Part shown: positions 1-64,000 of the stretch, piece after piece
Position numbering within the stretch: the first letter of the stretch is position 1
Layout of the letters: each line of letters begins with the position of its first letter
Assembly: GCA_902599045.1 (NCBI GenBank)
Contig: CACKEA010000004.1
Span: 1 to 64,000, forward strand
Length of the DNA: 64,000 bases
Direction of reading: 5' to 3'
DNA from: an uncultured Alphaproteobacteria bacterium
GTDB lineage: Bacteria > Pseudomonadota > Alphaproteobacteria > HIMB59
Notes under the pieces: generated by a model
What the model was told of the DNA's origin: nothing
Seen by the model: the letters and a program-made list of their open reading frames with translations, nothing else
Databases searched by the model: none
Position numbers and translations under genes: made by a program

Positions 1-795
1 AACACTTAAGGCTAATTCAGGATATGTTCCTTTAAAAATAGCATCTGAAAACCATCGATTATGAATACTATCAAATAATTTCGTAGCATTTAAATTTTCT
101 TCTTTTTGATCTAATGGTTCGCCATATTGATTATTTAAGACTATACCAATTTCATGAGAATTATTAGATTTTAAAGCTTCAACAGATAGTCCATGTGCAA
201 GTAAAATGTTATGCATCGTTGATACTGCTGACTTAAGATTCTGCTTACCTGGCGCATGTTCACCTAAATAATGACTAAGCCATGAGACGCACCACGGTTC
301 GTTTATGGTTGCTATTTTTTTAAATAAGTCTCCATATTGCTGAGATACAAAGTATGAAAATTCAGCAAAACGCTTACATGTATCTTTATTTTCCCATCCT
401 TCAATTTTTGAGAAACGTACTGGCAAATCCCAATGATAAAGTGTGGGAAATGGCTCTAAATCACTCTCTAAAATTTTATCCAATAGCCTCTTGTAGAAAT
501 CAACTCCATCCATATTAATGTCATTATTATTTTCTGGGAATAGTCTCGGCCATGAAAATGAGAAACGATAAGCGTTAAACCCAAGATCCTTAATGAGTTT
601 TATATCTTCCTCAAAATATTCATAATGGTTACAGGCGTTTAGACCATCAATTCCATTTAATTTCTTTCGGGCAAAATCATCCCATATAGACTTGCCACAT
701 CCACCATATTTATTACCTTCTATTTGATAAGACGAAGTGGCGGTACCAAAGATAAAACTAGAAGGAAAATTTTTTAGAAGAGAGAGATTATTCAA
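1..795 (-). CDS. GH1 beta-glucosidase, N-terminal part
   Basis: Glycoside hydrolase family 1 enzyme that would release glucose from beta-glucosides in the cytoplasm. About 265 N-terminal residues are present and the rest runs off the window's left edge; family members are about 450 residues. The N-terminus reads FPSSFIFGTATSSYQIEG, the classic GH1 opening, and the acid/base motif TINEPW is encoded near position 300. No ATG exists before the conserved opening; TTG at 795 is the first start after an in-frame stop at 798-796, so a TTG start is very likely. It lies 5 bp after the GH4 gene and is probably in the agl operon. Beta- versus other glycoside specificity cannot be settled from this fragment. 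Confidence 0.88.
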   Translation of the reverse strand, partial: MNNLSLLKNFPSSFIFGTATSSYQIEGNKYGGCGKSIWDDFARKKLNGIDGLNACNHYEYFEEDIKLIKDLGFNAYRFSFSWPRLFPENNNDINMDGVDFYKRLLDKILESDLEPFPTLYHWDLPVRFSKIEGWENKDTCKRFAEFSYFVSQQYGDLFKKIATINEPWCVSWLSHYLGEHAPGKQNLKSAVSTMHNILLAHGLSVEALKSNNSHEIGIVLNNQYGEPLDQKEENLNATKLFDSIHNRWFSDAIFKGTYPELALSV

Positions 796-800
796 TTATA

Positions 801-2117
801 CTATTGTAAATATCCCAAATATTCTTTTTGAAATGCTATCATCGTATCAATCAAAGAGGTAACTGAATTAGGATTTTCTACAAGTGGATCGGCCAGAAGG
901 GCGTGAATAGCTGTTTCCTTTGACTTATTCAGTATAGCTTTAGTTGTCAATTGAATTGTTCCTACTTGCGAATTAAGAAGTGAGCCAAAAGACTCCGGAT
1001 AATTCTCTAACTTTCTACCGTGTATACCTGTCTTATTAATTATGGCTGGTACCTCAACTACAATATCTTTTGGAAGACACTCAATAAAATTATTGTTCCT
1101 TATATTTACAGCATGTTCCAACATGTTCAGATCTGCTACAATACTTTCAATAATCGGTATAGCTCTCTCATGAGGCTTGGGGTGACTCATATCAAAAAAC
1201 CTCTCATATCCGTCATTGGAAAAAAAAGACAAACACCTTTTTTTGTACTTATCATAAAAGTCTAAAATACCATCATGATCTACAACACTATAGGCCCAAG
1301 ATAAATATTCACCTAAATGACTATCTGTAGTAATTGGAAGATATCCATATCTTTTAAATAGCTCAAAGAATAAACCTCTTTCGGCACCTGGATTAGAAAA
1401 AAATCCTTCATGATCATTTACCAAATCAGAATAATAGTCTTCGAAGTTTTTATTTATTGAAGGATATCCATCTTTATTAGAGTCTTTATATTTTGCACTC
1501 AGTAAAATACTTAAGTGATTTAAACCTCCTGCCTCAAACTCAATATTGTCTATATCAGTTTCCATCAACGAAGGTAGCTGGCGAGTCATTGAAGCAATCT
1601 CATGACACAGTCCAGTTATTTTTAAGTTTGGGAAACGAGTATTCAACGCATGACATATTCGTTGCATAGGATTTGAATAACTAAATACAAATGCTTCCGG
1701 ACAAATTTTTTCAATATCTTCACAAATTTCTATGATCACTGGCACTTGACGCATCGCATGAAACATCCCGCCGGGTCCCCCGTTTTCTCCGTAGACTTGT
1801 TTGATGCCATACTGAAGGGGCACTTTCCAATCTTGCTCCCAAAGTTCAAATCTATTCCCCACCTCTATTGATATAAGACAAAAATCAGCCTGTTGTAGGG
1901 CATCGGTTCGAGAGGTTGTCGACTCAATATTAAAGTCTACTCCAAGTTTCTCTTTAAAAGATAAAGCAATTTCATGGGTATTTTTGAGGGTTTCAGGATT
2001 AATGTCATGAAGCACTAATGTTGAGCCAGAAAGAATTTTAGACTTAAAAAAATCACCTACGATACCAAGGCCAAAATTAGTACTCCCGGCACCTATTATT
2101 ACTATTCTATTACTCAC
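801..2117 (-). CDS. GH4 family glycosidase (probable alpha-glucosidase type)
   Basis: NAD- and divalent-metal-dependent glycosidase of family GH4. The Rossmann start IVIIGAGSTNFG is at residues 5-16, the NP of the SYSNP motif at 149-150, the metal-site motif CHE at 171-173 and GLNH at 198-201. In GH4 the CxxP/CHxx tetrapeptide tracks substrate: CHS types are mostly alpha-galactosidases and CHE types have been linked to alpha-glucosidases, so an alpha-glucoside is the better guess. The length of 438 is normal. It overlaps aglG by 4 bp (ATGA) and lies in the aglEFG operon, which supports hydrolysis of the imported disaccharide. An alpha-galactosidase or alpha-glucuronidase role remains possible. 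Confidence 0.87.
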   Translation of the reverse strand: MSNRIVIIGAGSTNFGLGIVGDFFKSKILSGSTLVLHDINPETLKNTHEIALSFKEKLGVDFNIESTTSRTDALQQADFCLISIEVGNRFELWEQDWKVPLQYGIKQVYGENGGPGGMFHAMRQVPVIIEICEDIEKICPEAFVFSYSNPMQRICHALNTRFPNLKITGLCHEIASMTRQLPSLMETDIDNIEFEAGGLNHLSILLSAKYKDSNKDGYPSINKNFEDYYSDLVNDHEGFFSNPGAERGLFFELFKRYGYLPITTDSHLGEYLSWAYSVVDHDGILDFYDKYKKRCLSFFSNDGYERFFDMSHPKPHERAIPIIESIVADLNMLEHAVNIRNNNFIECLPKDIVVEVPAIINKTGIHGRKLENYPESFGSLLNSQVGTIQLTTKAILNKSKETAIHALLADPLVENPNSVTSLIDTMIAFQKEYLGYLQ

Positions 2118-3253
2118 CCTTTTATTGATCCTGCTACTAATCCTCTTATAAAGTATCTTTGAAGAGAAAAGAAAATAAATAATGGCACAGCCATTGAGAC
2201 AAATGCACTAGTTGTGAGTATTTCCCAGTTTTCTCCTCTAGATCCAAGCAGCTCCTTTAATTTTGCTGTCAAAATAATCTCACTGGGGTGTTTGTCTAAA
2301 AAGACCAATCCTACTAGAAGATCATTCCATACCCATAAGAATTGTAGAATAAATATAGAGGCAAAAGCAGGGACTGATAAAGGAACAACGATTTTGATAA
2401 AGGTATCATAGTGAGTTGCACCATCTACTTTTGCTGCCTCCATCATTTCTTGAGGAAGGGACTTCAAGAAGTTCCATAACAAGAATGTTGTTGAGGCTAA
2501 ACCAAATCCTGTATGTGCCATCCAAATCCCAGGGAATGATTTTGCAGCTACTCCAAAGAGAGCACCAAAGTCATTATAAATTGTTAATATAGGTATTAGT
2601 GACATTTGTAATGGAACAACAAGAGAGGCAATTATTGTTGCTAACAAAATATCTCGACCGTAAAATTTCATCCAAGTTAGGGCATACGCAAAAAAAGAGC
2701 AAATAATAAGAGGTATCAAAGTAGCGGGAAGTGCAACAGCAAACGTATTCAAAAATGCTTGCCCTAAACCCTCTTGAAATAGAACCTCTTTATAGTTGTC
2801 TAAAGTAAAACTTGGGGGACTCTTGGCTGATACAAATACTCTTTTACCTTTTTTCTTCTTAAATTCATTTTGTGATTTCCAAATATAGTCACCATTTTCT
2901 AATACAGTAATTTCAGTTCCATCTTTAAATAACGCAGTTTCACCCACTTCATATTCATCAATATTTTTTGAAGTCACACCAAATCGGAATATTTCTTTTC
3001 CTTTGTTTTCTCTAAATAAATTACTTTTAATGTAATAATATTCTCCCTCTTTAATTTGCGCATCGTTGCCTTTAGTTCGGTATATTTCATTCACTTCCGT
3101 TGTTGTGAAAGAAGTCCACCACCCACTTATTGCCAGGACATCTTTGTCCCTTAAAGAGCTTATAAATAATCCAAAAGTTGGAGCAATCCATGCTATGACA
3201 AAAATAAGCAATAAAAGTTGTGAGAAAATTGAGGTTATTGTTAATTTTTTCAT
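2114..3253 (-). CDS. aglG: Alpha-glucoside ABC transporter permease AglG
   Basis: Inner-membrane permease of a CUT1 sugar ABC importer (MalG family). The EAA loop that contacts the ATPase is at residues 272-291 (EAAKVDGATHYDTF). Most MalG proteins have about 280 residues; this one has 379 because about 125 extra residues lie between the first membrane helix (14-34) and the second (near 165), predicted periplasmic. That enlarged loop is typical of AglG of Rhizobium-type alpha-glucoside transporters. It overlaps aglF by 4 bp and the GH4 gene by 4 bp, so translation is probably coupled. No ATPase gene follows in this operon. Confidence 0.88.
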   Translation of the reverse strand: MKKLTITSIFSQLLLLIFVIAWIAPTFGLFISSLRDKDVLAISGWWTSFTTTEVNEIYRTKGNDAQIKEGEYYYIKSNLFRENKGKEIFRFGVTSKNIDEYEVGETALFKDGTEITVLENGDYIWKSQNEFKKKKGKRVFVSAKSPPSFTLDNYKEVLFQEGLGQAFLNTFAVALPATLIPLIICSFFAYALTWMKFYGRDILLATIIASLVVPLQMSLIPILTIYNDFGALFGVAAKSFPGIWMAHTGFGLASTTFLLWNFLKSLPQEMMEAAKVDGATHYDTFIKIVVPLSVPAFASIFILQFLWVWNDLLVGLVFLDKHPSEIILTAKLKELLGSRGENWEILTTSAFVSMAVPLFIFFSLQRYFIRGLVAGSIKG

Positions 3254-4233
3254 ACCTTTTGATCTTGTCTGTGCTTATATAAGTTCCATGCTAATATGGG
3301 AATAACACCTATTAATATACAAAAAGCTAGGACACTCCCTCTGCCTGTATCCCCGCCACCTCGAAACATCCAGTCATACATCAAGTTTGCCAAAACTTCA
3401 GTCTGCCACTGCCCATTTGTCATGGCATAAATAATGTCAAATACTTTTAATACCAAGAGCGTTATTATTGTCCAGATTACTAAAATCGTTTGTTCTAAGT
3501 AAGGAATAATTATTTTCCAAAAAATTTTTAGTTCACTAGCGCCATCAATTCTTGCAGCATCCAATGTTTCTTTAGGAATAGTTCTTAGCGCAGCACTAAA
3601 AATTACTAAAGCAAGGCCAGTTTGTATCCATATCATGATTGCCATTAAAAAAAAATTATTCCAAATTGGGATTGTCAACCATGCTTGAGGTTCAAAACCC
3701 AAAGCTACTGCAATAGCATTGAGAAGACCAATTTGTTGATCGCCTGGTCCCCTATAATCGTACATAAATTTCCATATTACGCCCGCTCCGACAAACGAAA
3801 TTGCCATGGGCATAAATATTATAGATTTAGCAATTGACCCCCACCATACCCTGTCTGCTAAATTTGCAATAACTAAACCAAAAAATGTGCTAAGAGTTGG
3901 CACCACTATTAACCAACCTAAATTATTAATTATACTTCTTTTAAAATCAGGATCTTTGATCGCCCATGCATAGTTATATAAACCTACGAAGTTTTCTCCT
4001 AATTTATCATAAAAACTTAATCTTATTGTTTCAAATACAGGGTAGATGATAAAGACGAACAAGACTATAAATGCAGGCCCAATAAAAATAACAACTCTTA
4101 ATGAGTTTTCTAAAGCAAATTTTCTTGAAGATTTAACTCTAAAATAATCTAGTAAAAAATTTGAAAAATGAAAAAAAGCTACAAAAAAAAGAACACCAAT
4201 AAGAACAGTTATTGCGAGGGAAAATATACTCAT
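3250..4233 (-). CDS. aglF: Alpha-glucoside ABC transporter permease AglF
   Basis: Permease partner of AglG (MalF family). Its 327 residues have an extra N-terminal membrane helix (about 5-30) before the usual six, and the EAA loop at about 222-242 (ETLDAARIDGASELKIF). Length and helix layout match AglF. It starts 64 bp downstream of the aglE stop, with a hairpin in the gap, and overlaps aglG by 4 bp. Substrate assignment to alpha-glucosides (sucrose, trehalose or maltose type) comes from the AglEFG architecture and the neighbouring GH4 and GH1 genes, and is inference. Confidence 0.88.
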   Translation of the reverse strand: MSIFSLAITVLIGVLFFVAFFHFSNFLLDYFRVKSSRKFALENSLRVVIFIGPAFIVLFVFIIYPVFETIRLSFYDKLGENFVGLYNYAWAIKDPDFKRSIINNLGWLIVVPTLSTFFGLVIANLADRVWWGSIAKSIIFMPMAISFVGAGVIWKFMYDYRGPGDQQIGLLNAIAVALGFEPQAWLTIPIWNNFFLMAIMIWIQTGLALVIFSAALRTIPKETLDAARIDGASELKIFWKIIIPYLEQTILVIWTIITLLVLKVFDIIYAMTNGQWQTEVLANLMYDWMFRGGGDTGRGSVLAFCILIGVIPILAWNLYKHRQDQKV

Positions 4234-4249
4234 AGGATATGTAGAGAAA

Positions 4250-4278
4250 CTAAGGGCAAATATACTATTCGCCCTTAG
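4250..4278 (-). terminator. Hairpin after aglE (attenuator or mRNA 3'-end stabiliser)
   Basis: Perfect 8-bp inverted repeat CTAAGGGC / GCCCTTAG with a 13-nt loop, in the 64-bp gap between the binding-protein gene and aglF. No long T run follows on the minus strand. This position favours partial termination or protection of the upstream message, which raises binding protein over permease. Confidence 0.6.
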
Positions 4279-4297
4279 ATAAGAAAATTACTTTTTT

Positions 4298-5608
4298 TTA
4301 TTGACCAGCTTCCCAGCTAGCTTGTATTTCGTCTGCGACTTCCTTAGCTGACTTACCATTAGTATAATCAACCATACCAGTCCAGAAAGACCCTGCTCCA
4401 ACCCAACCAGGCATTAAGTCTGATCCATCAAATCTAAAAGTTGTAGCATTCATAAGGATTTCATGTAGACCCTTGAATGTTTCGCTGGAGTATTTGTCAA
4501 CATCCACATACTTGTGAGGTGTTAAAAAACCACCCTTTTCCATGAATCTTTCATTTGCCTCTGGATGAAGTAAGAACTTCATAAACTCAGTAGTTATAGG
4601 TCGGGCATTAGTAGGAGCCATTAAAGTTCCAGCTCCCAGAACAGGTTTTCCTAAGTTCTGAGACTCGAAAGGTGGAAAGTAGAAGAAGTCATAGTCAACA
4701 CCAGCCTCTGATCCCTCAGGGAAGAATGCAGGAATAAAGCTAGCTTGTCTATGCATCATACACTCAGCAGGAGAAGTAAAGAGTCCATTTGGAGAGTCTC
4801 TAAAGTCTGTTGTAGCAACAGCTTTAGTTCCACCGTTAACATAGGAGTCGTTTAATGCAATTGAACCAAAGAATTCCATTGCATCGATTACTCTTTGATC
4901 ATTGAACTTCATCTCGTTAGATACCCATTGATCATAAGTGCTTGGTGAGTGTGTTCTTAGCATAATGTCTTCCATCCAGTCAGTGGCTGGCCAACCGGTT
5001 GCTCCACCAGAACCTAATCCAATACAGAAAGGTGTATTTCCATCACTAACCATCTGATCTGCTAATGCTAATAATCCTTCCATGGTTGTTGGAATTTCAT
5101 AACCATTGTCTTCAAAATTATCAGGTGAATACCAAACTAAGCTTTTTACATTCACTCTGTAAAAGACACCATAGAATTTACTGAAACCAGCTGGATCTTT
5201 ATATGTTGTAAGGTCTACCCAAGATTGACCTGCAGCATAATTATCAAGAACCATTTGTTTAACATCATCACCCAATGCCGATAAACAACCAGTCGCTGCA
5301 ATGTTCGCTGCTAATCCTGGCTGAGGGAATACAGCGATATCCGCTGGACTTCCTGCCTGACAGTCAATATTAATAATTGATTCAAACTCATCAGATCCTC
5401 CGTACTCGACAGAGGCACCAGTTGCTGCTTCAAAGATTGATATGACATCCCTGAAATCATCATCTTGTGGCGCCAACCATGGACCAAAGATTGTTAGTTT
5501 TTCTCCCGACAGGTCAGGGCCTGTATAAGCGTGAGAACCAGCATTTGCATAGCTTGCCCCAAATAGAGAAAGCGCAATTATTGCTGTAAGCGTTTTTAAT
5601 ATTTTCAT
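4298..5608 (-). CDS. aglE: Alpha-glucoside ABC transporter periplasmic binding protein AglE
   Basis: Extracellular solute-binding protein, family 1, that captures the sugar in the periplasm for AglFG. The start at 5608 is chosen because a strong ribosome site (AGGAGGAGG) sits just upstream and the product then opens with a normal signal peptide (MKILKTLTAIIALSLFGASY, cleavage probably after ANA at about 22). An upstream in-frame ATG at 5650 would add 14 residues with no ribosome site. The mature part has the segment SLVWYSPDNFEDNGYEIPTT, typical of sugar-binding proteins. It is first in the operon aglE-aglF-aglG-GH4-GH1. Confidence 0.9.
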   Translation of the reverse strand: MKILKTLTAIIALSLFGASYANAGSHAYTGPDLSGEKLTIFGPWLAPQDDDFRDVISIFEAATGASVEYGGSDEFESIINIDCQAGSPADIAVFPQPGLAANIAATGCLSALGDDVKQMVLDNYAAGQSWVDLTTYKDPAGFSKFYGVFYRVNVKSLVWYSPDNFEDNGYEIPTTMEGLLALADQMVSDGNTPFCIGLGSGGATGWPATDWMEDIMLRTHSPSTYDQWVSNEMKFNDQRVIDAMEFFGSIALNDSYVNGGTKAVATTDFRDSPNGLFTSPAECMMHRQASFIPAFFPEGSEAGVDYDFFYFPPFESQNLGKPVLGAGTLMAPTNARPITTEFMKFLLHPEANERFMEKGGFLTPHKYVDVDKYSSETFKGLHEILMNATTFRFDGSDLMPGWVGAGSFWTGMVDYTNGKSAKEVADEIQASWEAGQ

Positions 5609-5672
5609 AGAAATCCTCCTCCTAGAAAATTTGACATTAAAATGTAACAAACTGAATACGATTTCAAATAGT

Positions 5673-5686
5673 TAAAAGCCGTTTCA
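5673..5686. promoter_or_regulatory. Possible LacI-type operator upstream of aglE
   Basis: The sequence TAAAAGCCGTTTCA is an imperfect palindrome resembling LacI-family operators (TGAAAnCGnTTTCA style). It lies about 65 bp before the aglE start. AglR-like LacI repressors are known for agl operons, but no such regulator is in this window. Confidence 0.3.
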
Positions 5687-5784
5687 TTATGCATTTTCGG
5701 AATGTATTTAAAGTCAACAATATCAACGTTTATTTCGATTAAATCTGTATTTTTTAGGTTTAAATAGCTTAGTTATGTTAAAAA

Positions 5785-6267
5785 TTAATGCTTACTAATA
5801 CTATCATATTTTTCTTGTATCGATTCAGGCCATACAGATTTCATGTAAGCTAAGATGGACCATATGTCATTGTCATTTAGCTTGTCGTTTCCCTGCATCT
5901 TACCATCGTAGTTTTCATTATAAATTTTAAATCCATACTTGATTACGCTAAAGAGCTGTTCTTGACTGTGATGCCATGTGTGCCCTGTACCATTTAAAGG
6001 TGGAGAAAGGTTATGCCCATCTTCATCTTTTTTTGTGCTCCAGTTAGGTTGACCTTGTAAATTATCTCCATGACATGATGCACAATGTGTTACATAAAGA
6101 GATTTACCTAAGTTAATTTGACTGATTAATTTTTCATCAATCTCCACTTTGGTTGTTTCGTTATTTTTAGGCTCAATTGGATTGGGCTGTAAGAAATAAA
6201 GAAGAGTAATTATTATTACTGCTAAAACAATAATAAATATTAAAACTCTTTTTAAAAGATACGACAA
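5785..6267 (-). CDS. Membrane-anchored class I cytochrome c
   Basis: Small monoheme cytochrome c that would carry electrons in the periplasm. The N-terminal hydrophobic segment at residues 8-26 serves as a signal anchor. The heme site is CASCH at 62-66, and Met124 (in DGKMQG) is a likely distal ligand. The length of 160 is usual for anchored cytochrome c-551-like domains. The gene lies 5 bp downstream of csoR and is probably co-transcribed with it, so its level may respond to copper. No oxidase subunits are nearby, so the electron partner is unknown. Confidence 0.85.
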   Translation of the reverse strand: MSYLLKRVLIFIIVLAVIIITLLYFLQPNPIEPKNNETTKVEIDEKLISQINLGKSLYVTHCASCHGDNLQGQPNWSTKKDEDGHNLSPPLNGTGHTWHHSQEQLFSVIKYGFKIYNENYDGKMQGNDKLNDNDIWSILAYMKSVWPESIQEKYDSISKH

Positions 6268-6272
6268 TATTT

Positions 6273-6566
6273 TTAAATATTAAATTTTCTAAGTAGATCT
6301 TGTAATTCTTCTATCTTTTGTTTTTTTTGTTTCTCATTTTTCTTCATAGCATCTACAACACAGTGATCAATGTGCTTATTGAGTATGTTATTTTCAAGAG
6401 ATTTTATTGCAGAAGTTATAGCTCTTGTTTGTTGTAAAATTTCAAGACAATATCTTTTTTCGACAATCATTTTTTCCACACCCTTTAGTTGGCCATGAAT
6501 ACGATTAATACGATGGATATTTTTAATATGGTCTGGATTTTTATTTATTTTAATTACATTTGACAT
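6273..6566 (-). CDS. csoR: CsoR/RcnR-family metal-sensing repressor
   Basis: All-helical DNA-binding repressor of the CsoR/RcnR/FrmR family (DUF156), 97 residues. The Cu(I) triad of CsoR is kept with exact spacing: Cys40, His65 and Cys69 (gaps of 25 and 4), within RYCLEILQQ and HIDHC. This favours copper over nickel/cobalt (RcnR) or formaldehyde (FrmR) sensing. A perfect palindrome directly upstream is the likely operator, placed to control both this gene with the cytochrome c and the divergent DUF4396 gene. No copper ATPase is in view. Confidence 0.87.
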   Translation of the reverse strand: MSNVIKINKNPDHIKNIHRINRIHGQLKGVEKMIVEKRYCLEILQQTRAITSAIKSLENNILNKHIDHCVVDAMKKNEKQKKQKIEELQDLLRKFNI

Positions 6567-6578
6567 ATTGGTTATATA

Positions 6579-6600
6579 TACTATATACTAGTATATAGTA
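6579..6600. promoter_or_regulatory. 22-bp perfect palindrome, likely CsoR operator
   Basis: The half-site TACTATATACT is followed directly by its exact reverse complement, with CTAG at the centre. It fills the 43-bp gap between the divergent starts at 6566 and 6610. Known CsoR operators are inverted repeats with more GC; this would be an AT-rich version. Binding by the adjacent CsoR is inference. Confidence 0.65.
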
Positions 6601-6609
6601 AATAAAAAA

Positions 6610-7056
6610 ATGTCTGTCTCAGCCCTCACTAACTTTAATTGGAAATGTAAACACACATGGAAAAAAAGTGCACACAACACTAAATGGTGTTTAATTGGAT
6701 GTGCCATAGGAGATCTCGGCACAATATATTACTTTCAAATAAATGAGATTGCTTGGCCTACCTTGAATATAATGATTTTAGCAATCATTAATGGACTGAT
6801 TACTAGCATAATCCTTGAAACAATAATTCTATTAAGACAAAGTTTTTCTTTACGAAATGCAATTAGCACTGCTCTTGGAATGAGCTTTATTTCAATGATA
6901 TCAATGGAAATTGCTATGAATGTCACTGACGTTATTTTAACCGGAGGGGCAATGCTTACGTGGTGGGTCGTTCCTATAATGCTTTTTGTAGGATTTATTA
7001 CTCCTTGGCCTTATAATTACTGGAGATTAAAAAAGTATAATATTGCGTGTCATTGA
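6610..7056 (+). CDS. DUF4396 membrane protein
   Basis: Integral membrane protein of the DUF4396 family, recognised from the segment NTKWCLIGCAIGDLGTIYYF near residues 23-42 and the C-terminal MLTWWVVPIMLFVGFITPWP. About four membrane helices are visible. The paired Cys in CLIGC, the N-terminal Cys/His residues and Met-rich helices could bind copper, and family members are often found beside copper genes. It is divergent from csoR and shares the palindrome. The biochemical role is not known. Confidence 0.72.
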   Translation: MSVSALTNFNWKCKHTWKKSAHNTKWCLIGCAIGDLGTIYYFQINEIAWPTLNIMILAIINGLITSIILETIILLRQSFSLRNAISTALGMSFISMISMEIAMNVTDVILTGGAMLTWWVVPIMLFVGFITPWPYNYWRLKKYNIACH

Positions 7057-7511
7057 AAAAGTTCGTCTTATGCTTACTATCTTCTTTATTTCTATTTTCA
7101 AATAACCTTTTTGCCTCTCATGTCACCGTCATTGATGGAGATACAATAAGATTAGGCGATGTTAAAATACGTTTTAGTGGAATAGACGCTCCTGAAATAA
7201 ACCAAACGTGTGTTGCAAGTGAAGGGAAGGTTGCATGTGGAAAAATCTCAAAAGACATTCTAATTGCAAAAGTCACAAATAATAAAATTAGTTGCTCAGA
7301 TGAAGGAAAAGACGTTTATGGAAGAATCTTGGGGGAGTGTTTTGTCAATGGAGAGTCATTGAGTAGTTATTTAGTCAGAGAAGGTTTTGCATTTGCATAC
7401 AGAAAATATTCAAACAAATATATAAAGGATGAGGAATACGCCAAATTCAATAATCTTGGTATGTGGTCCATGGAATTTGAGTATCCCTGGGATTACCGAA
7501 GCAAAAATTAA
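7047..7511 (+). CDS. Secreted thermonuclease-family (SNase-like) nuclease
   Basis: Staphylococcal-nuclease-fold phosphodiesterase, 154 residues, with an N-terminal signal peptide (about 1-24). The catalytic set is present: VIDGDTIRLG at 28-37, Arg42 and Glu50 in IRFSGIDAPE, and Arg93 in YGRILGE. Four Cys (55, 64, 83, 98) fit disulfides in the periplasm. The start is GTG at 7047, overlapping the previous gene by 10 bp; the TTG at 7053 is an alternative. It would degrade extracellular or periplasmic nucleic acid for nutrients. Confidence 0.87.
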   Translation: MSLKKFVLCLLSSLFLFSNNLFASHVTVIDGDTIRLGDVKIRFSGIDAPEINQTCVASEGKVACGKISKDILIAKVTNNKISCSDEGKDVYGRILGECFVNGESLSSYLVREGFAFAYRKYSNKYIKDEEYAKFNNLGMWSMEFEYPWDYRSKN

Positions 7512-7516
7512 ATATT

Positions 7517-8095
7517 TTGTCAAAAATATATCTTTCCGTAATAATTTTCATTATTAATTTAAACTTTTATTCAAATCTATACTCGTCAGATCAAGATTAC
7601 TGTGTGGGTTATTTAGAGGAAGTCTACTGGTCTTTGGATCCGATTGAAGAGATTGAGACACGAGATCAAATTATACTCTTCTTCAATGAAAATTTTGAAG
7701 GAGCTAAAGTTTTAAATTATGACTTGTATTATGACTCGCAATCAAAACAGTTTTTAACTGACTTAAATGGCGTTGATATCAGTCAATACAAAAAAGTTAA
7801 TTACCCTAATTTTGAAATCCTAGTGTTGGATGCATATATCAATCTATTTAAAGGAGACGGAACTAACTACTGTCCTGCTTTTTGGAATGATTGCTCTGAG
7901 CAGTCGTTAAACTCTTTTTTTCAAGCGTCTGAAGATTTTAGTAAAACTTGGAGCGGTGAAGACAATGTTTTGAATTTTTTAAACGACTACTTTTTGGGAC
8001 ACCATTGCACCATGTACTTCGATAAGTCCATAGATCAAGGAATATTTATTAGTGACCTGAATATTTTAATTAGAGAATTAACAAAACAATATTGA
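7517..8095 (+). CDS. Exported protein of unknown function
   Basis: I do not recognise a family. The 192-residue product begins at a TTG (7517) with a hydrophobic signal-like stretch (LSVIIFIINLNFYSN), then an acidic mature domain with Cys in DYCVGYLEE, NYCPAFWNDC and HHCTMYF, consistent with disulfide bonding. The gene follows the nuclease by 5 bp and is probably co-transcribed. Low GC matches its neighbours. Confidence 0.6.
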   Translation: MSKIYLSVIIFIINLNFYSNLYSSDQDYCVGYLEEVYWSLDPIEEIETRDQIILFFNENFEGAKVLNYDLYYDSQSKQFLTDLNGVDISQYKKVNYPNFEILVLDAYINLFKGDGTNYCPAFWNDCSEQSLNSFFQASEDFSKTWSGEDNVLNFLNDYFLGHHCTMYFDKSIDQGIFISDLNILIRELTKQY

Positions 8096-8098
8096 TTG

Positions 8099-9253
8099 CT
8101 ACCTAAATCTTAAGTTTTTCTTTGAGAGCTCATTAATATTTGAAACTCCCATTAAAATCATATCTCTCTCTATTTCTTTTTTGAGATTGTTCAAAGCTAT
8201 TTCAACCCCTTTTTGACCCCCTGCAGCTAAGGCGTAAAGATACATTCTACCTCCCGAACAGGCTTTAGCGCCTAATGAAAGAGCTTTTAAAACATGAGTT
8301 CCTCTTTTGATACCACCATCGCATATCACATCAATTTTATCACCAACAGCATTAACAATTTCTTCAAGTTGATCAAAAGGTGATCGAGATCCATCTAATT
8401 GTCTTCCACCATGATTGGAAATCATAATAGCAGATGCTCCAACATCTACCGCTTTCCTGGCATCTTCTACAGACATAATACCCTTGAGTGCTAGAGGCTT
8501 TCCCCATTTTTTATTAATGTCCTCAATCTTTTTCCAAGATAAGGAGTTGTCTAACATTTTTGTAAAGTAATCGCCAATACTGGTCATTACATTGGTGCCC
8601 TCAGTTACATGCTTTTTTAAACTACTTAATTCCCATTTTGGTTTTGTGAAATAATTAAAGGCCCAAGCAGGGTGTGTAGCGAAACTCATTATACTTTTTA
8701 AAGATAAATTTAATGGAATTGTAAAACCCGTATATAAATCTCTTTCCCTATTACCACCAACCGCTGAGTCAACTGTAATGGCCATTGTGTCAAAATTATG
8801 TTCTTTGCATTGATCAATTAAATAATTATTTAGTCCCTCGTCTTTATGCACATAAAGTTGAAATAATTTTGGAGTCGAAATTAATTTAGATATTTCCTCA
8901 ATGCTCGCTGTTCCTAGAGAAGAAACCCCAAACATTGTTCCATATTTTTCTGCTGCCAGCCCAACTCCAATCTCTCCATCAGGGTGAAACAACCTTTGCA
9001 AAGCTGTTGGGGAACAATAAATTGGCATTTCTATTTTATGCCCCATTACAGTTGTAGACATATCGATATCTTTTACACCAGTTAACACATTAGGAATTAA
9101 GTCACATTTATCATACGCTTCGGTATTCCTTCGAAAAGTTACTTCATCGTCAGCTGCGCCATCAATATAATGGAATATCGGTGACGGAAGTCTTTTTTTT
9201 GCTAGATTCCGAAAATCTTCAAAGTTGTGACAATTGTTAATCCTACTGAACAT
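8099..9253 (-). CDS. lldD: FMN-dependent L-lactate dehydrogenase
   Basis: FMN alpha-hydroxy-acid dehydrogenase that oxidises L-lactate to pyruvate and passes electrons to the respiratory chain. The full-length 384 residues include the active-site block NHGGRQLDGSRSP, with catalytic His281 and the FMN/substrate Arg284, the FMN phosphate site DGGIKRGTHVLKALSLGA, and the N-terminal IDGAADDE. It lies 20 bp after the rhaK stop on the same strand. Because the rhamnose pathway in this cluster yields L-lactaldehyde and then L-lactate, this enzyme plausibly completes the route. Other L-2-hydroxyacids are possible substrates. Confidence 0.87.
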   Translation of the reverse strand: MFSRINNCHNFEDFRNLAKKRLPSPIFHYIDGAADDEVTFRRNTEAYDKCDLIPNVLTGVKDIDMSTTVMGHKIEMPIYCSPTALQRLFHPDGEIGVGLAAEKYGTMFGVSSLGTASIEEISKLISTPKLFQLYVHKDEGLNNYLIDQCKEHNFDTMAITVDSAVGGNRERDLYTGFTIPLNLSLKSIMSFATHPAWAFNYFTKPKWELSSLKKHVTEGTNVMTSIGDYFTKMLDNSLSWKKIEDINKKWGKPLALKGIMSVEDARKAVDVGASAIMISNHGGRQLDGSRSPFDQLEEIVNAVGDKIDVICDGGIKRGTHVLKALSLGAKACSGGRMYLYALAAGGQKGVEIALNNLKKEIERDMILMGVSNINELSKKNLRFR

Positions 9254-9273
9254 GTCTTTATATTAAACAAAAA

Positions 9274-10644
9274 TTAAGAATGTCTAAATAACTCTTTTTT
9301 ATAAAGGCTCTGCTCCCAATTTTTGTAAATAGCTTGAAGAGATTGATTTTGATACTTTTTAATTACAACTGTTTGTAATTTATTTTTTTTATTAATATTA
9401 AATAAATTTGTAGCTCCAAGAGTAGTTCCTATTTCTCTCTTATTTTTTAGAACTATTTGTTTTTTTCTCAGTGATGAAAGTATTTTCATAATTGTAATAT
9501 TTTTAGTAATTGGTCCATCAAGAATTATAGCATTTGAAGATTTCATTTGGTTTAAACAAAAATTAATTACAAACGAAATATATAAACAAATTAGATAATA
9601 AATTTGACCTTTGTTTAGCCCTTCATAAAAACCAATATTAATTTTATTTATTGAAAATCCTCCACCAGATGCATAGCTGGGATAAATCAAATAGTCATGA
9701 AAACTAAAAGTTTTAATAGCTCTAGTTTTATTTGAAATTTTAAATACTCCCATTAAATGATCATATTCCCTTCCACCCATAAATCTCATAGTTGGAACAG
9801 GTTTTCCAAAAACATCAATATTAGCTAACATGTCAAGACTAGGGTTAAGGTTTTTTAAAGGTGTTTTTTGATTAAATATGATGTACCAAGTTCCCGTTGA
9901 AACCAAGGTAAAATTTTTGATATCTGAATTTTTAAAATATAAATAGGATGCATTACTATCATGTATCCCATTTATAATTTTTAAATTTGACTCACCAATT
10001 TTTCTTTGTCCTATTGTATCCCATGCCTTCCTTATTTTTGGAAATTTCTTTTCTAATTTAATTTTTTTAACAAAAGAGGAGAGTTTATTTCTTTTAAAAT
10101 CCCACAAATGCGTATGACAGCCTACATATGATATCTCAGATGAAAAACTAGAGGTGAGTTTCCATACAATATACTGAGGGTAATTAAGGATGTACTTTGT
10201 TTCTTTGATAAGTTTCTGTTTTCTTTTATACAAATAGTAAATTTGCTGACCTATGTTAAGTCCATTTTCTAAAAAAGGGGAGAAACTTTCATTAAATTTA
10301 GGTGCTATTTTCTTATAATTATTAAATAATTTATCAAATTTATATTCATAATCAGTACAAGCCAAAAGCTCTTTATCATCATAACTTATAAGAGCAATAG
10401 AAGTTCCATGAGCGGTGCAAACAAATTTATCTAAATTATGTTTTTTTCCAATGTATGTAATTTTTTTTAGAGCCCACTCAAATATAGAATTTGAATTTAA
10501 AATTTTTATACCATGTCTATAAATATTTTTTTGTTTTGTTCTAAAAAATTTTATTGTCTTATTATTTATACTATCAACAAATGTTAACTTAACGTTTGTT
10601 TTACCAATATCGAGGACGATATTTAGTTTCTTAGAAGACACCAT
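9274..10644 (-). CDS. rhaK: FGGY-family kinase, probable L-rhamnulokinase
   Basis: Sugar kinase of the FGGY/ASKHA fold, which would phosphorylate L-rhamnulose to L-rhamnulose-1-phosphate. The N-terminal phosphate-binding strand is VLDIGKTNVKLTFVD (10-24), and the segment GIHDSNASYLYF followed by STGTW is typical of the rhamnulokinase-like group in Alphaproteobacteria. The length of 456 is normal. It overlaps the aldolase fusion gene by 1 bp and completes the pathway with rhaI and rhaD. The gene is visibly more AT-rich and lysine/asparagine-rich than the transporter genes. Assignment rests on context; fuculokinase activity cannot be excluded. Confidence 0.82.
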   Translation of the reverse strand: MVSSKKLNIVLDIGKTNVKLTFVDSINNKTIKFFRTKQKNIYRHGIKILNSNSIFEWALKKITYIGKKHNLDKFVCTAHGTSIALISYDDKELLACTDYEYKFDKLFNNYKKIAPKFNESFSPFLENGLNIGQQIYYLYKRKQKLIKETKYILNYPQYIVWKLTSSFSSEISYVGCHTHLWDFKRNKLSSFVKKIKLEKKFPKIRKAWDTIGQRKIGESNLKIINGIHDSNASYLYFKNSDIKNFTLVSTGTWYIIFNQKTPLKNLNPSLDMLANIDVFGKPVPTMRFMGGREYDHLMGVFKISNKTRAIKTFSFHDYLIYPSYASGGGFSINKINIGFYEGLNKGQIYYLICLYISFVINFCLNQMKSSNAIILDGPITKNITIMKILSSLRKKQIVLKNKREIGTTLGATNLFNINKKNKLQTVVIKKYQNQSLQAIYKNWEQSLYKKELFRHS

Positions 10645-12725
10645 TATCTAGTGAATGATGTTATATTACCTCCATCAACATTGATAATGTTTCCTGTTGA
10701 CTTTTTTGATTTGGAACTTGCAAAGAAGTAAATTCCCTCGGCTATATCTTCTGGAAGTATGCTTACTTTCAATAAACTTCTGTTTTTGTAAAATTCTTGA
10801 ACTTGATTAACGCTAATTTTATTACTGATTGCTCTTTGTTTGGTCCACTCACCTTGCCATATTTTTGAGTTTTGAATAACAGCATCAGGATTTACAACAT
10901 TTGAACGAATTTTATGACTTGAACCCTCCAGCGCAATAGATCTAGAAAGGTGAAGCAAAGAACTTTTTGCTACACTATAAGCCGATGCTCCCTTTGATGC
11001 ATTTAAGCTATTTTTGCTTGAGACAAATATAATTGAGCCTCCATTTTTTTGATCAATCATTTTTTGATATACTTCACGACTTATTAAAAAACATCCTTTT
11101 GATAAGATATCCATATTTTTATCCCAAAGTTTTGAAGATGTTTTTTCAAATAGTGCTGCGGATGCAAATCCTGCATTTGCAACTAGTATATCGATACCAC
11201 CAAAAGCATTTACACTAATTGATACAGCTCTCTTAACATCTTGTTCGCTAGTAACATCCATCAATATAGAATGAACAACATCTTTGCCAAATTCTTTACT
11301 AAATTCCTCCTGTTTCGTATTAAGTGCTTTTTTATCTATATCAGTTAAAATTACACAACAACCCTCACTAAGGAATTTTCTTGCAGTAGCTGACCCAATT
11401 CCCCCAGCCGCACCTGTAATAAGAGCTACTTTTCCAGCTAACTCTTTTTCTGGAGGCATTCTTCTTAATTTTGCTTCCTCCAATTCCCAATATTCTATTC
11501 TAAATGCTTCTTTTTCAGTAAGTCCTGTGTATTTGCTTATACCCTCCGCGCCTTTCATGACATTCATTGCATTACAAAAAAACTCACTTGAGATACGGGC
11601 AGTTGATTTGTTTTTTGCAAAAGACATCATTCCATACTCAGGGATTAGAATTATTACTGGGTAGGGGTCCCTAAGGTTAGGAGATCCTTTGCTTTTATTT
11701 CTATTATAGTACTTTGTGTATGCTTCCTTATATTTTTCTAAATATGTTTTAACGATACTGTGAATTTTATTTTCATTTTTAATTAAATCAGACAAGGAAG
11801 GTAAAACCATAGGCAATCTTTTTGTTCTGAGAAAATGGTCAGGGCAAGAAGTACCAATTGCAGCAACTTTTTTTAAATTTGTTGAGTTAACAAATTCTAA
11901 AGCGATATCTGATTTGTCTAAGTGAAGAATTTTTGAGTTTTCATTGGAGAGACTTCCTCGAATAGTTGTTATTAATTTTATCTCGAATTCAGGGTTTGAT
12001 TTATTCTTGTACATGGGCTTTCCAAATGAATATTTTTTAATAGAGCTATTTAAATACACTTGAGCTCTTTTTATTAAGTCTACAGAATTTGAATAACACT
12101 CTTTACTACTATTCGACCATGTAAATAATCCATGATGACCAAGAACTATTCCAATAATACCTTTATTTTTATGAATTAAGTTCTCCATTTTTAATCCTAG
12201 GTCAAAACCAGGTCTTTGCCAATCAATCCAGCCAACACTATCTCCATAAACCTTTTTAATAATATCTCTTCCATTTTTCATTGTAGCTAAGGCAATAATT
12301 GAGTCCGGATGAGTGTGATCTACTTCAGGATAAGGTACATAGGCATGAAGTGGTGTGTCAATACTGGCAGCCCTTGGATTATTATTAAACGTACACATCG
12401 GGTAATATCCAACCATTTCATCCTCATGATTAAAGCCCCTGTAAATATTTTTAAGGCTATTAAATTTATCTAGATAAAGACTTGCAAAACCATCTTTTCT
12501 AATTGATCCTAAATCTCCTCCTGACCCTTTAACATATAAAATCTTTTCATTTTTTTTTGTTATAGGATCTTTCACAGAAATCTTGGAGGAGGTGTTTCCT
12601 CCACCAAAGTTGGTAACTTTTAAATCTCCCCCTAGTAGGTTAGATCTTACTATTAGCTGATCAAGTTTAGATAATTTATTAAATTTATTATCCCATTTAT
12701 TTATTACGTTTTTTTGAAATCTCAT
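10644..12725 (-). CDS. rhaD: Bifunctional rhamnulose-1-phosphate aldolase / short-chain (lactaldehyde) dehydrogenase
   Basis: Two-domain enzyme of 693 residues. Residues 1-420 form a class II aldolase/adducin domain with the zinc motif HTHPD (137-141) and HHG (197-199). Residues 430-693 form a short-chain dehydrogenase with TGAAGGIG (437-444), NAG (517-519) and YSVAK (583-587). The aldolase would split L-rhamnulose-1-phosphate to DHAP and L-lactaldehyde; the dehydrogenase half (called RhaW in RhaEW fusions) is thought to oxidise lactaldehyde to L-lactate. It is the first gene of a leftward unit with rhaK and lldD, divergent from rhaS. Confidence 0.9.
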   Translation of the reverse strand: MRFQKNVINKWDNKFNKLSKLDQLIVRSNLLGGDLKVTNFGGGNTSSKISVKDPITKKNEKILYVKGSGGDLGSIRKDGFASLYLDKFNSLKNIYRGFNHEDEMVGYYPMCTFNNNPRAASIDTPLHAYVPYPEVDHTHPDSIIALATMKNGRDIIKKVYGDSVGWIDWQRPGFDLGLKMENLIHKNKGIIGIVLGHHGLFTWSNSSKECYSNSVDLIKRAQVYLNSSIKKYSFGKPMYKNKSNPEFEIKLITTIRGSLSNENSKILHLDKSDIALEFVNSTNLKKVAAIGTSCPDHFLRTKRLPMVLPSLSDLIKNENKIHSIVKTYLEKYKEAYTKYYNRNKSKGSPNLRDPYPVIILIPEYGMMSFAKNKSTARISSEFFCNAMNVMKGAEGISKYTGLTEKEAFRIEYWELEEAKLRRMPPEKELAGKVALITGAAGGIGSATARKFLSEGCCVILTDIDKKALNTKQEEFSKEFGKDVVHSILMDVTSEQDVKRAVSISVNAFGGIDILVANAGFASAALFEKTSSKLWDKNMDILSKGCFLISREVYQKMIDQKNGGSIIFVSSKNSLNASKGASAYSVAKSSLLHLSRSIALEGSSHKIRSNVVNPDAVIQNSKIWQGEWTKQRAISNKISVNQVQEFYKNRSLLKVSILPEDIAEGIYFFASSKSKKSTGNIINVDGGNITSFTR

Positions 12726-12894
12726 GCGACATTTTTAATTGAAAAAAAAGAACCTTCAATAAAAAAAAAATAAAATCATTTTTCTCATAAAATCCATAAA
12801 AAAATAATTTATTATACCTAAACTTCCCAAAATAAATTGATTTAAAGCTAAATAGGGTGAATAATATAAATACTTTATATATTAGGAGGAAAAA
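12726..12894. promoter_or_regulatory. Divergent promoter region between rhaD and rhaS
   Basis: This 169-bp, very A/T-rich gap must hold both rha promoters. A strong ribosome site (TTAGGAGG) precedes the rhaS ATG at 12895, and TATATT/TATAAA stretches near 12864-12881 could serve as a -10 element. I see no clear long inverted repeat for a DeoR- or LacI-type regulator, and no regulator gene is in the cluster. Confidence 0.45.
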
Positions 12895-13881
12895 ATGAAA
12901 AAATTATTTTTAGGAATAATATCATCAATCCTGTTTGCTTTTAGTGCTAACGCAGCTGATATGAGAATTGCGTTAGTGGTGAAAGGTTTAGGTATTGGTT
13001 TTTTTGAGGCAGCTGCCGAAGGTGGTGAAGAAGCTGCGAAAGAAATTGGCGGAGTTGAAGTTATTTATACCGGCCCTGCTACTACTACTGCTGAAGCTCA
13101 AATTGAAGTTATTAATTCTTTAATAGCTCAAAAAGTTGATGCTATTGCTATCTCTGCTAATGATAGGGACGCTCTTGCTTCAATTGGTAAAAAAGCTATG
13201 GACAGAGGAATTACAGTTATCTCTTGGGACTCTGGTATCGCTGAAGAGGGAAGAGTTATGAACTTAGACCCATCTAATACCGCACTTATTGGCTCATCAA
13301 ATATTAAGTGGATGAAAAATTCTATGGGTGATGAGGGTGAATTTGCAATTCTAAGTGCTACTAGTCAGGCAACAAATCAAAATGCTTGGATAGAAGAAAT
13401 GAAAAAAGAACACGCAAAGCCAGAATACTCTAAGATGAAGTGGGTAGACACTGTATATGGTGATGACCTTTTCGATAAGAGTTATCAAGAAGCTCTTGGT
13501 TTGTTTAAGAAACATCCAAACCTTAAAGGCATCATAGCTCCAACATCAGTTGGTATCGTAGCAGCAGCAAAAGCTGTTGAAGATCAAGGATTGGTTGGAA
13601 AAGTATTTGTGACTGGTCTTGGGCTCCCAAGTGAAATGAAAGCACATGTTAAAAGTGGTGCTGCAATTCAATTTGGTATTTGGAATCCAATTGATTTAGG
13701 TTACTCAGCTGTTTATTTATCATATCAAATTGCAACTGGTGCTTACACAGGTCAAGAAGGAGAATGTATTCCAACTGGCAGAATGGGTGAAATTTGCATA
13801 GGTGCAGGTAATAATGCAGCAATGGCAGATCCATTTATATTTGATGCTTCAAATATCGATAAGTTCGCAGAAATCTTTTAA
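12895..13881 (+). CDS. rhaS: Rhamnose ABC transporter periplasmic binding protein
   Basis: Type I periplasmic sugar-binding protein (RbsB/RhaS family), 328 residues, with a signal peptide cleaved probably after ANA at residue 20. The mature start DMRIALVVKGLGIGFFEAAA and the hinge segment GIIAPTSVGIVAAAKAVED are typical of the RhaS branch. It leads the operon rhaSTPQ-ASRT-rhaI, with a very good ribosome site. The identity of the sugar as L-rhamnose rests on the catabolic genes around it. Confidence 0.9.
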   Translation: MKKLFLGIISSILFAFSANAADMRIALVVKGLGIGFFEAAAEGGEEAAKEIGGVEVIYTGPATTTAEAQIEVINSLIAQKVDAIAISANDRDALASIGKKAMDRGITVISWDSGIAEEGRVMNLDPSNTALIGSSNIKWMKNSMGDEGEFAILSATSQATNQNAWIEEMKKEHAKPEYSKMKWVDTVYGDDLFDKSYQEALGLFKKHPNLKGIIAPTSVGIVAAAKAVEDQGLVGKVFVTGLGLPSEMKAHVKSGAAIQFGIWNPIDLGYSAVYLSYQIATGAYTGQEGECIPTGRMGEICIGAGNNAAMADPFIFDASNIDKFAEIF

Positions 13882-13897
13882 TTAAATATATATTTTT

Positions 13898-13924
13898 ACA
13901 CACGATCACTAAGTGGTCGTGTGT
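13898..13924 (+). terminator. Hairpin after rhaS
   Basis: A 12-bp stem ACACACGATCAC / GTGGTCGTGTGT (one G-T pair) closes on a 3-nt loop, between the rhaS stop and the rhaT start. No T run follows, so it is more likely a 3'-end stabiliser or partial terminator than a full stop. It raises binding protein relative to ATPase and permeases. Confidence 0.7.
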
Positions 13925-13930
13925 TTACAA

Positions 13931-15412
13931 ATGAAACTTGAGCTTAAAAATATCTCAAAAAATTTTCATGGAGTAAAAGCACTCCAAAACGTTGATTTTC
14001 AGCTCCAAGAAAATAGCATTCATGCACTTTTAGGAGAAAATGGTGCTGGTAAATCCACATTAGTAAAAATTTTATGTGGTGTTTACCAACCCGATAGCGG
14101 GATAATAAATTTAAATAACAAACAACAATCTATACCTGATCCTAGCGCCTCTTTAAGCTTGGGTATTTCAGCTATTCACCAAGAGTCAGTTATGTTCGAT
14201 GAATTATCAGTAACAGAAAATGTTTTCATTGGTAATCATATAACTAAATCTAATGGTTTGGTCGACTGGGGTTTAATGCAAGATAAAACAAATCAGCTAC
14301 TTAAAGATCTTGAAGCAAACATTGAGCCAAATGAAAAAATTAAAGACCTTAGTATTGCTCAAAGACATATTGTTCAAATATCACGATCACTTATTCATGA
14401 TGCTGACATTGTAATAATGGACGAACCCACTGCTTCTCTCTCACAAAAAGAAATAAATGAACTTTATACAATTATAAGAAATTTAAAAAAACAAAATAAA
14501 TCTATCATATTCATTTCGCATAAATTAGATGAGGTAATAGAAGTTTGTGATGAATTTACTGTATTAAGAGATGGTGAATTAATTAAATCAGACTCGATAC
14601 AAAATACTAACAAAGATCAACTGATTACTTACATGGCCGGTAGAGAAGTAAATCAAATATTTCCAAAAAACAATGTGACTATAGAAAATGAAATTTTTGA
14701 AGTTCGCAATTTATTCAAAAAAACACAATTCAAAGATATTAATTTTAATCTTAGAAAAAAAGAAATTTTAGGATTTTATGGTTTAGTAGGCTCTGGACGA
14801 ACAGAAATCATGAAATCCATTTTTGGAATTACAAAACTAGATGAAGGAGAGATACTATTTAAAGATCAAAAAATCTTAATTAGAAAACCGAGTGATGCTA
14901 TCGATCAAGGTATAGTTTATCTGTCAGAGGAAAGACAACAGTTGGGAATGACTGGCCTTATGTCAGTCAAAGACAATATTAATATGGCTGTCATGGATAG
15001 AAACTCTAACTTTTATGTGATGAATACATTAAAAGAGATAAAAAACTCAGCTGCCATGCAGGAAAAATTAAATATTAAAGTTTCATATTGGAGCCAATTA
15101 ACTCAAAGCTTATCAGGAGGGAATCAACAAAAGACTGTCATAGCTAAGTGGCTTTCAACAAAACCTGAGGTATTGATACTAGACGAGCCCACCAAAGGCA
15201 TTGATGTAAGATCTAAGTCTGCTGTCCACGAATTTATGGGAGAGCTAGTAGAAGAGGGGATGTCTATAATGATGATCTCTTCTGAGTTACCTGAGATATT
15301 AGGTATGTGTGATAGAGTTGTGGTGATGTACAAAGGGCTCATTAAAGATATTTTAAATGTTAAAGAGGCCTCTTCAGAACAAATTGTCAAGTTAGCAAGT
15401 GGAGAGTCATGA
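13931..15412 (+). CDS. rhaT: Rhamnose ABC transporter ATPase (two NBDs)
   Basis: CUT2-type sugar ABC ATPase with two fused nucleotide-binding domains, about 493 residues. The N-terminal Walker A is GENGAGKST with Walker B VIMDEPTASLS; the C-terminal half has GLVGSGRTE, signature LSGGNQQK and LILDEPTKGID. The ATG at 13931 is preferred; an in-frame GTG at 13913 lies inside the upstream hairpin. The degenerate second Walker A (G-R in place of G-K) is normal for this family. It overlaps rhaP by 4 bp. Confidence 0.9.
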   Translation: MKLELKNISKNFHGVKALQNVDFQLQENSIHALLGENGAGKSTLVKILCGVYQPDSGIINLNNKQQSIPDPSASLSLGISAIHQESVMFDELSVTENVFIGNHITKSNGLVDWGLMQDKTNQLLKDLEANIEPNEKIKDLSIAQRHIVQISRSLIHDADIVIMDEPTASLSQKEINELYTIIRNLKKQNKSIIFISHKLDEVIEVCDEFTVLRDGELIKSDSIQNTNKDQLITYMAGREVNQIFPKNNVTIENEIFEVRNLFKKTQFKDINFNLRKKEILGFYGLVGSGRTEIMKSIFGITKLDEGEILFKDQKILIRKPSDAIDQGIVYLSEERQQLGMTGLMSVKDNINMAVMDRNSNFYVMNTLKEIKNSAAMQEKLNIKVSYWSQLTQSLSGGNQQKTVIAKWLSTKPEVLILDEPTKGIDVRSKSAVHEFMGELVEEGMSIMMISSELPEILGMCDRVVVMYKGLIKDILNVKEASSEQIVKLASGES

Positions 15413-16377
15413 AAAAAATCTTATTAAATAGAGATTTCATTTTATTCTCAATTATTTTAATTATATTAATTGCGGTGGGCTTTGCTAACCCACTTTTTGT
15501 AACCCCAAAAAGTATCTCTGATGTTTTAACTGACACTTCAATACTAATTATTCTTGCATTAAGTCAGATGATTGTAATTTTAATTCGTGCAATTGATCTA
15601 TCAGTAGCATCTAATCTTGCACTTTCTGGAATGCTTATATCATTGCTTTCGACTGTCCATCCAGAATTACCCGTTTACTATTTCATCGCTCTCTCTTGTG
15701 TAATTGGAACAATTTTAGGTGTTTTGAATGGTATCTCTATCGCTATTTTAAAAGTTCCTTTCATTGTTACTACTTTGGGAACATTAAGTATCTATCGAGG
15801 TTTAATTTATTTTGTCAGTGATGGTAAGCAAGTTTATTCAAATGAATTCTCTGAAGACTTTTTAGCTTTAATACACGTTAAATTTTTATCTCTTTCATTC
15901 CTATTTTGGTTAGCAGTCTTAGTTTTTATAGTCATATATATATTGCTTAATCATACTCGCTTTGGAAGAAACCTATATTCACTTGGAGGTAACCCAGATG
16001 CCGCGAAATACATAGGAATTAATGAAAATAAATACATTATAATGGCATATTCACTCTCAGGATTTTTTGCAGGATTATGCGGATATTTATGGGTTGCTCG
16101 ATATTCTGTAGCCTCTACTCAAATAGCAATAGGATTTGAACTTACTGTAATCTCTGCGTGTGTAGTTGGTGGCATTAGTGTTATGGGAGGCGTCGGAACA
16201 GTTTTGGGATGTGTTTTAGGAGCCCTTCTAATAGGCCTAATTCGAAATGCTTTACCAGCTGTTGATATTTCTCAGTTTTGGCAATTAGCCATATCCGGAG
16301 CAATAATATTATTAGCTATAATTATAAATACGAAAACTGAGCAGCGAAAAGAAAAAACAATAATGGTGGAAAACTAA
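15409..16377 (+). CDS. rhaP: Rhamnose ABC transporter permease
   Basis: CUT2 family permease (RbsC-like), 322 residues, with eight to ten hydrophobic helices. Diagnostic segments are IRAIDLSVASNLALSGM, GTLSIYRGLIYFVSDG and the EAA-like loop GGNPDAAKYIGINENKY near residue 195, which contacts the ATPase. It overlaps rhaT by 4 bp and rhaQ by 1 bp. Together with rhaQ it forms a heterodimeric channel, as in the Rhizobium rhamnose importer. Confidence 0.9.
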   Translation: MKKILLNRDFILFSIILIILIAVGFANPLFVTPKSISDVLTDTSILIILALSQMIVILIRAIDLSVASNLALSGMLISLLSTVHPELPVYYFIALSCVIGTILGVLNGISIAILKVPFIVTTLGTLSIYRGLIYFVSDGKQVYSNEFSEDFLALIHVKFLSLSFLFWLAVLVFIVIYILLNHTRFGRNLYSLGGNPDAAKYIGINENKYIIMAYSLSGFFAGLCGYLWVARYSVASTQIAIGFELTVISACVVGGISVMGGVGTVLGCVLGALLIGLIRNALPAVDISQFWQLAISGAIILLAIIINTKTEQRKEKTIMVEN

Positions 16378-17357
16378 TGAGCATAATACCAGATAAACCA
16401 CCTTTTAAATTACTAGATATTTTATACAAAAAAGAATTTATTCTTTTTGTAGTTTTAGTTTCCATTCTAATCATAAACTCTAACATCTCGCCTTATTTTT
16501 TAGATTTATATAATCTTATCGACAGCACTTTTCTTTTCAGCGAAAAAGCAATTATTGCATTAACAATGACATTTGTAATTATTGCAAGACAGATTGATTT
16601 ATCAGTTGCATCTATTATAGCAGTCTCTTCTGTTGTCTTAGGATATACAACAAGCCTTGGTTACGACACTTGGTTAGTCTTATTATTGACATTGTTAAGC
16701 GGTGCTTTGTGTGGAGCGTTTAACGGAGCTATCATTACTAAATTCGCAATTCCCTCTATTATAGTAACTATTGGTACAATGTCCCTATTTAGGGGTCTGG
16801 CTTATTCTTTCTTAGAGGACTCTTATTATAACAAGTTTCCAAAACTTGTAGGTAAATTAGGAGGTGGGTATCTTTATGGTTATATTCCATATGCTTTTCT
16901 TACATTTATTTTATTAGCATTTGTTTTTGCATTTATTTTACATAAAACTTCCGTTGGAAAAAAAATATACTCAATTGGCAATAATCCTGATGCGGCTCAA
17001 TACACCGGTATTGCTGTGGATAAATATACTTTTGTCCTTTTTACTCTAAATGGCCTATTTTCCGCTATAGCGGCCATATTTTTATCTGGAAGACTATCAA
17101 GTGTTCGTCCCAATATTGCTTTTGGGTGGGAATTAGAAATTATAACAATGGTTGTTTTAGGCGGCGTATACATTTATGGCGGATCTGGATCAATTTTGGG
17201 AGTTGTAATTTCTATATTTATCCTTGGGATGTTATCATTTGGATTAGGATTGCTAAACGTTCCTGGCGTGGGTATCATAATCTTTACTGGATTACTTTTA
17301 ATTTTAAGTATTGGTTTCCCATCTTTTGTGAGAACCTTAAGGAGAAAAAATGAGTGA
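16377..17357 (+). CDS. rhaQ: Rhamnose ABC transporter permease
   Basis: Second CUT2 permease, 326 residues, paralogous to rhaP. It shows ARQIDLSVASIIAVSSV, GTMSLFRGLAYSF and the cytoplasmic loop GNNPDAAQYTGIAVDKYTF. The start ATG overlaps the rhaP stop (TAATGA) and its end overlaps the next gene by 8 bp, so the operon is tightly coupled. Confidence 0.9.
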   Translation: MSIIPDKPPFKLLDILYKKEFILFVVLVSILIINSNISPYFLDLYNLIDSTFLFSEKAIIALTMTFVIIARQIDLSVASIIAVSSVVLGYTTSLGYDTWLVLLLTLLSGALCGAFNGAIITKFAIPSIIVTIGTMSLFRGLAYSFLEDSYYNKFPKLVGKLGGGYLYGYIPYAFLTFILLAFVFAFILHKTSVGKKIYSIGNNPDAAQYTGIAVDKYTFVLFTLNGLFSAIAAIFLSGRLSSVRPNIAFGWELEIITMVVLGGVYIYGGSGSILGVVISIFILGMLSFGLGLLNVPGVGIIIFTGLLLILSIGFPSFVRTLRRKNE

Positions 17358-17745
17358 GGCTTTAGGAAAAAAAATTTGGGCTTTCCCTGATGCATTTTTA
17401 CCTGCCAAGGGCCATCCTTATAAAACAACAAATCATGGAGATCAATATAGTCATGAGTCTCTATGTATTATCAATTATGATCAAAATCCCGCGAATATAG
17501 TCTTAGATTTTTTATACGAAGACCAAGATCCTATAGAAAATTATACTTTCACATTGAGAGGTAAAAGAAGTATCCATTTAAGAATAGATGATATTGAGGT
17601 TAATAATAAAAAACTACCAAGAGAAAAACCATATTCAATTGTCTTGAAAAGTAATATTAATATTGTTGCTCAGTTATCAAGGCTCGATACAACATCAGAA
17701 CATAATGCATTTATGACCGCCATGGGATGGGGTAGCGATGTTTAA
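17350..17745 (+). CDS. Anabaena sensory-rhodopsin-transducer (ASRT) family protein
   Basis: Small soluble beta-sandwich-type protein of 131 residues, matching the ASRT family by GKKIWAFPDAFLPAKG at 6-21, an ESLCIINYD strand, the LDFLYEDQDPIENY segment and a C-terminal SRLDT. ASRT domains have been proposed to bind small molecules and occur beside sugar-metabolism genes; the founding member interacts with sensory rhodopsin in Anabaena. No rhodopsin is in this window. It overlaps rhaQ by 8 bp and rhaI by 8 bp, so it is made with the rhamnose system and may sense or bind rhamnose or a derivative. It is not the RhaU mutarotase fold by sequence, although it sits where such a helper might be expected. 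Confidence 0.8.
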   Translation: MSEALGKKIWAFPDAFLPAKGHPYKTTNHGDQYSHESLCIINYDQNPANIVLDFLYEDQDPIENYTFTLRGKRSIHLRIDDIEVNNKKLPREKPYSIVLKSNINIVAQLSRLDTTSEHNAFMTAMGWGSDV

Positions 17746-19027
17746 AGCTGTAAAAAAAGAAACTATTAGCGAGAATAATCAGTCAATAAAATCTTCACTT
17801 GATTTTGATTTTGAATATTTAGAAAAAAAATTAAATAAGGATCACGTAGATATTCGTTTAATCTTAGATCAAGTAAAGAAGTTTCAAGTAGCAGTTCCCA
17901 CTTGGGGAGTTGGAACTGGTGGAACACGATTTGCTCGCTTTCCTGGAATAGGAGAACCTCAAAATATCTATGATAAAATTGAAGATTGTGCGGTAATCAA
18001 TGATTTGATCGGCTTTACAAATAAAGTGTCTCCCCATTTTCCGTGGGATAACGTAGATGATTTTTCTGAGTTAAAAGAATTTGCTGACGGATATGGCATA
18101 GGCTTTGATGTTGTAAACTCTAATACGTTTCAAGATCCAGCAGATGGAAAAGAGACCTTTAAATACGGCAGTTTAACTAACTCAAGTTCTCTAGTAAGAG
18201 ATAAAGCAATAGAGGTAAATACAAAATCCATTGAAAACGGTAAAGCCCTTGGATCTAAAGGGCTAACTGTATGGATTGGTGACGGAGGTAACTTCCCAGG
18301 ACAAATGAGTTTTTCAAAATCGTTGGAAAGATACATAGACTCCATGAAAAAAATTTATGCTTACCTTCCTGAAGATTGGACAGTTTTATTAGAACATAAA
18401 CCTTATGAGCCGGCTTTTTATTCTACTGTCATAAGTGATTGGGGCACTAGTTATATCTGTGCTAAAGAATTAGGAGATCAGGCGATGTGCTTAGTTGATT
18501 TAGGACACCACCTTCCTAATACTAATATCGAAATGATTGTTTCAAGATTAATTGATGTTAATAAATTGGGTGGGTTTCATTTTAATGATAGCAAATTTGG
18601 GGATGACGATTTAGATGCAGGGTCTATTAATCCCTATGAATTATTTTTAATCTTTAATGAACTAACTGCTGCTTCTCAAAATAATAAAATTAAAAATATC
18701 GCATACATGATCGATCAATCACATAATGTTACTGACCCTATTGAAAGTTTAATATTAAGTGCAAACGAAATAGTAAATTCATATGCAAAGTCATTGCTTG
18801 TCAACTACTCACTCTTAGATAAAGCCCAAGATAATAATGACGCCATAAAATCCATGCAAATTTTAAAAACAGCCTTTAACACAGATGTAAGTCCGATAGT
18901 TGCTATGGCGCGATATGAAAATGGTAACTCAATTGATCCAATTAGTACTTATCGTACACTTGATTATAAGAAGAAAAAATCACTCACAAGGAAAAATAAG
19001 AGCGGTTCCTCTTCAGGTATTGTATAA
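17738..19027 (+). CDS. rhaI: L-rhamnose catabolism isomerase
   Basis: Xylose-isomerase-like TIM barrel of the RhaI type (Pseudomonas/Rhizobium form), 429 residues, converting L-rhamnose to L-rhamnulose. Metal-ligand segments are LLEHKPYEPAF, MCLVDLGHH and GFHFNDSKFGDDD, with VPTWGVGTGGTRFARF near the N-terminus. The ATG at 17738 overlaps the ASRT gene. It ends the rightward operon, and the next gene is convergent 10 bp away. Confidence 0.9.
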   Translation: MFKAVKKETISENNQSIKSSLDFDFEYLEKKLNKDHVDIRLILDQVKKFQVAVPTWGVGTGGTRFARFPGIGEPQNIYDKIEDCAVINDLIGFTNKVSPHFPWDNVDDFSELKEFADGYGIGFDVVNSNTFQDPADGKETFKYGSLTNSSSLVRDKAIEVNTKSIENGKALGSKGLTVWIGDGGNFPGQMSFSKSLERYIDSMKKIYAYLPEDWTVLLEHKPYEPAFYSTVISDWGTSYICAKELGDQAMCLVDLGHHLPNTNIEMIVSRLIDVNKLGGFHFNDSKFGDDDLDAGSINPYELFLIFNELTAASQNNKIKNIAYMIDQSHNVTDPIESLILSANEIVNSYAKSLLVNYSLLDKAQDNNDAIKSMQILKTAFNTDVSPIVAMARYENGNSIDPISTYRTLDYKKKKSLTRKNKSGSSSGIV

Positions 19028-19037
19028 CTAGACTGAT

Positions 19038-20531
19038 TTATTTTAGATATTCATTGAGAGTATTTTCTACACCCTGTTCATAGATCATTTTTAGCCACTT
19101 AGAAAAGTGATTTCTAAATCCTTCATCTTCAGAGGTATTTCCATAAATATCCTTTTGCTCCAGCCATTTTAAGGGATTTTCTCTAGATTTTTTTGCACAG
19201 GCATTTAATTTTTCCCAATAAGGATCATTAGGCTCAATAACAGAACCATCTTCACGAGTCCCTTCACACATTCGCGCCCACAAAGCTTCTGCCAGAGAAA
19301 GTCCGATAATCAAAGTGCCATTTTTAATTCCATCTTTTATAGATGGAACTATAAAACCCGAATGACGCGATGATCCGTCAAATGCTACTCTTCTAATTGT
19401 ATCTTGTATTGATGGATTAGAAAATCTGTTAGCAATAAGTTTGAAGTATTCTAACGGAGTATAGCCTGGGACTGGTTTTATATGAGGTATGATTTCATCT
19501 TTTTCTACTTTTCCCAATAAATCGCTTATATTTTTGTTTCTCATTGCATCCTTTACAGTTTCAATATTTAAAAGTTCAGCTACATTGGCTAGGATTTGGT
19601 GACCTCCATTAAGAATTCGAATTTTTTGATCCTCATAACCATGAACATTATCTGAGAATTGAACTCCAACTATCTCCCAAGGAGGACGCCCTCTACAAAA
19701 TTTATCTTCAATCACCCATTGACGAAAATCCTCATGTGAAACAGGAACATGATCTTCAATGCCCAAGTTCTTAACAATATTTATTTCAACTTCCCCAGTG
19801 CGTGGAACAATACAATCAACCATAGCATTTGGAAAAGTACAATTTTTATTAATCCACTCAGATAATTCTAAATCTTGTTCCCGAGCTATCCCTATTACAG
19901 CTTGTTTTAGTTTATTGCCGTTTTGAATTAAGTTATCGCAGCTCAAGCCAGTAAATGGTCCAACATCATTTTTCTTTCTATTCCTCAATGCCGAGACAAT
20001 TACCCCAAATACTGTTTTTGGAGCATCAGGATTATTAATATCATTTAATATATCAGGGTTTTTAATATCACACTCACCGTTTTCATCTAAAAAATATCCT
20101 CCCTCAGTTACAGTTAATGAAACAATTTTAATTTTTTCGTCTGACATAGCATTTATTAATTGATGATTATTTTTTTCAACTGGTACATATCCAATCATTG
20201 GTCCAACAATTTCACAGGACTGATTTCCTTCAGGGTCTAGTTCAATGAGAGTCGTAAGGTAATCTTGAACTTGAAGCCTCTCTCTCATATTTACATCATA
20301 TTCTGTGATGCCAGACCCAACAATGGCCCAATCTTTTGCTAAATCTTTTTGCATAAGTCGATGCAAGTACCAAGAAAGATGAGCTCTGTGAAAATTTCCA
20401 ACTCCAATATGTAAAATACCAGCAGTTAAATTTGATCGAATATAATTCGGTTTCAAAATTGGTTTTTGAATTGCTTCAAGGTTACTTTCATTTAAAAGCA
20501 GTAACTGATTATCTAAGGACGCAGAGTTCAA
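19038..20531 (-). CDS. Mannitol dehydrogenase family polyol dehydrogenase
   Basis: Long-chain NAD-dependent dehydrogenase of the mannitol 2-dehydrogenase/fructuronate reductase family, 497 residues. The nucleotide site is ILHIGVGNFHRAHLSWYL near residue 40, followed by VGSGITEYD. The C-terminal half has NGGHQILAN and SSRHSGFIVPS, where the Lys/Asn/His catalytic set of the family is expected. The size suits mannitol-type enzymes (MtlK, mannitol to fructose). Clustering with polyol transport genes supports a sugar-alcohol substrate. It is 2 bp downstream of the GMC gene. Confidence 0.85.
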   Translation of the reverse strand: MNSASLDNQLLLLNESNLEAIQKPILKPNYIRSNLTAGILHIGVGNFHRAHLSWYLHRLMQKDLAKDWAIVGSGITEYDVNMRERLQVQDYLTTLIELDPEGNQSCEIVGPMIGYVPVEKNNHQLINAMSDEKIKIVSLTVTEGGYFLDENGECDIKNPDILNDINNPDAPKTVFGVIVSALRNRKKNDVGPFTGLSCDNLIQNGNKLKQAVIGIAREQDLELSEWINKNCTFPNAMVDCIVPRTGEVEINIVKNLGIEDHVPVSHEDFRQWVIEDKFCRGRPPWEIVGVQFSDNVHGYEDQKIRILNGGHQILANVAELLNIETVKDAMRNKNISDLLGKVEKDEIIPHIKPVPGYTPLEYFKLIANRFSNPSIQDTIRRVAFDGSSRHSGFIVPSIKDGIKNGTLIIGLSLAEALWARMCEGTREDGSVIEPNDPYWEKLNACAKKSRENPLKWLEQKDIYGNTSEDEGFRNHFSKWLKMIYEQGVENTLNEYLK

Positions 20532-20533
20532 GG

Positions 20534-22132
20534 CTAATTTTCTAGCATAATATCAGTAGCTTTATCAGCTATTGCCATCGCAGGTGCGTTTGTATTAGCT
20601 GCAACAATATTCGGCATCATAGACACATCAAAAACTCTCAAATTTTCAATACCTTTAACTTGAAGCTTTGAGTTTAAAACGGCCATATCATCACTATCTT
20701 TTCCCATCTTGCAAGTTCCAACAGGGTGCCAATTAGTTTTGACCATCTTTTTACAATAATTTGTCAGCGATTGATCATCATTGACATTTTTACCAGGAAG
20801 TATTTCTTCTAAGATTATATCCGATAAGGGTTTTGTATTAATAACTTTTCTTGCAAGCTTAAGACTGGAAATAAATGTTTCAATATCGTCATCATTGCTT
20901 AAAAAATTAGGGTTTATGTTTGGAAGATCTAAAGGATTAGAGGAGTTTAATGTTACTTCTCCTCTGGACTTCGGATTCATAATGCATGGAGTTAAAGTAA
21001 CACCATGATCGGGTTTAATTCCTTTTGTGTCTCTATCTGTATACATAATTTGTACACAGTATAATTTTACTTTTGGTTCATTTTGATTTTTTAAATCATC
21101 AGGGTTCAAAAATGAGCAACAATCAACACCGTTTGATGTCACTGGCCCTGACTTAAACAACAAATATTGAATTCCATTTCTGATCATTCTTAATCCTTTA
21201 TTTTGTCTAAAATATCCATACCCCTTTTTTGCTCTTGAAATAAAAGGAACCTCATGATGATCTTGAAGGTTTTTGCCAACACCCTCTAATTTTTCTTTGA
21301 TTTCTATTCCAAACTTTTTGAGTTGAGTTTCTTCACCAATGCCTGAATGCATCAATATTTTTGGTGAAACCAAAGATCCAGCAGTTAGAATAATTTCTTT
21401 TCCATAATATTTATCAACTCTCTTTTTGGATATTACCTCTACCCCAGTCGCTTTTTTATTTTCTATAATAACTCTTGTAACAATAGTATTTAATTTTATT
21501 TGTAAATTTTTATTATTTGATAAAGGTTTTAGAAGAGTAGACACCGTATCACTTCTCTTTCCATCACCGATAGTGTATTGCATTAAACCCACTCCGTACT
21601 GTTCGCCATCATTGAAATCTCTATTATAAGGCAATCCTAAATTTTGCATTGACTTAATATACAAATCCGAACCTTTGGCTACATATCCTGGGTCAGAAAC
21701 TTTAATTGCTCCATCAGATCCATGAAAACCACCTGATAATCTTTGATTATTTTCCAATCTTTTATAACTTTCTAATAATGATTGCCAACCCCATCTATCA
21801 TCACCTGTCTCTTCTACCCACTTTTGATAATCAGATGGCTTACCTCTCATATAAACCATTCCATTTACAGAGGAACCCCCACCAAGAACTTTTGCTTGTG
21901 CAATATCATGTTGACGATTATTAAGTTGAGGTTGAACAATAGACTTATAGAATTTTAAATAAGGACTTCCATCTAACATTGGTATCCATCCAGCAGGCAT
22001 TGATAATAAAGGATTATTATTATTCCCACCTTCTTCTATTAGAAGAACAGAATGACCATTTTCAACTAATTTTGTTGCAGTAATAGAACCTGAAGTTCCA
22101 CCGCCAACGATTATGAAATCAAAAGTTTTCAT
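20534..22132 (-). CDS. GMC-family FAD oxidoreductase
   Basis: Glucose-methanol-choline oxidoreductase, 532 residues, oxidising an alcohol with FAD. The FAD-binding motif is FIIVGGGTSGSITATKL (5-21), the GMC signature GGGSSVNGMVYMRG is near residue 84, and the catalytic pair appears in NWHPVGTCKMG and in VAANTNAPAMAIADK. It resembles choline or alcohol dehydrogenases of the BetA branch. Context (polyol dehydrogenases on both sides) suggests a polyol or sugar alcohol rather than choline. It is divergent from the SDR gene with only 43 bp between. Confidence 0.87.
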   Translation of the reverse strand: MKTFDFIIVGGGTSGSITATKLVENGHSVLLIEEGGNNNNPLLSMPAGWIPMLDGSPYLKFYKSIVQPQLNNRQHDIAQAKVLGGGSSVNGMVYMRGKPSDYQKWVEETGDDRWGWQSLLESYKRLENNQRLSGGFHGSDGAIKVSDPGYVAKGSDLYIKSMQNLGLPYNRDFNDGEQYGVGLMQYTIGDGKRSDTVSTLLKPLSNNKNLQIKLNTIVTRVIIENKKATGVEVISKKRVDKYYGKEIILTAGSLVSPKILMHSGIGEETQLKKFGIEIKEKLEGVGKNLQDHHEVPFISRAKKGYGYFRQNKGLRMIRNGIQYLLFKSGPVTSNGVDCCSFLNPDDLKNQNEPKVKLYCVQIMYTDRDTKGIKPDHGVTLTPCIMNPKSRGEVTLNSSNPLDLPNINPNFLSNDDDIETFISSLKLARKVINTKPLSDIILEEILPGKNVNDDQSLTNYCKKMVKTNWHPVGTCKMGKDSDDMAVLNSKLQVKGIENLRVFDVSMMPNIVAANTNAPAMAIADKATDIMLEN

Positions 22133-22175
22133 GTATTATGTTAAATATTATATTAATTTTAATTCTGGGGGGTAA

Positions 22176-22940
22176 ATGTTTTTAGATAAATTCAAATTAG
22201 ATGGCAAAATTGCCCATATCACTGGTGGTGCAAAAGGGATAGGCCTATCCATTGCCCATGCTCTTGGTGAGGCTGGTGCAAAATTAGTTTTAATTGATAG
22301 AGAAGATAAAAATGGTGGAATAGAAGAACTAAAAAAATCTAATTATGATGTTTCTTTTTACGAGGGTAACTTGCTTGACCGCTCTGTACCACAGAAAACT
22401 ATAGATTTTACTTTGGAAAGACATGGAAGAGTCGATATTCTTGTTAATAATGCTGGTGTCGCTCAACACGGGGATACGGATGAATTTAACGATGAAATGT
22501 TAGATAAAATTATGGATATTAATTTAGATGTAGTTTTTCGTATGTGTCGATCGGCAATTCCACCGATGAAAAAACAAGGTGAGGGAGTTATTTTAAATAT
22601 TGGATCAATGTCAGGAATAGTTTCTAATATACCTCAACCACAAGTGGCCTATAATGCATCCAAAGCTGCGGTCCATATGATGACCAAAAGCTTAGCAAGT
22701 GATTATGCCAATCAAAATATTCGAGTGAATGCTATTGCCCCGGGTTATGTGAAAACGGATATTACAAATTTACCAAAAAAATATGAGCATTGGTACTCCA
22801 CCTGGGATAAACAAACACCTATGCAACGGATGGCAGAACCTCATGAAATTGCGTCTGCTGCACTCTTTTTATGTAGTCCTGCATCAAGCTACGTTACTGG
22901 TGAGGTACTAGTAGTTGATGGGGGATACACTACAAGATAG
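22176..22940 (+). CDS. Short-chain dehydrogenase, twin copy A
   Basis: Classical SDR, 254 residues, with GGAKGIGLSIA at about 17-27, NNAGVAQ, the catalytic YNASK and C-terminal VVDGGYTTR. A strong ribosome site (GGGGGG) precedes the ATG. It is a close paralogue of the SDR at 27600-28364, sharing long identical blocks including SLASDYANQNIRVNAIAPGY. The family includes polyol and sugar dehydrogenases. It lies between divergent polyol genes and probably oxidises a sugar alcohol or its keto product. Confidence 0.86.
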   Translation: MFLDKFKLDGKIAHITGGAKGIGLSIAHALGEAGAKLVLIDREDKNGGIEELKKSNYDVSFYEGNLLDRSVPQKTIDFTLERHGRVDILVNNAGVAQHGDTDEFNDEMLDKIMDINLDVVFRMCRSAIPPMKKQGEGVILNIGSMSGIVSNIPQPQVAYNASKAAVHMMTKSLASDYANQNIRVNAIAPGYVKTDITNLPKKYEHWYSTWDKQTPMQRMAEPHEIASAALFLCSPASSYVTGEVLVVDGGYTTR

Positions 22941-22976
22941 TTTCTTCTTTATACTCAGGTATTATTTAAAGCTATA

Positions 22977-24020
22977 TTAATTTCCTTCATCTACTTTAAT
23001 TTGAAGTTTGACATCTGTTGGTCTGTGCTCCGCCGCTCTTTCAAAAGCCTCAACGCTCTCTTCAAATTTAAATGTATGAGTGATCATTGGTTTTACATCA
23101 ATTTTTCCACTTCCTAATAGTCTAATCGAAGGTTCATATTGATGTGAGTATCTATGAACAGTTTGATATTCTAAACCCTTAGCAAACAAAATGGCCCAAT
23201 TCATTGGCACTGGTTCTGCATTATTACCAATGAGCACGACATGAGCTCCAGGTGAACAACATGAAAAAATTGACTCGTAAGCTTTGACTGCACCACTGCA
23301 CTCAAAAAAACGATCAACTCCCCAACCACCAGTATCATCCATAATTCTCTCAGATAAATTTTCAGTAGTTAAATTAACAGGAATCAAGTCTGGATAGTGA
23401 TCGCACATCTTTAATTTATCACCTAATACATCAGCAATATAGACTTTTGAACATCCTCCAGCTAATGCTGCCAAACCTGTAACAAGACCAATTGGACCAC
23501 AGCCCATAACTAAACCAATTTGCCCTGGTTTAATTTTAGCTTTAGTGACACCCTGCATACCCACCGCAAGAGGTTCCACCATCGCTCCCTCAGCATAAGA
23601 TAAATTATCGGGTATTTTAAAAACCATATCCCCAGGAAAAACAATTTCAGGCGCAAGACAGCCGTGTATCGGGGGAGTAGCCCAAAATTTAACTTTTTGG
23701 TCATAGTTATACATACCCAATTTATATTCTTTTGATTTTTTACTAACGACCTGTGGTTCAATACAAACCCTGTCACCTACTTTTAAAATTTTTTCGTTAT
23801 TACCAACAGCAATTACAGTACCAGACCCTTCATGGCCCAAAACCATTGGGGCATTAACATGCCATTGACCAATTTTACCATGCTCATAATAATGAATATC
23901 AGATCCACAGATGCCCACAGTATGCATTTTAATTTTAACATCATCAGGCCCTACCTCTGTTGGCAATTCAATGTCACGCAATTTTAATTCCAATTGCTTT
24001 TCTAAGACTAATGCTTTCAT
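22977..24020 (-). CDS. Zinc-type polyol (L-iditol/xylitol) dehydrogenase
   Basis: Medium-chain zinc alcohol dehydrogenase, 347 residues, similar to sorbitol/xylitol dehydrogenases. It shows the catalytic-site segment [14 protein letters not shown], the GHEGSGTV motif, the Rossmann [18 protein letters not shown] and a conserved IEPQV. It would oxidise a polyol to a ketose with NAD. It ends the transporter operon, 6 bp after the small membrane protein gene, so it is made together with the importer and probably acts on the imported substrate. Confidence 0.88.
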
Positions 24021-24026
24021 GTTATA

Positions 24027-24206
24027 TTATCCTTTCCAAATAACAAAAATTATCCACAATAGACCTATTCCTATTGCAAAATTTAATGATACGAAGCTTT
24101 CCAGAAATCTCATCCAGAATAACTGTAATGCAACGTAACTTATTACTCCAATAAATAGCCTATCAAACCAATTAGTATTTAATGGAATAAAACCTCTTTT
24201 TTTCAT
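24027..24206 (-). CDS. 59-residue membrane protein in the polyol ABC operon
   Basis: Start ATG at 24206 is 1 bp after the permease stop, and stop TAA is at 24027-24029. The product has two hydrophobic segments (about 15-31 and 39-57), separated by MRFLES, and ends in WKG. I do not recognise it. Tight spacing on both sides argues that it is real. Small membrane proteins of the DUF2160 type accompany some glycerol/polyol ABC transporters, which makes a role in transporter assembly possible. Confidence 0.65.
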   Translation of the reverse strand: MKKRGFIPLNTNWFDRLFIGVISYVALQLFWMRFLESFVSLNFAIGIGLLWIIFVIWKG

Positions 24207-24207
24207 A

Positions 24208-25062
24208 TTAACCTTTTACTGCCCCAAATGTTAATCCTGCTACTATATGTTTTTGAACCGCAAATAAAAATAATAATGCAGGTAACATTGACACTAATGC
24301 TACTGCAGCCATAGTTCCCCAGTTAGTTCCAGTGGTGGTAACAAACTCTGATAAACCAGTAGGAATAGTTCTTGCATAAACACTTGTTAAAGTTGATGCT
24401 AATAAATACTCATTCCAAGCAAAAAGAAAACTAAGTAAAGATGTAACTGCTATACCTGGAGCTGCTAATGGTATTATTAGTTTTCTAAAAATTGTAAATA
24501 AATTAGCGCCATCAACTATCATTGCTTCATCTAATTCTTTTGGTATACCATCGATTATCCCTTTTAAAAGCCATATAGCAAAAGGTAAGTTAAAAACACA
24601 GTACAATAAAATTAATCCAATTTTTGTATCAAATAAAGTAAAGTCTCCAAATTTAAAAACGGTCGAAAATAATAAAAATAATGGTAATAAAAAAGCTGCA
24701 GGAGGCGCCATTCTATTAGTCATTGTCCAAAAAAATATACTTTCGGATCCAGGCAATTTAAATCGTGAGAGAGCATAGGTAGCCATTAGTGCTAGTATTG
24801 TAACTAATGCTGCATTTGAAGTGGCAACAATAATAGAATTGAAAAGATAGTCAGCATAAATCCCATCAAGAAATGGTTTCGTAAAGTTTTTCCAGTGAAC
24901 CTTCTGAAAAAATGTGGGGCTTAAATCAGGTTTTCCAAATAATTCTACGGGTGTTCTTGTAGATACTAAAACCATCCAGTAAATAGGAAATAAAGTGATG
25001 ATGGTGAGTATACTCCAAAGAAAAGTTGTTCCAATTTTAGAAAAAGTTTTTTTACTCTTCAT
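24208..25062 (-). CDS. Polyol ABC transporter permease (MalG type)
   Basis: CUT1 inner-membrane permease, 284 residues from the ATG at 25062. That start overlaps the previous stop by 11 bp and has a ribosome site (AAGGGG); an upstream in-frame ATG at 25110 would overlap by 59 bp. The helices include [20 protein letters not shown], and the EAA loop reads [17 protein letters not shown]. The substrate is inferred to be a sugar alcohol from the dehydrogenases downstream. Confidence 0.87.
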
Positions 25063-25933
25063 TTTTTCCCCTTGCGACCATGACACTGTATAAAACCCAA
25101 CAAATAACAATTGTGATATACAAATATAAAATAGACATTGCAGAACCTAATCCATAATACCTTTTTTCAAACACTTCTTTCCAAATGTGAATACCTGTAA
25201 AGCGTGTTGCATATCCAGGACCACCACCTGTTAGCATCCAGACCTCATCAACAATCTTTAATGAGTCCATTAATCTTATAAAAATAACGACAATTAAAAC
25301 AGGAACCATCATAGGAATGGTTATATATGTAAAAATTTGAAAATTATTCGCCCCGTCTATTTTTGCAGATTCATACGGGTCCTGGGGCAGTGCACTTAAA
25401 CCTGCAAGCAATGTTAAAGTTACAAATGGTGTCCAGTGCCATACATCCATTATTACTATCATCCAAAATGCTTGATCAGCATTCAATCCGTAATTTAAGG
25501 TATAACCAAAATAATCTTTTAAAATATGAGGTAGTGGTCCCAATCCTTGCACTGTAAATAATTTAAAAATTGATCCAACGACAATAGGGGCGATAACTAA
25601 AGGGAGTGTATGAACACTTCTAAAAAATGATTTTAAAGGAAATGAACTTAATAAAGAGAGGGCAAGTACAAACCCAAGACTAAGTTCTATGGTCAATGTG
25701 ACCACTGAAAATTTAATTGAACGCCATATTGACTCTAGAAATACTTCATCAAATATAAGTCTCCTATAATTTGAAGCGAAGCCTTCAAATTGAAGAGAGG
25801 GGTCAACGGCGAGAGGGTTCCATTGAAAAAAACCAACATATAAGACATAGATGAATGGAAGTAAGCCTGCTAGACCCAAAATCAATATTGTTGGAGATAA
25901 AAGTAGCCAGCCGGTTTTATTTTTAGAAAGCAT
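25052..25933 (-). CDS. Polyol ABC transporter permease (MalF type)
   Basis: CUT1 permease, 293 residues, with six helices starting at [19 protein letters not shown], and the EAA loop [17 protein letters not shown]. The motif [10 protein letters not shown] near the C-terminal side is typical of MalF-type sugar permeases. A strong hairpin lies between it and the upstream binding-protein gene. Confidence 0.88.
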
Positions 25934-25942
25934 TAAAAGTAA

Positions 25943-25966
25943 AAGGGAGGCGTTAGCGCCTCCCTT
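25943..25966 (-). terminator. Strong hairpin after the polyol binding-protein gene
   Basis: Perfect 10-bp stem AAGGGAGGCG / CGCCTCCCTT with a TTAG loop, in the 46-bp gap between the binding protein and permease genes. Reading leftward it is followed by a short T-rich stretch (TTTTAC). It is much more GC-rich than the surroundings and is likely a leaky terminator or stabiliser. Confidence 0.75.
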
Positions 25967-25979
25967 AAAAAAGTATTGA

Positions 25980-27404
25980 TTAGTTTTGGTAACCGAGGTC
26001 AGCCATTACTGTGTCTAAAGCTTGACACGCACCATCAAGAGCTTCCTCAGGAGTCATTTCACCTGCTAAAGCACTGTAAATGAATGGGTCAATAGCACCT
26101 CTTCCCGCTCCATGAAATGGGAACGGAGGAGCACCAGCGTATAAAAAGCCAGTATCTCTCATAAGAGTAAAGTAACCATCTGCTTGCTCGTCAACAGCCA
26201 TAACTTTAGGGTCGGCATATGTATCTTTGTGTGTGATACGTCCGCCAGCAATAGCCCAATCAGCTTGGTGCTCATTTAAAGCAACATACTGCAACCAAAG
26301 CATAGTTGCCTCTTTGTTCTTAGATGAGTGAGGAATACCATAGGCACCTCCATCATAGTAACCAATGTAACCATTGCCTGATGCAGCTTGTGTCATAACA
26401 CCGGGTGCAGTAGGAGGTAACATCACACCAACATTTCCAACAACAGCTGATTTTTCAGCATCAGTTGCAATCCATGCAGCATTTTCACCATATACCCATC
26501 CCTGTGCAGCTCTTCCTGCAGCAAAAGATGATCCAACTTCACTCCAAGTACTCTGAAGAGCCTCGGGTGGCGCAAATGGTAATAATTGTGTCCAGAAGTT
26601 AAGAGCAGCTTTAGCTCTTCCACCGTTTAACTGTCCACCATTTTCAACACATGATTGATAAGAGTCCATATTTACACCCCAGTTATATAAACCAAAAGAA
26701 GGTGCGATTGACTCTAAGAACTCATAAGTTGACGCTGGGTGACCAGTGTGTCCTTGGACGGTTGTTCCCCAACACTCCATACCTTCTGCAGCACAGAAGT
26801 GAGTAAAGAACTCAGCATTGTCTCTGTATTGATCAAAAGATGTGGCTGGAGTTAAGCCATAACCATATTGTGCTCTAAATTGAGCTTTGGCATCAGCTCT
26901 CTCAAAAAGATCTTTTCTGTATAAGTATACTTTAATGAATGCTTCCATTGGCACACCAAATACATCACCTGATCCATCTTTGAAGTAATCGATGAAGGTT
27001 GTAAAGTCATCTAGACTTACACCAGGTGCTTGAAGATCAGGATTGTTAGCTAAACCTTCAGTAATATTAACTAAGAAGTCTCTATTTAAGTAGTCATAGA
27101 CAATGTCTTGTTCAATATAAACAAAGTCATAGATACCTGAGTTAGCTTCCATATCCTTAATTGCTTTATCATACATCTGATCCCATGATGTATTTTCTAA
27201 TTGGACTTTGATGCCAGTAAGCTTTTCAAATTCTTTTGCTAAAACTTCACCAGCAAATTGTCCTGGAGGTGTATTTTCAGCTACACCTTGCAGTACCGTG
27301 CCTTTGTATGGAGCACCAGCTTCTTTAAACCAATCAGCATGACCACCAGCCATTGCTGAAAAGGAGAAGATGGATGCCACTAAGGCAAATAGTATTTTTC
27401 TCAT
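25980..27404 (-). CDS. Polyol/sugar ABC transporter periplasmic binding protein
   Basis: Family 1 extracellular solute-binding protein, 474 residues, with a signal peptide (MRKILFALVASIFSFSAMA, cleavage about 19). Typical family features are EVLAKEFEKLTGIKVQLENT and the DFVYIEQDIVYDYL hinge region. Several Cys in the mature part (CAAEGMECWG, SYQSCVENGG) suggest disulfides. It is first in the operon with two permeases, the small membrane protein and the zinc dehydrogenase. It lacks an ATPase in the same transcript; the likely one is at 28406-29488. Confidence 0.88.
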   Translation of the reverse strand: MRKILFALVASIFSFSAMAGGHADWFKEAGAPYKGTVLQGVAENTPPGQFAGEVLAKEFEKLTGIKVQLENTSWDQMYDKAIKDMEANSGIYDFVYIEQDIVYDYLNRDFLVNITEGLANNPDLQAPGVSLDDFTTFIDYFKDGSGDVFGVPMEAFIKVYLYRKDLFERADAKAQFRAQYGYGLTPATSFDQYRDNAEFFTHFCAAEGMECWGTTVQGHTGHPASTYEFLESIAPSFGLYNWGVNMDSYQSCVENGGQLNGGRAKAALNFWTQLLPFAPPEALQSTWSEVGSSFAAGRAAQGWVYGENAAWIATDAEKSAVVGNVGVMLPPTAPGVMTQAASGNGYIGYYDGGAYGIPHSSKNKEATMLWLQYVALNEHQADWAIAGGRITHKDTYADPKVMAVDEQADGYFTLMRDTGFLYAGAPPFPFHGAGRGAIDPFIYSALAGEMTPEEALDGACQALDTVMADLGYQN

Positions 27405-27499
27405 ATTATTTCCTCCTATAAGAATGTTTTAATTTTGAAATTAGATAGAACTAATTACAAGATGTAAAAACGACCTAATTATATTACAAATGGTCACAA

Positions 27500-27523
27500 T
27501 GTAAACATTATGCAATATTTACA
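27500..27523. promoter_or_regulatory. Inverted repeat upstream of the binding-protein gene
   Basis: The arms TGTAAA and TTTACA flank a 12-nt spacer in the divergent gap between the binding protein (27404) and the SDR (27600). This is a plausible operator position; the regulator is unknown. Confidence 0.3.
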
Positions 27524-27599
27524 ATGCAAGATATGCAGAGTATATTCATCAATATTTAATTATTCTTACTAATGTGATAAAAATATGAACATAAATTAA

Positions 27600-28364
27600 A
27601 TGTTTTTAGAAAAATACAAACTTGATGGAAAAGTAGCTCTTATAACAGGAGGCACAAGAGGAATAGGCCTATCTATTGCTCATGCCCTTGGTGAGGCCGG
27701 TGCAAAATTAGTCTTAATTAATAGAACAGATCCTTTTGGAGGCATAGAGGAATTAAAAAAAGCAAATTATGAAGTTTCTTTTTATGAGGGGGACTTAATC
27801 GATAGATCAGTTCCTCAAAAGGCCATAGACCATACTTTAGATAAACATGGTAAAGTCGATATTCTCGTCAATAATGCTGGTGTCGCACAGCACGGTGATA
27901 CAGAAGAATTTAATGATGATTTACTTGATAAGATTATGAACCTTAATGTCGACGCAGTTTTTCGTATGTGTCGCTCTGCAATACCACCCATGAAAAAACA
28001 GGGTGAAGGAGTTATTTTAAATATCGGATCTATTTCAGGTTTGGTGTCAAACATTCCTCAACCTCAAACAGCTTACAATGCATCCAAAGCTGCAGTCCAT
28101 ATGATGACGAAAAGTTTAGCTAGTGATTATGCTAATCAAAACATTCGAGTGAATGCTATTGCTCCTGGTTATGTCAGAACAGAAATGACTAATTTACCGA
28201 AAGAAAACGAGCATTGGTATCCAACATGGAATGAACTCACTCCAATGAATAGAATGGCAGAACCAGACGAAATTGCATCTGCTGCACTCTTTTTATGTAG
28301 TCCTGCATCAAGTTATGTTACTGGTGAAGTACTTGTGGTAGACGGCGGATACACATCAAGATAA
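27600..28364 (+). CDS. Short-chain dehydrogenase, twin copy B
   Basis: Classical SDR, 254 residues, with GGTRGIGLSIA at 17-27, NNAGVAQHGDT, YNASK and a VVDGGYTSR end. It aligns without gaps to the SDR at 22176-22940, with differences scattered mostly in the first 70 and around 200-220 residues. The pair probably arose by local duplication and may divide two polyols, or forward and reverse steps. It is divergent from the binding-protein operon and has no strong ribosome site. Confidence 0.86.
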   Translation: MFLEKYKLDGKVALITGGTRGIGLSIAHALGEAGAKLVLINRTDPFGGIEELKKANYEVSFYEGDLIDRSVPQKAIDHTLDKHGKVDILVNNAGVAQHGDTEEFNDDLLDKIMNLNVDAVFRMCRSAIPPMKKQGEGVILNIGSISGLVSNIPQPQTAYNASKAAVHMMTKSLASDYANQNIRVNAIAPGYVRTEMTNLPKENEHWYPTWNELTPMNRMAEPDEIASAALFLCSPASSYVTGEVLVVDGGYTSR

Positions 28365-28405
28365 TAAATATAAAATAGATCCTAAACTAAGATAAAAAAT
28401 AATTT

Positions 28406-29488
28406 TTATTTGAAGGCTTCTTGGCTTGACTTGTCAAAAATGTGACAACGAGATGCCGAAAATCCTACTTTAACTGTGTCTCCGACTTTAATATTCGAGT
28501 CACCATCAGTTTGAACCACAAGAGGCTCTCCCTCTTTTTCAAGATAAAGGAAAGTTCCAGACCCTAATTTTTCCACAACGAAGACTTTGCTCTCCCAGCT
28601 GCCGTCACTTTCTTCATTGATGATGAGGTGTTCGGGCCTTATGCCAAGCATCACAGCGTCACCCTCATTAGCAGAAGATAGGGTCTTTGATATGTTTATG
28701 GTCGATGATCCCATTAAGTCAACCTCAGTCTTGTCTTGGCTTTTGCTCGTTATTTTAGTTGAAATAAAATTCATTTTAGGAGAACCAATAAAGCCTCCAA
28801 CAAATAAATTATTTGGGCCGTTGTACAAGTCCAAAGGTGACCCTTTTTGAGAAACAACACCCTCATTTAAAACGACAATATCGTCTGCCATAGTCATAGC
28901 TTCAGTTTGGTCGTGTGTAACGTAAATCATAGTAGCATTTAAGTTATCGTGGAGTTTGGCAAGTTCAACACGCATTTGAACACGCAGTGCGGCATCTAAA
29001 TTTGACAGTGGTTCGTCAAATAGAAATACTTTTGGTTTACGAGTAATAGCTCTTCCAATAGCCACTCTTTGTCTTTGACCACCAGATAATTGCTTAGGTT
29101 TTCTACTGAGATACTCTTCAATTTGCAAAATTTTTGCAGCCTCTTGAACACGCTCATCTATTTCTTCTTTCGATCTTTTCTCTAATTTTAATCCAAATGC
29201 CATATTGTCAAATACAGTCATGTGGGGATATAGAGCATAAGATTGAAATACCATTGCAATGTTTCTTTCTTTTGGAGGCAGCTCATTTACAACTGTACCA
29301 TCTATAGAAATTGTTCCTGAATTTATATCCTCTAAACCTGCAATCATTCTGAGCATAGTTGATTTTCCACAACCAGAGGGACCAACTAAAACTGTAAATG
29401 ATTGACTTTTTATTTCTAATGAAACGTCTTTGATAACTTGAACGCTACCGTAAAATTTATCTATCTTATCTATTTTTATATCTGCCAC
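28406..29488 (-). CDS. CUT1 sugar ABC transporter ATPase (UgpC/MalK family)
   Basis: ABC ATPase of about 360 residues with a C-terminal TOBE domain. Walker A is GPSGCGKST, signature LSGGQRQR, Walker B VFLFDEPLSNLD and switch His in YVTHDQTE. The GTG at 29488 is preferred as start, because GAGGAGG lies 5 nt before it and the product then begins MADIKIDKIDKFYG like its homologues; an upstream ATG at 29515 would add nine acidic residues. It is the only CUT1-type ATPase in the window and may serve both the polyol and the AglFG permeases. Confidence 0.88.
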   Translation of the reverse strand: MADIKIDKIDKFYGSVQVIKDVSLEIKSQSFTVLVGPSGCGKSTMLRMIAGLEDINSGTISIDGTVVNELPPKERNIAMVFQSYALYPHMTVFDNMAFGLKLEKRSKEEIDERVQEAAKILQIEEYLSRKPKQLSGGQRQRVAIGRAITRKPKVFLFDEPLSNLDAALRVQMRVELAKLHDNLNATMIYVTHDQTEAMTMADDIVVLNEGVVSQKGSPLDLYNGPNNLFVGGFIGSPKMNFISTKITSKSQDKTEVDLMGSSTINISKTLSSANEGDAVMLGIRPEHLIINEESDGSWESKVFVVEKLGSGTFLYLEKEGEPLVVQTDGDSNIKVGDTVKVGFSASRCHIFDKSSQEAFK

Positions 29489-29638
29489 TTCATCCTCCTC
29501 TGAGCGATTTTCCAAGTGAACATGAAATGTAATATTTCAACCTACAATTTGCAATAACTTAATATTCCAATCGAAATTGAGTTATAAACAACTTTTTTAT
29601 TTTTTTTTGCGCATGTATCTCCAAAGAATATTTTACCT

Positions 29639-29866
29639 ATGATAGTAATAGATATGGGCTGGTGGAACGGGAAAGAGGACTCAATTCAAAATAGTGAAAC
29701 CCCTTATAGTAAGTGCACAGAATGCGGCGATTACAAAGAGGTCTCAAAGAAATATATCAATAAAATCAACGATGATATGATTACGATTTGCTACGATTGT
29801 GGTAAAAAGCGCTATATTGAGTCATTAATGGTGGTTTCAGCTATCGATGGAGTTGATGATTTTTGA
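29639..29866 (+). CDS. Small zinc-ribbon protein
   Basis: 75-residue acidic protein of unknown function. Two CxxC pairs, CTEC (residues 26-29) and CYDC (51-54), form a probable treble-clef or zinc-ribbon fold. An alternative start is ATG 29654. Part of this gene recurs in decayed form at 30856-30977, so it belongs to a duplicated segment. Confidence 0.55.
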   Translation: MIVIDMGWWNGKEDSIQNSETPYSKCTECGDYKEVSKKYINKINDDMITICYDCGKKRYIESLMVVSAIDGVDDF

Positions 29867-29899
29867 TGACTGTAGGTTAAGTAAAAAAATAAAATCACA
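29768..29899 (+). repeat. Repeat copy 1 (partner at 30856-30977)
   Basis: The second half and tail of the zinc-ribbon gene form a direct repeat with 30856-30977. The copies are nearly identical apart from scattered substitutions and about 10 bp missing from copy 2 around the stop codon. Confidence 0.8.
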
Positions 29900-29931
29900 T
29901 GCATATATGTTGAAAAAAGAGAGAATTAATA

Positions 29932-30780
29932 ATGACACATAAAATGGCTAATGAAGAGCAATTTGAGTTATGGAATGAGGGTATTGGTAAAAAATGGGTT
30001 GAAGAAGATGACTCTATGAACGAGAGATTATCCATTTTGACAAAAGAGTTATTTTTAAGATTAAATATAAACCGAGGTGATAAAATTTTAGATATTGGAT
30101 GTGGGGGAGGACAGACATCCTTTGAGGCATCTGAAATAGTTGGTGAAAATGGGTATGTGGTAGGAGCCGATATATCTAAAATTTTATTAGATTTAGCAAA
30201 GAGTAAATATGCAAATACAAAAAATTTAGAATTTAAATTATGTGATGTTCAAAATTATGAATTTAGAGAAAATAGTTTTAATAAAGTTATATCTAGATTT
30301 GGAGTGATGTTTTTTGAGAACCCAATTGAGGCTTTTAAAAATATATATGACTCCCTCCAAGAAGGTGGCTCACTAAACTTTGTTTGTTGGACAAATGTAA
30401 TGGAAAATGAATTTTTTACAGATCCAACAAATATAATAATTAGACATCTAAATAAAGCATTTCCAGAAATCACCAGAGCACCTGGCCCATTAGCATTCAG
30501 CGATGAAGATTATGTCAAAGAAATTTTAGAAACCTCTAAATTTAAAAACGTGAAAGTCGAAAAGGCCTACTCATCCATTTCAACTAATGACTCTGCTAAA
30601 AAAGAGGGAGATTTACTTTTAAAGATTGGCCTCGGTGGAAGATTATTAGCAGAAGCAAATTTATCTGAGAAAAGGCTTTCAGCAATAAGAGATGAATTGG
30701 TTGAAGTATCTCAAAAGAGACAAAAAAATGGCAAAATTACCTATAAAGCATGTTTAAATTATGTGTCAGCAACCAAATAA
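29932..30780 (+). CDS. Class I SAM-dependent methyltransferase
   Basis: 282-residue methyltransferase of the Methyltransf_11/UbiE-like type. The SAM-binding motif ILDIGCGGGQTSFEASEIVG is near residues 49-68, with VVGADISK (acidic ribose-binding residue) after it and ISRFGVMFFENP as motif IV/post-motif region. The substrate is not evident. It sits between the two copies of the zinc-ribbon repeat, so it may have travelled with that segment. Confidence 0.8.
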   Translation: MTHKMANEEQFELWNEGIGKKWVEEDDSMNERLSILTKELFLRLNINRGDKILDIGCGGGQTSFEASEIVGENGYVVGADISKILLDLAKSKYANTKNLEFKLCDVQNYEFRENSFNKVISRFGVMFFENPIEAFKNIYDSLQEGGSLNFVCWTNVMENEFFTDPTNIIIRHLNKAFPEITRAPGPLAFSDEDYVKEILETSKFKNVKVEKAYSSISTNDSAKKEGDLLLKIGLGGRLLAEANLSEKRLSAIRDELVEVSQKRQKNGKITYKACLNYVSATK

Positions 30781-30799
30781 TTATTTTAGCTAAGAGTAA

Positions 30800-30850
30800 A
30801 TGAAAACCCTCTTTGCCCTATTGTTAGAAATCCCTAGTAGGATTATGTAA
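30800..30850 (+). pseudogene. Signal-peptide remnant
   Basis: A 16-codon frame (MKTLFALLLEIPSRIM) closely matches, in DNA and protein, the signal peptide start of the gene at 37741 (MKTLIALLLLIPSLSF). It then hits a stop and runs into repeat copy 2. This looks like a broken exported-protein gene. Confidence 0.55.
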
Positions 30851-30855
30851 TACCA

Positions 30856-30977
30856 AACGATGAAATGATTACGATTTGCTACGATTGTAGTAAAAAGCGC
30901 TATATTGAGTCATTAATGGTGGTTTCAGCTATCGATGGTGTTGATGATTGTATGTTAAGTATAAAAATAAGATCACA
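30856..30977 (+). pseudogene. Decayed partial copy of the zinc-ribbon gene
   Basis: Direct repeat of 29768-29899, holding the second CxxC pair (now CYDCS) and the IDGVDD end without its start or native stop. It is fused to the signal-peptide remnant just upstream. The remaining sequence to 31076 shows no gene I can support. Confidence 0.7.
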
Positions 30978-31076
30978 CACTTGTATAATAAGACACCCAC
31001 TGTGACCACTAAAGGGACAAAACTACTTTGAAAAGACATCAAGCAAACAAAGAGTAAAACGCTCACAGAGGCTTTA

Positions 31077-31526
31077 TTAAAAATACAAGTATAGATAATC
31101 TTGAGCGATAATTTTTGAAGCAATAAAAACCTTTTCTGGAGGGAGCTCATCATAGCTACTCCAACCGATATATTTAAGGGAGCCATCTAGACCGACTAGC
31201 TGGCGGATGTCATCTAAAGATCGAAGTGGGGGACCCTCAAAAGTAAGACTGAGAAGGTCTGTATGCTTTTCATTGCCCTCTACGTGCAGACTTACCACTT
31301 GCCACCGATCTTGACTGCGATAGGGAAAGACATAAATATTAGATTGTGGTCCTACGCTGATTGTTTGAGCATAACCGTGTATCTGGTCATTAATCGTTTC
31401 TTTAAATAATTGTTTTATGTCATTATCTAAACTACCAAGCACAAAAATTGCCGTAGGTTTTTCTTCTGCCTTCATAGGTAAGGACCAACTTATGAATAAG
31501 AGTAACCATAATAATTTTTTTATCAT
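31077..31526 (-). CDS. Exported protein of unknown function
   Basis: About 149 residues from the ATG at 31526, which overlaps the previous stop (ATGA) and follows an AGGGGTGG ribosome site. The product begins MIKKLLWLLLFISWSLPMKA, a clear signal peptide. The mature domain has no Cys. I do not recognise a family. It ends a three-gene leftward operon led by an HTH gene. The block is visibly richer in GC than the flanks. Confidence 0.62.
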   Translation of the reverse strand: MIKKLLWLLLFISWSLPMKAEEKPTAIFVLGSLDNDIKQLFKETINDQIHGYAQTISVGPQSNIYVFPYRSQDRWQVVSLHVEGNEKHTDLLSLTFEGPPLRSLDDIRQLVGLDGSLKYIGWSSYDELPPEKVFIASKIIAQDYLYLYF

Positions 31527-32050
31527 GTCCACCCCTGGCAAGTATCAAGGGCACTGACAAGGGCAGCACTAAGTCCATTCGCTTTCATTTGTATTTCCTG
31601 TTTTTCAAATCGATTGAGAGGGTCGTTGATTGAAAATGAAATCTGACCTCTTTTAGATAACAAATCTTCAAGCTTGGGGAAGTGATGTTTGTAAAAACTC
31701 ATCAGCTCCCACCGAACATATCCGTCTGCGTTTAATCGACTGGCATCTTTGCCGTCGTATGTCTGCCCTGAGAGATTCCAATCGAAATTCTCACCACTCA
31801 TGACGTCAAAATCCTGGGGCTCAAATTCACGATTAGTGTAAACTAACCGAGCATCACAACTTAAGTTGGGATCGACGATGAAAATAATCATTCGTTCACT
31901 GTTCTCCAAGCTAAAGACCAAATCGAGGTTGTCTTCCTTGGACTCCATATGTATCCAGTTATCAAACTCATGGTGAATGGAGTTACTCTCAGCTTTCAGC
32001 GAGCAATTAGTAAAAAAAATACTGATAAACAATAATAATAGAACCTTCAT
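31523..32050 (-). CDS. Exported protein of unknown function with Cys pair
   Basis: 175 residues with a signal peptide ending in NCSLKAES, which could also be read as a lipoprotein site (TNC). The mature domain has NLSCDARLVY and a C-terminal helix GLSAALVSALDTCQG; the two Cys could pair. This layout recalls the exported proteins at 34382-35152 and 35951-36493. It overlaps its neighbours by 1 and 4 bp. Confidence 0.62.
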   Translation of the reverse strand: MKVLLLLFISIFFTNCSLKAESNSIHHEFDNWIHMESKEDNLDLVFSLENSERMIIFIVDPNLSCDARLVYTNREFEPQDFDVMSGENFDWNLSGQTYDGKDASRLNADGYVRWELMSFYKHHFPKLEDLLSKRGQISFSINDPLNRFEKQEIQMKANGLSAALVSALDTCQGWT

Positions 32051-32370
32051 TACTTTTTCTCTCCTGGCTTGAAATGGCTCATTAGGAATTGCTGAGGAAA
32101 GGGGACCTTTAAATAAGAGGCATACTGCCTGGTAAAGAAGTAGTTCAAAGGATACTGAATAAATTCCAAATCGCCTTGTTCAAGAGCGTCAAGGGTGCTA
32201 CGAGAGTAATTCAAATGCTGCATTACATCCTCAACTGAAATATTATTCTCTACCCTGATTTGAGCAAGGCAGCGCAAATACTCCTCGATATTACTAAGGG
32301 ATTGGGGTTCAAATTTTTTATTAGAGGAGGATCCTCCGGTTAATGTAGGGGTAATATTATTAGACTTCAT
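32050..32370 (-). CDS. HTH protein (RodZ-like HTH_25 type)
   Basis: 106-residue protein whose middle is a helix-turn-helix of the RodZ/HTH_25 kind: LAQIRVENNISVEDVMQHLN, then YSRSTLDALEQGDLEFI and YASYLKVPF. It has no transmembrane segment, unlike RodZ itself, so a DNA-binding regulator is likely. It leads the leftward operon and is divergent from a second regulator-like gene. Confidence 0.68.
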   Translation of the reverse strand: MKSNNITPTLTGGSSSNKKFEPQSLSNIEEYLRCLAQIRVENNISVEDVMQHLNYSRSTLDALEQGDLEFIQYPLNYFFTRQYASYLKVPFPQQFLMSHFKPGEKK

Positions 32371-32404
32371 ACCCCTATAATGAGAAAATGCATTTTTTAA
32401 AATA

Positions 32405-32429
32405 GTCCAAAGCTTTTTTACTTTTGGAC
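32405..32429. promoter_or_regulatory. Inverted repeat between divergent regulator genes
   Basis: The arms GTCCAAA and TTTGGAC are separated by 11 nt, in the 104-bp gap between the starts at 32370 and 32475. This is a suitable operator for either HTH protein. Both start codons are preceded by GGGGT. Confidence 0.45.
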
Positions 32430-32474
32430 AGAGATTATTGATTACCCCCTTATCATAAATTGCTATAGTGGGGT

Positions 32475-32939
32475 ATGTCTAAAACCAAAGAAATTATCAC
32501 CATCGAACACACCCTAAAAGATGTTTTAAAAAATCTTAGTGATCAAGACATCCAAGAGATTACTGGTAAGTCTAAATCTTATATCTACAAGTGTGCCGAT
32601 CCTGACGATCATGAAAGGAACATCCAATTTAGAACCGTCATTCTCTTAGAGCATGCCATGCAGAAAATTTATCAAAAAACTCCTTTTAGCAATTTCCTGA
32701 AAGACTACCTGGCAACGGCGCAACCTGAAAAACCTGCAAGCGAAAGCGAGGTGCAATCAGAGATATTGGCGATCGGGGGAAGACTGGGAGATTTAATGGA
32801 CGCGGTGCGTGAGTCGATGGATGAGAAGAGCTCCGGGGGAGCAAAAATAGTTCCTCATGAAAAAGAGAAAATCTATCAAGACATCCAAAAATTAGATGAT
32901 CAGTTGAGTAAAATTAAGAGTGTGCTAAAATCACTTTAG
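32475..32939 (+). CDS. Probable phage-CII-like regulator
   Basis: 154-residue soluble protein. The N-terminal 60 residues (LKDVLKNLSDQDIQEITGKS then YIYKCADPDDHERNIQFR) read as a winged-helix or HTH similar to phage regulatory protein CII types found in Alphaproteobacteria. The C-terminal half is helical and charged, possibly a coiled coil (KIYQDIQKLDDQLSKIKSVL). It ends 1 bp before the channel gene and so probably regulates or is co-transcribed with it. The family call is tentative. Confidence 0.55.
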   Translation: MSKTKEIITIEHTLKDVLKNLSDQDIQEITGKSKSYIYKCADPDDHERNIQFRTVILLEHAMQKIYQKTPFSNFLKDYLATAQPEKPASESEVQSEILAIGGRLGDLMDAVRESMDEKSSGGAKIVPHEKEKIYQDIQKLDDQLSKIKSVLKSL

Positions 32940-32940
32940 C

Positions 32941-34326
32941 TTGTTACTAAGGGGGATTTTTGTAGGTGTCTGGGTTTTCTTCTCCAGCGTGAGTTGGGGA
33001 GCGGAGATTTGTGAGCGACTCTTAAAAAAAGACTTCAGGGAAACCTCTAATATCCGGCTTGCTTATAACGACAGCGGTGTGGTTCTTGAGCAAAATCAAC
33101 CAATTATCAACAAAAAACGCTTCGGCTCCTATGCTTTTAATACCCCCCTTGAGGTTGGAGACCGTATTTTGGCAGTTGATCAAAAACCAGTTGCCTCTGA
33201 TGACAGCGATGCTCATCTCTACCTGTCCAACTTATTAGAGACTTCAGCAATGAGAGACCTCACATTAACCGTTCAACACCAAGACGGGGAGGAAGAGATA
33301 ATCGACCTGAAACGCATTCCTTACTTAGGCCACCCCATAGTTGAAGCAAATATAATCTTAAATGATTTTGAGGTAACCCAGCAAAGCAGCAAGTCAAATT
33401 TAAATTTAGAAGTCTACTTGCAGTGGCAAAATGAAGATTTAATACATCATTTTTTCAATTTAACAGATCTAGATAAATCACCCATTAAATGTATTTATAG
33501 AAAGTCAGCCGAACTTGAAAATATTTTACAAAAAATTTGGTATCCCACATTTGAAACGACACAAACGGGATCTTTTATAAACGATGTCACCTTTAAAAGT
33601 TTACTGATTACAAATGATCAATCTGTACCATTTAATTTCATCCTAAAGCAGCAAATCAGTTATCAGGTAACCAATTCCTCAGACTTTAGAAAATTCCCTT
33701 TTGATAATATTTCTACGTCAGCAGATTTTATATTTCAGGATATTGATCTAAGCGTCCCCCCTCGTTACAACCCAGAGATTACTATGATCCAAGGGAATGA
33801 TATTTTGTATGAATGGAAAATTAATGACCATCGTCTAGACTGCTGCGATACTCAACTTTACGGGCAAGGAGTACTCCAGACACTCGATTACAGTTTTGAT
33901 CTGAACCGTAAATCTTTTTACTACGTCTTGAAGATTATTCTCCCTGTGATCTTTCTGGTCTATTTATCCTTTAGTGTCTTTTACATCCGAGCAAGAGAGC
34001 TCGAGTCAAAGCTGGCAGTTTCAATGGGAAGCTTGTTAACACTTGTTGCCTATAACTTTGTGTTTGGGGATGATGTTCCAAAATTAAACTATATCACCGT
34101 TTTAGATGCCTGGATTTTACTCTCATACCTGTTTGCTGGCTTATCCACCATGATTACCATATGGAGTTACTGGGACTATCACAGGGATCAGCAAACTGGT
34201 CTCTACAATACAATTGATAGGACACTTCGATGGTTCGTTCCCATAACCTATCACCTTCTCATGGCTCTTTTATGGTGGGGGATCACAAATAATTGGAATA
34301 TGCCCGGGACAAGTATTGCTGTCTAA
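32941..34326 (+). CDS. PDZ-pentameric ligand-gated ion channel fusion
   Basis: 461 residues from a TTG start. After a signal peptide (about 1-20) comes a PDZ-like domain (about 40-125, core EVGDRILAVDQKPV). Next is a beta-rich ligand-binding domain (about 133-325) with the Cys-loop family hallmark FPFD at 252-255, then four membrane helices (about 326-349, 355-373, 385-409 and 430-449). The M2-M3 region (SMGSLLTLVAYNF, then LNYITVLDAWILLSYLF) matches prokaryotic pLGICs such as GLIC. As in other bacterial pLGICs, the eukaryotic disulfide Cys-loop is absent. The ligand and ion are unknown. The N-terminal PDZ is unusual. Confidence 0.8.
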   Translation: MLLRGIFVGVWVFFSSVSWGAEICERLLKKDFRETSNIRLAYNDSGVVLEQNQPIINKKRFGSYAFNTPLEVGDRILAVDQKPVASDDSDAHLYLSNLLETSAMRDLTLTVQHQDGEEEIIDLKRIPYLGHPIVEANIILNDFEVTQQSSKSNLNLEVYLQWQNEDLIHHFFNLTDLDKSPIKCIYRKSAELENILQKIWYPTFETTQTGSFINDVTFKSLLITNDQSVPFNFILKQQISYQVTNSSDFRKFPFDNISTSADFIFQDIDLSVPPRYNPEITMIQGNDILYEWKINDHRLDCCDTQLYGQGVLQTLDYSFDLNRKSFYYVLKIILPVIFLVYLSFSVFYIRARELESKLAVSMGSLLTLVAYNFVFGDDVPKLNYITVLDAWILLSYLFAGLSTMITIWSYWDYHRDQQTGLYNTIDRTLRWFVPITYHLLMALLWWGITNNWNMPGTSIAV

Positions 34327-34381
34327 AATTAATTAATTTCTCCCCAATCTTTATCTCTAAAATTGAATACTTTAGTCTTCA

Positions 34382-35152
34382 GTGCAAAGACCTCTCTCTT
34401 CCTTTCTGTTTTCTAGTTACTCCTTCTCTAAGTCATTTCCTACCAAGGGTTTATATGACAAACATAAAAAATGGAGGGGAAGTATTGAGGTGGTTTTTTC
34501 ATGGTTCCTTTCTGTGCTGCGGCTTGTTTCATCCTCCTGCAAATACGCCGTAGTACAAAGAGGAAAATATTTAATATTAATTCTTACCTCTTCCTTTTTT
34601 ATTTCCACAACCTCAGCGATGACCTTGGAAAAATTTCATGGCTGGAATATTCAATTACTAGAAGAGGAAATGATCGCAATCGAACGCAGTGGAGATATCG
34701 AGGACTCAGAAAATATCATCTTTGTGATGACTAAAAATAATTGTGACCGCGTTCTCCAATTTTTTGAATTATTTACGCTATCCACTCACCCGGATCTCAC
34801 AAAACTAATCGATCAAGAAATTGAGCTCCAGGAAAACGGCCAAACTACAACGGGGATGGTTGTGGAAATATATCCCTACAAAAACGGACACATGATTTTA
34901 ATAGGGATGGGGTCCTATGGGCATGAAACCATCAAAGAATATTATACTTTTCATAAACGCTCGCGTTTAACAGTCACCGATGTTCCCGTAGAGGAGCCAG
35001 TTGCCCTGAGAACATTTATAGACTTACCAACAATTCAGTGGGCCATGCCACAAGTAGAAGAAGCCATGGACAGAGCGCACAAGCACTGCAAAAAAATACC
35101 TGATCCCATCATGGCCAATCTCAATTATTCCCAGAAAGGACTAAAATCATGA
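34382..35152 (+). CDS. Exported protein of unknown function
   Basis: The reading frame is 256 residues, but the real start is unclear: the signal-like segment KYLILILTSSFFISTTSA is at residues 62-79, with no good ATG just before it. The mature part starts about residue 80 and has NCDRVLQFFELFT and a C-terminal helix ending AHKHC. It shares a pattern with 35951-36493: W-I, then a G-D/E-I turn, a Cys, an FF-YT/FT strand and a terminal Cys helix. It overlaps the next gene by 4 bp. Confidence 0.55.
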   Translation: MQRPLSSFLFSSYSFSKSFPTKGLYDKHKKWRGSIEVVFSWFLSVLRLVSSSCKYAVVQRGKYLILILTSSFFISTTSAMTLEKFHGWNIQLLEEEMIAIERSGDIEDSENIIFVMTKNNCDRVLQFFELFTLSTHPDLTKLIDQEIELQENGQTTTGMVVEIYPYKNGHMILIGMGSYGHETIKEYYTFHKRSRLTVTDVPVEEPVALRTFIDLPTIQWAMPQVEEAMDRAHKHCKKIPDPIMANLNYSQKGLKS

Positions 35153-35376
35153 CTTTTTTACACTTCCTCCTTGCGGCCTTATTCTTGTATTCAGCTGATG
35201 AGCAAAACTACAGCCAGCTGCATTTTGGTAAGAAATGCTTTCAAAATGTAAACGGCGATATTATCTTCTCACACATCTGGGTAACGCGCCCCTTTGATGA
35301 ACTGCCTGCCAACAAAGAGCAGTGCACTATACCTGAGGAACCCGAGCCCCCGGTAGTTCCTAAGTATGGAAAATAA
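35149..35376 (+). CDS. Small exported protein of unknown function
   Basis: 75 residues starting with a hydrophobic segment (FLHFLLAALFLYS), then a short domain with two Cys (KKCFQN, EQCTIP) and a proline-rich end (EEPEPPVVP). Translational coupling to the upstream gene (ATGA overlap) supports it. No family is recognised. Confidence 0.5.
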   Translation: MTFLHFLLAALFLYSADEQNYSQLHFGKKCFQNVNGDIIFSHIWVTRPFDELPANKEQCTIPEEPEPPVVPKYGK

Positions 35377-35405
35377 TATTATTCGTGAAATTCAACTTAA
35401 CCTAT

Positions 35406-35495
35406 GCGGCCTTAGCTTAAATGGAAAAGCGTCCCAGACTGAGATTTCTTGCGGGGAGGGAAGATGCAGGTTCGACTCCTGATCCGGCTGCGCCA
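35406..35495 (+). tRNA. tRNA-like element (possibly a degenerate class II tRNA)
   Basis: A 90-nt segment ends in encoded CCA with G at the discriminator position. The acceptor strands GCGGCC and GGCTGC pair over 6 bp, the D-arm (GCTT/AAGC with GG in the loop) is canonical, and the T-arm has TTCGACT in the loop. The anticodon arm is poor: the best choice is a loop CTGAGATT with a mismatched stem, which would give anticodon GAG (Leu), but Leu tRNAs normally have A at the discriminator. The variable region has no clean hairpin. It may be a pseudo-tRNA, an attachment remnant or an unusual tRNA-like RNA. Confidence 0.35.
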
Positions 35496-35537
35496 AAACT
35501 ATTTGGGGAGTTTTCAAAAAAACTTATAATACCTCTT

Positions 35538-35951
35538 ATGGGTCATAGTTATTTTATTGAATGTCAAAAATGTGATTACAAATCTGAGGAGATTACCATG
35601 GGTGTGGGCTTTATGTTTGGAAATATTGATGACATCCTCCATGCACTCAGAGGTAATGACAAAAAAACAGTGCAACTTCTAAAGCACCGAAAACAAATTC
35701 ACACACATTACTCACGAGGATACTCCCTATATCAGTGTACTAGTTGCCATTCATTAGAGAACAAGTGTCACCTGACATTGTACAACCAACAAGGAGATCT
35801 TGTATTTCAAACAGACTCGTATTGCCGGTCATGTCAAAAGGCAAGAGAGTACATGCCAGAGGATAGTGATAATGAAACTATCCCAGATCTTTGCTGTCCT
35901 AAATGTCACCAGCAAGACCTTCAAGTCCTACTAGGAATACTTTGGGACTGA
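35538..35951 (+). CDS. Multi-zinc-ribbon protein
   Basis: 137 residues from the ATG at 35538; an earlier in-frame ATG lies inside the tRNA-like element and is unlikely. Four CxxC pairs are visible: CQKC, CTSC, CRSC and CPKC. It has no signal peptide and is probably cytoplasmic, binding two zinc ions. The function is unknown. The stop overlaps the next start by 1 bp (TGATG). Confidence 0.6.
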   Translation: MGHSYFIECQKCDYKSEEITMGVGFMFGNIDDILHALRGNDKKTVQLLKHRKQIHTHYSRGYSLYQCTSCHSLENKCHLTLYNQQGDLVFQTDSYCRSCQKAREYMPEDSDNETIPDLCCPKCHQQDLQVLLGILWD

Positions 35952-36493
35952 TGTACTATTCAAAGATGATATTTAAATATATTTTAATTCTCTCCATTTG
36001 GCTGACACCAACCTTCCTTCTAGCGGATCCATGGCAAATAGATCAAGATGAAAATTTCATTACTTTAAAAAAAAATGGCGAAATTCAACATGGAAATAAT
36101 ATTCACTTTAATTTTGACAAGGACAACGGCTGCAAATTTAATGTTTTTTTCTTCATTTACACCATGCAAGACAACCCATCACCTTTAGAGGAAATCTTTG
36201 AAGATCCACAAATTTATTTGAATTTTGGTGGTCAAGATATCCTTGCGAGCGTTGGCTTTACGTCACCATTTGGCCTTGGAGAAATTGCGGGCATCTACGT
36301 CGCTACAAACATTCCTCTATCAAAGGATTTCATCCAAATGAATGAAGATATGCTGCAAGACAATTTAATGACCATGACCATACAAAAAGAGTATGCAAAA
36401 TATTTTGATATCCCTGAAGAAAATTGGAGTTTTGAAAATTTTGGAGACAAAATGCACGAAGCTCATAATACCTGCATAGCTAATCAAGTTTAA
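35951..36493 (+). CDS. Exported protein of unknown function
   Basis: About 180 residues with signal peptide (MIFKYILILSIWLTPTFLLA from ATG 35966, or five residues longer from 35951). The mature start DPWQIDQDENFITLKKNGEI aligns by pattern with the protein at 34382-35152, including the single Cys (NGCKFNVFFFIYT) and a terminal helix with Cys (AHNTC). Probably a paralogue. No known family. Confidence 0.6.
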   Translation: MYYSKMIFKYILILSIWLTPTFLLADPWQIDQDENFITLKKNGEIQHGNNIHFNFDKDNGCKFNVFFFIYTMQDNPSPLEEIFEDPQIYLNFGGQDILASVGFTSPFGLGEIAGIYVATNIPLSKDFIQMNEDMLQDNLMTMTIQKEYAKYFDIPEENWSFENFGDKMHEAHNTCIANQV

Positions 36494-36555
36494 AATTTCC
36501 TAACATGTTAGGTAAAGATTTAAATTAATCTTATTTGCATAAATCTATAAAGGGA

Positions 36556-36729
36556 TTATTGTTTTTTTTGAAATAATTTATAACCAACGACTATCAAAAT
36601 AATCCAAAAAACAAATCTTACCAATGTAGCTGTGTTTATACCTATAGCAGATATCGTTACTATTTCAAATAGCATAGATATAACACCAAGTATGCATATA
36701 ATAAGACCTAAAGCTCTAATTAAACCCAT
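36556..36729 (-). CDS. 57-residue two-helix membrane protein
   Basis: Start ATG at 36729, stop TAA at 36556-36558. Two hydrophobic segments (about 3-20 and 37-51) are followed by a basic tail KLFQKKQ. It lies 15 bp after the stop of the gene at 36745-37722 on the same strand. No family is recognised; the length and low complexity mean it could be spurious. Confidence 0.45.
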   Translation of the reverse strand: MGLIRALGLIICILGVISMLFEIVTISAIGINTATLVRFVFWIILIVVGYKLFQKKQ

Positions 36730-36744
36730 TACCAAAAAAATATT

Positions 36745-37722
36745 TTAATTTTTAAAGTCATTCAATTCTTTTATTTGTACTTCATATTTTTTTTTAAGAC
36801 TATCTAAGTCTCTTTGAGATAAGAAATCCCACTCATTGGCATCTATAAAAATTGATAAACTGTTACTTGCTTCTTTAAGAAACCTATTAATGTCATTGGT
36901 AAATGTAAGAAATGATTTGTTATACTGTGTTAAAGTTGTTTGGAAATCCCAGAATTCTAGTGGAAAGTCAGTTAACTCCGATTCTTCAAAAGTTTTTATA
37001 AACTCTCCTTTTTTGAATATGCCATATGTAATATCAGAACCATTAATAATTCTTACACCATAACCATCAAAAATACCTAATTCATTGATTTGTGTAATAT
37101 ATGAAACCCGATAATCGTTATTAAGAGTTGATTTTGTGATTTCAAAATAAAAACTTTTATCAGAATAATTCAATTGATCATCCACATAATATAACTTTTG
37201 AACAAGTCGATCATTTTTTTGGTCATAATAAGCTTCTTTTACTGGGTAGGATGTGTCAACTTCGTTATTTTTAAATAGATAAGTACGGGACAATTCACTT
37301 GGATCCTCTATATCATATATTTTTAATCCTAGACCATTCCTTTTAGCTTTCTTGTGCTCACTTATTTCAACATAATTTTCTTTTTGATAGTAACCTAAAC
37401 TATTCATAGAACCATCTTCAAGATAAGAAATTAACATTGCTCCTGTATTGAATAATTGAAGAGTATAGCCATTAAATTTATTATTTTTAACATGAGAGAA
37501 CCATTTGTTATTATTTTCTTCACAATAGGCTAAACCAAATAGAGAGTCATTATTTATCGTTTCCTCTTCTGAACAAATAAACCCATTTCCTTCGAATATT
37601 TTGCCATATGAGTTGAATGAAGAAAAAATTAAAATTATTTTTAAAAGTAATAAAACTAAAAAATTAATTTTTTTAGTTTCTTTCTTTTTTCTGTACATTT
37701 TGATTGGATAAACATTAAACAT
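36745..37722 (-). CDS. Exported protein with MORN-like motifs
   Basis: 325 residues with an N-terminal hydrophobic segment (residues 20-36) acting as signal or anchor. Several stretches resemble MORN repeats, for example NGYTLQLFNTGAMLISYLED and FDGYGVRIINGSDITYGIFK with a following KGEF. The C-terminal 80 residues are helical and charged. MORN proteins often bind lipids or act as scaffolds, but here the role is unknown. It is divergent from the DUF4344 gene. Confidence 0.55.
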   Translation of the reverse strand: MFNVYPIKMYRKKKETKKINFLVLLLLKIILIFSSFNSYGKIFEGNGFICSEEETINNDSLFGLAYCEENNNKWFSHVKNNKFNGYTLQLFNTGAMLISYLEDGSMNSLGYYQKENYVEISEHKKAKRNGLGLKIYDIEDPSELSRTYLFKNNEVDTSYPVKEAYYDQKNDRLVQKLYYVDDQLNYSDKSFYFEITKSTLNNDYRVSYITQINELGIFDGYGVRIINGSDITYGIFKKGEFIKTFEESELTDFPLEFWDFQTTLTQYNKSFLTFTNDINRFLKEASNSLSIFIDANEWDFLSQRDLDSLKKKYEVQIKELNDFKN

Positions 37723-37740
37723 TAATTAAGATTAATTCAA

Positions 37741-38634
37741 ATGAAAACCCTTATAGCTCTATTGTTATTAATTCCTAGTTTGAGTTTTACTGAAGTAAAC
37801 AAAAAAAATGAACAATCTTCAAATACTAATGAAGGTAGTGTCGTTGAAAAATATTTTGACGAAATATTAGAGTTTGCAGTATCAAATTCTGTTTCAACAT
37901 TAATGCACGAGATTGGTCATTACTATATTGATATATTAGATATACCAACTTTTGGACAAGAGGAGGATATGGCTGACAGTTTTATTTCGATGTATTTAAT
38001 TCACAAACCAGAGCAATATGATAACGATTACGAGTCTTATGAATATTACTCATTTCATGATCACAATTATATAAAAGGAATTGTTAATAATTTTTTCTAT
38101 TTAATATTATTGGGCAGAGATACTGAATATGTGTCTGGAGTTCATTCAAATGATAAAAAAAGGTTTTATAACATTATTTGTAGTATGAAAGATGGAAATC
38201 CTGATGTTTTTGAAGATTTCGTTTCATCAAGGGACATAAATTATGAATTAGATTATGACTGTGAGGAAGGAGTCCACACTCATATATGGAATTCATGGAA
38301 CTATTATTTTACTGATATGTGGATAGGAGATGGGACTGAATATAATGGAGAATTTATTTTAAATTTTGATGACCCAAAAATTGATAACACAGGTAATGTG
38401 ATAGATGCTCATCCTAGTTTATTAAAGGTAGAAATAGAAAAAGTATCAGAAAGATTATTTTACGACTTTCAAATTCAACTGCCAACTGATGTAAATATAA
38501 ATTTTAAGTATTGTGATGGCGAAATAAATGCATTCTATTATCCAGGATATTATGAAATTGATTTTTGTTATGAACTTTTTGAAGATTATCTTCACACAGC
38601 TTTAGATATTTATTATTTAAAAGAAAGTTTATGA
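37741..38634 (+). CDS. Putative exported metallopeptidase (DUF4344-like)
   Basis: 297 residues, signal peptide MKTLIALLLLIPSLSFTEV. The zinc motif HEIGHYYIDILDIP near residue 56 (HEXXH, then Asp) followed by GQEEDMADSFISMYL is the layout of DUF4344 putative metallopeptidases, where the ED/AD residues complete the metal site. Substrate unknown. It opens a rightward run of small exported proteins. Confidence 0.75.
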   Translation: MKTLIALLLLIPSLSFTEVNKKNEQSSNTNEGSVVEKYFDEILEFAVSNSVSTLMHEIGHYYIDILDIPTFGQEEDMADSFISMYLIHKPEQYDNDYESYEYYSFHDHNYIKGIVNNFFYLILLGRDTEYVSGVHSNDKKRFYNIICSMKDGNPDVFEDFVSSRDINYELDYDCEEGVHTHIWNSWNYYFTDMWIGDGTEYNGEFILNFDDPKIDNTGNVIDAHPSLLKVEIEKVSERLFYDFQIQLPTDVNINFKYCDGEINAFYYPGYYEIDFCYELFEDYLHTALDIYYLKESL

Positions 38635-38652
38635 TAATTGTAAAATTAAATT

Positions 38653-38946
38653 ATGAGTAAATTTTTAGTCTTAATCCTATTAATCCCTAGTTTGAGTTTA
38701 GGAAATGATAAAATATATTTAAATATAAAAGATTTTGTTACCTATAGTCTTTCAGCTAATAAGATGCTCTCTTTATGTAAAGAAAATCATGACGAAGAAA
38801 TGGGAAGAGATATTACACTTAATACACTTTACGCTGCATTAAATGAAAATTTAATAAATGAATTTCAAATGAATGATATAGAAACTTCTATAGTAAAAAT
38901 CGAAGAGGAAGCTGAGATAATCGTAAAAGATGAGGGATGTGATTAA
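38653..38946 (+). CDS. Small exported protein of unknown function
   Basis: 97 residues. The signal peptide MSKFLVLILLIPSLSLG is nearly the same, at DNA level too, as that of the gene at 37741. The 78-residue mature domain is helical with two Cys (LSLCKEN and the final GCD) and could form one disulfide. Not recognised; 18 bp after the metallopeptidase gene. Confidence 0.55.
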   Translation: MSKFLVLILLIPSLSLGNDKIYLNIKDFVTYSLSANKMLSLCKENHDEEMGRDITLNTLYAALNENLINEFQMNDIETSIVKIEEEAEIIVKDEGCD

Positions 38947-39004
38947 GCCACTTCTTTGGTTTATACTACTTACTATGATAAATTTTTAGAACTAAGAAAA
39001 TTTT

Positions 39005-39331
39005 TTGTTGAAGAAGGTTTATTTGACTAAAAATATATATAAATTTGCATTATTTTTAATATTAATTCCAAATTTATTATTCTCTTGGTCAATTGAAAAT
39101 ATTAAAGGCATGACTGACAATTGCATTGAGAAAAGCTCAATAGCGGCACCTCAGTTTTCAGATGAATTTATATTAGAATACTGCGAATGCGGAACAATAC
39201 TTTTAAAGAATTCCATGACATGGTCTGAACTTTTATCTTTATATGAGTCTAATCGAAGTCTTTTTGAAGAAAAAATAGATAATAATGGAACCATTTGTGC
39301 TGAAAAACTTTTGAGTCAAGGTAAAAAATAA
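39005..39331 (+). CDS. Small exported protein of unknown function
   Basis: 108 residues from a TTG at 39005 (a second TTG at 39008 is possible). The signal segment is YKFALFLILIPNLLFSW. The mature domain has four Cys in DNCIEK, EYCECG and TICAEK, which suggests two disulfides. No family is recognised. Confidence 0.52.
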   Translation: MLKKVYLTKNIYKFALFLILIPNLLFSWSIENIKGMTDNCIEKSSIAAPQFSDEFILEYCECGTILLKNSMTWSELLSLYESNRSLFEEKIDNNGTICAEKLLSQGKK

Positions 39332-39359
39332 TAATGAAGAAGAATATATTTCTTAAAAT

Positions 39360-39401
39360 TTGAAAACTCTTTTAGGCCTAATTATATCCACATTTTATTA
39401 A
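39360..39401 (+). pseudogene. Second signal-peptide remnant
   Basis: A 13-codon frame from TTG reads MKTLLGLIISTFY and stops. It has the same MKTL start and hydrophobic run as the gene at 37741. It probably marks another broken exported-protein gene in the array. Confidence 0.35.
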
Positions 39402-39465
39402 CAGTTAAATTTTAAGTCTGTGTCCTCTTATAAAGGGCAATGCTAAAATTTTATTGAGGAGAGTA

Positions 39466-39750
39466 ATGAGTTTTTTTAATTCAAAAATATTATTGAATAT
39501 AGTTTTTATTTTTTTGCTTTTATATCTTGCTTACCACACTCTTCACGGTAGGTATAATATCCAAAATTATCTTATAAATAAGTTTGAATTAAAATTATTT
39601 CAAGACTTCCATTATAATTTAAAACAAAAATCATTGGCCATCGATATGGATTTGAAAGCATTGTACTATGAAAAAGATGATTTTTTAGATGAGCTTTCAA
39701 AACAATTTTCTGAACCTGAAGATGGAGAGACATTATTAAAATTAGACTAA
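39466..39750 (+). CDS. FtsB/DivIC-like septum formation initiator
   Basis: 94 residues from the ATG at 39466, which has GAGGAG just upstream. One N-terminal membrane helix (about 8-25) is followed by YHTLHGRYNIQNYL and a coiled-coil-like stretch ending in DDFLDELSKQF, matching the alphaproteobacterial septum formation initiator family. These proteins help assemble the divisome. The gene is usually next to eno and pdhA; here it stands alone among exported hypotheticals, so it may be a displaced or second copy. Confidence 0.6.
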   Translation: MSFFNSKILLNIVFIFLLLYLAYHTLHGRYNIQNYLINKFELKLFQDFHYNLKQKSLAIDMDLKALYYEKDDFLDELSKQFSEPEDGETLLKLD

Positions 39751-39840
39751 TAAAAACTTATGGGGTATCAAAAAAGCTTGATAAGAGGATCGATAATAAA
39801 GTTACATTACAAAGACAAAAAATATTAATAAATTGTTCTA

Positions 39841-41538
39841 ATGCTTAAATTTATTTTCTTTTTATTATTTGTAATCTCTTCTTCAATTTCTGCTAGCGAA
39901 AAAAAAGACAATGTATTATTAGAAGCAAAACAATTAATTTCAAGTGGCAGTATTCAAGAGGCAATTGATTTGTTGATACCATATTCAAAAAAAGTTGATG
40001 ATAAATATGCAGAAAAAATTCAATTAGAATTAAGTTATTTATTTTGGACTCAACTAGAGGATTATGAAAATGCTGCATACTGGGCAGAACTATGTGCTAT
40101 GAAAGGAAACGTTGATTGTCAGTATAATTTAGGTGCTATTTTTGAGGAGCATCTTATCGATTTTGAAAAATCTGCCTACTGGTATCATAAGTGTGCTGAA
40201 AATAATGATGCAATTTGTCAAGGCACTCTGGGTTATTTTTATGATAATGGCCTCATTGGTTTGGAGGCAAACTCTAAGATTGCATTAAAGTGGCACTTAT
40301 TAGCTGCTGAACAAAATTTATCTAATTCTTTAACAACTATTGCTTCCTATTATTTAGATGGGGTAGTTCTTGATCAAAATTACAAAAAAGCTTTTGAGTT
40401 TTATCATCGTGGTGCAGAGTCAAATTTTGGAAATCCTGAAAGAGCAATTTATGGACTTGCACTTATGTATGAAAAGGGACTTGGGACAAAAGTAAATTAT
40501 GATGAGGCAAAAAAACTATATATTAAAGCAGATGAAGGTGGACATGAATATGCTTTGAACAGAAAAGATGCTCTCGAGGGCGATGTTGTAAAAGCATTAT
40601 GGCTAGCTTCATTATACAAAACAGGTTCTGAAATTGATTTAGGATTGCCTATAGACTATGAGGAGTCTGCTTTTTTTTATAAAATAGCAGAATATAAAGG
40701 TAGTTCTGACTCTCAAGGATTTAATGAATTATATGCATTAATGAGGTTAGACGAGGACGATGGTCATCATTTGCAGTGGGACAAGGCTGCTGAAAGATTT
40801 GAAATCTGGAAATTAAATTTAGGCTTTGATGATCAAGATACGCTCAATGATATTACACAGTATATTATAAATCATACTGGTACCGCTTCTTATATTAATC
40901 AAAATTTTTTAATTACAAACAAACACATTACACACCTAGATGATAATTATACAAAAAAATGTAAAAAAATAATTGGTTACGACCCCTATAGAAATAATTA
41001 CGAGGAATATGAAATTTTTAATACCGAGTATCTCCCAAAATCATTAGATATCGATTTGATTTATAATCCAAGTGGAATAGATGTTAATGAAATATCGATT
41101 TACAAAGGAAAGCCTAAGCTGGGCGAAGATATTATAGCAATAGGTTTCCCTCAAGGCGATTATTTGTCTAAATACCCCAAAGTGACATCAGGTTTAGTAT
41201 CTAGTGATTTTGGATATGAAAATAATCCTGATGAGTTTATGACTGATGCGACCAGTTATCAAGGAAGCAGTGGTAGCCCAATATTCAATAAATCAGATCA
41301 ATTAATTGGAATATTGTATGGTGGTCCAAATCACTTGTTAGCAAATTTCGACGACTCTGGGATAACTGACCCAAATTTAGCATTTGTTGTCCAATCTCAA
41401 TATATTATTGATTTTTTAAAGGCAAATGAAATTAAATACACCGAAACTCAAAAAAATCAATATTTTCAAACATCTGAGATAGTTGAAAATAATATTAATA
41501 GATTAAGATTTATTGAGTGTTATGATAAAATTCAATAA
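39841..41538 (+). CDS. Exported Sel1-repeat / trypsin-like protease fusion
   Basis: 565 residues with signal peptide (about 1-18). Residues 70-285 contain Sel1-type repeats (AAYWAELCAMKGNVDCQYNL, SAYWYHKCAENNDAICQGTL and AFEFYHRGAESNFG). Residues 340-535 form a trypsin-like domain: LITNKHI with His362, SLDIDLIY with Asp403 or Asp405, and GSSGSP (475-480) with Ser477 as nucleophile, followed by QLIGILYGG. Sel1 repeats usually bind partners, so this may be a protease with built-in recruitment. Confidence 0.78.
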   Translation: MLKFIFFLLFVISSSISASEKKDNVLLEAKQLISSGSIQEAIDLLIPYSKKVDDKYAEKIQLELSYLFWTQLEDYENAAYWAELCAMKGNVDCQYNLGAIFEEHLIDFEKSAYWYHKCAENNDAICQGTLGYFYDNGLIGLEANSKIALKWHLLAAEQNLSNSLTTIASYYLDGVVLDQNYKKAFEFYHRGAESNFGNPERAIYGLALMYEKGLGTKVNYDEAKKLYIKADEGGHEYALNRKDALEGDVVKALWLASLYKTGSEIDLGLPIDYEESAFFYKIAEYKGSSDSQGFNELYALMRLDEDDGHHLQWDKAAERFEIWKLNLGFDDQDTLNDITQYIINHTGTASYINQNFLITNKHITHLDDNYTKKCKKIIGYDPYRNNYEEYEIFNTEYLPKSLDIDLIYNPSGIDVNEISIYKGKPKLGEDIIAIGFPQGDYLSKYPKVTSGLVSSDFGYENNPDEFMTDATSYQGSSGSPIFNKSDQLIGILYGGPNHLLANFDDSGITDPNLAFVVQSQYIIDFLKANEIKYTETQKNQYFQTSEIVENNINRLRFIECYDKIQ

Positions 41539-41550
41539 AATTTTAGTACT

Positions 41551-42588
41551 ATGAGTATAAAGAAACTAGTTTTTATTTTTATTTTTTGTTCTTCCATATC
41601 ATATTCTCAAATTGATAAGACCTATTACTCTGCCGAAGAACTCTACGAAAAAATTGAAAGTCTAGAATGGCAGTACAGCACTGAACAGCCAATCGTAAAA
41701 GATGATAACTCCAAATCTTATATAGATTTACGAAACTTTCCTGATGTTAGATATTTGGTAGATACCAATCAAGCAAAACAATATGAATTTTGGATTAACG
41801 GATATGAGGCAGAACAAACGAAATTTATTTTTCAAATATTCCCCTCAGAAGATAAAACAAATTACGACTCAATTTTTTTATATGTAGATTTATTTAACAA
41901 TGTTGGATACGTCGATGGAAAGAGTTGGGCAAATGTGAATCCTACTCAAGAACTAAAAAAAAAATGGGAATCTCAACAAAAACAAAATGAGGAAATCATT
42001 GCAAATGGTTATAAACCTGTCACTAAACTTGAATGGTATATAGAACCTACTTTTAAATCGGATAAAGGGTACGTATATCAATCCTTTAAGGTACACTATG
42101 ATGATTATTATGTTTATAACACTTGGTTATATCTTCTGGGAAGAAATGGTTATCAATTTATGAGCTTAGTCTTTGATGAGGATGTATCTAAATATGTTGA
42201 TGAATCTTTTATTAATAAAGTTTTAGATAGTATTGTGTTTGAAGAGGGGAACGCTTACTATGAATTTAAGGAGGGTGATGAAGTATCTTCAACAAGTGCA
42301 GCTGACCTGGTTACAACTGAGGAAGAAAAGGAATTAATAAGCCTAATTTCCACTGAATTATTATGTGTTGATGTAACATCTCCTAATCAGAGAAGCACAG
42401 AAATAAGCGAATTACATGAAGGAATGATATTAGGCTTAGTATCCGGGTATAATATTTATGATTACCTTATACAGGGTGAAGATGGCTATGAGGGTACCCC
42501 CGAAAATTTACTTAATCAGGTAATTGACTATTGTAAAAAAAATCCAAGTGATAGTTTGGTAATTTCGGTGTTGAAATCTATAAGATGA
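41551..42588 (+). CDS. Exported protein with C-terminal Rap1a/Tai-like domain
   Basis: 345 residues, signal peptide MSIKKLVFIFIFCSSISYS. The central part (about 25-240) is beta-rich and unrecognised. The last 80 residues (ELHEGMILGLVSGYNIYDYL, then TPENLLNQVIDYCKKNP) resemble Rap1a/Tai immunity-type domains, including the Cys pair (LLCVDV and DYCKKNP). In most genomes this domain is a small periplasmic protein of its own. It overlaps the next gene by 4 bp. Confidence 0.55.
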   Translation: MSIKKLVFIFIFCSSISYSQIDKTYYSAEELYEKIESLEWQYSTEQPIVKDDNSKSYIDLRNFPDVRYLVDTNQAKQYEFWINGYEAEQTKFIFQIFPSEDKTNYDSIFLYVDLFNNVGYVDGKSWANVNPTQELKKKWESQQKQNEEIIANGYKPVTKLEWYIEPTFKSDKGYVYQSFKVHYDDYYVYNTWLYLLGRNGYQFMSLVFDEDVSKYVDESFINKVLDSIVFEEGNAYYEFKEGDEVSSTSAADLVTTEEEKELISLISTELLCVDVTSPNQRSTEISELHEGMILGLVSGYNIYDYLIQGEDGYEGTPENLLNQVIDYCKKNPSDSLVISVLKSIR

Positions 42589-42968
42589 TAAAAGCTATTT
42601 TATTTTTTGTTTTATTTATACCTAGTTTAAGTTTTTCTAAAGATGATACGTATTCATGTAAATTTTTAAAACATTATGATACTACTTTTGATTACCCCCA
42701 AAATATAACAATTAAAATTAACTTTCAGGATCAAATATTAATTAGTTATATTGAAGATAATCAAGATTTAACAGATTCATATTTTTGCAAAAATTGTAGT
42801 TCTCCCTCTAGTAGGATAGATATTTGGACTATTCGTTACGATCCTTGGTCACTTGATCAAACTCATTTCCAAAATGCCAGAGTATTTGAAATATATGCAG
42901 AAGATTTAGTCGGGCATTTATGGAGGCCTGCACAAAATGGAGTCGATTATCAGTGTAAGATTTCATAA
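42585..42968 (+). CDS. Exported Cys-rich protein of unknown function
   Basis: 127 residues with signal peptide MIKAILFFVLFIPSLSFS, of the shared IPSLSF type. The mature domain has Cys in YSCKFL, YFCKNCSS and YQCKIS. Beta-rich by appearance. It is coupled to the upstream gene (ATGA overlap). Not recognised; the layout is similar to 43623-44027. Confidence 0.55.
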   Translation: MIKAILFFVLFIPSLSFSKDDTYSCKFLKHYDTTFDYPQNITIKINFQDQILISYIEDNQDLTDSYFCKNCSSPSSRIDIWTIRYDPWSLDQTHFQNARVFEIYAEDLVGHLWRPAQNGVDYQCKIS

Positions 42969-42986
42969 TCACTTTTTATTGAAAAA

Positions 42987-43616
42987 ATGTTTTTAATATT
43001 TGGCACTTCCGGTTCTACTTCAGTTCAAGACTCAGGCCAATTTTATTGTCCAGAATGCGATGATTACAAAAATTATGAACATAAAAAAGTTCAAAAAAAA
43101 GCATCTTTATTTTTTATTCCATTGGTTCCTATTGAGGACTTGGGAGATTACGTCGAGTGCCAAGACTGTAAAGCTACTTACAAGAAATCTGTATTAGATC
43201 ACGATCCCAAAGCTGAGGAAGAAAAAATTAGATCTTTATATTACTTTGGCACACTAGATATTATGATTAGCATAGCTCATGCTGATGGTGTCTTATTAAA
43301 AGAGGAAATCACAGAGATTAGAAATACCTTTGAAAGCATAATTGGCAGCGAGGTATCAGAGGAATTTCTTAATCAACAAATTGAAAAATCTAAAGAAACA
43401 AATTATTCACCTGTTCAGGTTGCAAGTGCTTTAGCCGCCCACTTAAATGACGTGGGAAAAGAGAGAGTACTAAGAGGAGCTATTGCCATCTCTAAAGCAG
43501 ATGGTGTAATACAAAATGAAGAACTTGTTATGCTACATGATATTTCTAAAGCTCTTTTATTGCCTAAAACTTATGCCAATGGTATCTTTGGAGAAGAGGA
43601 AGTGAAATTAATTTAA
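42987..43616 (+). CDS. Zinc-ribbon plus TerB-like protein
   Basis: 209 residues, no signal peptide. An N-terminal zinc ribbon (CPEC near 22-25, CQDC near 60-63) is followed by a TerB/DjlA-type helical domain: DIMISIAHADGVLLKEEITE near 80-99 and a repeat RGAIAISKADGVIQNEELVM near 160-179. TerB domains bind metal through acidic residues and occur in stress and tellurite-type systems. Start ATG 42987. Confidence 0.7.
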   Translation: MFLIFGTSGSTSVQDSGQFYCPECDDYKNYEHKKVQKKASLFFIPLVPIEDLGDYVECQDCKATYKKSVLDHDPKAEEEKIRSLYYFGTLDIMISIAHADGVLLKEEITEIRNTFESIIGSEVSEEFLNQQIEKSKETNYSPVQVASALAAHLNDVGKERVLRGAIAISKADGVIQNEELVMLHDISKALLLPKTYANGIFGEEEVKLI

Positions 43617-43622
43617 TAAAAA

Positions 43623-44027
43623 ATGATTAAATATCTGATTGGTATCCTTATTTTTATTTGTGGAAGTTTGGTAGCTCAAGAGGAGTTATTTACTTGTAAT
43701 GATATTGATAGTGGGGGATTTTATTATAATGGTAGCGAGTATAAATTAACCCTTTTTAATTTAAGTCAATTTGACATCAAAATTGACTTTGACAATAGAA
43801 CAATTGAAAGTTCTGATTTACTTTTTGAACAAGCATACTGTCTTGATAATTCTAAGAACCTAGCTCTATTAACATGTAGTAATCGTTATGGTCAGACATT
43901 TATGATTAATGCATTAAATTATGAGTTTACTTACTCTACTATTTTTGGTCATGTGGGCGATGGACCAAGTGATAGTGGTTACGCTGATTCTATTGGGGTT
44001 AGATTTGGCACTTGTAGAGAAATTTAA
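43623..44027 (+). CDS. Exported protein of unknown function
   Basis: 134 residues, signal peptide MIKYLIGILIFICGSLVAQ. The mature domain has Cys in FTCNDI, AYCLDN, LTCSNR and GTCREI, enough for two disulfides, with a GFYYNGSEYKLTLF segment typical of small periplasmic beta proteins. No named family. It lies 6 bp after the TerB-like gene. Confidence 0.55.
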   Translation: MIKYLIGILIFICGSLVAQEELFTCNDIDSGGFYYNGSEYKLTLFNLSQFDIKIDFDNRTIESSDLLFEQAYCLDNSKNLALLTCSNRYGQTFMINALNYEFTYSTIFGHVGDGPSDSGYADSIGVRFGTCREI

Positions 44028-44074
44028 ATTAATAAAATACAAACCTCTAAATATATTTTTTCCAAATTAGTGAA

Positions 44075-44773
44075 ATGATAAAAATTCTATTACCATTATT
44101 ATTAATTTTCTTAATATATTTTCCTTATATCTACGTTCGCTACATATATCAAAATTATAATAAATCATTAGATTTAATGCCTTTTAAAGGAAGAGAATTT
44201 GCTGATAAAATACTCAATGAACAAGGACTTAAAGAGATACAAATTGAGCCACAAAAAGCCACTTTGCAAAATTTTTATAATCCTAGAAATAAATCAATAG
44301 GAATTGAGAGTGATTTATTAAATAAAAAAAGTCTTACAGCACTTTCTATTATTGCTCATGAAGTAGGACATGCAATACAGCATAAAGAAAATTATAAACC
44401 CTTAATACAAAGACATGAGCTACTCGAAAAGACAGTTGTTTTTCGAACAATCGGATCCTCTATTGTAACGCTAGGAGTTGGTCCAATATTTGCTTTTACT
44501 AATAGTTTTTCTTTCACTTTAATCGCTACGGTTATCGCTCTTCTTTTTTTCTGCATTGAGATTTTTATTAATCTATTTACTTTAAAATGTGAATACGATG
44601 CAAGTTTTAATCGGGCAATGCCAATTTTAAAAGAAAATGTTCCCAGCGAATATATAGATCAGTGTAAAAAAGTTTTAAATGCCGCCGCTCTCACATATGT
44701 TGCAAATTCTATAATTCGAGTTTTATCACTAAGAAATTTCTTTTTTATTTTCTTACGTCTACTAAAACGTTAA
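44075..44773 (+). CDS. YugP-family zinc metallopeptidase
   Basis: 232-residue membrane protein of the neutral zinc metallopeptidase family (Zn_peptidase_2). An N-terminal helix precedes the zinc motif IIAHEVGHAIQH (HEVGH near 107-111), two hydrophobic helices, then CEYDASFNRAM, where the Glu is the third ligand and the DASxRA block is family-typical. The fold places the active site on the membrane's cytoplasmic side. Substrate unknown. Confidence 0.8.
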   Translation: MIKILLPLLLIFLIYFPYIYVRYIYQNYNKSLDLMPFKGREFADKILNEQGLKEIQIEPQKATLQNFYNPRNKSIGIESDLLNKKSLTALSIIAHEVGHAIQHKENYKPLIQRHELLEKTVVFRTIGSSIVTLGVGPIFAFTNSFSFTLIATVIALLFFCIEIFINLFTLKCEYDASFNRAMPILKENVPSEYIDQCKKVLNAAALTYVANSIIRVLSLRNFFFIFLRLLKR

Positions 44774-44781
44774 AATTAATT

Positions 44782-46092
44782 ATGAAAAGTTATTTAATTT
44801 TATTTTTACTATTACCAAATTTAATCTTTGGTGAGTCCTTGGAAAAAGTTATCGCAGATGCTAACCTTTATACAGTAAAAATTGATGTCTCTACGGAGAT
44901 GCCTTTCATTGAGGATAGTTGGTATGGAAGCGGGACAGGATTTCTAGTTGATAAAAAAACTGGTCTTATTCTCACCAACAAACACGTCTCCAGTCAGTCA
45001 CCCTCTCTTATCGATATCAACTTCAAGGGTGAAGATTATCTTGAAGGCACGATTGTTTACGTCGACCCTATTTTTGACATAGCTTTAATTACCACTAACC
45101 CTAGTCTCATTCCAGATTTTGCTGTTAATGCGCCACTGGCTTGTGATCAAACCCCTATTCAAGGTGAGTCCGTGGTAGCTTTTGGCCATCCTGCAGGTCA
45201 AGATTTTACTGCGAGTACAGGAATTATCTCTGGTCAGCGCTTTGAACTTACCGCTCAAGCTGAGTTTATTCAAACCGATGCCGCCATTAACCCTGGCAAT
45301 TCAGGTGGACCTTTAATCAGTGTTAAAACAAACCAAATTATTGGAATTAATACTTACGGTATTGAGGCAGAAGGATTAAATTTTGCTTTACCCTCGGAGC
45401 ATTTCTGTAAAATTATCAATCTCTTTAGAGAAAACATTGACCCTTCACCAGCCAAACTCCCATTTATCTTTGCCTCTAACACAGACCGAAATCTTCACCT
45501 AAAAGTCTCTGACTATATTTCTTTTGGACAAAATAACTGTCAGGGAGGAGAGGGCGAAGAGACTATCAACAAACCCTTAAAGATAGGCGATGAGATTTTA
45601 TTTATTAATCAACAAGAAGTAAAAAATCCTAGTGATATTTATTCTCTTCTAAGAGGTCCTGCTTTAGACCAATCAATTGAATTTTTGATTAGTAGGGGAG
45701 GCGAAGAAAAAACTATTATATTGGAGGATCCATTTGATCGCCGATCCAACATCTTAGATCGAATTGGTCTCAAGTTTTCTGGATTAATGGTTGGGACAGA
45801 TTTATCTGGAACCGATCGATTAGAAAATGAAGCCTTCTATAATTATTGCCAAAATCTTACTATCCAAGTCGTGGATACAGGACCCGCTTATGGTGAGTTG
45901 TATAGCTATGATCAAATAGTAAGTGTCGATGGAGAAAAATTTTTTAGTTTAAACAAACTTCATGACTACCTTCTAGATAAAGACAAAGCAGAGTTTATTG
46001 TAAGAAGAATTGAGTATTTTGATGGAACTCAATATATTGTTGATGTAACTAAAGTAATTGAAATAGAAGATGTAAGTTTTCTAACTTTTTAA
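44782..46092 (+). CDS. HtrA/DegP-like periplasmic serine protease
   Basis: 436 residues with a signal peptide (LILFLLLPNLIFG). The protease domain has catalytic His68 (LTNKHV), Asp99 (FDIALI) and Ser174 (GNSGGP at 172-177). Two PDZ domains follow: about 235-320 (KIGDEILFINQQEV) and about 345-425 (YDQIVSVDGEKFFS). It degrades or refolds damaged envelope proteins. It is slightly more GC-rich than the surrounding small genes. Confidence 0.85.
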   Translation: MKSYLILFLLLPNLIFGESLEKVIADANLYTVKIDVSTEMPFIEDSWYGSGTGFLVDKKTGLILTNKHVSSQSPSLIDINFKGEDYLEGTIVYVDPIFDIALITTNPSLIPDFAVNAPLACDQTPIQGESVVAFGHPAGQDFTASTGIISGQRFELTAQAEFIQTDAAINPGNSGGPLISVKTNQIIGINTYGIEAEGLNFALPSEHFCKIINLFRENIDPSPAKLPFIFASNTDRNLHLKVSDYISFGQNNCQGGEGEETINKPLKIGDEILFINQQEVKNPSDIYSLLRGPALDQSIEFLISRGGEEKTIILEDPFDRRSNILDRIGLKFSGLMVGTDLSGTDRLENEAFYNYCQNLTIQVVDTGPAYGELYSYDQIVSVDGEKFFSLNKLHDYLLDKDKAEFIVRRIEYFDGTQYIVDVTKVIEIEDVSFLTF

Positions 46093-46105
46093 ATACTCAT
46101 TCCTA

Positions 46106-46519
46106 TTAGTCTAAAAATTTCTTAATAATAGATTTATATCTTTCATCTTCGTGTATTTTTATTACCTCACTTATAATAAGAATTTCGAGAGACTCTTCTA
46201 ACATTTCATCAGTAGGTTTTTTTTCAAAAATTTTAATAAAGTATTTCTCTTTTATAACTCTTCTTAACTCATCTAACGGACAATATTCACACCACATTTT
46301 ATCTTTCATTATTTCGATATTTAACTGAGATTGAAAAATACTCATTTCACCAAATTTATCTAAAATAGTGTGTAATTCCTCGTCAGTTATATAGGTTAAG
46401 TTTTCTATTTTATAATTGTAGACCTTTTTAAGACCCTCATATTTACAGATGTCATAGAGATTGCCAAGAAGGTGATCATAGTATTGATCTTTCCATTGAT
46501 CGTATTCAAATAATTTCAT
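46106..46519 (-). CDS. Protein of unknown function
   Basis: 137-residue, mostly helical, charged cytoplasmic protein with a Cys pair (CEYC near residue 72). No family is recognised. It is convergent with the HtrA gene (13 bp between stops) and has an independent A/T-rich upstream region. Confidence 0.5.
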   Translation of the reverse strand: MKLFEYDQWKDQYYDHLLGNLYDICKYEGLKKVYNYKIENLTYITDEELHTILDKFGEMSIFQSQLNIEIMKDKMWCEYCPLDELRRVIKEKYFIKIFEKKPTDEMLEESLEILIISEVIKIHEDERYKSIIKKFLD

Positions 46520-46578
46520 TAAATATTGATATTTTAATAGATAGTCTAATAATTAGTATTAAAATTTAAGTATAAACA

Positions 46579-46809
46579 ATGATCACTTGGTCTACTTTTC
46601 TTTTATTTGACTTATTTCTAATATATTTAGCTTATGAGTTTCCGTATATGATACTTTGGTCTGGCATGGGCATATTTGCAGTTACATCAGTGGTTAAAGC
46701 ACCCCAATCCAAAATTAATTTTGTTTTGGCAAGAATGCAGGTTCGACTCCTGCCGACCACGCCAATTCTATGTGATAGAATTATCCACAATTTTTCTACA
46801 ATAAAATAA
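46579..46809 (+). CDS. Doubtful small membrane ORF running into the tRNA-like element
   Basis: 76-codon frame. The first 40 residues (FLLFDLFLIYLAYEF, MILWSGMGIFAVTSVV) form two hydrophobic helices and could be a real short membrane protein. The remainder is read through the tRNA-like T-arm, so the frame is either truncated by that insertion or spurious. Confidence 0.3.
   Translation: MITWSTFLLFDLFLIYLAYEFPYMILWSGMGIFAVTSVVKAPQSKINFVLARMQVRLLPTTPILCDRIIHNFSTIK
46690..46764 (+). other. tRNA-like element 2 (T-arm and acceptor only)
   Basis: 75 nt ending in encoded CCA with discriminator G. The acceptor strands GTGGTT and GACCAC pair over 6 bp (last pair T-G), and the T-arm GCAGG-TTCGACT-CCTGC is perfect. 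There is no D-arm; the middle forms CCAAAA/TTTTGG around a 9-nt loop. An 18-nt block containing ATGCAGGTTCGACTCCTG is shared with the element at 35406-35495. An 8-bp perfect hairpin (AATTCTAT/ATAGAATT) overlaps its last base. Confidence 0.3.
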
Positions 46810-46824
46810 CTTCAAATTAAATAG

Positions 46825-46870
46825 GTCTCCACCCCTTTTAAAAAGGAGACGAAATAAAATTTAAAGGGGT
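46825..46870 (-). terminator. Terminator-like inverted repeats
   Basis: GTCTCC/GGAGAC (46825-46830, 46845-46850) and ACCCCTTT/AAAGGGGT (46831-46838, 46863-46870) give competing hairpins just past the stop of the leftward gene at 46888. A termination role is plausible; the exact structure is unclear. Confidence 0.4.
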
Positions 46871-46887
46871 AGAGTTCTATCATCGGC

Positions 46888-47853
46888 TTAATGAACAGCG
46901 ATGCCTAACAAGTGAACTGGAAAGTTATTATGTGCTAAAAGATTAGCTTTTAACTTATCAGCTTTTTTTGAGCGATATTCGTGACCAAGACCAAAGTAGT
47001 CTTGATTTTCTTCGACGGGTAATTGACAAATATCACCAAAAAACTTTCTAAAATGTAAAGGTGGAATACGAGATCGATCTATTCCTTTATCGAGTATTTC
47101 CAAAACACAGCTTTTAATTATTTTGGGAAGGAAATGCTTAAATAAATAATTACCATGAAAAATATCAATACCTTCAATTTTATTTCCAATTCCATAAATG
47201 ACTCCAATATCATTTATTTGAGCTTGAAACCGAGAGACATAATCTTTGAGTATTTTGTCTTTATCTTTATAAACATTATTCATGGACGAGGTAGCATTAT
47301 GAGAATTCAAGTTATTCATTTTTTCATGAATATTTTCCCAAACTCTTCCCTGGTTTGTTTGATAATCGGCACGTTCATGAATATCTTGAAATTTCTCTTT
47401 TCGGCCTTTATTAAAAATAATGTTATCACTAGCAGAAAAATTCCGAGAGTTGTAACTCCATCTATTTTGTTCAACACAACTCACAGGAATTTCAGAAGTG
47501 TGATGTGGTTTGATAATAAAAGAGCTATTCACTATTCTATTCTGCTTTGCGCCAATTAATTCCTCACCATCCATGATAAATAAAGATTGTTGAGATTTAT
47601 TTTGAATCAACAGTTTTGGCACATTACCACCTTCACTTACTTCTTTAATGATCACGTCACCAGACTTAATTCCTTCTGTCAGAGTTAAATAGCGTTGACC
47701 ATCATCTTTCTTGGGGTTTGAGATACCGACCAAAGTTAAACCTTTGTAGGTTAGGGGTTTGCTTAATTGAAGCGTTTGATCATGAAAAAAATCCATAATA
47801 AAGGAATTTTTAAAATCATTATTTTCATAAGCGTCATCTAATTTAAGTTTCAT
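46888..47853 (-). CDS. ARPP-1-type domain protein
   Basis: 321 residues. The segment LFIMDGEELIGAKQNRIVNS near residues 91-110, followed by IPVSCVEQNRWSY, is the hallmark of the ARPP-1 family (associated with ADP-ribosylglycohydrolase and rhodanese-phosphatase genes). No catalytic activity is established for it. The family turns up in conflict-type gene neighbourhoods, which fits the DUF2130 and nuclease-like genes nearby. A 72-bp gap separates it from the upstream gene. Confidence 0.68.
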   Translation of the reverse strand: MKLKLDDAYENNDFKNSFIMDFFHDQTLQLSKPLTYKGLTLVGISNPKKDDGQRYLTLTEGIKSGDVIIKEVSEGGNVPKLLIQNKSQQSLFIMDGEELIGAKQNRIVNSSFIIKPHHTSEIPVSCVEQNRWSYNSRNFSASDNIIFNKGRKEKFQDIHERADYQTNQGRVWENIHEKMNNLNSHNATSSMNNVYKDKDKILKDYVSRFQAQINDIGVIYGIGNKIEGIDIFHGNYLFKHFLPKIIKSCVLEILDKGIDRSRIPPLHFRKFFGDICQLPVEENQDYFGLGHEYRSKKADKLKANLLAHNNFPVHLLGIAVH

Positions 47854-47925
47854 ATATATTTCTCTTTCTTACCCGTCGAGGTTGATTGAAGTTAATATGA
47901 TTTGTTAGGTTATCGTTCATTGTAG

Positions 47926-48417
47926 CTAATTATCTTTCGCATTTGTGGAGCATTTGTAATCTAAAACATCATCAACTAAATCGCAGAAATTTTCATAAGT
48001 ACCAAAATCAATCAGGCCATACCTTTCACGAAACAAATGCACCCAATCAGAGTGAATCTTCTCTAAGCTAAAATTATCAATGGGGCTTTCTATAATTAAG
48101 GCATAGTTATTCATTATTTGATTGATGTTAAATTTAACAAAATCTCGAAATGTTAGTTTTTGTCCAAGACAATAATCAAGGATTATTCGTGATGTTCTAA
48201 GAACGGGCATAAAATGCCGAGTTCGAAAACCTACACGCTGCATTGGATCAATAAAAAACTTCTTTGCTATTTGTAAGGTTATATCGTATTTCTGTTTTTC
48301 ATTGGGAAATGTATTATTACAAAAGGGTTCGTAATAAAGTTGAAATTCTTTTTTTTGAAAACAATTTAACCATCTACGGCAATATACTTTTAACGATTTA
48401 TATTTTATATCTTCCAC
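47926..48417 (-). CDS. Protein of unknown function
   Basis: 163 residues from a GTG at 48417, which overlaps the stop of the small membrane gene by a few bases. It is helical, with Trp/Phe-rich segments (RRWLNCFQKKEFQLYYEPFC) and GFRTRHFMPVLRTSRIILDY. No family is recognised. It is in a tight leftward operon with the DUF2130 and small membrane genes. Confidence 0.55.
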   Translation of the reverse strand: MEDIKYKSLKVYCRRWLNCFQKKEFQLYYEPFCNNTFPNEKQKYDITLQIAKKFFIDPMQRVGFRTRHFMPVLRTSRIILDYCLGQKLTFRDFVKFNINQIMNNYALIIESPIDNFSLEKIHSDWVHLFRERYGLIDFGTYENFCDLVDDVLDYKCSTNAKDN

Positions 48418-48418
48418 T

Positions 48419-48571
48419 TCAGGCTCCTACTATCAAATACAAATATCCAAAGTAACAAGTAGAAATTACTAAAATTGATATAAACCAGTGACTGAAGACA
48501 AATTTAATACCTAATATAAAAAATATCAAAGCCACCACTATCCAAAATAATGCATGTGCAATTGTCATCAT
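48419..48571 (-). CDS. 50-residue membrane protein coupled to DUF2130
   Basis: Start ATG 48571 overlaps the DUF2130 stop by 4 bp (ATGA) and the stop TGA overlaps the next start region. Two hydrophobic segments (about 7-25 and 29-48) are almost contiguous. The tight coupling on both sides supports a real gene. Unknown function. Confidence 0.6.
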   Translation of the reverse strand: MMTIAHALFWIVVALIFFILGIKFVFSHWFISILVISTCYFGYLYLIVGA

Positions 48572-49527
48572 TGATCAACCTCATCTAAAAGGTTGTCAGG
48601 TATTTCATCTAACACTAATGCTTCCTTCCAAATTCTTTGGAAATTTTTTTTACGATCTGTCAGAGCCAATCTCTCAAGAGAAACCGTCTTGATATTTGAT
48701 CGTTCCATCTTATCAATTCTATCTTGACTCTCGTTTTGTGCCTTGAGTTCAGCAACTAAATAATTTTGTAAAAAACCCTCTTGGAGAAAAGCACTTGCTT
48801 TTTTTTCCTGATCACTGTGGTTATCAAGTCTCTTTGATAATTCTTTATTTTTTTGATGTTTATTTATAATTAAATCTCGAAGGCCCTCTACTAAGGCTTT
48901 TATTAAAGGTTTCTTATTCTTGACAATAAATATTCTTTTACTTTCTCTTTCAATCCAAGGTTCTATATCGTATTGAAATTCAGCAGGCATCGCAGATGTC
49001 ACAATTACTCCAAAATCCCTCTTTTCATTTTGCATGTCTTCAAGGAGCTTCTTCACCCAATTATTACTAAATCTACTCACTCTCTTGCTCTCAAAATAAA
49101 TTGAGCCAACTATTTCATTTTGGTATTGAACAGTTAAAACGCAGTCACCACCTGATGCACCTTTTTTGATTTCGTGCAATGAATCTTGAGCAAAGTGTGA
49201 TGATAAGAAATTTTCTAACCATTTTTCACCAACTTCACCTTGAATCTCCATAGACTCTTGGGACAGTGGTTTTTGAGCTTCATCTAATTTCTTTTTTAAA
49301 CGTTGTTTTTCAATCTTTTCTTTTAAAAGAATTTCCTCTTTTTCCTCATTATGTTTATTATCTTTTTCAATTAATTTATCATCATAAATCTGTTTTTCTT
49401 CTTTTCTTATATTTTTAATCAATAACTCTCTCTGAGACTCGAGTGATTGGCTTAAAATATCTTGAAATACATCTTCTCCTGAAAAACTTTTGTGACAATG
49501 TGGACATTCGATCATTAATTTTTCCAT
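48568..49527 (-). CDS. DUF2130 family protein
   Basis: About 319 residues from the ATG at 49527, preceded by AAGGTGG; an earlier in-frame GTG at 49539 is less likely. An N-terminal zinc-knuckle-like CPHC (residues 8-11) is followed by a long coiled coil (about 25-90). The DUF2130 core then reads YFESKRVSRFSNNWVKKLLEDM and DFGVIVTSAMPAEF, a restriction-endonuclease-like arrangement with ESK as the candidate ExK. A DNA-end or nuclease role is plausible but unproven. It leads the leftward half of the candidate defence island. Confidence 0.75.
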   Translation of the reverse strand: MEKLMIECPHCHKSFSGEDVFQDILSQSLESQRELLIKNIRKEEKQIYDDKLIEKDNKHNEEKEEILLKEKIEKQRLKKKLDEAQKPLSQESMEIQGEVGEKWLENFLSSHFAQDSLHEIKKGASGGDCVLTVQYQNEIVGSIYFESKRVSRFSNNWVKKLLEDMQNEKRDFGVIVTSAMPAEFQYDIEPWIERESKRIFIVKNKKPLIKALVEGLRDLIINKHQKNKELSKRLDNHSDQEKKASAFLQEGFLQNYLVAELKAQNESQDRIDKMERSNIKTVSLERLALTDRKKNFQRIWKEALVLDEIPDNLLDEVDQ

Positions 49528-49558
49528 ATTACACACCACCTTGAATATTAAATTTAGC

Positions 49559-49587
49559 TACCAGGCACCAACTAAGGGTGCCTGGTA
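49559..49587. promoter_or_regulatory. Perfect 11-bp hairpin in the divergent region
   Basis: TACCAGGCACC, a 7-nt loop, then GGTGCCTGGTA, between DUF2130 (leftward) and the small ORF at 49606. It could be an operator read as DNA, or a leader hairpin ahead of the small ORF's AAAGGAG ribosome site. It is far more GC-rich than its surroundings. Confidence 0.65.
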
Positions 49588-49605
49588 TTAGTAGAAAGGA
49601 GACAT

Positions 49606-49698
49606 ATGACAAGAAGAAAATTTTTATATTTGTTAAACTCATTGCAATCTATTATACGATCAAAAAAAAATTTATTTTTCATTTATAATTTTTTTTAA
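49606..49698 (+). CDS. 30-residue ORF with strong ribosome site
   Basis: AAAGGAG lies 5 nt before an ATG. The product starts MTRRKFLYLLNSLQSIIRSK and ends in IYNFF: a basic, amphipathic or membrane-active type of peptide. It stops 10 bp before the nuclease-like gene. It could be a leader peptide, a toxin-like peptide or simply chance. Confidence 0.4.
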   Translation: MTRRKFLYLLNSLQSIIRSKKNLFFIYNFF

Positions 49699-49707
49699 TC
49701 GTATAAT
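49651..49707. promoter_or_regulatory. Inverted repeat and possible promoter before the nuclease-like gene
   Basis: ATTATACGAT (49651-49660) and ATCGTATAAT (49698-49707) are exact reverse complements 37 nt apart. The right arm holds TATAAT (49702-49707), so it may be both a -10 element and an operator. The same CGTATAAT octamer recurs in the promoter at 50274-50279. Confidence 0.45.
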
Positions 49708-49708
49708 T

Positions 49709-50254
49709 ATGTGTATGAAAAAATATCCATATAAAACTTCATTATCTCTTGCAAAAATGATTCAAGGAAAAATTATACAAGAAGCAATTTTTTTTGCTTT
49801 ATCAAATAAATCTGAGAATATCTCTCAAAAAAAAGTATTTGAATACGCCAATAATAGATACTCAGTTTTAGCTAATAAAATTCATAAACATTCACTTAAA
49901 AAAGTAGAGAAATTTAATAATATCTTAATTCGAACAGGTCTACATTTTCTCAAAAGCATAAAAGCTTTGCAATGCTCGATTCCTCATCCCATCCTTTTCG
50001 AAGATCATTACGTTTATCCTGATTTTTTTTTTAAAAGTCTTCTTTTTGATAATAAAAAATTAAAAAAATGTTACGTTGAATTAAAAATTACAAACAATTT
50101 TAATAAGAAAAAATTATCAAGAGATATTGCTCAAGCAAAAAAATATATTCATGGTAGTAATAATTCTTTTTTATTTTATCTCATTGTTGAAAATTCCAGA
50201 AAAATTACTAACTTAAAAATATCAACTAAATTGTATAAATTAAAAAATACTTGA
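49709..50254 (+). CDS. PD-(D/E)XK nuclease-like protein
   Basis: 181-residue, very basic protein. YVYPDFFF with Asp105, then CYVELKITNN with Glu124 and Lys126, and AQAKKY with Gln142 follow the PD...ExK...QxxxY pattern of the PD-(D/E)XK phosphodiesterase fold. The N-terminal 90 residues are helical and Lys-rich, suited to nucleic acid binding. The start is ATG 49709, or ATG 49715, which would be nearly leaderless if the TATAAT at 49702 is used. It is followed directly by the structured RNA and sigma factor gene. Confidence 0.6.
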   Translation: MCMKKYPYKTSLSLAKMIQGKIIQEAIFFALSNKSENISQKKVFEYANNRYSVLANKIHKHSLKKVEKFNNILIRTGLHFLKSIKALQCSIPHPILFEDHYVYPDFFFKSLLFDNKKLKKCYVELKITNNFNKKKLSRDIAQAKKYIHGSNNSFLFYLIVENSRKITNLKISTKLYKLKNT

Positions 50255-50279
50255 AAATTTTTTTAAGATAACGTATAAT
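50251..50279 (+). promoter_or_regulatory. Sigma70-type promoter for the structured RNA and downstream genes
   Basis: TTGAAA (50251-50256), a 17-nt spacer and TATAAT (50274-50279). The expected start of transcription is about 50286, just at the first paired base of the RNA structure below. The -35 box overlaps the stop codon of the upstream gene. Confidence 0.7.
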
Positions 50280-50287
50280 ATAGTTAT

Positions 50288-50361
50288 AGAGGCAAATTGT
50301 GCTGACATTGCGCCGGCACCGGTAGTTTTGCTTAAAATCTTACCAATTTTAGCCTCTTTTA
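50288..50361 (+). ncRNA. Structured RNA or leader with three-way junction
   Basis: AGAGGC (50288-50293) pairs with GCCTCT (50352-50357); AAATTG/CAATTT (50294-50299, 50344-50349) extends it with a TA bulge. Inside are two hairpins: TGCTG/CGGCA (50300-50304, 50314-50318; 9-nt loop) and GGTA-TTTT/AAAA-TTACC around GCTT (50321-50343, using one side or the other of the shared Cs). The closing stem is followed by TTTT, as in an intrinsic terminator. It could be a roughly 75-nt sRNA or an attenuating leader for the sigma factor gene, whose ATG is 26 nt further on. No known riboswitch class was recognised. Confidence 0.55.
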
Positions 50362-50386
50362 TTAACTTATAAGAAAGGAAGCTAAA

Positions 50387-50986
50387 ATGCTTACATACAA
50401 AAACTATAATAAACTAAGTTTAAACCCTAATAATATTGGTGTTTATAACGACCCACTTGCAACTATATATCACGAATATGCTAGTCTTGTCAGAGTATCA
50501 ATATCTAAGGTTCTTAAGAATAAAAATGGCAAATTTTACCTAAAAGATGAATTAGATGATTTTGTCCAAGACTTTTTTTGCAATATTGTAAAAAAAGATA
50601 TTCTGAACAAAATTGATGTTTCAAAAGGATCCATCAGTACGTTTTTATGGAAGTCTGCTCAAAACTTTGCGATAGACAAGGTTAGGTTTTTAAATAGAAG
50701 AAAACGCAACCATACCAAAACAATACCGTATGATGATTTTCCTATTAACCCATCTTCTTCCAATCATGGTGAGGATATAGAATCCACCAGAGATTGCGAA
50801 ACCATTTTAGAAAAGGTATTACCTAAACTTTCTGTTATGGAAAAAAACATAATGAAGTATTCAGTAGATGGAATTACCCCAAAAGAAATATCTGCTAAAA
50901 CTGATTTATCTTTAAACGAAGTTTATAAACATCGTTCTAAAGCTTTTCAAAAAACGAAGGCTGTTATGTCTAATTTAGGATATTAA
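50387..50986 (+). CDS. Sigma-70 family (ECF-like) sigma factor
   Basis: 199 residues. Region 2 reads DELDDFVQDFFCNIVKKDIL to STFLWKSAQNFAIDKVRFLN (about 53-100), and region 4 reads VLPKLSVMEKNIMKYSVDGI then TPKEISAKTDLSLNEVYKHR (about 144-185), a complete HTH. No anti-sigma factor gene is adjacent. The ribosome site AAAGGAAG precedes the ATG. It lies 9 bp upstream of the ATPase gene and forms one operon with it, which suggests self-controlled or condition-specific expression of the module. Confidence 0.78.
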   Translation: MLTYKNYNKLSLNPNNIGVYNDPLATIYHEYASLVRVSISKVLKNKNGKFYLKDELDDFVQDFFCNIVKKDILNKIDVSKGSISTFLWKSAQNFAIDKVRFLNRRKRNHTKTIPYDDFPINPSSSNHGEDIESTRDCETILEKVLPKLSVMEKNIMKYSVDGITPKEISAKTDLSLNEVYKHRSKAFQKTKAVMSNLGY

Positions 50987-50995
50987 GGAGGAAAC

Positions 50996-52873
50996 ATGCA
51001 TAAAGAATTAGAAAAACAAATAGAAACTGTAAGATCGTTAGACGAATTAAAATCTCAAAACGAATTCGTTCAAAAGAACAAAGATAAGGGTTCTGGTCTT
51101 TCATCATTTATTAATGCCCAAAGTTATATCAAGGGTATTAGAGATCTTGGATACAAATCCTCTTCTTGGGCTTGTAATGAATTAACCGATAATTCACTTC
51201 AAGCAGGTGCATCACAAATACACTATTATGTGACTCCAACTCCTGGAAAAAAAAGCGCCGATAAACTTATTGTGATCGACGATGGTCATGGCATGCAAAG
51301 TGATATGCTGCCATATGCAATAGCCTGGGGCGGAACTCATCGTTTTAATAATCGAAGGGGATTTGGCCGATATGGCTTCGGCTTACCTTCAGCATGTGTA
51401 AGTATGGGTCAAAAATATACCCTCTATTCTAAGACAAAAGATGATGAGGAGTGGAGCAGTATTACTTTTGACCTCACCAAACTCCCAGATGAAATGGAAA
51501 GTTTAGATATTTACAATACAGTAGTTGAAGGGCCTAAAAAAACTGAATTACCATCAGTAGTTCTTGAATATGAGAGCGAGGAATTTGATGTTTCTCATCT
51601 TAAAAGTGGTTTAATTATCATAATTGAGGAATTAGATAAACTTCAGCCCAAAAAAATCGATGATTTAATCGCTAATTTTCGAAGAGACTTTGGTTTAACT
51701 TATTTTCCTTGGTTGTCAAAAGTATCTATGTTTGTGAACAAAGAAAAACTTTCTCCACTTGACCCATGTTTTGTAACTCCTGGAGCTCAAGGTTATGAGT
51801 GGGAAAAGAATAATGTCAAAATTATTCCAGATGAAAAAAATTACTATGAGTCTGTAATTCCTATAAAAGTGGATGATAAGCAGCATCAACTTATAGTAAG
51901 AGCTACTAAAATTCCCCATAATTTTACAATTCCTATGGATGAAAACGGTAAGTTTAACAAATCTGCTGACAATAAATCTTTCCGATTTCGTCAATTAGCT
52001 GATTATAACGGAATACTTTTCAGAAGACTTGGAAGATTAATGGACTGTGTCACCAAGAAAGTCCCTGGGCTCACTATCATGAATAATTCCAGATATTGGG
52101 TATGTGAAATTGAATTCCCACCTGAATTAGATGAAGAGTTTCAAGTTACCACATCTAAACAGCAGCTAATTCCAAGCAAAAGAATATGGGATAACATAAG
52201 AGAGAAATCAAATAATAATATTTTTGATCTTTTAAAGAAATGGACTAAAGATTACTCAATAGAAAAGGCCGAATTCGAACAGTCACTTTCTGAAGAGGAA
52301 GGTGCTGGTGAAAGAAAAAAACTTTCTGAAATCAAAATGGAGGAAACTAAACTTCGAGCTGATGTTGCTACTGAAGAATTTGGTCAACGCGTAGATAAAA
52401 GAGAAGAGAGAAAAAATCAAAAAATTGATGATCTTGCAACTAGCGAAGGTATTTCAGTTGAACAAGCAAAATTGAAATATGACACGTTATATGCAGATCA
52501 TCAATATAAAGTAACTCTTCAAAAGATGAGTCATCGATTGCCTATGTTTAATTTTGATGAACATGGAACAACAATTGAACTTATTATTAACACTGGTCAT
52601 GTTTTTTATAATAAGTTTTATAATAACTCTCAATTGTCACCTACGATGAAAACAAACTTAGAGACCATGTTATTTTGCATGGCTGATAGAATTATGCCTA
52701 AACCAACTCGTGACCAACATTTTCTCGAGGAATATTTAGCTGATGTATCGAAAAGGTTTGGTCAAATCCTAGATGAAAACCCCACAGAGGATGAACTAAG
52801 TGATCAAGAGGCTGAACTAGTTCAAAAAGAGGAAACTCTCGATGACGACCTTAAGGATATACTAGAAGTATAA
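50996..52873 (+). CDS. GHKL-type ATPase (MutL/MORC-like)
   Basis: 625 residues. All three GHKL motifs are clear: NELTDN (61-66, catalytic Glu62 and Mg-binding Asn66), VIDDGHGM (93-100) and GFGRYGFGL (122-130). An S5-like domain follows, then a long charged coiled coil (about 420-490) and an acidic tail. It is not a histidine kinase (no H-box) and not GyrB or Hsp90 by length and motifs; MutL/MORC-type ATP-gated dimers acting on DNA are the closest idea. MORC-like bacterial proteins are known in restriction-type operons. Ribosome site AAGGAGG. Confidence 0.78.
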   Translation: MHKELEKQIETVRSLDELKSQNEFVQKNKDKGSGLSSFINAQSYIKGIRDLGYKSSSWACNELTDNSLQAGASQIHYYVTPTPGKKSADKLIVIDDGHGMQSDMLPYAIAWGGTHRFNNRRGFGRYGFGLPSACVSMGQKYTLYSKTKDDEEWSSITFDLTKLPDEMESLDIYNTVVEGPKKTELPSVVLEYESEEFDVSHLKSGLIIIIEELDKLQPKKIDDLIANFRRDFGLTYFPWLSKVSMFVNKEKLSPLDPCFVTPGAQGYEWEKNNVKIIPDEKNYYESVIPIKVDDKQHQLIVRATKIPHNFTIPMDENGKFNKSADNKSFRFRQLADYNGILFRRLGRLMDCVTKKVPGLTIMNNSRYWVCEIEFPPELDEEFQVTTSKQQLIPSKRIWDNIREKSNNNIFDLLKKWTKDYSIEKAEFEQSLSEEEGAGERKKLSEIKMEETKLRADVATEEFGQRVDKREERKNQKIDDLATSEGISVEQAKLKYDTLYADHQYKVTLQKMSHRLPMFNFDEHGTTIELIINTGHVFYNKFYNNSQLSPTMKTNLETMLFCMADRIMPKPTRDQHFLEEYLADVSKRFGQILDENPTEDELSDQEAELVQKEETLDDDLKDILEV

Positions 52874-52881
52874 ATTTGAGT

Positions 52882-52907
52882 TTGGGGGTGCAATATCGCA
52901 CCCCCAA
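52882..52907 (+). terminator. Perfect 10-bp intercistronic hairpin
   Basis: TTGGGGGTGC, a 6-nt loop AATATC, then GCACCCCCAA, between the ATPase stop and the next ATG at 52915. No T run follows, so it is probably an mRNA stabiliser or partial terminator that sets lower expression of the last gene. Confidence 0.7.
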
Positions 52908-52914
52908 CTATTTC

Positions 52915-55089
52915 ATGAGAGATATTAAGGAAAATATAACAAAAGAATTTATTCCAAATATTCACTATGAATTACTTGATGATATTAGAGATAAGTTTTT
53001 TGAATTTTCCAAAAAAGGTCACGATCTTCTAGATCCTAATTCTAAAAAAGCAAAAGAAGAATTAGTCTCTTATCTTAGATCGCAGTATCATGAGAGTTAT
53101 TTAAAAATTAAAGATTTCAAAAAAACTGAAAAAATAAATAAAAATAGTTTCGCATTTAAAGAATTTTTAAAATCTAATTACACAGAGGATCAAATTAAAT
53201 ATTTTGCCACGTGTAGCATTCTTGCTGATTTAATTGAAGCAGGGTTTTATATTAGATTATCTAGAGAGGGATTTAGTATCAGAAAACCCCTTGACAGTAT
53301 TAACAAAAATCAAAAACCAGAGGACTTAAAAGATCAAATAAGAGATTTTCATCTAGGTAGAAGAGATGAACAAATTAAGTCATTTGAAGTTCAAAATTTT
53401 CTAGAAAGGATGGAAAAGCCAAAAAAAGTTGGAAATGAATTAAAATCAGTTCTTGATGTCATAGATAATGGATCAGAATTAGCTGAGCTTTTTAAAAGTT
53501 CTGAAAAGATGTCAGAAGATGATCGCTTTACATATTTAAAAAACTTAATAAAACCAGAGTTAGTTCCATGCTACCCAGACGATTATTTTAAAGAGGAAAG
53601 CAAACTATGTCCTTATACTCGTTTACGTTTAATTGATATATGGAGATATGTTAGACTAACTTGGAGTATTGAGCTAAAAAGTGTACCCGGCAGAAGTTTC
53701 CCCTTTTTAATTAGAAACGCAGCTCGCCCAAATAAGCCCATAATGGGAATTACTCTTTTTCGTAGCCCAGCTATATCGGATAAAGCACGTGATAGTTTTA
53801 TTGGATGGAGAAGTGAAAAACAACTTAGGCAAAAAATATACACTGGTGAACTCCCAATAGAGGAATTTATAAAATCACTAATTAGTCATTTGAATTCAGC
53901 AATAAATGAAGTTTATATAAAAGATTTTATATCTATTTCTAAGAAAAATTTACGATACCCTAATCAAGAACTCATTGATTACTTAAATAAAATAGATGAA
54001 AAAAAAACTTCCGACAGAATTGATGATCTTGAAGTTGAAAACTACCAATCCAAAAACAAGATAGACTCCTCAGCGTCACATGATTTTGAAACATTGGCTA
54101 CAACTAATTTATTTACTGCAAAAAGAGCGAGAAGATTAGCCCAACTCTTGGAGATTCAAATAGCTTTTAACGAACATGATTTGTACTCTAATGCCGCTAA
54201 AGGATACGCTTCCTTGACATATAATCAGAAGGGACAAGATCTTATAGAAAGGTTGATTAGAGAAGTAAGAATTAGAGCTCTATCTGAAAACTTCGTTGAC
54301 ATAGGTGTATGTGGGGCTGTAGCACCATACAATGAAATCTTGGCAGGAAAATTAATGGCACTTTTAATGGCCTCAAAAGAATGTCATGAAGCTTATTCAG
54401 AAAGATACAAAAATCAAATTTCTCAAATATCATCTCAAGTTGCAGGAAAAGAAATAGTAAGAAAAGCAAATCTTTTTGCTTTTACAACCACTAGTTTATA
54501 CAGCATAGGGGCCAGTCAATATAACAGGTTGAAACTCTATAAAAAAGACCATCCAGAAATTAAAGAAGATATAAAATTGAATGAAATTTTTGATGAAACT
54601 GAAGACACAAAAACTTCCATGACCTCCGCTGGTCTAGGAACTCATCACATAAGTGAGCCAACAACAAGATTGCTCGAAGCTTGTAAAATATTAATTCAAG
54701 GACATGACAAAGTTACCTTTACATTTGGTGAGGGAACTAGTCCTAAACTCAGAAGCCTCTCATCTGGTTTAAGATTACTGATACATTCCGAAAGTGATAT
54801 TGCTAATAAAGATTTTTTGATGCACTCCTTTAAAAGGAAAAATTACATAATGGTTACTCATAAAAACCCTCTAAAAAAACTTTTAATTCCAGGAAATGAA
54901 GAGAAATTAAATTTATCATCCATTGATGAGATAAGCCAAGCGTGGCTTAGGAGATGGGTTGTAAAAAGGTGCATAAGAAAACAAACACTATTCAATCTTA
55001 AAAAATTGAATGCTCAATACGTAAAGAGTCTTTTTATAAGAGTTCTATCAAATAAAAATGTAAATGAGGAATTATTTCCTAACGTTTAA
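52915..55089 (+). CDS. Large protein resembling DUF4338/DruA
   Basis: 724 residues from the ATG at 52915; an in-frame TTG at 52876 would place the hairpin inside the gene. Residues near 278-298 (GITLFRSPAI, then RDSFIGW) and 464-482 (GVCGAVAPYNEILAGKLMAL), followed by TTTSLYSIGASQYNRLKLY at about 524-542, resemble the DUF4338 domain of the Druantia protein DruA, whose biochemical role is unknown. The N-terminal 200 residues are helical and unrecognised. It is paired with a GHKL ATPase rather than DruE helicase. The family call is from memory of motifs and is moderate. Confidence 0.6.
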   Translation: MRDIKENITKEFIPNIHYELLDDIRDKFFEFSKKGHDLLDPNSKKAKEELVSYLRSQYHESYLKIKDFKKTEKINKNSFAFKEFLKSNYTEDQIKYFATCSILADLIEAGFYIRLSREGFSIRKPLDSINKNQKPEDLKDQIRDFHLGRRDEQIKSFEVQNFLERMEKPKKVGNELKSVLDVIDNGSELAELFKSSEKMSEDDRFTYLKNLIKPELVPCYPDDYFKEESKLCPYTRLRLIDIWRYVRLTWSIELKSVPGRSFPFLIRNAARPNKPIMGITLFRSPAISDKARDSFIGWRSEKQLRQKIYTGELPIEEFIKSLISHLNSAINEVYIKDFISISKKNLRYPNQELIDYLNKIDEKKTSDRIDDLEVENYQSKNKIDSSASHDFETLATTNLFTAKRARRLAQLLEIQIAFNEHDLYSNAAKGYASLTYNQKGQDLIERLIREVRIRALSENFVDIGVCGAVAPYNEILAGKLMALLMASKECHEAYSERYKNQISQISSQVAGKEIVRKANLFAFTTTSLYSIGASQYNRLKLYKKDHPEIKEDIKLNEIFDETEDTKTSMTSAGLGTHHISEPTTRLLEACKILIQGHDKVTFTFGEGTSPKLRSLSSGLRLLIHSESDIANKDFLMHSFKRKNYIMVTHKNPLKKLLIPGNEEKLNLSSIDEISQAWLRRWVVKRCIRKQTLFNLKKLNAQYVKSLFIRVLSNKNVNEELFPNV

Positions 55090-55555
55090 AGTCAGTCTGA
55101 TAATCACAACTACTATTGCTACAACATATATACCAACCATCTCTACCATATGCCACTAAGGTTTCATTTGCACATCTTAAACATTTAGATTTATGACGAG
55201 GGATACTTGGTGAGTCTAGAGGAGGCAGTGAACCATCACTTTCCTTAGCGCACTTAGCGGAACATATATTTGTATTGGGAAAAAAATTCATTCTGTTTAG
55301 CGAAATAGGGTATTTGCAAATTTTGCAAAATCTTAACTTATTACCATCTATGACCAATTGATCATTAGAGTCATACATATTCATACTATCTGACTGACAA
55401 TCTTTACATTTAATTCGAGTATATATCTTATTTATGTTTAATAAATTAAGTGTCAATTCAATTTGGTGTGATTGATAAAAGAAATTCTCAAACTTTTCTT
55501 TTGTGACATTCTTCTTTTGACCACAAATTAAGCATTCAACAATAAAAAACTCCAT
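55079..55555 (-). CDS. Multi-zinc-finger protein of unknown function
   Basis: 158 residues with many Cys pairs: CLIC, CKDC, CKIC, an ICSAKCAKE segment and a C-terminal topoisomerase-like ribbon (CLRC, then CCSNSSCDYQ). At least three zinc sites are likely. It is convergent with the DruA-like gene and overlaps it by 11 bp. It may be a DNA- or RNA-binding accessory of the module or an unrelated neighbour. Confidence 0.6.
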   Translation of the reverse strand: MEFFIVECLICGQKKNVTKEKFENFFYQSHQIELTLNLLNINKIYTRIKCKDCQSDSMNMYDSNDQLVIDGNKLRFCKICKYPISLNRMNFFPNTNICSAKCAKESDGSLPPLDSPSIPRHKSKCLRCANETLVAYGRDGWYICCSNSSCDYQTDFKR

Positions 55556-55653
55556 TAAATTTAATTTTACAGTAAAATTGTTAAAAAATTGTAATTTATT
55601 TAAATTTTTCTTCGTAAAAACTTAGTTTTTGCTATTATCCGCTTTCTATTTAA

Positions 55654-57993
55654 ATGAGTAATTTTAATAAAATAGTCGTAATTGGTGCAGGGACTATGGG
55701 ATTAGGTATTGCTGCCCATTTAGCTAATTCTAACCGCCAAGTAGTTCTGCTTGATCTCAAAGGAGAAGACAAACCAAATCAAATCTCTGAGAATGCCATT
55801 GATATTATCAAAAAGTCAGACCCTCCAGTTTTGGTGGAGCGCTCTCGTTTAGAACTTATTAAACCTGGTAACCTGGAAGATGACTTTGATGAAATTAAAG
55901 ATGCAGATTGGGTTATCGAAGCAGTTGTTGAGCGGATAGACATTAAGCATAAGCTTTATTCTCAAATTGATAAAGTTCGTAGCCCCAACTCCATCATTTC
56001 ATCTAACACCTCTACCATTCCTCTTTCAATCTTAACTCAAGAAATGTCTGATACCATGAAAGCTGATTTTTGTATAACGCACTTTTTCAATCCCGTTCGA
56101 TTTATGAGATTATTAGAGATTGTTGAAACACCAACGATGAATAAAGACAAGATAAGTAGCCTTCGTGACTTTTGTCAAAACGAACTGGGTAAAGGCATTG
56201 TTTACTGTAACGATACCCCAGGCTTTATTGGTAATCGTATTGGCGTGTACGCGATGCAGGTCGCGATGTATGAAGCGTTAGAGCGAGGTCTTCCAGTAGA
56301 AATCGCGGATGCATTATTTGGCCGACCTTTAGGAATTCCTAAAACAGGTGTGTTTGGATTATATGACCTTATTGGTATTGATTTGATGAAAGATGTGCTC
56401 GCCAGCTTTAAAAAAGAATTACAAGAAAATGATCCCTTCATGGATGTGGTCGCACCTCATCCCTTGGTCGAGAAATTGCTAGAAAAAGGATTTAATGGAA
56501 ATAAGGGTCCCGGGGGTTTTTATCAAACTACAATCGTTGACGATGATGAAATCGTCAAGGCGTTGAACACCTCAGATATGAGTTATTATGATTTCGATAA
56601 AGTCGATTTAGAAATTGCTCGAAGAGTTGAGAAGGAGGGGATTAAAGCCCTTCTTGACGACGATAGTGAATACGGCCGATATGCTTTTGCTGTACTTGCT
56701 AAAATCATTAATTACAGCGCTTTTTGCATCCCTGAGGTTTCATCAAATGTGACAGACATCGATGATGCCCTTCGCATGGGATTTAATTGGAATGAAGGGC
56801 CATTTGAATTATTGAATGAGTACGGGCTCACTCAATTTGCTCAACGAGTTCAGGATGAAAAACAAGAAGTCCCTGGATTACTAAAAACCATGATTGGACT
56901 AAAACAAGAGCCTTACGACTCCACCTCCTCACGAGCTTATGATCATGAGGCAGGTATGAAGTTTATCTCCAGAGGAGAGGGTGTACGCCGACTCGGTGAT
57001 CATAAAAAATACGCTAATCATTTATCTAGAAATTTTGCAGCTACGATATGGCAGTTTAACGATGAGCCGCGCGAACAAAAAATACTGTGTTGTGAATTTC
57101 ACACCAAGGCTAACGCTCTGAATGCAGATGCGATGAAAATATTAGAGGAGTCAGTCGATCGCCTGGAACAAGATAATTATCAAGGCCTTGTCGTCTATAA
57201 TGAGGCAATGAATTTCTCCGCCGGTGCTGATTTAAATACCATGATTGGTCTAGCGGACGTGAAAGACTGGAAAGGGATTGATAAATACCTATCGGATTTT
57301 CAATCTGCATGTAAAAAAATGAAATACGCAACCAAGCCCACAGTCAGTGCTGTTGCAGGACTCGCTATTGGAGGAGGGTTTGAAGTAGCATGCCAAACCT
57401 CTAAGATGGTCGCTCACATGAATAGCACGCTGGGCCTAGTTGAGACAGGTGTGGGTCTGGTTCCTGGGGGAGGAGGCTGTAAAGAACTGTTATGGAGATG
57501 GGTGCAAGATGATAAATATACAAGCGATCACGATCAAGCAGCCCTTCAAGTATTTGATATTATAGGGTATGGGCTGATGGCACACTCTCCACTCCAAGCT
57601 AAAAAATACAAATTTTTCTTAGACAGTGATATTTATGTTTTGAACCGAGATAATCTTTTAGTAGAAGCGTTCAAACAAGTATCCGCTTTAAAAGAGGGTT
57701 ACTCCGCTCCAGAAAAGCCGAAGTTCGTTCTCAGCGGCCCTGAGGTAAAAGAGAAAATGCACCAAGTTTTGCTAGGTTTGGAGCAAAAAAATATTATTTT
57801 TGGCTACGATGTGGATATTGGCCTACATTTAGCGGACGTCCTTAGTGGTGGAGATACAACCAAATCAAAAGAATTGAGCGAAGCGGACTTATATAATTTA
57901 GAGCGACAGTCTTTGATAAATTTAATACAATCCAATAAGACGAGGGATAGGATCCATGCAATGTTGTCTACAGGGAGAAGACTAAAAAACTAA
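55654..57993 (+). CDS. Fused 3-hydroxyacyl-CoA dehydrogenase / enoyl-CoA hydratase
   Basis: 779-residue beta-oxidation enzyme. N-terminal NAD-binding domain (VVIGAGTMGLGIAAHL at 8-23) with SSNTSTIPLS and ITHFFNPVRFM, and a C-terminal 3HCDH domain to about 440. The hydratase/isomerase domain begins near 465 (FSAGADLNTM, GLAIGGGFEVACQ and GVGLVPGGGG). The order is dehydrogenase then hydratase, opposite to E. coli FadB/FadJ but common in many other bacteria. It overlaps the synthetase gene by 1 bp. The gene is clearly richer in GC than the accessory region. Confidence 0.9.
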   Translation: MSNFNKIVVIGAGTMGLGIAAHLANSNRQVVLLDLKGEDKPNQISENAIDIIKKSDPPVLVERSRLELIKPGNLEDDFDEIKDADWVIEAVVERIDIKHKLYSQIDKVRSPNSIISSNTSTIPLSILTQEMSDTMKADFCITHFFNPVRFMRLLEIVETPTMNKDKISSLRDFCQNELGKGIVYCNDTPGFIGNRIGVYAMQVAMYEALERGLPVEIADALFGRPLGIPKTGVFGLYDLIGIDLMKDVLASFKKELQENDPFMDVVAPHPLVEKLLEKGFNGNKGPGGFYQTTIVDDDEIVKALNTSDMSYYDFDKVDLEIARRVEKEGIKALLDDDSEYGRYAFAVLAKIINYSAFCIPEVSSNVTDIDDALRMGFNWNEGPFELLNEYGLTQFAQRVQDEKQEVPGLLKTMIGLKQEPYDSTSSRAYDHEAGMKFISRGEGVRRLGDHKKYANHLSRNFAATIWQFNDEPREQKILCCEFHTKANALNADAMKILEESVDRLEQDNYQGLVVYNEAMNFSAGADLNTMIGLADVKDWKGIDKYLSDFQSACKKMKYATKPTVSAVAGLAIGGGFEVACQTSKMVAHMNSTLGLVETGVGLVPGGGGCKELLWRWVQDDKYTSDHDQAALQVFDIIGYGLMAHSPLQAKKYKFFLDSDIYVLNRDNLLVEAFKQVSALKEGYSAPEKPKFVLSGPEVKEKMHQVLLGLEQKNIIFGYDVDIGLHLADVLSGGDTTKSKELSEADLYNLERQSLINLIQSNKTRDRIHAMLSTGRRLKN

Positions 57994-59618
57994 TGAGCAA
58001 TTTTGAACAAGGAATGCATAAAAATGATGCAAACTTTGTTCCTTTAACTCCCATCAGTTTCCTTGACCGTATCAAAGACGTCTATCCCGACTACGAAGCT
58101 TTAGTATACAAAGAGAGAAAATATTCTTGGAGACAGGTTTATGACCGATGCACTCGATTTGCGAGCGCCTTAACAAAAGTAGGAATTGGTAAGGGTGATG
58201 TTGTCTCTATTATGGCAGCCAATACACCTGAAATGTTCGAAGCACACTATTCTGTGCCTATGACGGGCGGTGTTGTGAATACAATCAATACTCGCCTCGA
58301 CACTAGAACTGTAGCTTACATTTTAGATCATAGTGACTGTAAAGTTTTTATTGTGGACCGACAATTTCACAATGTAGTTGTGGATGCCCTAGCACAAGTT
58401 GACCGAGAGATCATGGTCATTGACATAGACGACAAACAAGCGGGCCTTGGAGATATCCCTACAATAGGTAAACTTGAATATGAGAGTTTCTTAGAGACGG
58501 GTGATGAAGGATTTGAATGGATTAGACCAGATGATGAGTGGCAAGCAATTTCACTGAGCTACACTTCGGGCACAACAGGAAATCCTAAAGGTGTCGTTTA
58601 TCATCATCGAGGTTCTTATTTAATGTCGATGGGAAGTATCAGCGCTTGGAACATGCCTAACCGTCTGACGTACTTATATACCGTTCCTATGTTTCACTGT
58701 AACGGCTGGGGATATCCGTGGACTTTGGCGATGCTGCACGCGCGTGTGATTTTTATTAGAAATATTGTCGTTAAAGAAATCTTTGAATTAATCGATGAAT
58801 ATGATGTAACGCATTTTGGAGGAGCTCCGATTGTTTTAAATATGATCGCCAACGCTCCGGCTGATGATCAAAAAGCATTGAAAAATAAGGTTTATGTCAT
58901 GACTGCGGGAGCCCCGCCGCCCAGTTCAATTCTTCAAAAAATGGAGTCCTTGGGCTTTGAGGTTATGCATGTTTACGGGCTTACAGAAACTTATGGCCAC
59001 GTTGTTCACTGTGCTTGGAATAAGGACTGGAATAGTTTAGCGGAAGATAAGCGCTCTGAGTTAAAGGCTCATCAAGGAGTCCGCTATCCACACACCGAAA
59101 TGGTATCGGTTATGAATCCCGATACGCTCGAACCCGTTCCCTCTGATGGAGAAACCATGGGTGAAATTATGATCCGGGGAAACACGGTGATGATGGGATA
59201 CTATAAAAATGAAGAGGCCTCCAAAGAGTCTATGAAAAGTGGATGGTTTCACTCCGGGGACTTGGCAGTAATGCACCCCAGTGGATATATCCAAGTTAAA
59301 GATCGATCAAAGGATATCATCATTAGTGGGGGTGAAAATATCTCCTCAGTAGAAATTGAAAATATCATTACAAGGCATCCTGCCGTATCACTAGCAGCGG
59401 TTGTCGCGAGGCCTGATGAAAAGTGGGGGGAGACACCATGTGCCTTTATAGAATTGGCCGACGGCCAAACAGTTGAGGAAGATGAACTAAAGAAATTTTG
59501 CCGAGAGCATCTAGCAGGATTTAAAATGCCTAAAACTTTTGTATTCCAAGTCTTACCAAAAACGTCAACGGGTAAAATTCAAAAGTACGAACTAAGAGAA
59601 ACAGTCAAAAAACTTTAA
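57993..59618 (+). CDS. Acyl-CoA synthetase (AMP-forming)
   Basis: 541 residues of the ANL superfamily, activating a carboxylate to its CoA thioester. The AMP-binding P-loop YTSGTTGNPKG is at 190-200, with VYGLTETYG, GWFHSGDLAV, KDRSKDIIISGGENISS and the catalytic lysine in KTSTGKIQKYELRE near the C-terminus. It resembles medium-chain/DmdB-type ligases (methylmercaptopropionate-CoA ligase) as well as general acyl-CoA synthetases; the substrate cannot be told apart here. It is operonic with the beta-oxidation fusion. Confidence 0.88.
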   Translation: MSNFEQGMHKNDANFVPLTPISFLDRIKDVYPDYEALVYKERKYSWRQVYDRCTRFASALTKVGIGKGDVVSIMAANTPEMFEAHYSVPMTGGVVNTINTRLDTRTVAYILDHSDCKVFIVDRQFHNVVVDALAQVDREIMVIDIDDKQAGLGDIPTIGKLEYESFLETGDEGFEWIRPDDEWQAISLSYTSGTTGNPKGVVYHHRGSYLMSMGSISAWNMPNRLTYLYTVPMFHCNGWGYPWTLAMLHARVIFIRNIVVKEIFELIDEYDVTHFGGAPIVLNMIANAPADDQKALKNKVYVMTAGAPPPSSILQKMESLGFEVMHVYGLTETYGHVVHCAWNKDWNSLAEDKRSELKAHQGVRYPHTEMVSVMNPDTLEPVPSDGETMGEIMIRGNTVMMGYYKNEEASKESMKSGWFHSGDLAVMHPSGYIQVKDRSKDIIISGGENISSVEIENIITRHPAVSLAAVVARPDEKWGETPCAFIELADGQTVEEDELKKFCREHLAGFKMPKTFVFQVLPKTSTGKIQKYELRETVKKL

Positions 59619-59815
59619 TTAACTTTTTTATTTTTATCTTCAGTGTTGATAACTTTGATAGCTTTTAGCTTTTTGTAACACATATAGCAGACAAGATTGT
59701 GATGACTTTTAATTAGGTTTTGTACCTTCTTTGGGGCTGTTCGAATTTCAGACTCAATGTAGACGCTATCCATGACGGATAATTCTCCCTCGCAGTATTT
59801 ACACTTTTCTGCCAT
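59615..59815 (-). CDS. Small zinc-finger protein
   Basis: 66 residues from ATG 59815, 2 bp after the previous stop; an in-frame upstream ATG at 59851 would overlap that gene. CKYC (5-8) and CYMC form a two-pair zinc site around a helical centre. Unknown function. It overlaps the synthetase stop by 4 bp at its 3' end. Confidence 0.55.
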   Translation of the reverse strand: MAEKCKYCEGELSVMDSVYIESEIRTAPKKVQNLIKSHHNLVCYMCYKKLKAIKVINTEDKNKKVN

Positions 59816-59817
59816 CT

Positions 59818-60213
59818 CTAGTATTTTAAATTTTTCTTGATTTTGTTCCAATACTGAAAAAATCTTTTTGCTGGGTGAAGATAGTTATCCTGTAACAAGA
59901 AGTAATCGGGTAATTGCTCCACGTCATAGGCATCACCGAGCTTTTGAAATAACTCTTGGTACACAGGCCTAAAAGTAGCTTTGGTTGTGATTTTTGATAT
60001 GGGATTTTGACTATGAATTTCTTGCAGTATTTCATATGTGTTTCCTTGATATATCTCAGCTCCTGCCTCTTTGGCCAAAAAGTATCTATTTTCAATGATT
60101 TTTTCACTGAGTTCGTAGCCCTCGCTCAAGGTATTGTCAAAGATGTATACAGGATTACCCTCCATACCTAGAGGTACTCTCATGAACTCATCATATAAAA
60201 AAACTAGGTTCAT
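59818..60213 (-). CDS. Photolyase-like N-terminal (antenna) domain protein
   Basis: 131 residues resembling the alpha/beta Rossmann-like domain found at the N-terminus of photolyase/cryptochrome: NLVFLYDEFM at 2-11, then NRYFLAKEAGAEIYQG, TTKATFRPVYQELFQKLGD and a YFLLQDNYLHPAKRFFQYWN tail. It is coded as a separate gene just downstream of the FAD domain gene, overlapping it by 4 bp. The family call is by pattern and context; the sequence is divergent. Confidence 0.55.
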   Translation of the reverse strand: MNLVFLYDEFMRVPLGMEGNPVYIFDNTLSEGYELSEKIIENRYFLAKEAGAEIYQGNTYEILQEIHSQNPISKITTKATFRPVYQELFQKLGDAYDVEQLPDYFLLQDNYLHPAKRFFQYWNKIKKNLKY

Positions 60214-60947
60214 AAATTGGGAAAGAGCCTCGCACTAATCTCCTCATAGCTTCCATCTATTTCTTGATTTTTCTCTGGTATAATCTCAATTGAGCGGTGA
60301 CAGTATTTATGGACATTTTCTAAATTAAAAATATAGGGCTTTCCTGCAAAGGTGCTCGCAATCCATTGCCACGAAAAGTTATTACTCGCAATATCACCGT
60401 CTAGTAAATGACTTAAAAAAAACTTTGCTCCTGCCTGCCACTTCACTCTTCTAAAATGGACTATATAAGAGGCCAAATACATACGTGAGTGGTTATGCAG
60501 ATATCCAGTAGTGAGAAGCTGATCGATAAAAACATTGATTACCTGTGTTGGAGTTTTTGCAGATGTAATGTCTTCAGGTATGTCGTCTTGATACTCGTGT
60601 GCTTTAAATCCTGTTTTATATTCCTCCACATCTGTCCATAGTTGATCGGGATGGTGATAGGCGTAACTTCTCCAAAAATCTCTCCATGCTAATTCTTGGA
60701 TAAATTTTTCACTCTCATTAAATGCATATTTATCTCGAACATATTCATAGATCTCTTTATTTGAAATAATTCCATGTTTGATGTGAGCAGATAATCTTGA
60801 AATTTGCCCATTGAGAAAGTTTCTGGTCTTTGCATAGAGTGCAGGATTAAAAGAGTTAAATTTTTCTAAAGCATCTTGCCTTGAGGCAACAGAGCTATTT
60901 GATTTAGTCGATGAGGGAACGAGATCTTGAATATTTGAAATTTTCAT
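60210..60947 (-). CDS. Photolyase-like FAD-binding domain protein
   Basis: 245 residues matching the helical FAD/DNA-binding domain of photolyase/cryptochrome: RLSAHIKHGIIS (51-62, FAD-binding turn), FIQELAWRDFWRSYAYHHPD, HNHSRMYLASYI, then WQWIASTFAGKPYIFN where classical photolyases have WQW and a GTDAxPYFRIFNP. The N-terminal alpha/beta domain is missing and coded by the next gene. A DNA repair role under light is plausible in a surface-ocean organism. Confidence 0.78.
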   Translation of the reverse strand: MKISNIQDLVPSSTKSNSSVASRQDALEKFNSFNPALYAKTRNFLNGQISRLSAHIKHGIISNKEIYEYVRDKYAFNESEKFIQELAWRDFWRSYAYHHPDQLWTDVEEYKTGFKAHEYQDDIPEDITSAKTPTQVINVFIDQLLTTGYLHNHSRMYLASYIVHFRRVKWQAGAKFFLSHLLDGDIASNNFSWQWIASTFAGKPYIFNLENVHKYCHRSIEIIPEKNQEIDGSYEEISARLFPNL

Positions 60948-60971
60948 TTCTAGTTATACATACAAATTTGG

Positions 60972-61850
60972 CTAATAGATTGTTTGTAAATCAAACCTAA
61001 TTTGGCTTCCAGGGGGAAGTTGAGAGATTTTGGAAATATCTTCCTCATTTAAAATTGCAATCTTTGGATATCCACCAGTGCAGGGGATATCTCGCATTAA
61101 TACAATAGGCTGCCCATCACTGGGTACTTGAATAGACCCAGGTAAAATACCTTCAGACAAAATATCGTGTGACTGGGAGCTGAGGATGGCCTCTCCTTTG
61201 AGCCTGATACCCATCCGATCACTTTGGGCTGATATTGTAAAAGTACTGCTAATAAACGATTGTAGAGCCTGATCTGTAAAAAATTGAAGTTGAGGGCCAG
61301 GATAAACTTTAAAGTTTGTCTCCTTTTTGTAATCAGGGTTTGGTATGGATAGATGATCCCAAGAACTCACATCTTCCAAAATTTCAAAGGTATCATCAAC
61401 TTTCAACGGCCTATTGATAGAGCCAATTCCTGCTTTTGTATCTGTAGAGAAACTTTTTAAACAAGGATCTAACCCAAGCCCATGTTCAACTGCGATGTAA
61501 CCATAAACAGAGTCGATTGTATTATGAATATTCAACTCATCCCCTTCAAATAAATTTATACTCTTATAGGGTTGGCATATAATTTGAGTACCATTATTTT
61601 TTTGTATATTCATATTACAATTTCCACCGACACAAACCTTTACAGAACCTTCCTTTACTTTTATTGAGGGTCCCACATAGGCAAATTCAATAAATTGATT
61701 ATGATGGAGTGGTATAATTTTTTCTAATTCTTTAATAATTCGCTGGTCCATAGCCCCACTGGGGGAAACCCCTAAGTGTTGATAATGAAATCTTCCAAAA
61801 TCTTGAATAGTTAAATGAGTCCCTGTACGCGTGATCACAAGTGAGTTCAT
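60972..61850 (-). CDS. pxpC: 5-oxoprolinase subunit C
   Basis: 292 residues of the AHS2/KipA-like family. Typical segments are TIQDFGRFHYQHLGVSPSGAMD at residues 15-36, GIGSINRPLKVDD, the SDRMGIRLKG block and QVPSDGQPIVLMRD with CTGGYPKIA. With PxpA and PxpB it hydrolyses 5-oxoproline to glutamate using ATP. It overlaps pxpB by 4 bp. Confidence 0.87.
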   Translation of the reverse strand: MNSLVITRTGTHLTIQDFGRFHYQHLGVSPSGAMDQRIIKELEKIIPLHHNQFIEFAYVGPSIKVKEGSVKVCVGGNCNMNIQKNNGTQIICQPYKSINLFEGDELNIHNTIDSVYGYIAVEHGLGLDPCLKSFSTDTKAGIGSINRPLKVDDTFEILEDVSSWDHLSIPNPDYKKETNFKVYPGPQLQFFTDQALQSFISSTFTISAQSDRMGIRLKGEAILSSQSHDILSEGILPGSIQVPSDGQPIVLMRDIPCTGGYPKIAILNEEDISKISQLPPGSQIRFDLQTIY

Positions 61851-62566
61851 GAGGAGTACTCCTTGATCAATTCATTAATTGAAAAATGTTTCTTTTGGAT
61901 TTGCTGAAACTCTTTGTTGCTGACAGAGTAAAAACTTACCTTGTCTCCAGGTAAAAAAAGAGAGGGGTTAGGGTTTTGAAGATCAAATATATCGAAGGGT
62001 ATTTGTCCGATAATATTCCAGCCACCCGGTGATATCTTCGGATATATGCAAGTGTGGTTTTTAGCTATTCCAATGGATCGAGCAGGAATTTTAATTCTTG
62101 GAGTAGCTAATCGCGGTGTAATTAATTGAGAGGGGATGTCGCCCAGATACGGAAATCCCGGCATGAAGCCTATATAATAAGTATAGTAACTCTCAGAGGT
62201 ATGGAGGTTTATAATCTCTTCTTTTGTTATTTGATGAAGTTTTTGAATTAACTTTAAATCTAAAGCGAAACTTTCATCATAACAGGCAGGTATTTTCCAT
62301 GTTTTATTGGCACTTTTATGAGATTGAGATTTTATATCACTCATCTCTAAAGTAATTTTTTCTTTATTTTGATCGCGTATTTGCGAATTTTCAAAAATGA
62401 TCACAATTTTATTAAATGAGGGAATTATATTAAGTAAAGGCAGTCCAAGATTTGAAATAGTAGAAAATGCTTTATTCACCTCTAGCGATATAGATTTTGA
62501 GGAGTCATCTCCAAAATCTAAGACCATCCCTCGGTCTCCATAAGAATTTATTCCTTTGAAATACAC
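61847..62566 (-). CDS. pxpB: 5-oxoprolinase subunit B
   Basis: 239 residues of the AHS1/KipI-like family. The motif block IPACYDESFALDLK, YYIGFMPGFPYLGDIP and GIAKNHTCIYPKISPGGWNI is diagnostic. It forms a complex with PxpC. It is divergent from pxpA with a 20-bp gap, so a shared promoter region is compressed there. Confidence 0.87.
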   Translation of the reverse strand: MYFKGINSYGDRGMVLDFGDDSSKSISLEVNKAFSTISNLGLPLLNIIPSFNKIVIIFENSQIRDQNKEKITLEMSDIKSQSHKSANKTWKIPACYDESFALDLKLIQKLHQITKEEIINLHTSESYYTYYIGFMPGFPYLGDIPSQLITPRLATPRIKIPARSIGIAKNHTCIYPKISPGGWNIIGQIPFDIFDLQNPNPSLFLPGDKVSFYSVSNKEFQQIQKKHFSINELIKEYSS

Positions 62567-62586
62567 GCTAATATCTTAATGTAACT

Positions 62587-63363
62587 TTGGTGCATTTGAA
62601 TAAAATTAATTTTAATTCTGATATAGCAGAAAAAGATCATCGATTTTATGAGTCTGTTGATATGCAACTCATAGACAAAATTAGCTCTGCCAATATTTCC
62701 TGTTTATTTCATGGGGGTTCAAAAGAAGTTGTTTCTAAAGCACTTAATTATTGTAATACAAAAAATGTTTCAATCGGAGCTCATGTCTCGTTTTTAGATA
62801 GAGATAACTTTGGACGGGCACAAATTAATTGGAACAAGCAACTCATCCATGAAATTCTCAACGATCAGTTACTTTTTATTCATAACCTTGCATTGGAAAT
62901 GAGCGCTACAGTGACTCATATCAAACTTCACGGAGCTCTCAGTAATATGGCTTGTGTTGACCAGGATCTCTCTGCTGAAATAGTCGGCTATTTAAAAAAA
63001 AATTACCCTTCTTTGATATTACTCGCACCAGCTTTAAGTGAACTTGCAAAAATGAGCTTGGAGAGTGACACTGCTACTGCTCTTGAGGTTTTTGCAGATC
63101 GCACCTATGAAGCCAATGGCACACTCACACCTCGTTCTGTTAGGGGCTCTTTAATCACAGACCCCAAAAGTGCCAGCGAACACGTTCGAGCAATGCTCAT
63201 ACAAAAGGGAATTATTTCTCGCGCAGGGGATACTTTAAAAACAGATATACATTCAATCTGTGTACATAGCGACACACCAAATAGTGTTGAAATATCTGAA
63301 CAAATTTGCATACTTCTTGAAGAAATGAAGATAAAGCAAGTAACACTTCCAGAATTTTTTTAA
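62587..63363 (+). CDS. pxpA: 5-oxoprolinase subunit A (LamB/YcsF)
   Basis: About 258 residues. The family opening appears as FNSDIAEKD, then GAHVSFLDRDNFGR, THIKLHGALSNMA and ADRTYEANGTLTPRSVRGSL. No ATG is available; TTG 62587, GTG 62590 and TTG 62596 are candidates, the last giving the usual short N-terminus. The catalytic lysine/histidine area (KLHGAL) is intact. It works with pxpBC, transcribed in the opposite direction. Confidence 0.85.
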   Translation: MVHLNKINFNSDIAEKDHRFYESVDMQLIDKISSANISCLFHGGSKEVVSKALNYCNTKNVSIGAHVSFLDRDNFGRAQINWNKQLIHEILNDQLLFIHNLALEMSATVTHIKLHGALSNMACVDQDLSAEIVGYLKKNYPSLILLAPALSELAKMSLESDTATALEVFADRTYEANGTLTPRSVRGSLITDPKSASEHVRAMLIQKGIISRAGDTLKTDIHSICVHSDTPNSVEISEQICILLEEMKIKQVTLPEFF

Positions 63364-63370
63364 AACTATT

Positions 63371-63868
63371 ATGGGTAATTATTTTTTTTACGGCACACTT
63401 CGTTCTATCTCAGTTTTAGAAAAAGTTATTGGAAAGACATCTAACCATTTAAATATAATTCCTGCTTTTGCACCTAAAAGCGAATTACGCCTTGTCATTG
63501 ACGAGAATTTCCCAGTTATAATTTTTGGTGATAACTACACAGGTGTTGACGGGATATTAGTGAAAGGTTTAACGGACGATGATATTGCACGCATACGTTT
63601 TTTTGAAGATGTAGAATTTGCTCCTAAAATAATGTCCGTTGAGGCTGGTGGAAAACATCAAAAGGCAGAATACTTTTCTCAAAAAGGAGTCGAGCCCTCG
63701 ATGAATCCTTGGTTTTATGAGGAATGGAAAGAGCAAGACGAGGCTTTGACTTTAGTGACCACTGAACTTTGGATGCAACTTTATGGGAAATATACTGCGG
63801 AAGAGGCAGATCAGTATTGGAATGATGTTAAAAAACAAGCTTATCATAAGTATCACTCTCAACAATGA
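63371..63868 (+). CDS. Gamma-glutamylcyclotransferase-like (AIG2/GGCT) protein
   Basis: 165 residues with the GGCT-fold opening YFFYGTLRS (substrate-binding YGTLR) and VDGILVKGL; the catalytic Glu of the family is probably in RIRFFEDVEF. GGCT enzymes release 5-oxoproline from gamma-glutamyl compounds. It lies 7 bp after pxpA, the next enzyme in that route, which supports the call. Some relatives use other substrates, including ADP-ribose (nudix fusions). Confidence 0.75.
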   Translation: MGNYFFYGTLRSISVLEKVIGKTSNHLNIIPAFAPKSELRLVIDENFPVIIFGDNYTGVDGILVKGLTDDDIARIRFFEDVEFAPKIMSVEAGGKHQKAEYFSQKGVEPSMNPWFYEEWKEQDEALTLVTTELWMQLYGKYTAEEADQYWNDVKKQAYHKYHSQQ

Positions 63869-64000
63869 GGGTTATTAATTTTTTTCTGCTTATTTCCTTT
63901 TTATTTATCCCCCATTCCTTTTCCAACGAGACCAGTTGGAATTTGTTAAAAGACGGCGGTAAAGTAGTTTTTATTCGCCATGCTTACGCCCCAGGTGGTG
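63865..64000 (+). CDS. Exported histidine phosphatase family protein, N-terminal part
   Basis: 45 residues before the window ends. The start ATG overlaps the previous stop by 4 bp (ATGA). A signal peptide (MRVINFFLLISFLFIPHSFS) is followed by KVVFIRHAYAPGG, the phosphohistidine RH(G/A) motif of the phosphoglycerate mutase/histidine phosphatase superfamily. The rest is outside the window. Confidence 0.7.
   Translation, partial: MRVINFFLLISFLFIPHSFSNETSWNLLKDGGKVVFIRHAYAPGG

What the first reader, a model, noticed from the sequence alone, without database searches (positions are those of the whole stretch)
49606..55089. Candidate undescribed defence or DNA-transaction module: nuclease-like, structured RNA, sigma factor, GHKL ATPase, DruA-like protein
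Five elements in one direction with 9-60 bp gaps: a PD-(D/E)XK-like protein (Asp105, Glu124, Lys126), a folded RNA with its own promoter, a sigma factor, a MutL/MORC-like ATPase with all three GHKL motifs, and a 724-residue protein resembling DUF4338/DruA. I know of no described system that joins a DruA-like protein to a GHKL ATPase under its own sigma factor. Druantia systems use a DruE helicase, absent here. The flanking ARPP-1 and DUF2130 genes add to the defence-island look. Function is inference.
Basis: partly seen in the sequence, partly recalled or inferred. Interest (0 to 1): 0.9.

Follow-up and report, generated by a model that had tools for sequence, protein, structure and literature searches.

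The report
Self-regulated MORC-ATPase–DruA island module
A compact, mobile gene set from ocean bacteria links a MORC-like ATPase, a DruA protein, a nuclease, a sigma-like factor and probably a small RNA behind its own repeated promoter-like signal; it looks like an undescribed phage-defence system.

Summary
Window 49,709-55,089 encodes a PD-(D/E)XK-like protein (NUC), a leader RNA, a sigma-like protein (SIG), a MORC-like GHKL ATPase and DruA. The same order occurs in 10 SAR11 loci. A GHKL gene directly precedes DruA in 70 of the 80 nearest DruA loci. DruE was not found in this genome or in 11 SAR11 genomes (partial assemblies). New: (1) a lineage-specific promoter-like motif stands three times: an inverted pair beside NUC and once before the SIG leader. 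In six SAR11 genomes 13 of 13 exact copies lie in the module; in the window 3 of 3. (2) SAR11 group B has a divergent ~140-nt RNA with strong covariation (12 of 41 pairs; 0/500 shuffles). The module lies in a 20-kb insertion absent from two sister genomes and is rare. DruA's core models as GNAT-like. Sigma genes adjoin GHKL-DruA in other phyla. I think it is an accessory, self-regulated anti-phage module; function is untested. It fails Druantia membership (no DruE). In group B the SIG-position gene is not demonstrably a sigma factor.

The parts
49709..50254 (+). NUC: PD-(D/E)XK-like protein; probable true start ATG 49715, about 7 nt after the -10-like element (leaderless mRNA inferred)
   Evidence: D/E/K triad and Q..Y invariant in 11 homologues; model matches mostly PD-(D/E)XK folds
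50286..50386 (+). leader RNA of the SIG-GHKL-DruA operon; can fold to hide the SIG ribosome-binding site (inference)
   Evidence: position conserved, structure alone not significant in the window
50387..50986 (+). SIG: sigma-factor-like protein, 199 aa
50996..52873 (+). GHKL (MORC-like) ATPase, 625 aa
52915..55089 (+). DruA, 724 aa, conserved core modelled as GNAT-like fold
49651..49660 (-). module motif AWCGTATAAT, copy 1 (divergent)
49698..49707 (+). module motif, copy 2 (before NUC)
50270..50279 (+). module motif, copy 3 (before the SIG leader)
49555..49645 (-). candidate divergent small RNA (pyrimidine-rich stretch, then a hairpin at about 49559-49587); counterpart by position of the covarying SAR11 RNA
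   Evidence: homology to the SAR11 RNA not shown
35530..55625 (.). 20.1-kb insertion that carries the module; absent from sister genomes G330 and G333

Best explanation
This is an accessory, horizontally carried defence module against phages or other mobile DNA. SHOWN: conserved gene order, invariant active-site-like residues, the GHKL-DruA link, the insertion, the triple motif, and a covarying divergent RNA in SAR11 group B. INFERRED: the sigma-like protein (or a DNA-binder in its place) reads the motif and drives NUC, the divergent RNA and the SIG-GHKL-DruA operon, giving a switch that stays nearly silent and amplifies itself when triggered; the leader hides the SIG ribosome-binding site, and the divergent RNA, which carries an anti-Shine-Dalgarno-like stretch, tunes SIG translation. 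The MORC-like ATPase dimerises on foreign DNA as a clamp, DruA (a GNAT-like acyltransferase fold) acts with it as a co-factor or modifier, and NUC is the likely cutting effector in this DruE-less form, where other lineages use the DruE helicase.
Against: No phage-defence assay exists. PADLOC matches among ten window proteins beyond DruA are weak or a shared protease domain. The SIG-position protein of SAR11 group B has no Pfam match in 2 of 2 tested and no detectable homology to the group A sigma-like protein, so a repressor or other regulator could read the motif. The motif test fails in L039 and L187 (115/300 and 97/300 at K=10), is weaker in L037 (7/300), and for the window gives 24/300 at K=12 and 11/100 in the first run; the K=10 run with a longer NUC upstream followed those. 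The window's own RNAs lack comparative support. L102, an alphaproteobacterial single cell with GHKL-DruA, has no NUC or SIG upstream. The 80 DruA loci are the nearest of 230 to a query alignment built from five GHKL-linked DruA proteins, so 70 of 80 is not a rate for all DruA. SAR11 genomes are partial, so absence of DruE there is weak. The GNAT match is not significant in Foldseek itself (best E 2.6).
Confidence: 0.5

Rival explanations
1. A reduced or broken Druantia-like system: the GHKL-DruA pair is what remains of a larger DruE-containing system, and the window copy is inactive or only partly active.
For: DruE lies near 33 of 70 GHKL-DruA loci, and a DruD-like family recurs (one member tested). 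Leisingera and Paracoccus have DruE1 next to DruA while in Roseivivax none is annotated on the 17.7 kb shown.
Against: The window reading frames are open and the GHKL, DruA and NUC key residues are kept across the aligned relatives; the DruE-less order with its own regulatory signals is conserved in diverged lineages (DruA identity 34-44%), which a relic would not keep.
Confidence: 0.15
2. A DNA-transaction or maintenance module of a mobile element (integration, partition, or control of its own copy) rather than a defence system.
For: Module at the edge of a 20-kb insertion beside a degenerate tRNA-like sequence; relatives on plasmids.
Against: No recurrent neighbour that I identified is an integrase or relaxase, but most neighbours were not annotated; DruA models as GNAT-like, not as a recombinase; DruE and DruD companions are defence genes; no match of DruA or GHKL in 50,697 phage records at tblastn 1e-5.
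Confidence: 0.15
3. A silencing system: the MORC-like ATPase and GNAT-like DruA compact or chemically mark foreign DNA or its proteins, and the sigma-like factor and RNAs only regulate it; NUC is a regulator rather than an effector.
For: Closest solved relatives are eukaryotic MORC proteins; GNAT-like core; NUC profiles hit no gene outside the SAR11/window group among the neighbourhood genes searched.
Against: No direct evidence for DNA compaction or acetylation; NUC keeps a complete nuclease-like triad.
Confidence: 0.15

Closest known systems
Druantia type I (druABCDE; gene list recalled)
   Same: DruA homologue (PADLOC DruA1 1.1e-131); relatives carry DruE1, and some a DruD-like gene, beside the GHKL-DruA pair
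   Different: No DruE in the genome, and no DruB/C/D match among the ten window proteins tested; a MORC-like ATPase, NUC, sigma-like protein and RNAs instead
Prokaryotic MORC/paraMORC restriction-like operons (Iyer 2008, PMC2292703, passages read)
   Same: GHKL ATPase with MORC-like N-terminal domain beside a PD-(D/E)XK-like protein
   Different: No helicase or methylase in the module; partner is DruA; the paper's main text holds no 'sigma', 'GNAT' or 'acetyltransferase'
Mza system (MzaB)
   Same: Weak PADLOC MzaB match of the ATPase domain (2.1e-8, residues 40-149 only)
   Different: No other Mza component matched among the ten proteins tested
Shedu with GHKL domain (VcSduA, PMC12137116, passages read)
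   Same: GHKL ATPase thought to control a PD-(D/E)XK nuclease
   Different: There one fused protein; here separate genes plus DruA and SIG

Membership tests
Druantia (any type) | DruE helicase | tested here: not met
   PDLC00013 finds nothing in G000 at E<=10 and nothing in 11 SAR11 module genomes at E<=0.001 (partial genomes); control genomes ring, 12 of 14
Druantia type I | DruA (DUF4338) | tested here: met
Druantia type I | DruB, DruC, DruD next to DruA | tested here: not met
   no PADLOC DruB/C/D match among ten window proteins, which include the genes on both sides of DruA; other ORFs of the region were not scanned
MORC-like GHKL ATPase | GHKL motifs N, G1, G2 and closest homology to MORC | tested here: met
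   (MORC2 best among solved structures); whether in the MORC family proper or a paraMORC was not tested
PD-(D/E)XK nuclease | D...ExK triad on the conserved fold | tested here: met
   invariant triad in 11; fold match moderate, best E 1.1e-3
sigma-70 family factor (window SIG) | regions 2 and 4 over curated cut-offs | tested here: inconclusive
   window protein below cut-offs; sigma-28 FliA C-terminal part at 6.8e-5 with a profile; group B not shown
GNAT superfamily (DruA core) | GNAT fold | tested here: inconclusive
anti-phage defence system | protection in a plating assay | not testable with these tools
   -

The most novel reading that the evidence does not exclude
A new kind of bacterial immune system with a private transcription circuit: a dedicated sigma factor and its fast-diverging cognate promoters switch on a nuclease, a structured small RNA and a MORC-like ATPase/GNAT-like DruA pair, the RNA and leader forming part of the trigger or of the effector complex; the sigma-MORC-DruA core is spread over several phyla.
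Probability: 0.3. Interest if true: 0.92.

Novelty: new variant of a known kind. Interest (0 to 1): 0.8.

Why it matters
It gives DruA, whose role in Druantia is unknown to me, a frequent partner (a MORC-like ATPase) and a likely fold (GNAT), so its mechanism becomes testable with two or three proteins. It joins ATPases of the eukaryotic silencing type to bacterial immunity. A defence module with its own sigma factor and lineage-private promoters would be a new way to keep immunity silent and orthogonal. It also offers a candidate defence locus in SAR11 and in a HIMB59-like lineage (name recalled), where few genomes carry it.

Tried and rejected
Rfam: no family at gathering score in the window or for the leader/divergent RNA region of five SAR11 loci, which gave only tRNAs; permissive searches of the window leader and of the L043 leader gave one sub-threshold match each; the one at 50346-50388, a CRISPR-repeat model at 24.6 bits against a cut-off of 35, is taken as a chance hairpin. 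PDB by sequence: nothing meaningful for NUC or DruA. Phage records: none for DruA or GHKL. DNA pattern of the SAR11 leader in viral contigs: none. Roseivivax sigma-annotated gene against the window sigma: not convincing (no sigma match in Pfam). The ~227-aa gene that lies beside two GHKL genes in nine loci looked sigma-like to my eye, but 4 of 4 tested members have no Pfam match. Shared motif in L039 and L187: not found by the triple test. ARAGORN finds no tRNA at the island border; cmscan gives a sub-threshold tRNA at 35406-35489 (19.6 bits, E 0.26), so the tRNA-site idea is only a lead. Reading the pyrimidine-rich stretch as a short + strand leader peptide (window about 49,607) was considered; SAR11 pairing with G-U cells favours the minus-strand RNA, but the peptide is not excluded. 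(a methyltransferase family in the own genome) only served to place the window. Literature, open-licence library only: no paper holds both 'Druantia' and 'GHKL'; two five-term searches gave nothing on this module in the 2 of 2 and 25 of 33 papers listed; DUF4338 is in 3 papers; of 47 papers with Druantia and DruA, 30 were listed; of 56 from the SAR11/Druantia search, 12 were listed. I judged listings by titles and abstract openings.

Full report
WHERE. The window is on contig 4 of a 1.37-Mb genome, 94.8% complete. A single-contig genome of its genus is 1,410,127 bases long, which from memory is the size of strain HIMB59, so I take it for a HIMB59-like marine alphaproteobacterium; the name rests on recall. 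The nearest DruA relatives are in Pelagibacteraceae single cells.

WHAT IS THERE. NUC, leader, SIG, GHKL and DruA lie on one strand. Family evidence for each is in the observation check. DruE, the helicase shared by Druantia types, is absent from G000.

THE PAIR. One scan of genome contigs with a DruA alignment (five proteins, four of them from GHKL-DruA loci outside the window) found 230 relatives, of which the best 80 were kept. By my gene of 80 have a GHKL gene on the same strand ending within 250 bp of DruA (observed gaps -104 to +87 bp). Of the other 10, L038 has a GHKL gene one ORF away, L111 has DruA near a contig end, L089 was missed by my script's strand or family filter, and seven (L045, L065, L079, L091, L106, L113, L115) lack it. 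DruE is on the fetched stretch in 33 of the 70; many stretches are cut by contig ends. Six loci from viral contigs were also fetched. The pair keeps several companies: DruE with a DruD-like gene and a 967-aa family whose one tested member has no PADLOC or Pfam match; DruE with other helicase sets; two GHKL genes with a ~227-aa gene between.

SIGMA PARTNERS. Among 76 small genes within 700 bp of the GHKL-DruA unit, in 50 of 64 non-SAR11 loci, 9 match Sigma70_r4_2, 6 Sigma70_r4 and 4 Sigma70_r2 at E<=0.01 (members overlap). Among 76 control genes (of 138 available) more than 3.5 kb away, no sigma family is among the 25 of 40 families shown (the 15 not shown could each hold a member). Tested by name: L067 (Calidithermus; r4 3.7e-10), L082 (Opitutia; r2 1.7e-9, r4 5.3e-8), L090 (Cyclobacteriaceae; r2 7.8e-6), L092 (Fulvivirga; r4_2 9e-6, r2 4e-5), L103 (Roseicella; r4 6.4e-8) and L053 (Erythrobacter; r4 1.1e-9); 6 of 10 tested, the four ~227-aa proteins being negative. 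By the gene calls each of the six lies directly before a GHKL gene that leads to DruA. The group A profile alone also finds L090 and L097 (3.4e-4, 6.2e-4).

THE FULL MODULE. NUC-leader-SIG-GHKL-DruA occurs in the window and ten SAR11 loci; L038 is cut upstream, and L102, another marine alphaproteobacterium, has GHKL-DruA without NUC or SIG. Two groups: A (window, L037, L039, L187, L188) and B (L040, L041, L043, L046, L059, L066). NUC of A and B are homologous (hhalign E 2.9e-10); SIG of A and B are not detectably so (E 0.39). So 'sigma factor' is supported for group A only.

MOTIF. In group B the motif TCCGGRGTATATA, with single-base variants, stands as an inverted pair between NUC and the divergent side and once 125-136 bp before the SIG start. 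Searching six whole genomes gave 13 exact copies, and by their coordinates all 13 lie in the module; the reversed pattern gave 2. In the window the motif is AWCGTATAAT, three copies in 64 kb, all here, same layout. L188 has another version (ACCCCATA...). The letters differ between lineages and agree within a locus. Failures (L039, L187, window at K=12) are under evidence against. Because the NUC copy ends next to the NUC start codon, NUC is probably translated from a leaderless message (inference).

DIVERGENT RNA. The minus-strand copy of the group B motif precedes a ~140-nt RNA-like stretch: long closing stem, three inner helices, a variable pyrimidine-rich loop and an invariant TCCTTTCT, like an anti-Shine-Dalgarno sequence. 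On six sequences 41 pairs are predicted, 12 with double changes; shuffles reach this 0 of 500 times and slid structures give 0-2; the number of further pair types alone is not exceptional (70/500). The minus strand is favoured over the plus. Group A and the window have stem-loops in the same place that I did not align to it; there it is a candidate only. The SIG leader of group B is well conserved and folds around the ribosome-binding site and start codon, but its covariation is weak.

MOBILITY. Window 30,856-35,529 and 55,626-58,098 align to sister genome G330 at 94.4% and 93.0% with 16 bp between them; in G333 the same flanks lie 36 bp apart. So 20.1 kb that carry the module are an insertion. 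Of the window genes 39,841-55,555, none has a close match upstream of the flanking HCDH gene in the 18 relatives fetched (9 to 17 kb each), except gene 46,106 in three (70-75%); two genes have partial 29-30% matches in L165 and L166. In SAR11 the module lies between an rmuC-like and a hisG-like gene in the 8 loci where both are seen (in L188 in the opposite orientation); L041 has rmuC but no hisG in reach, L038 and L039 are cut. Carriage is rare: 2 of 162 in its order match, G000 and G259, the latter with only a ~400-aa relative; 5 of 397 and 7 of 397 (overlapping the former, centre included). In 385 genomes of the class 5 match: G000 and four with only ~400-aa relatives.

READING. I commit to an accessory defence module with its own transcription circuit; steps shown and inferred are marked in the best explanation. 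It is not Druantia by membership (DruE and DruB-D not met) but may work like the DruA part of it.

PAPERS. Passages read: PMC12458937 (no GHKL, sigma factor, MutL or MORC in its main text), PMC10853773, PMC12137116, PMC2292703, PMC13192584, PMC8565338. The rest are search listings.

Noticed in passing
L037:11927-12760 (+): Gene right after DruA fuses RNA polymerase alpha C-terminal domain (2.5e-20) with sigma region 4 (2.6e-14).
   Followed up: no
L084:12091-14979 and relatives in 32 of the neighbourhood loci: 967-aa family that recurs with GHKL-DruA, a DruD-like gene and DruE; the one member tested has no Pfam or PADLOC match.
   Followed up: partly
L044, L051, L052, L058, L072, L073, L100, L101, L114: A second GHKL gene plus a ~227-aa gene family beside GHKL-DruA; it looks sigma-like by eye, but 4 of 4 tested have no Pfam match.
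   Followed up: partly
window 35406-35489: Degenerate tRNA-like sequence ending in CCA at the left border of the 20-kb insertion.
   Followed up: partly
L038:1057-1500, L188 ORF of 138 aa: Small extra ORF between GHKL and DruA in two SAR11 loci, not identified.
   Followed up: no
window 32941-34326: Protein with a neurotransmitter-gated-ion-channel transmembrane match (9.8e-7), just left of the insertion.
   Followed up: no
SAR11 loci, minus strand left of the module: Variable run of very small genes after the divergent RNA, differing between loci.
   Followed up: no
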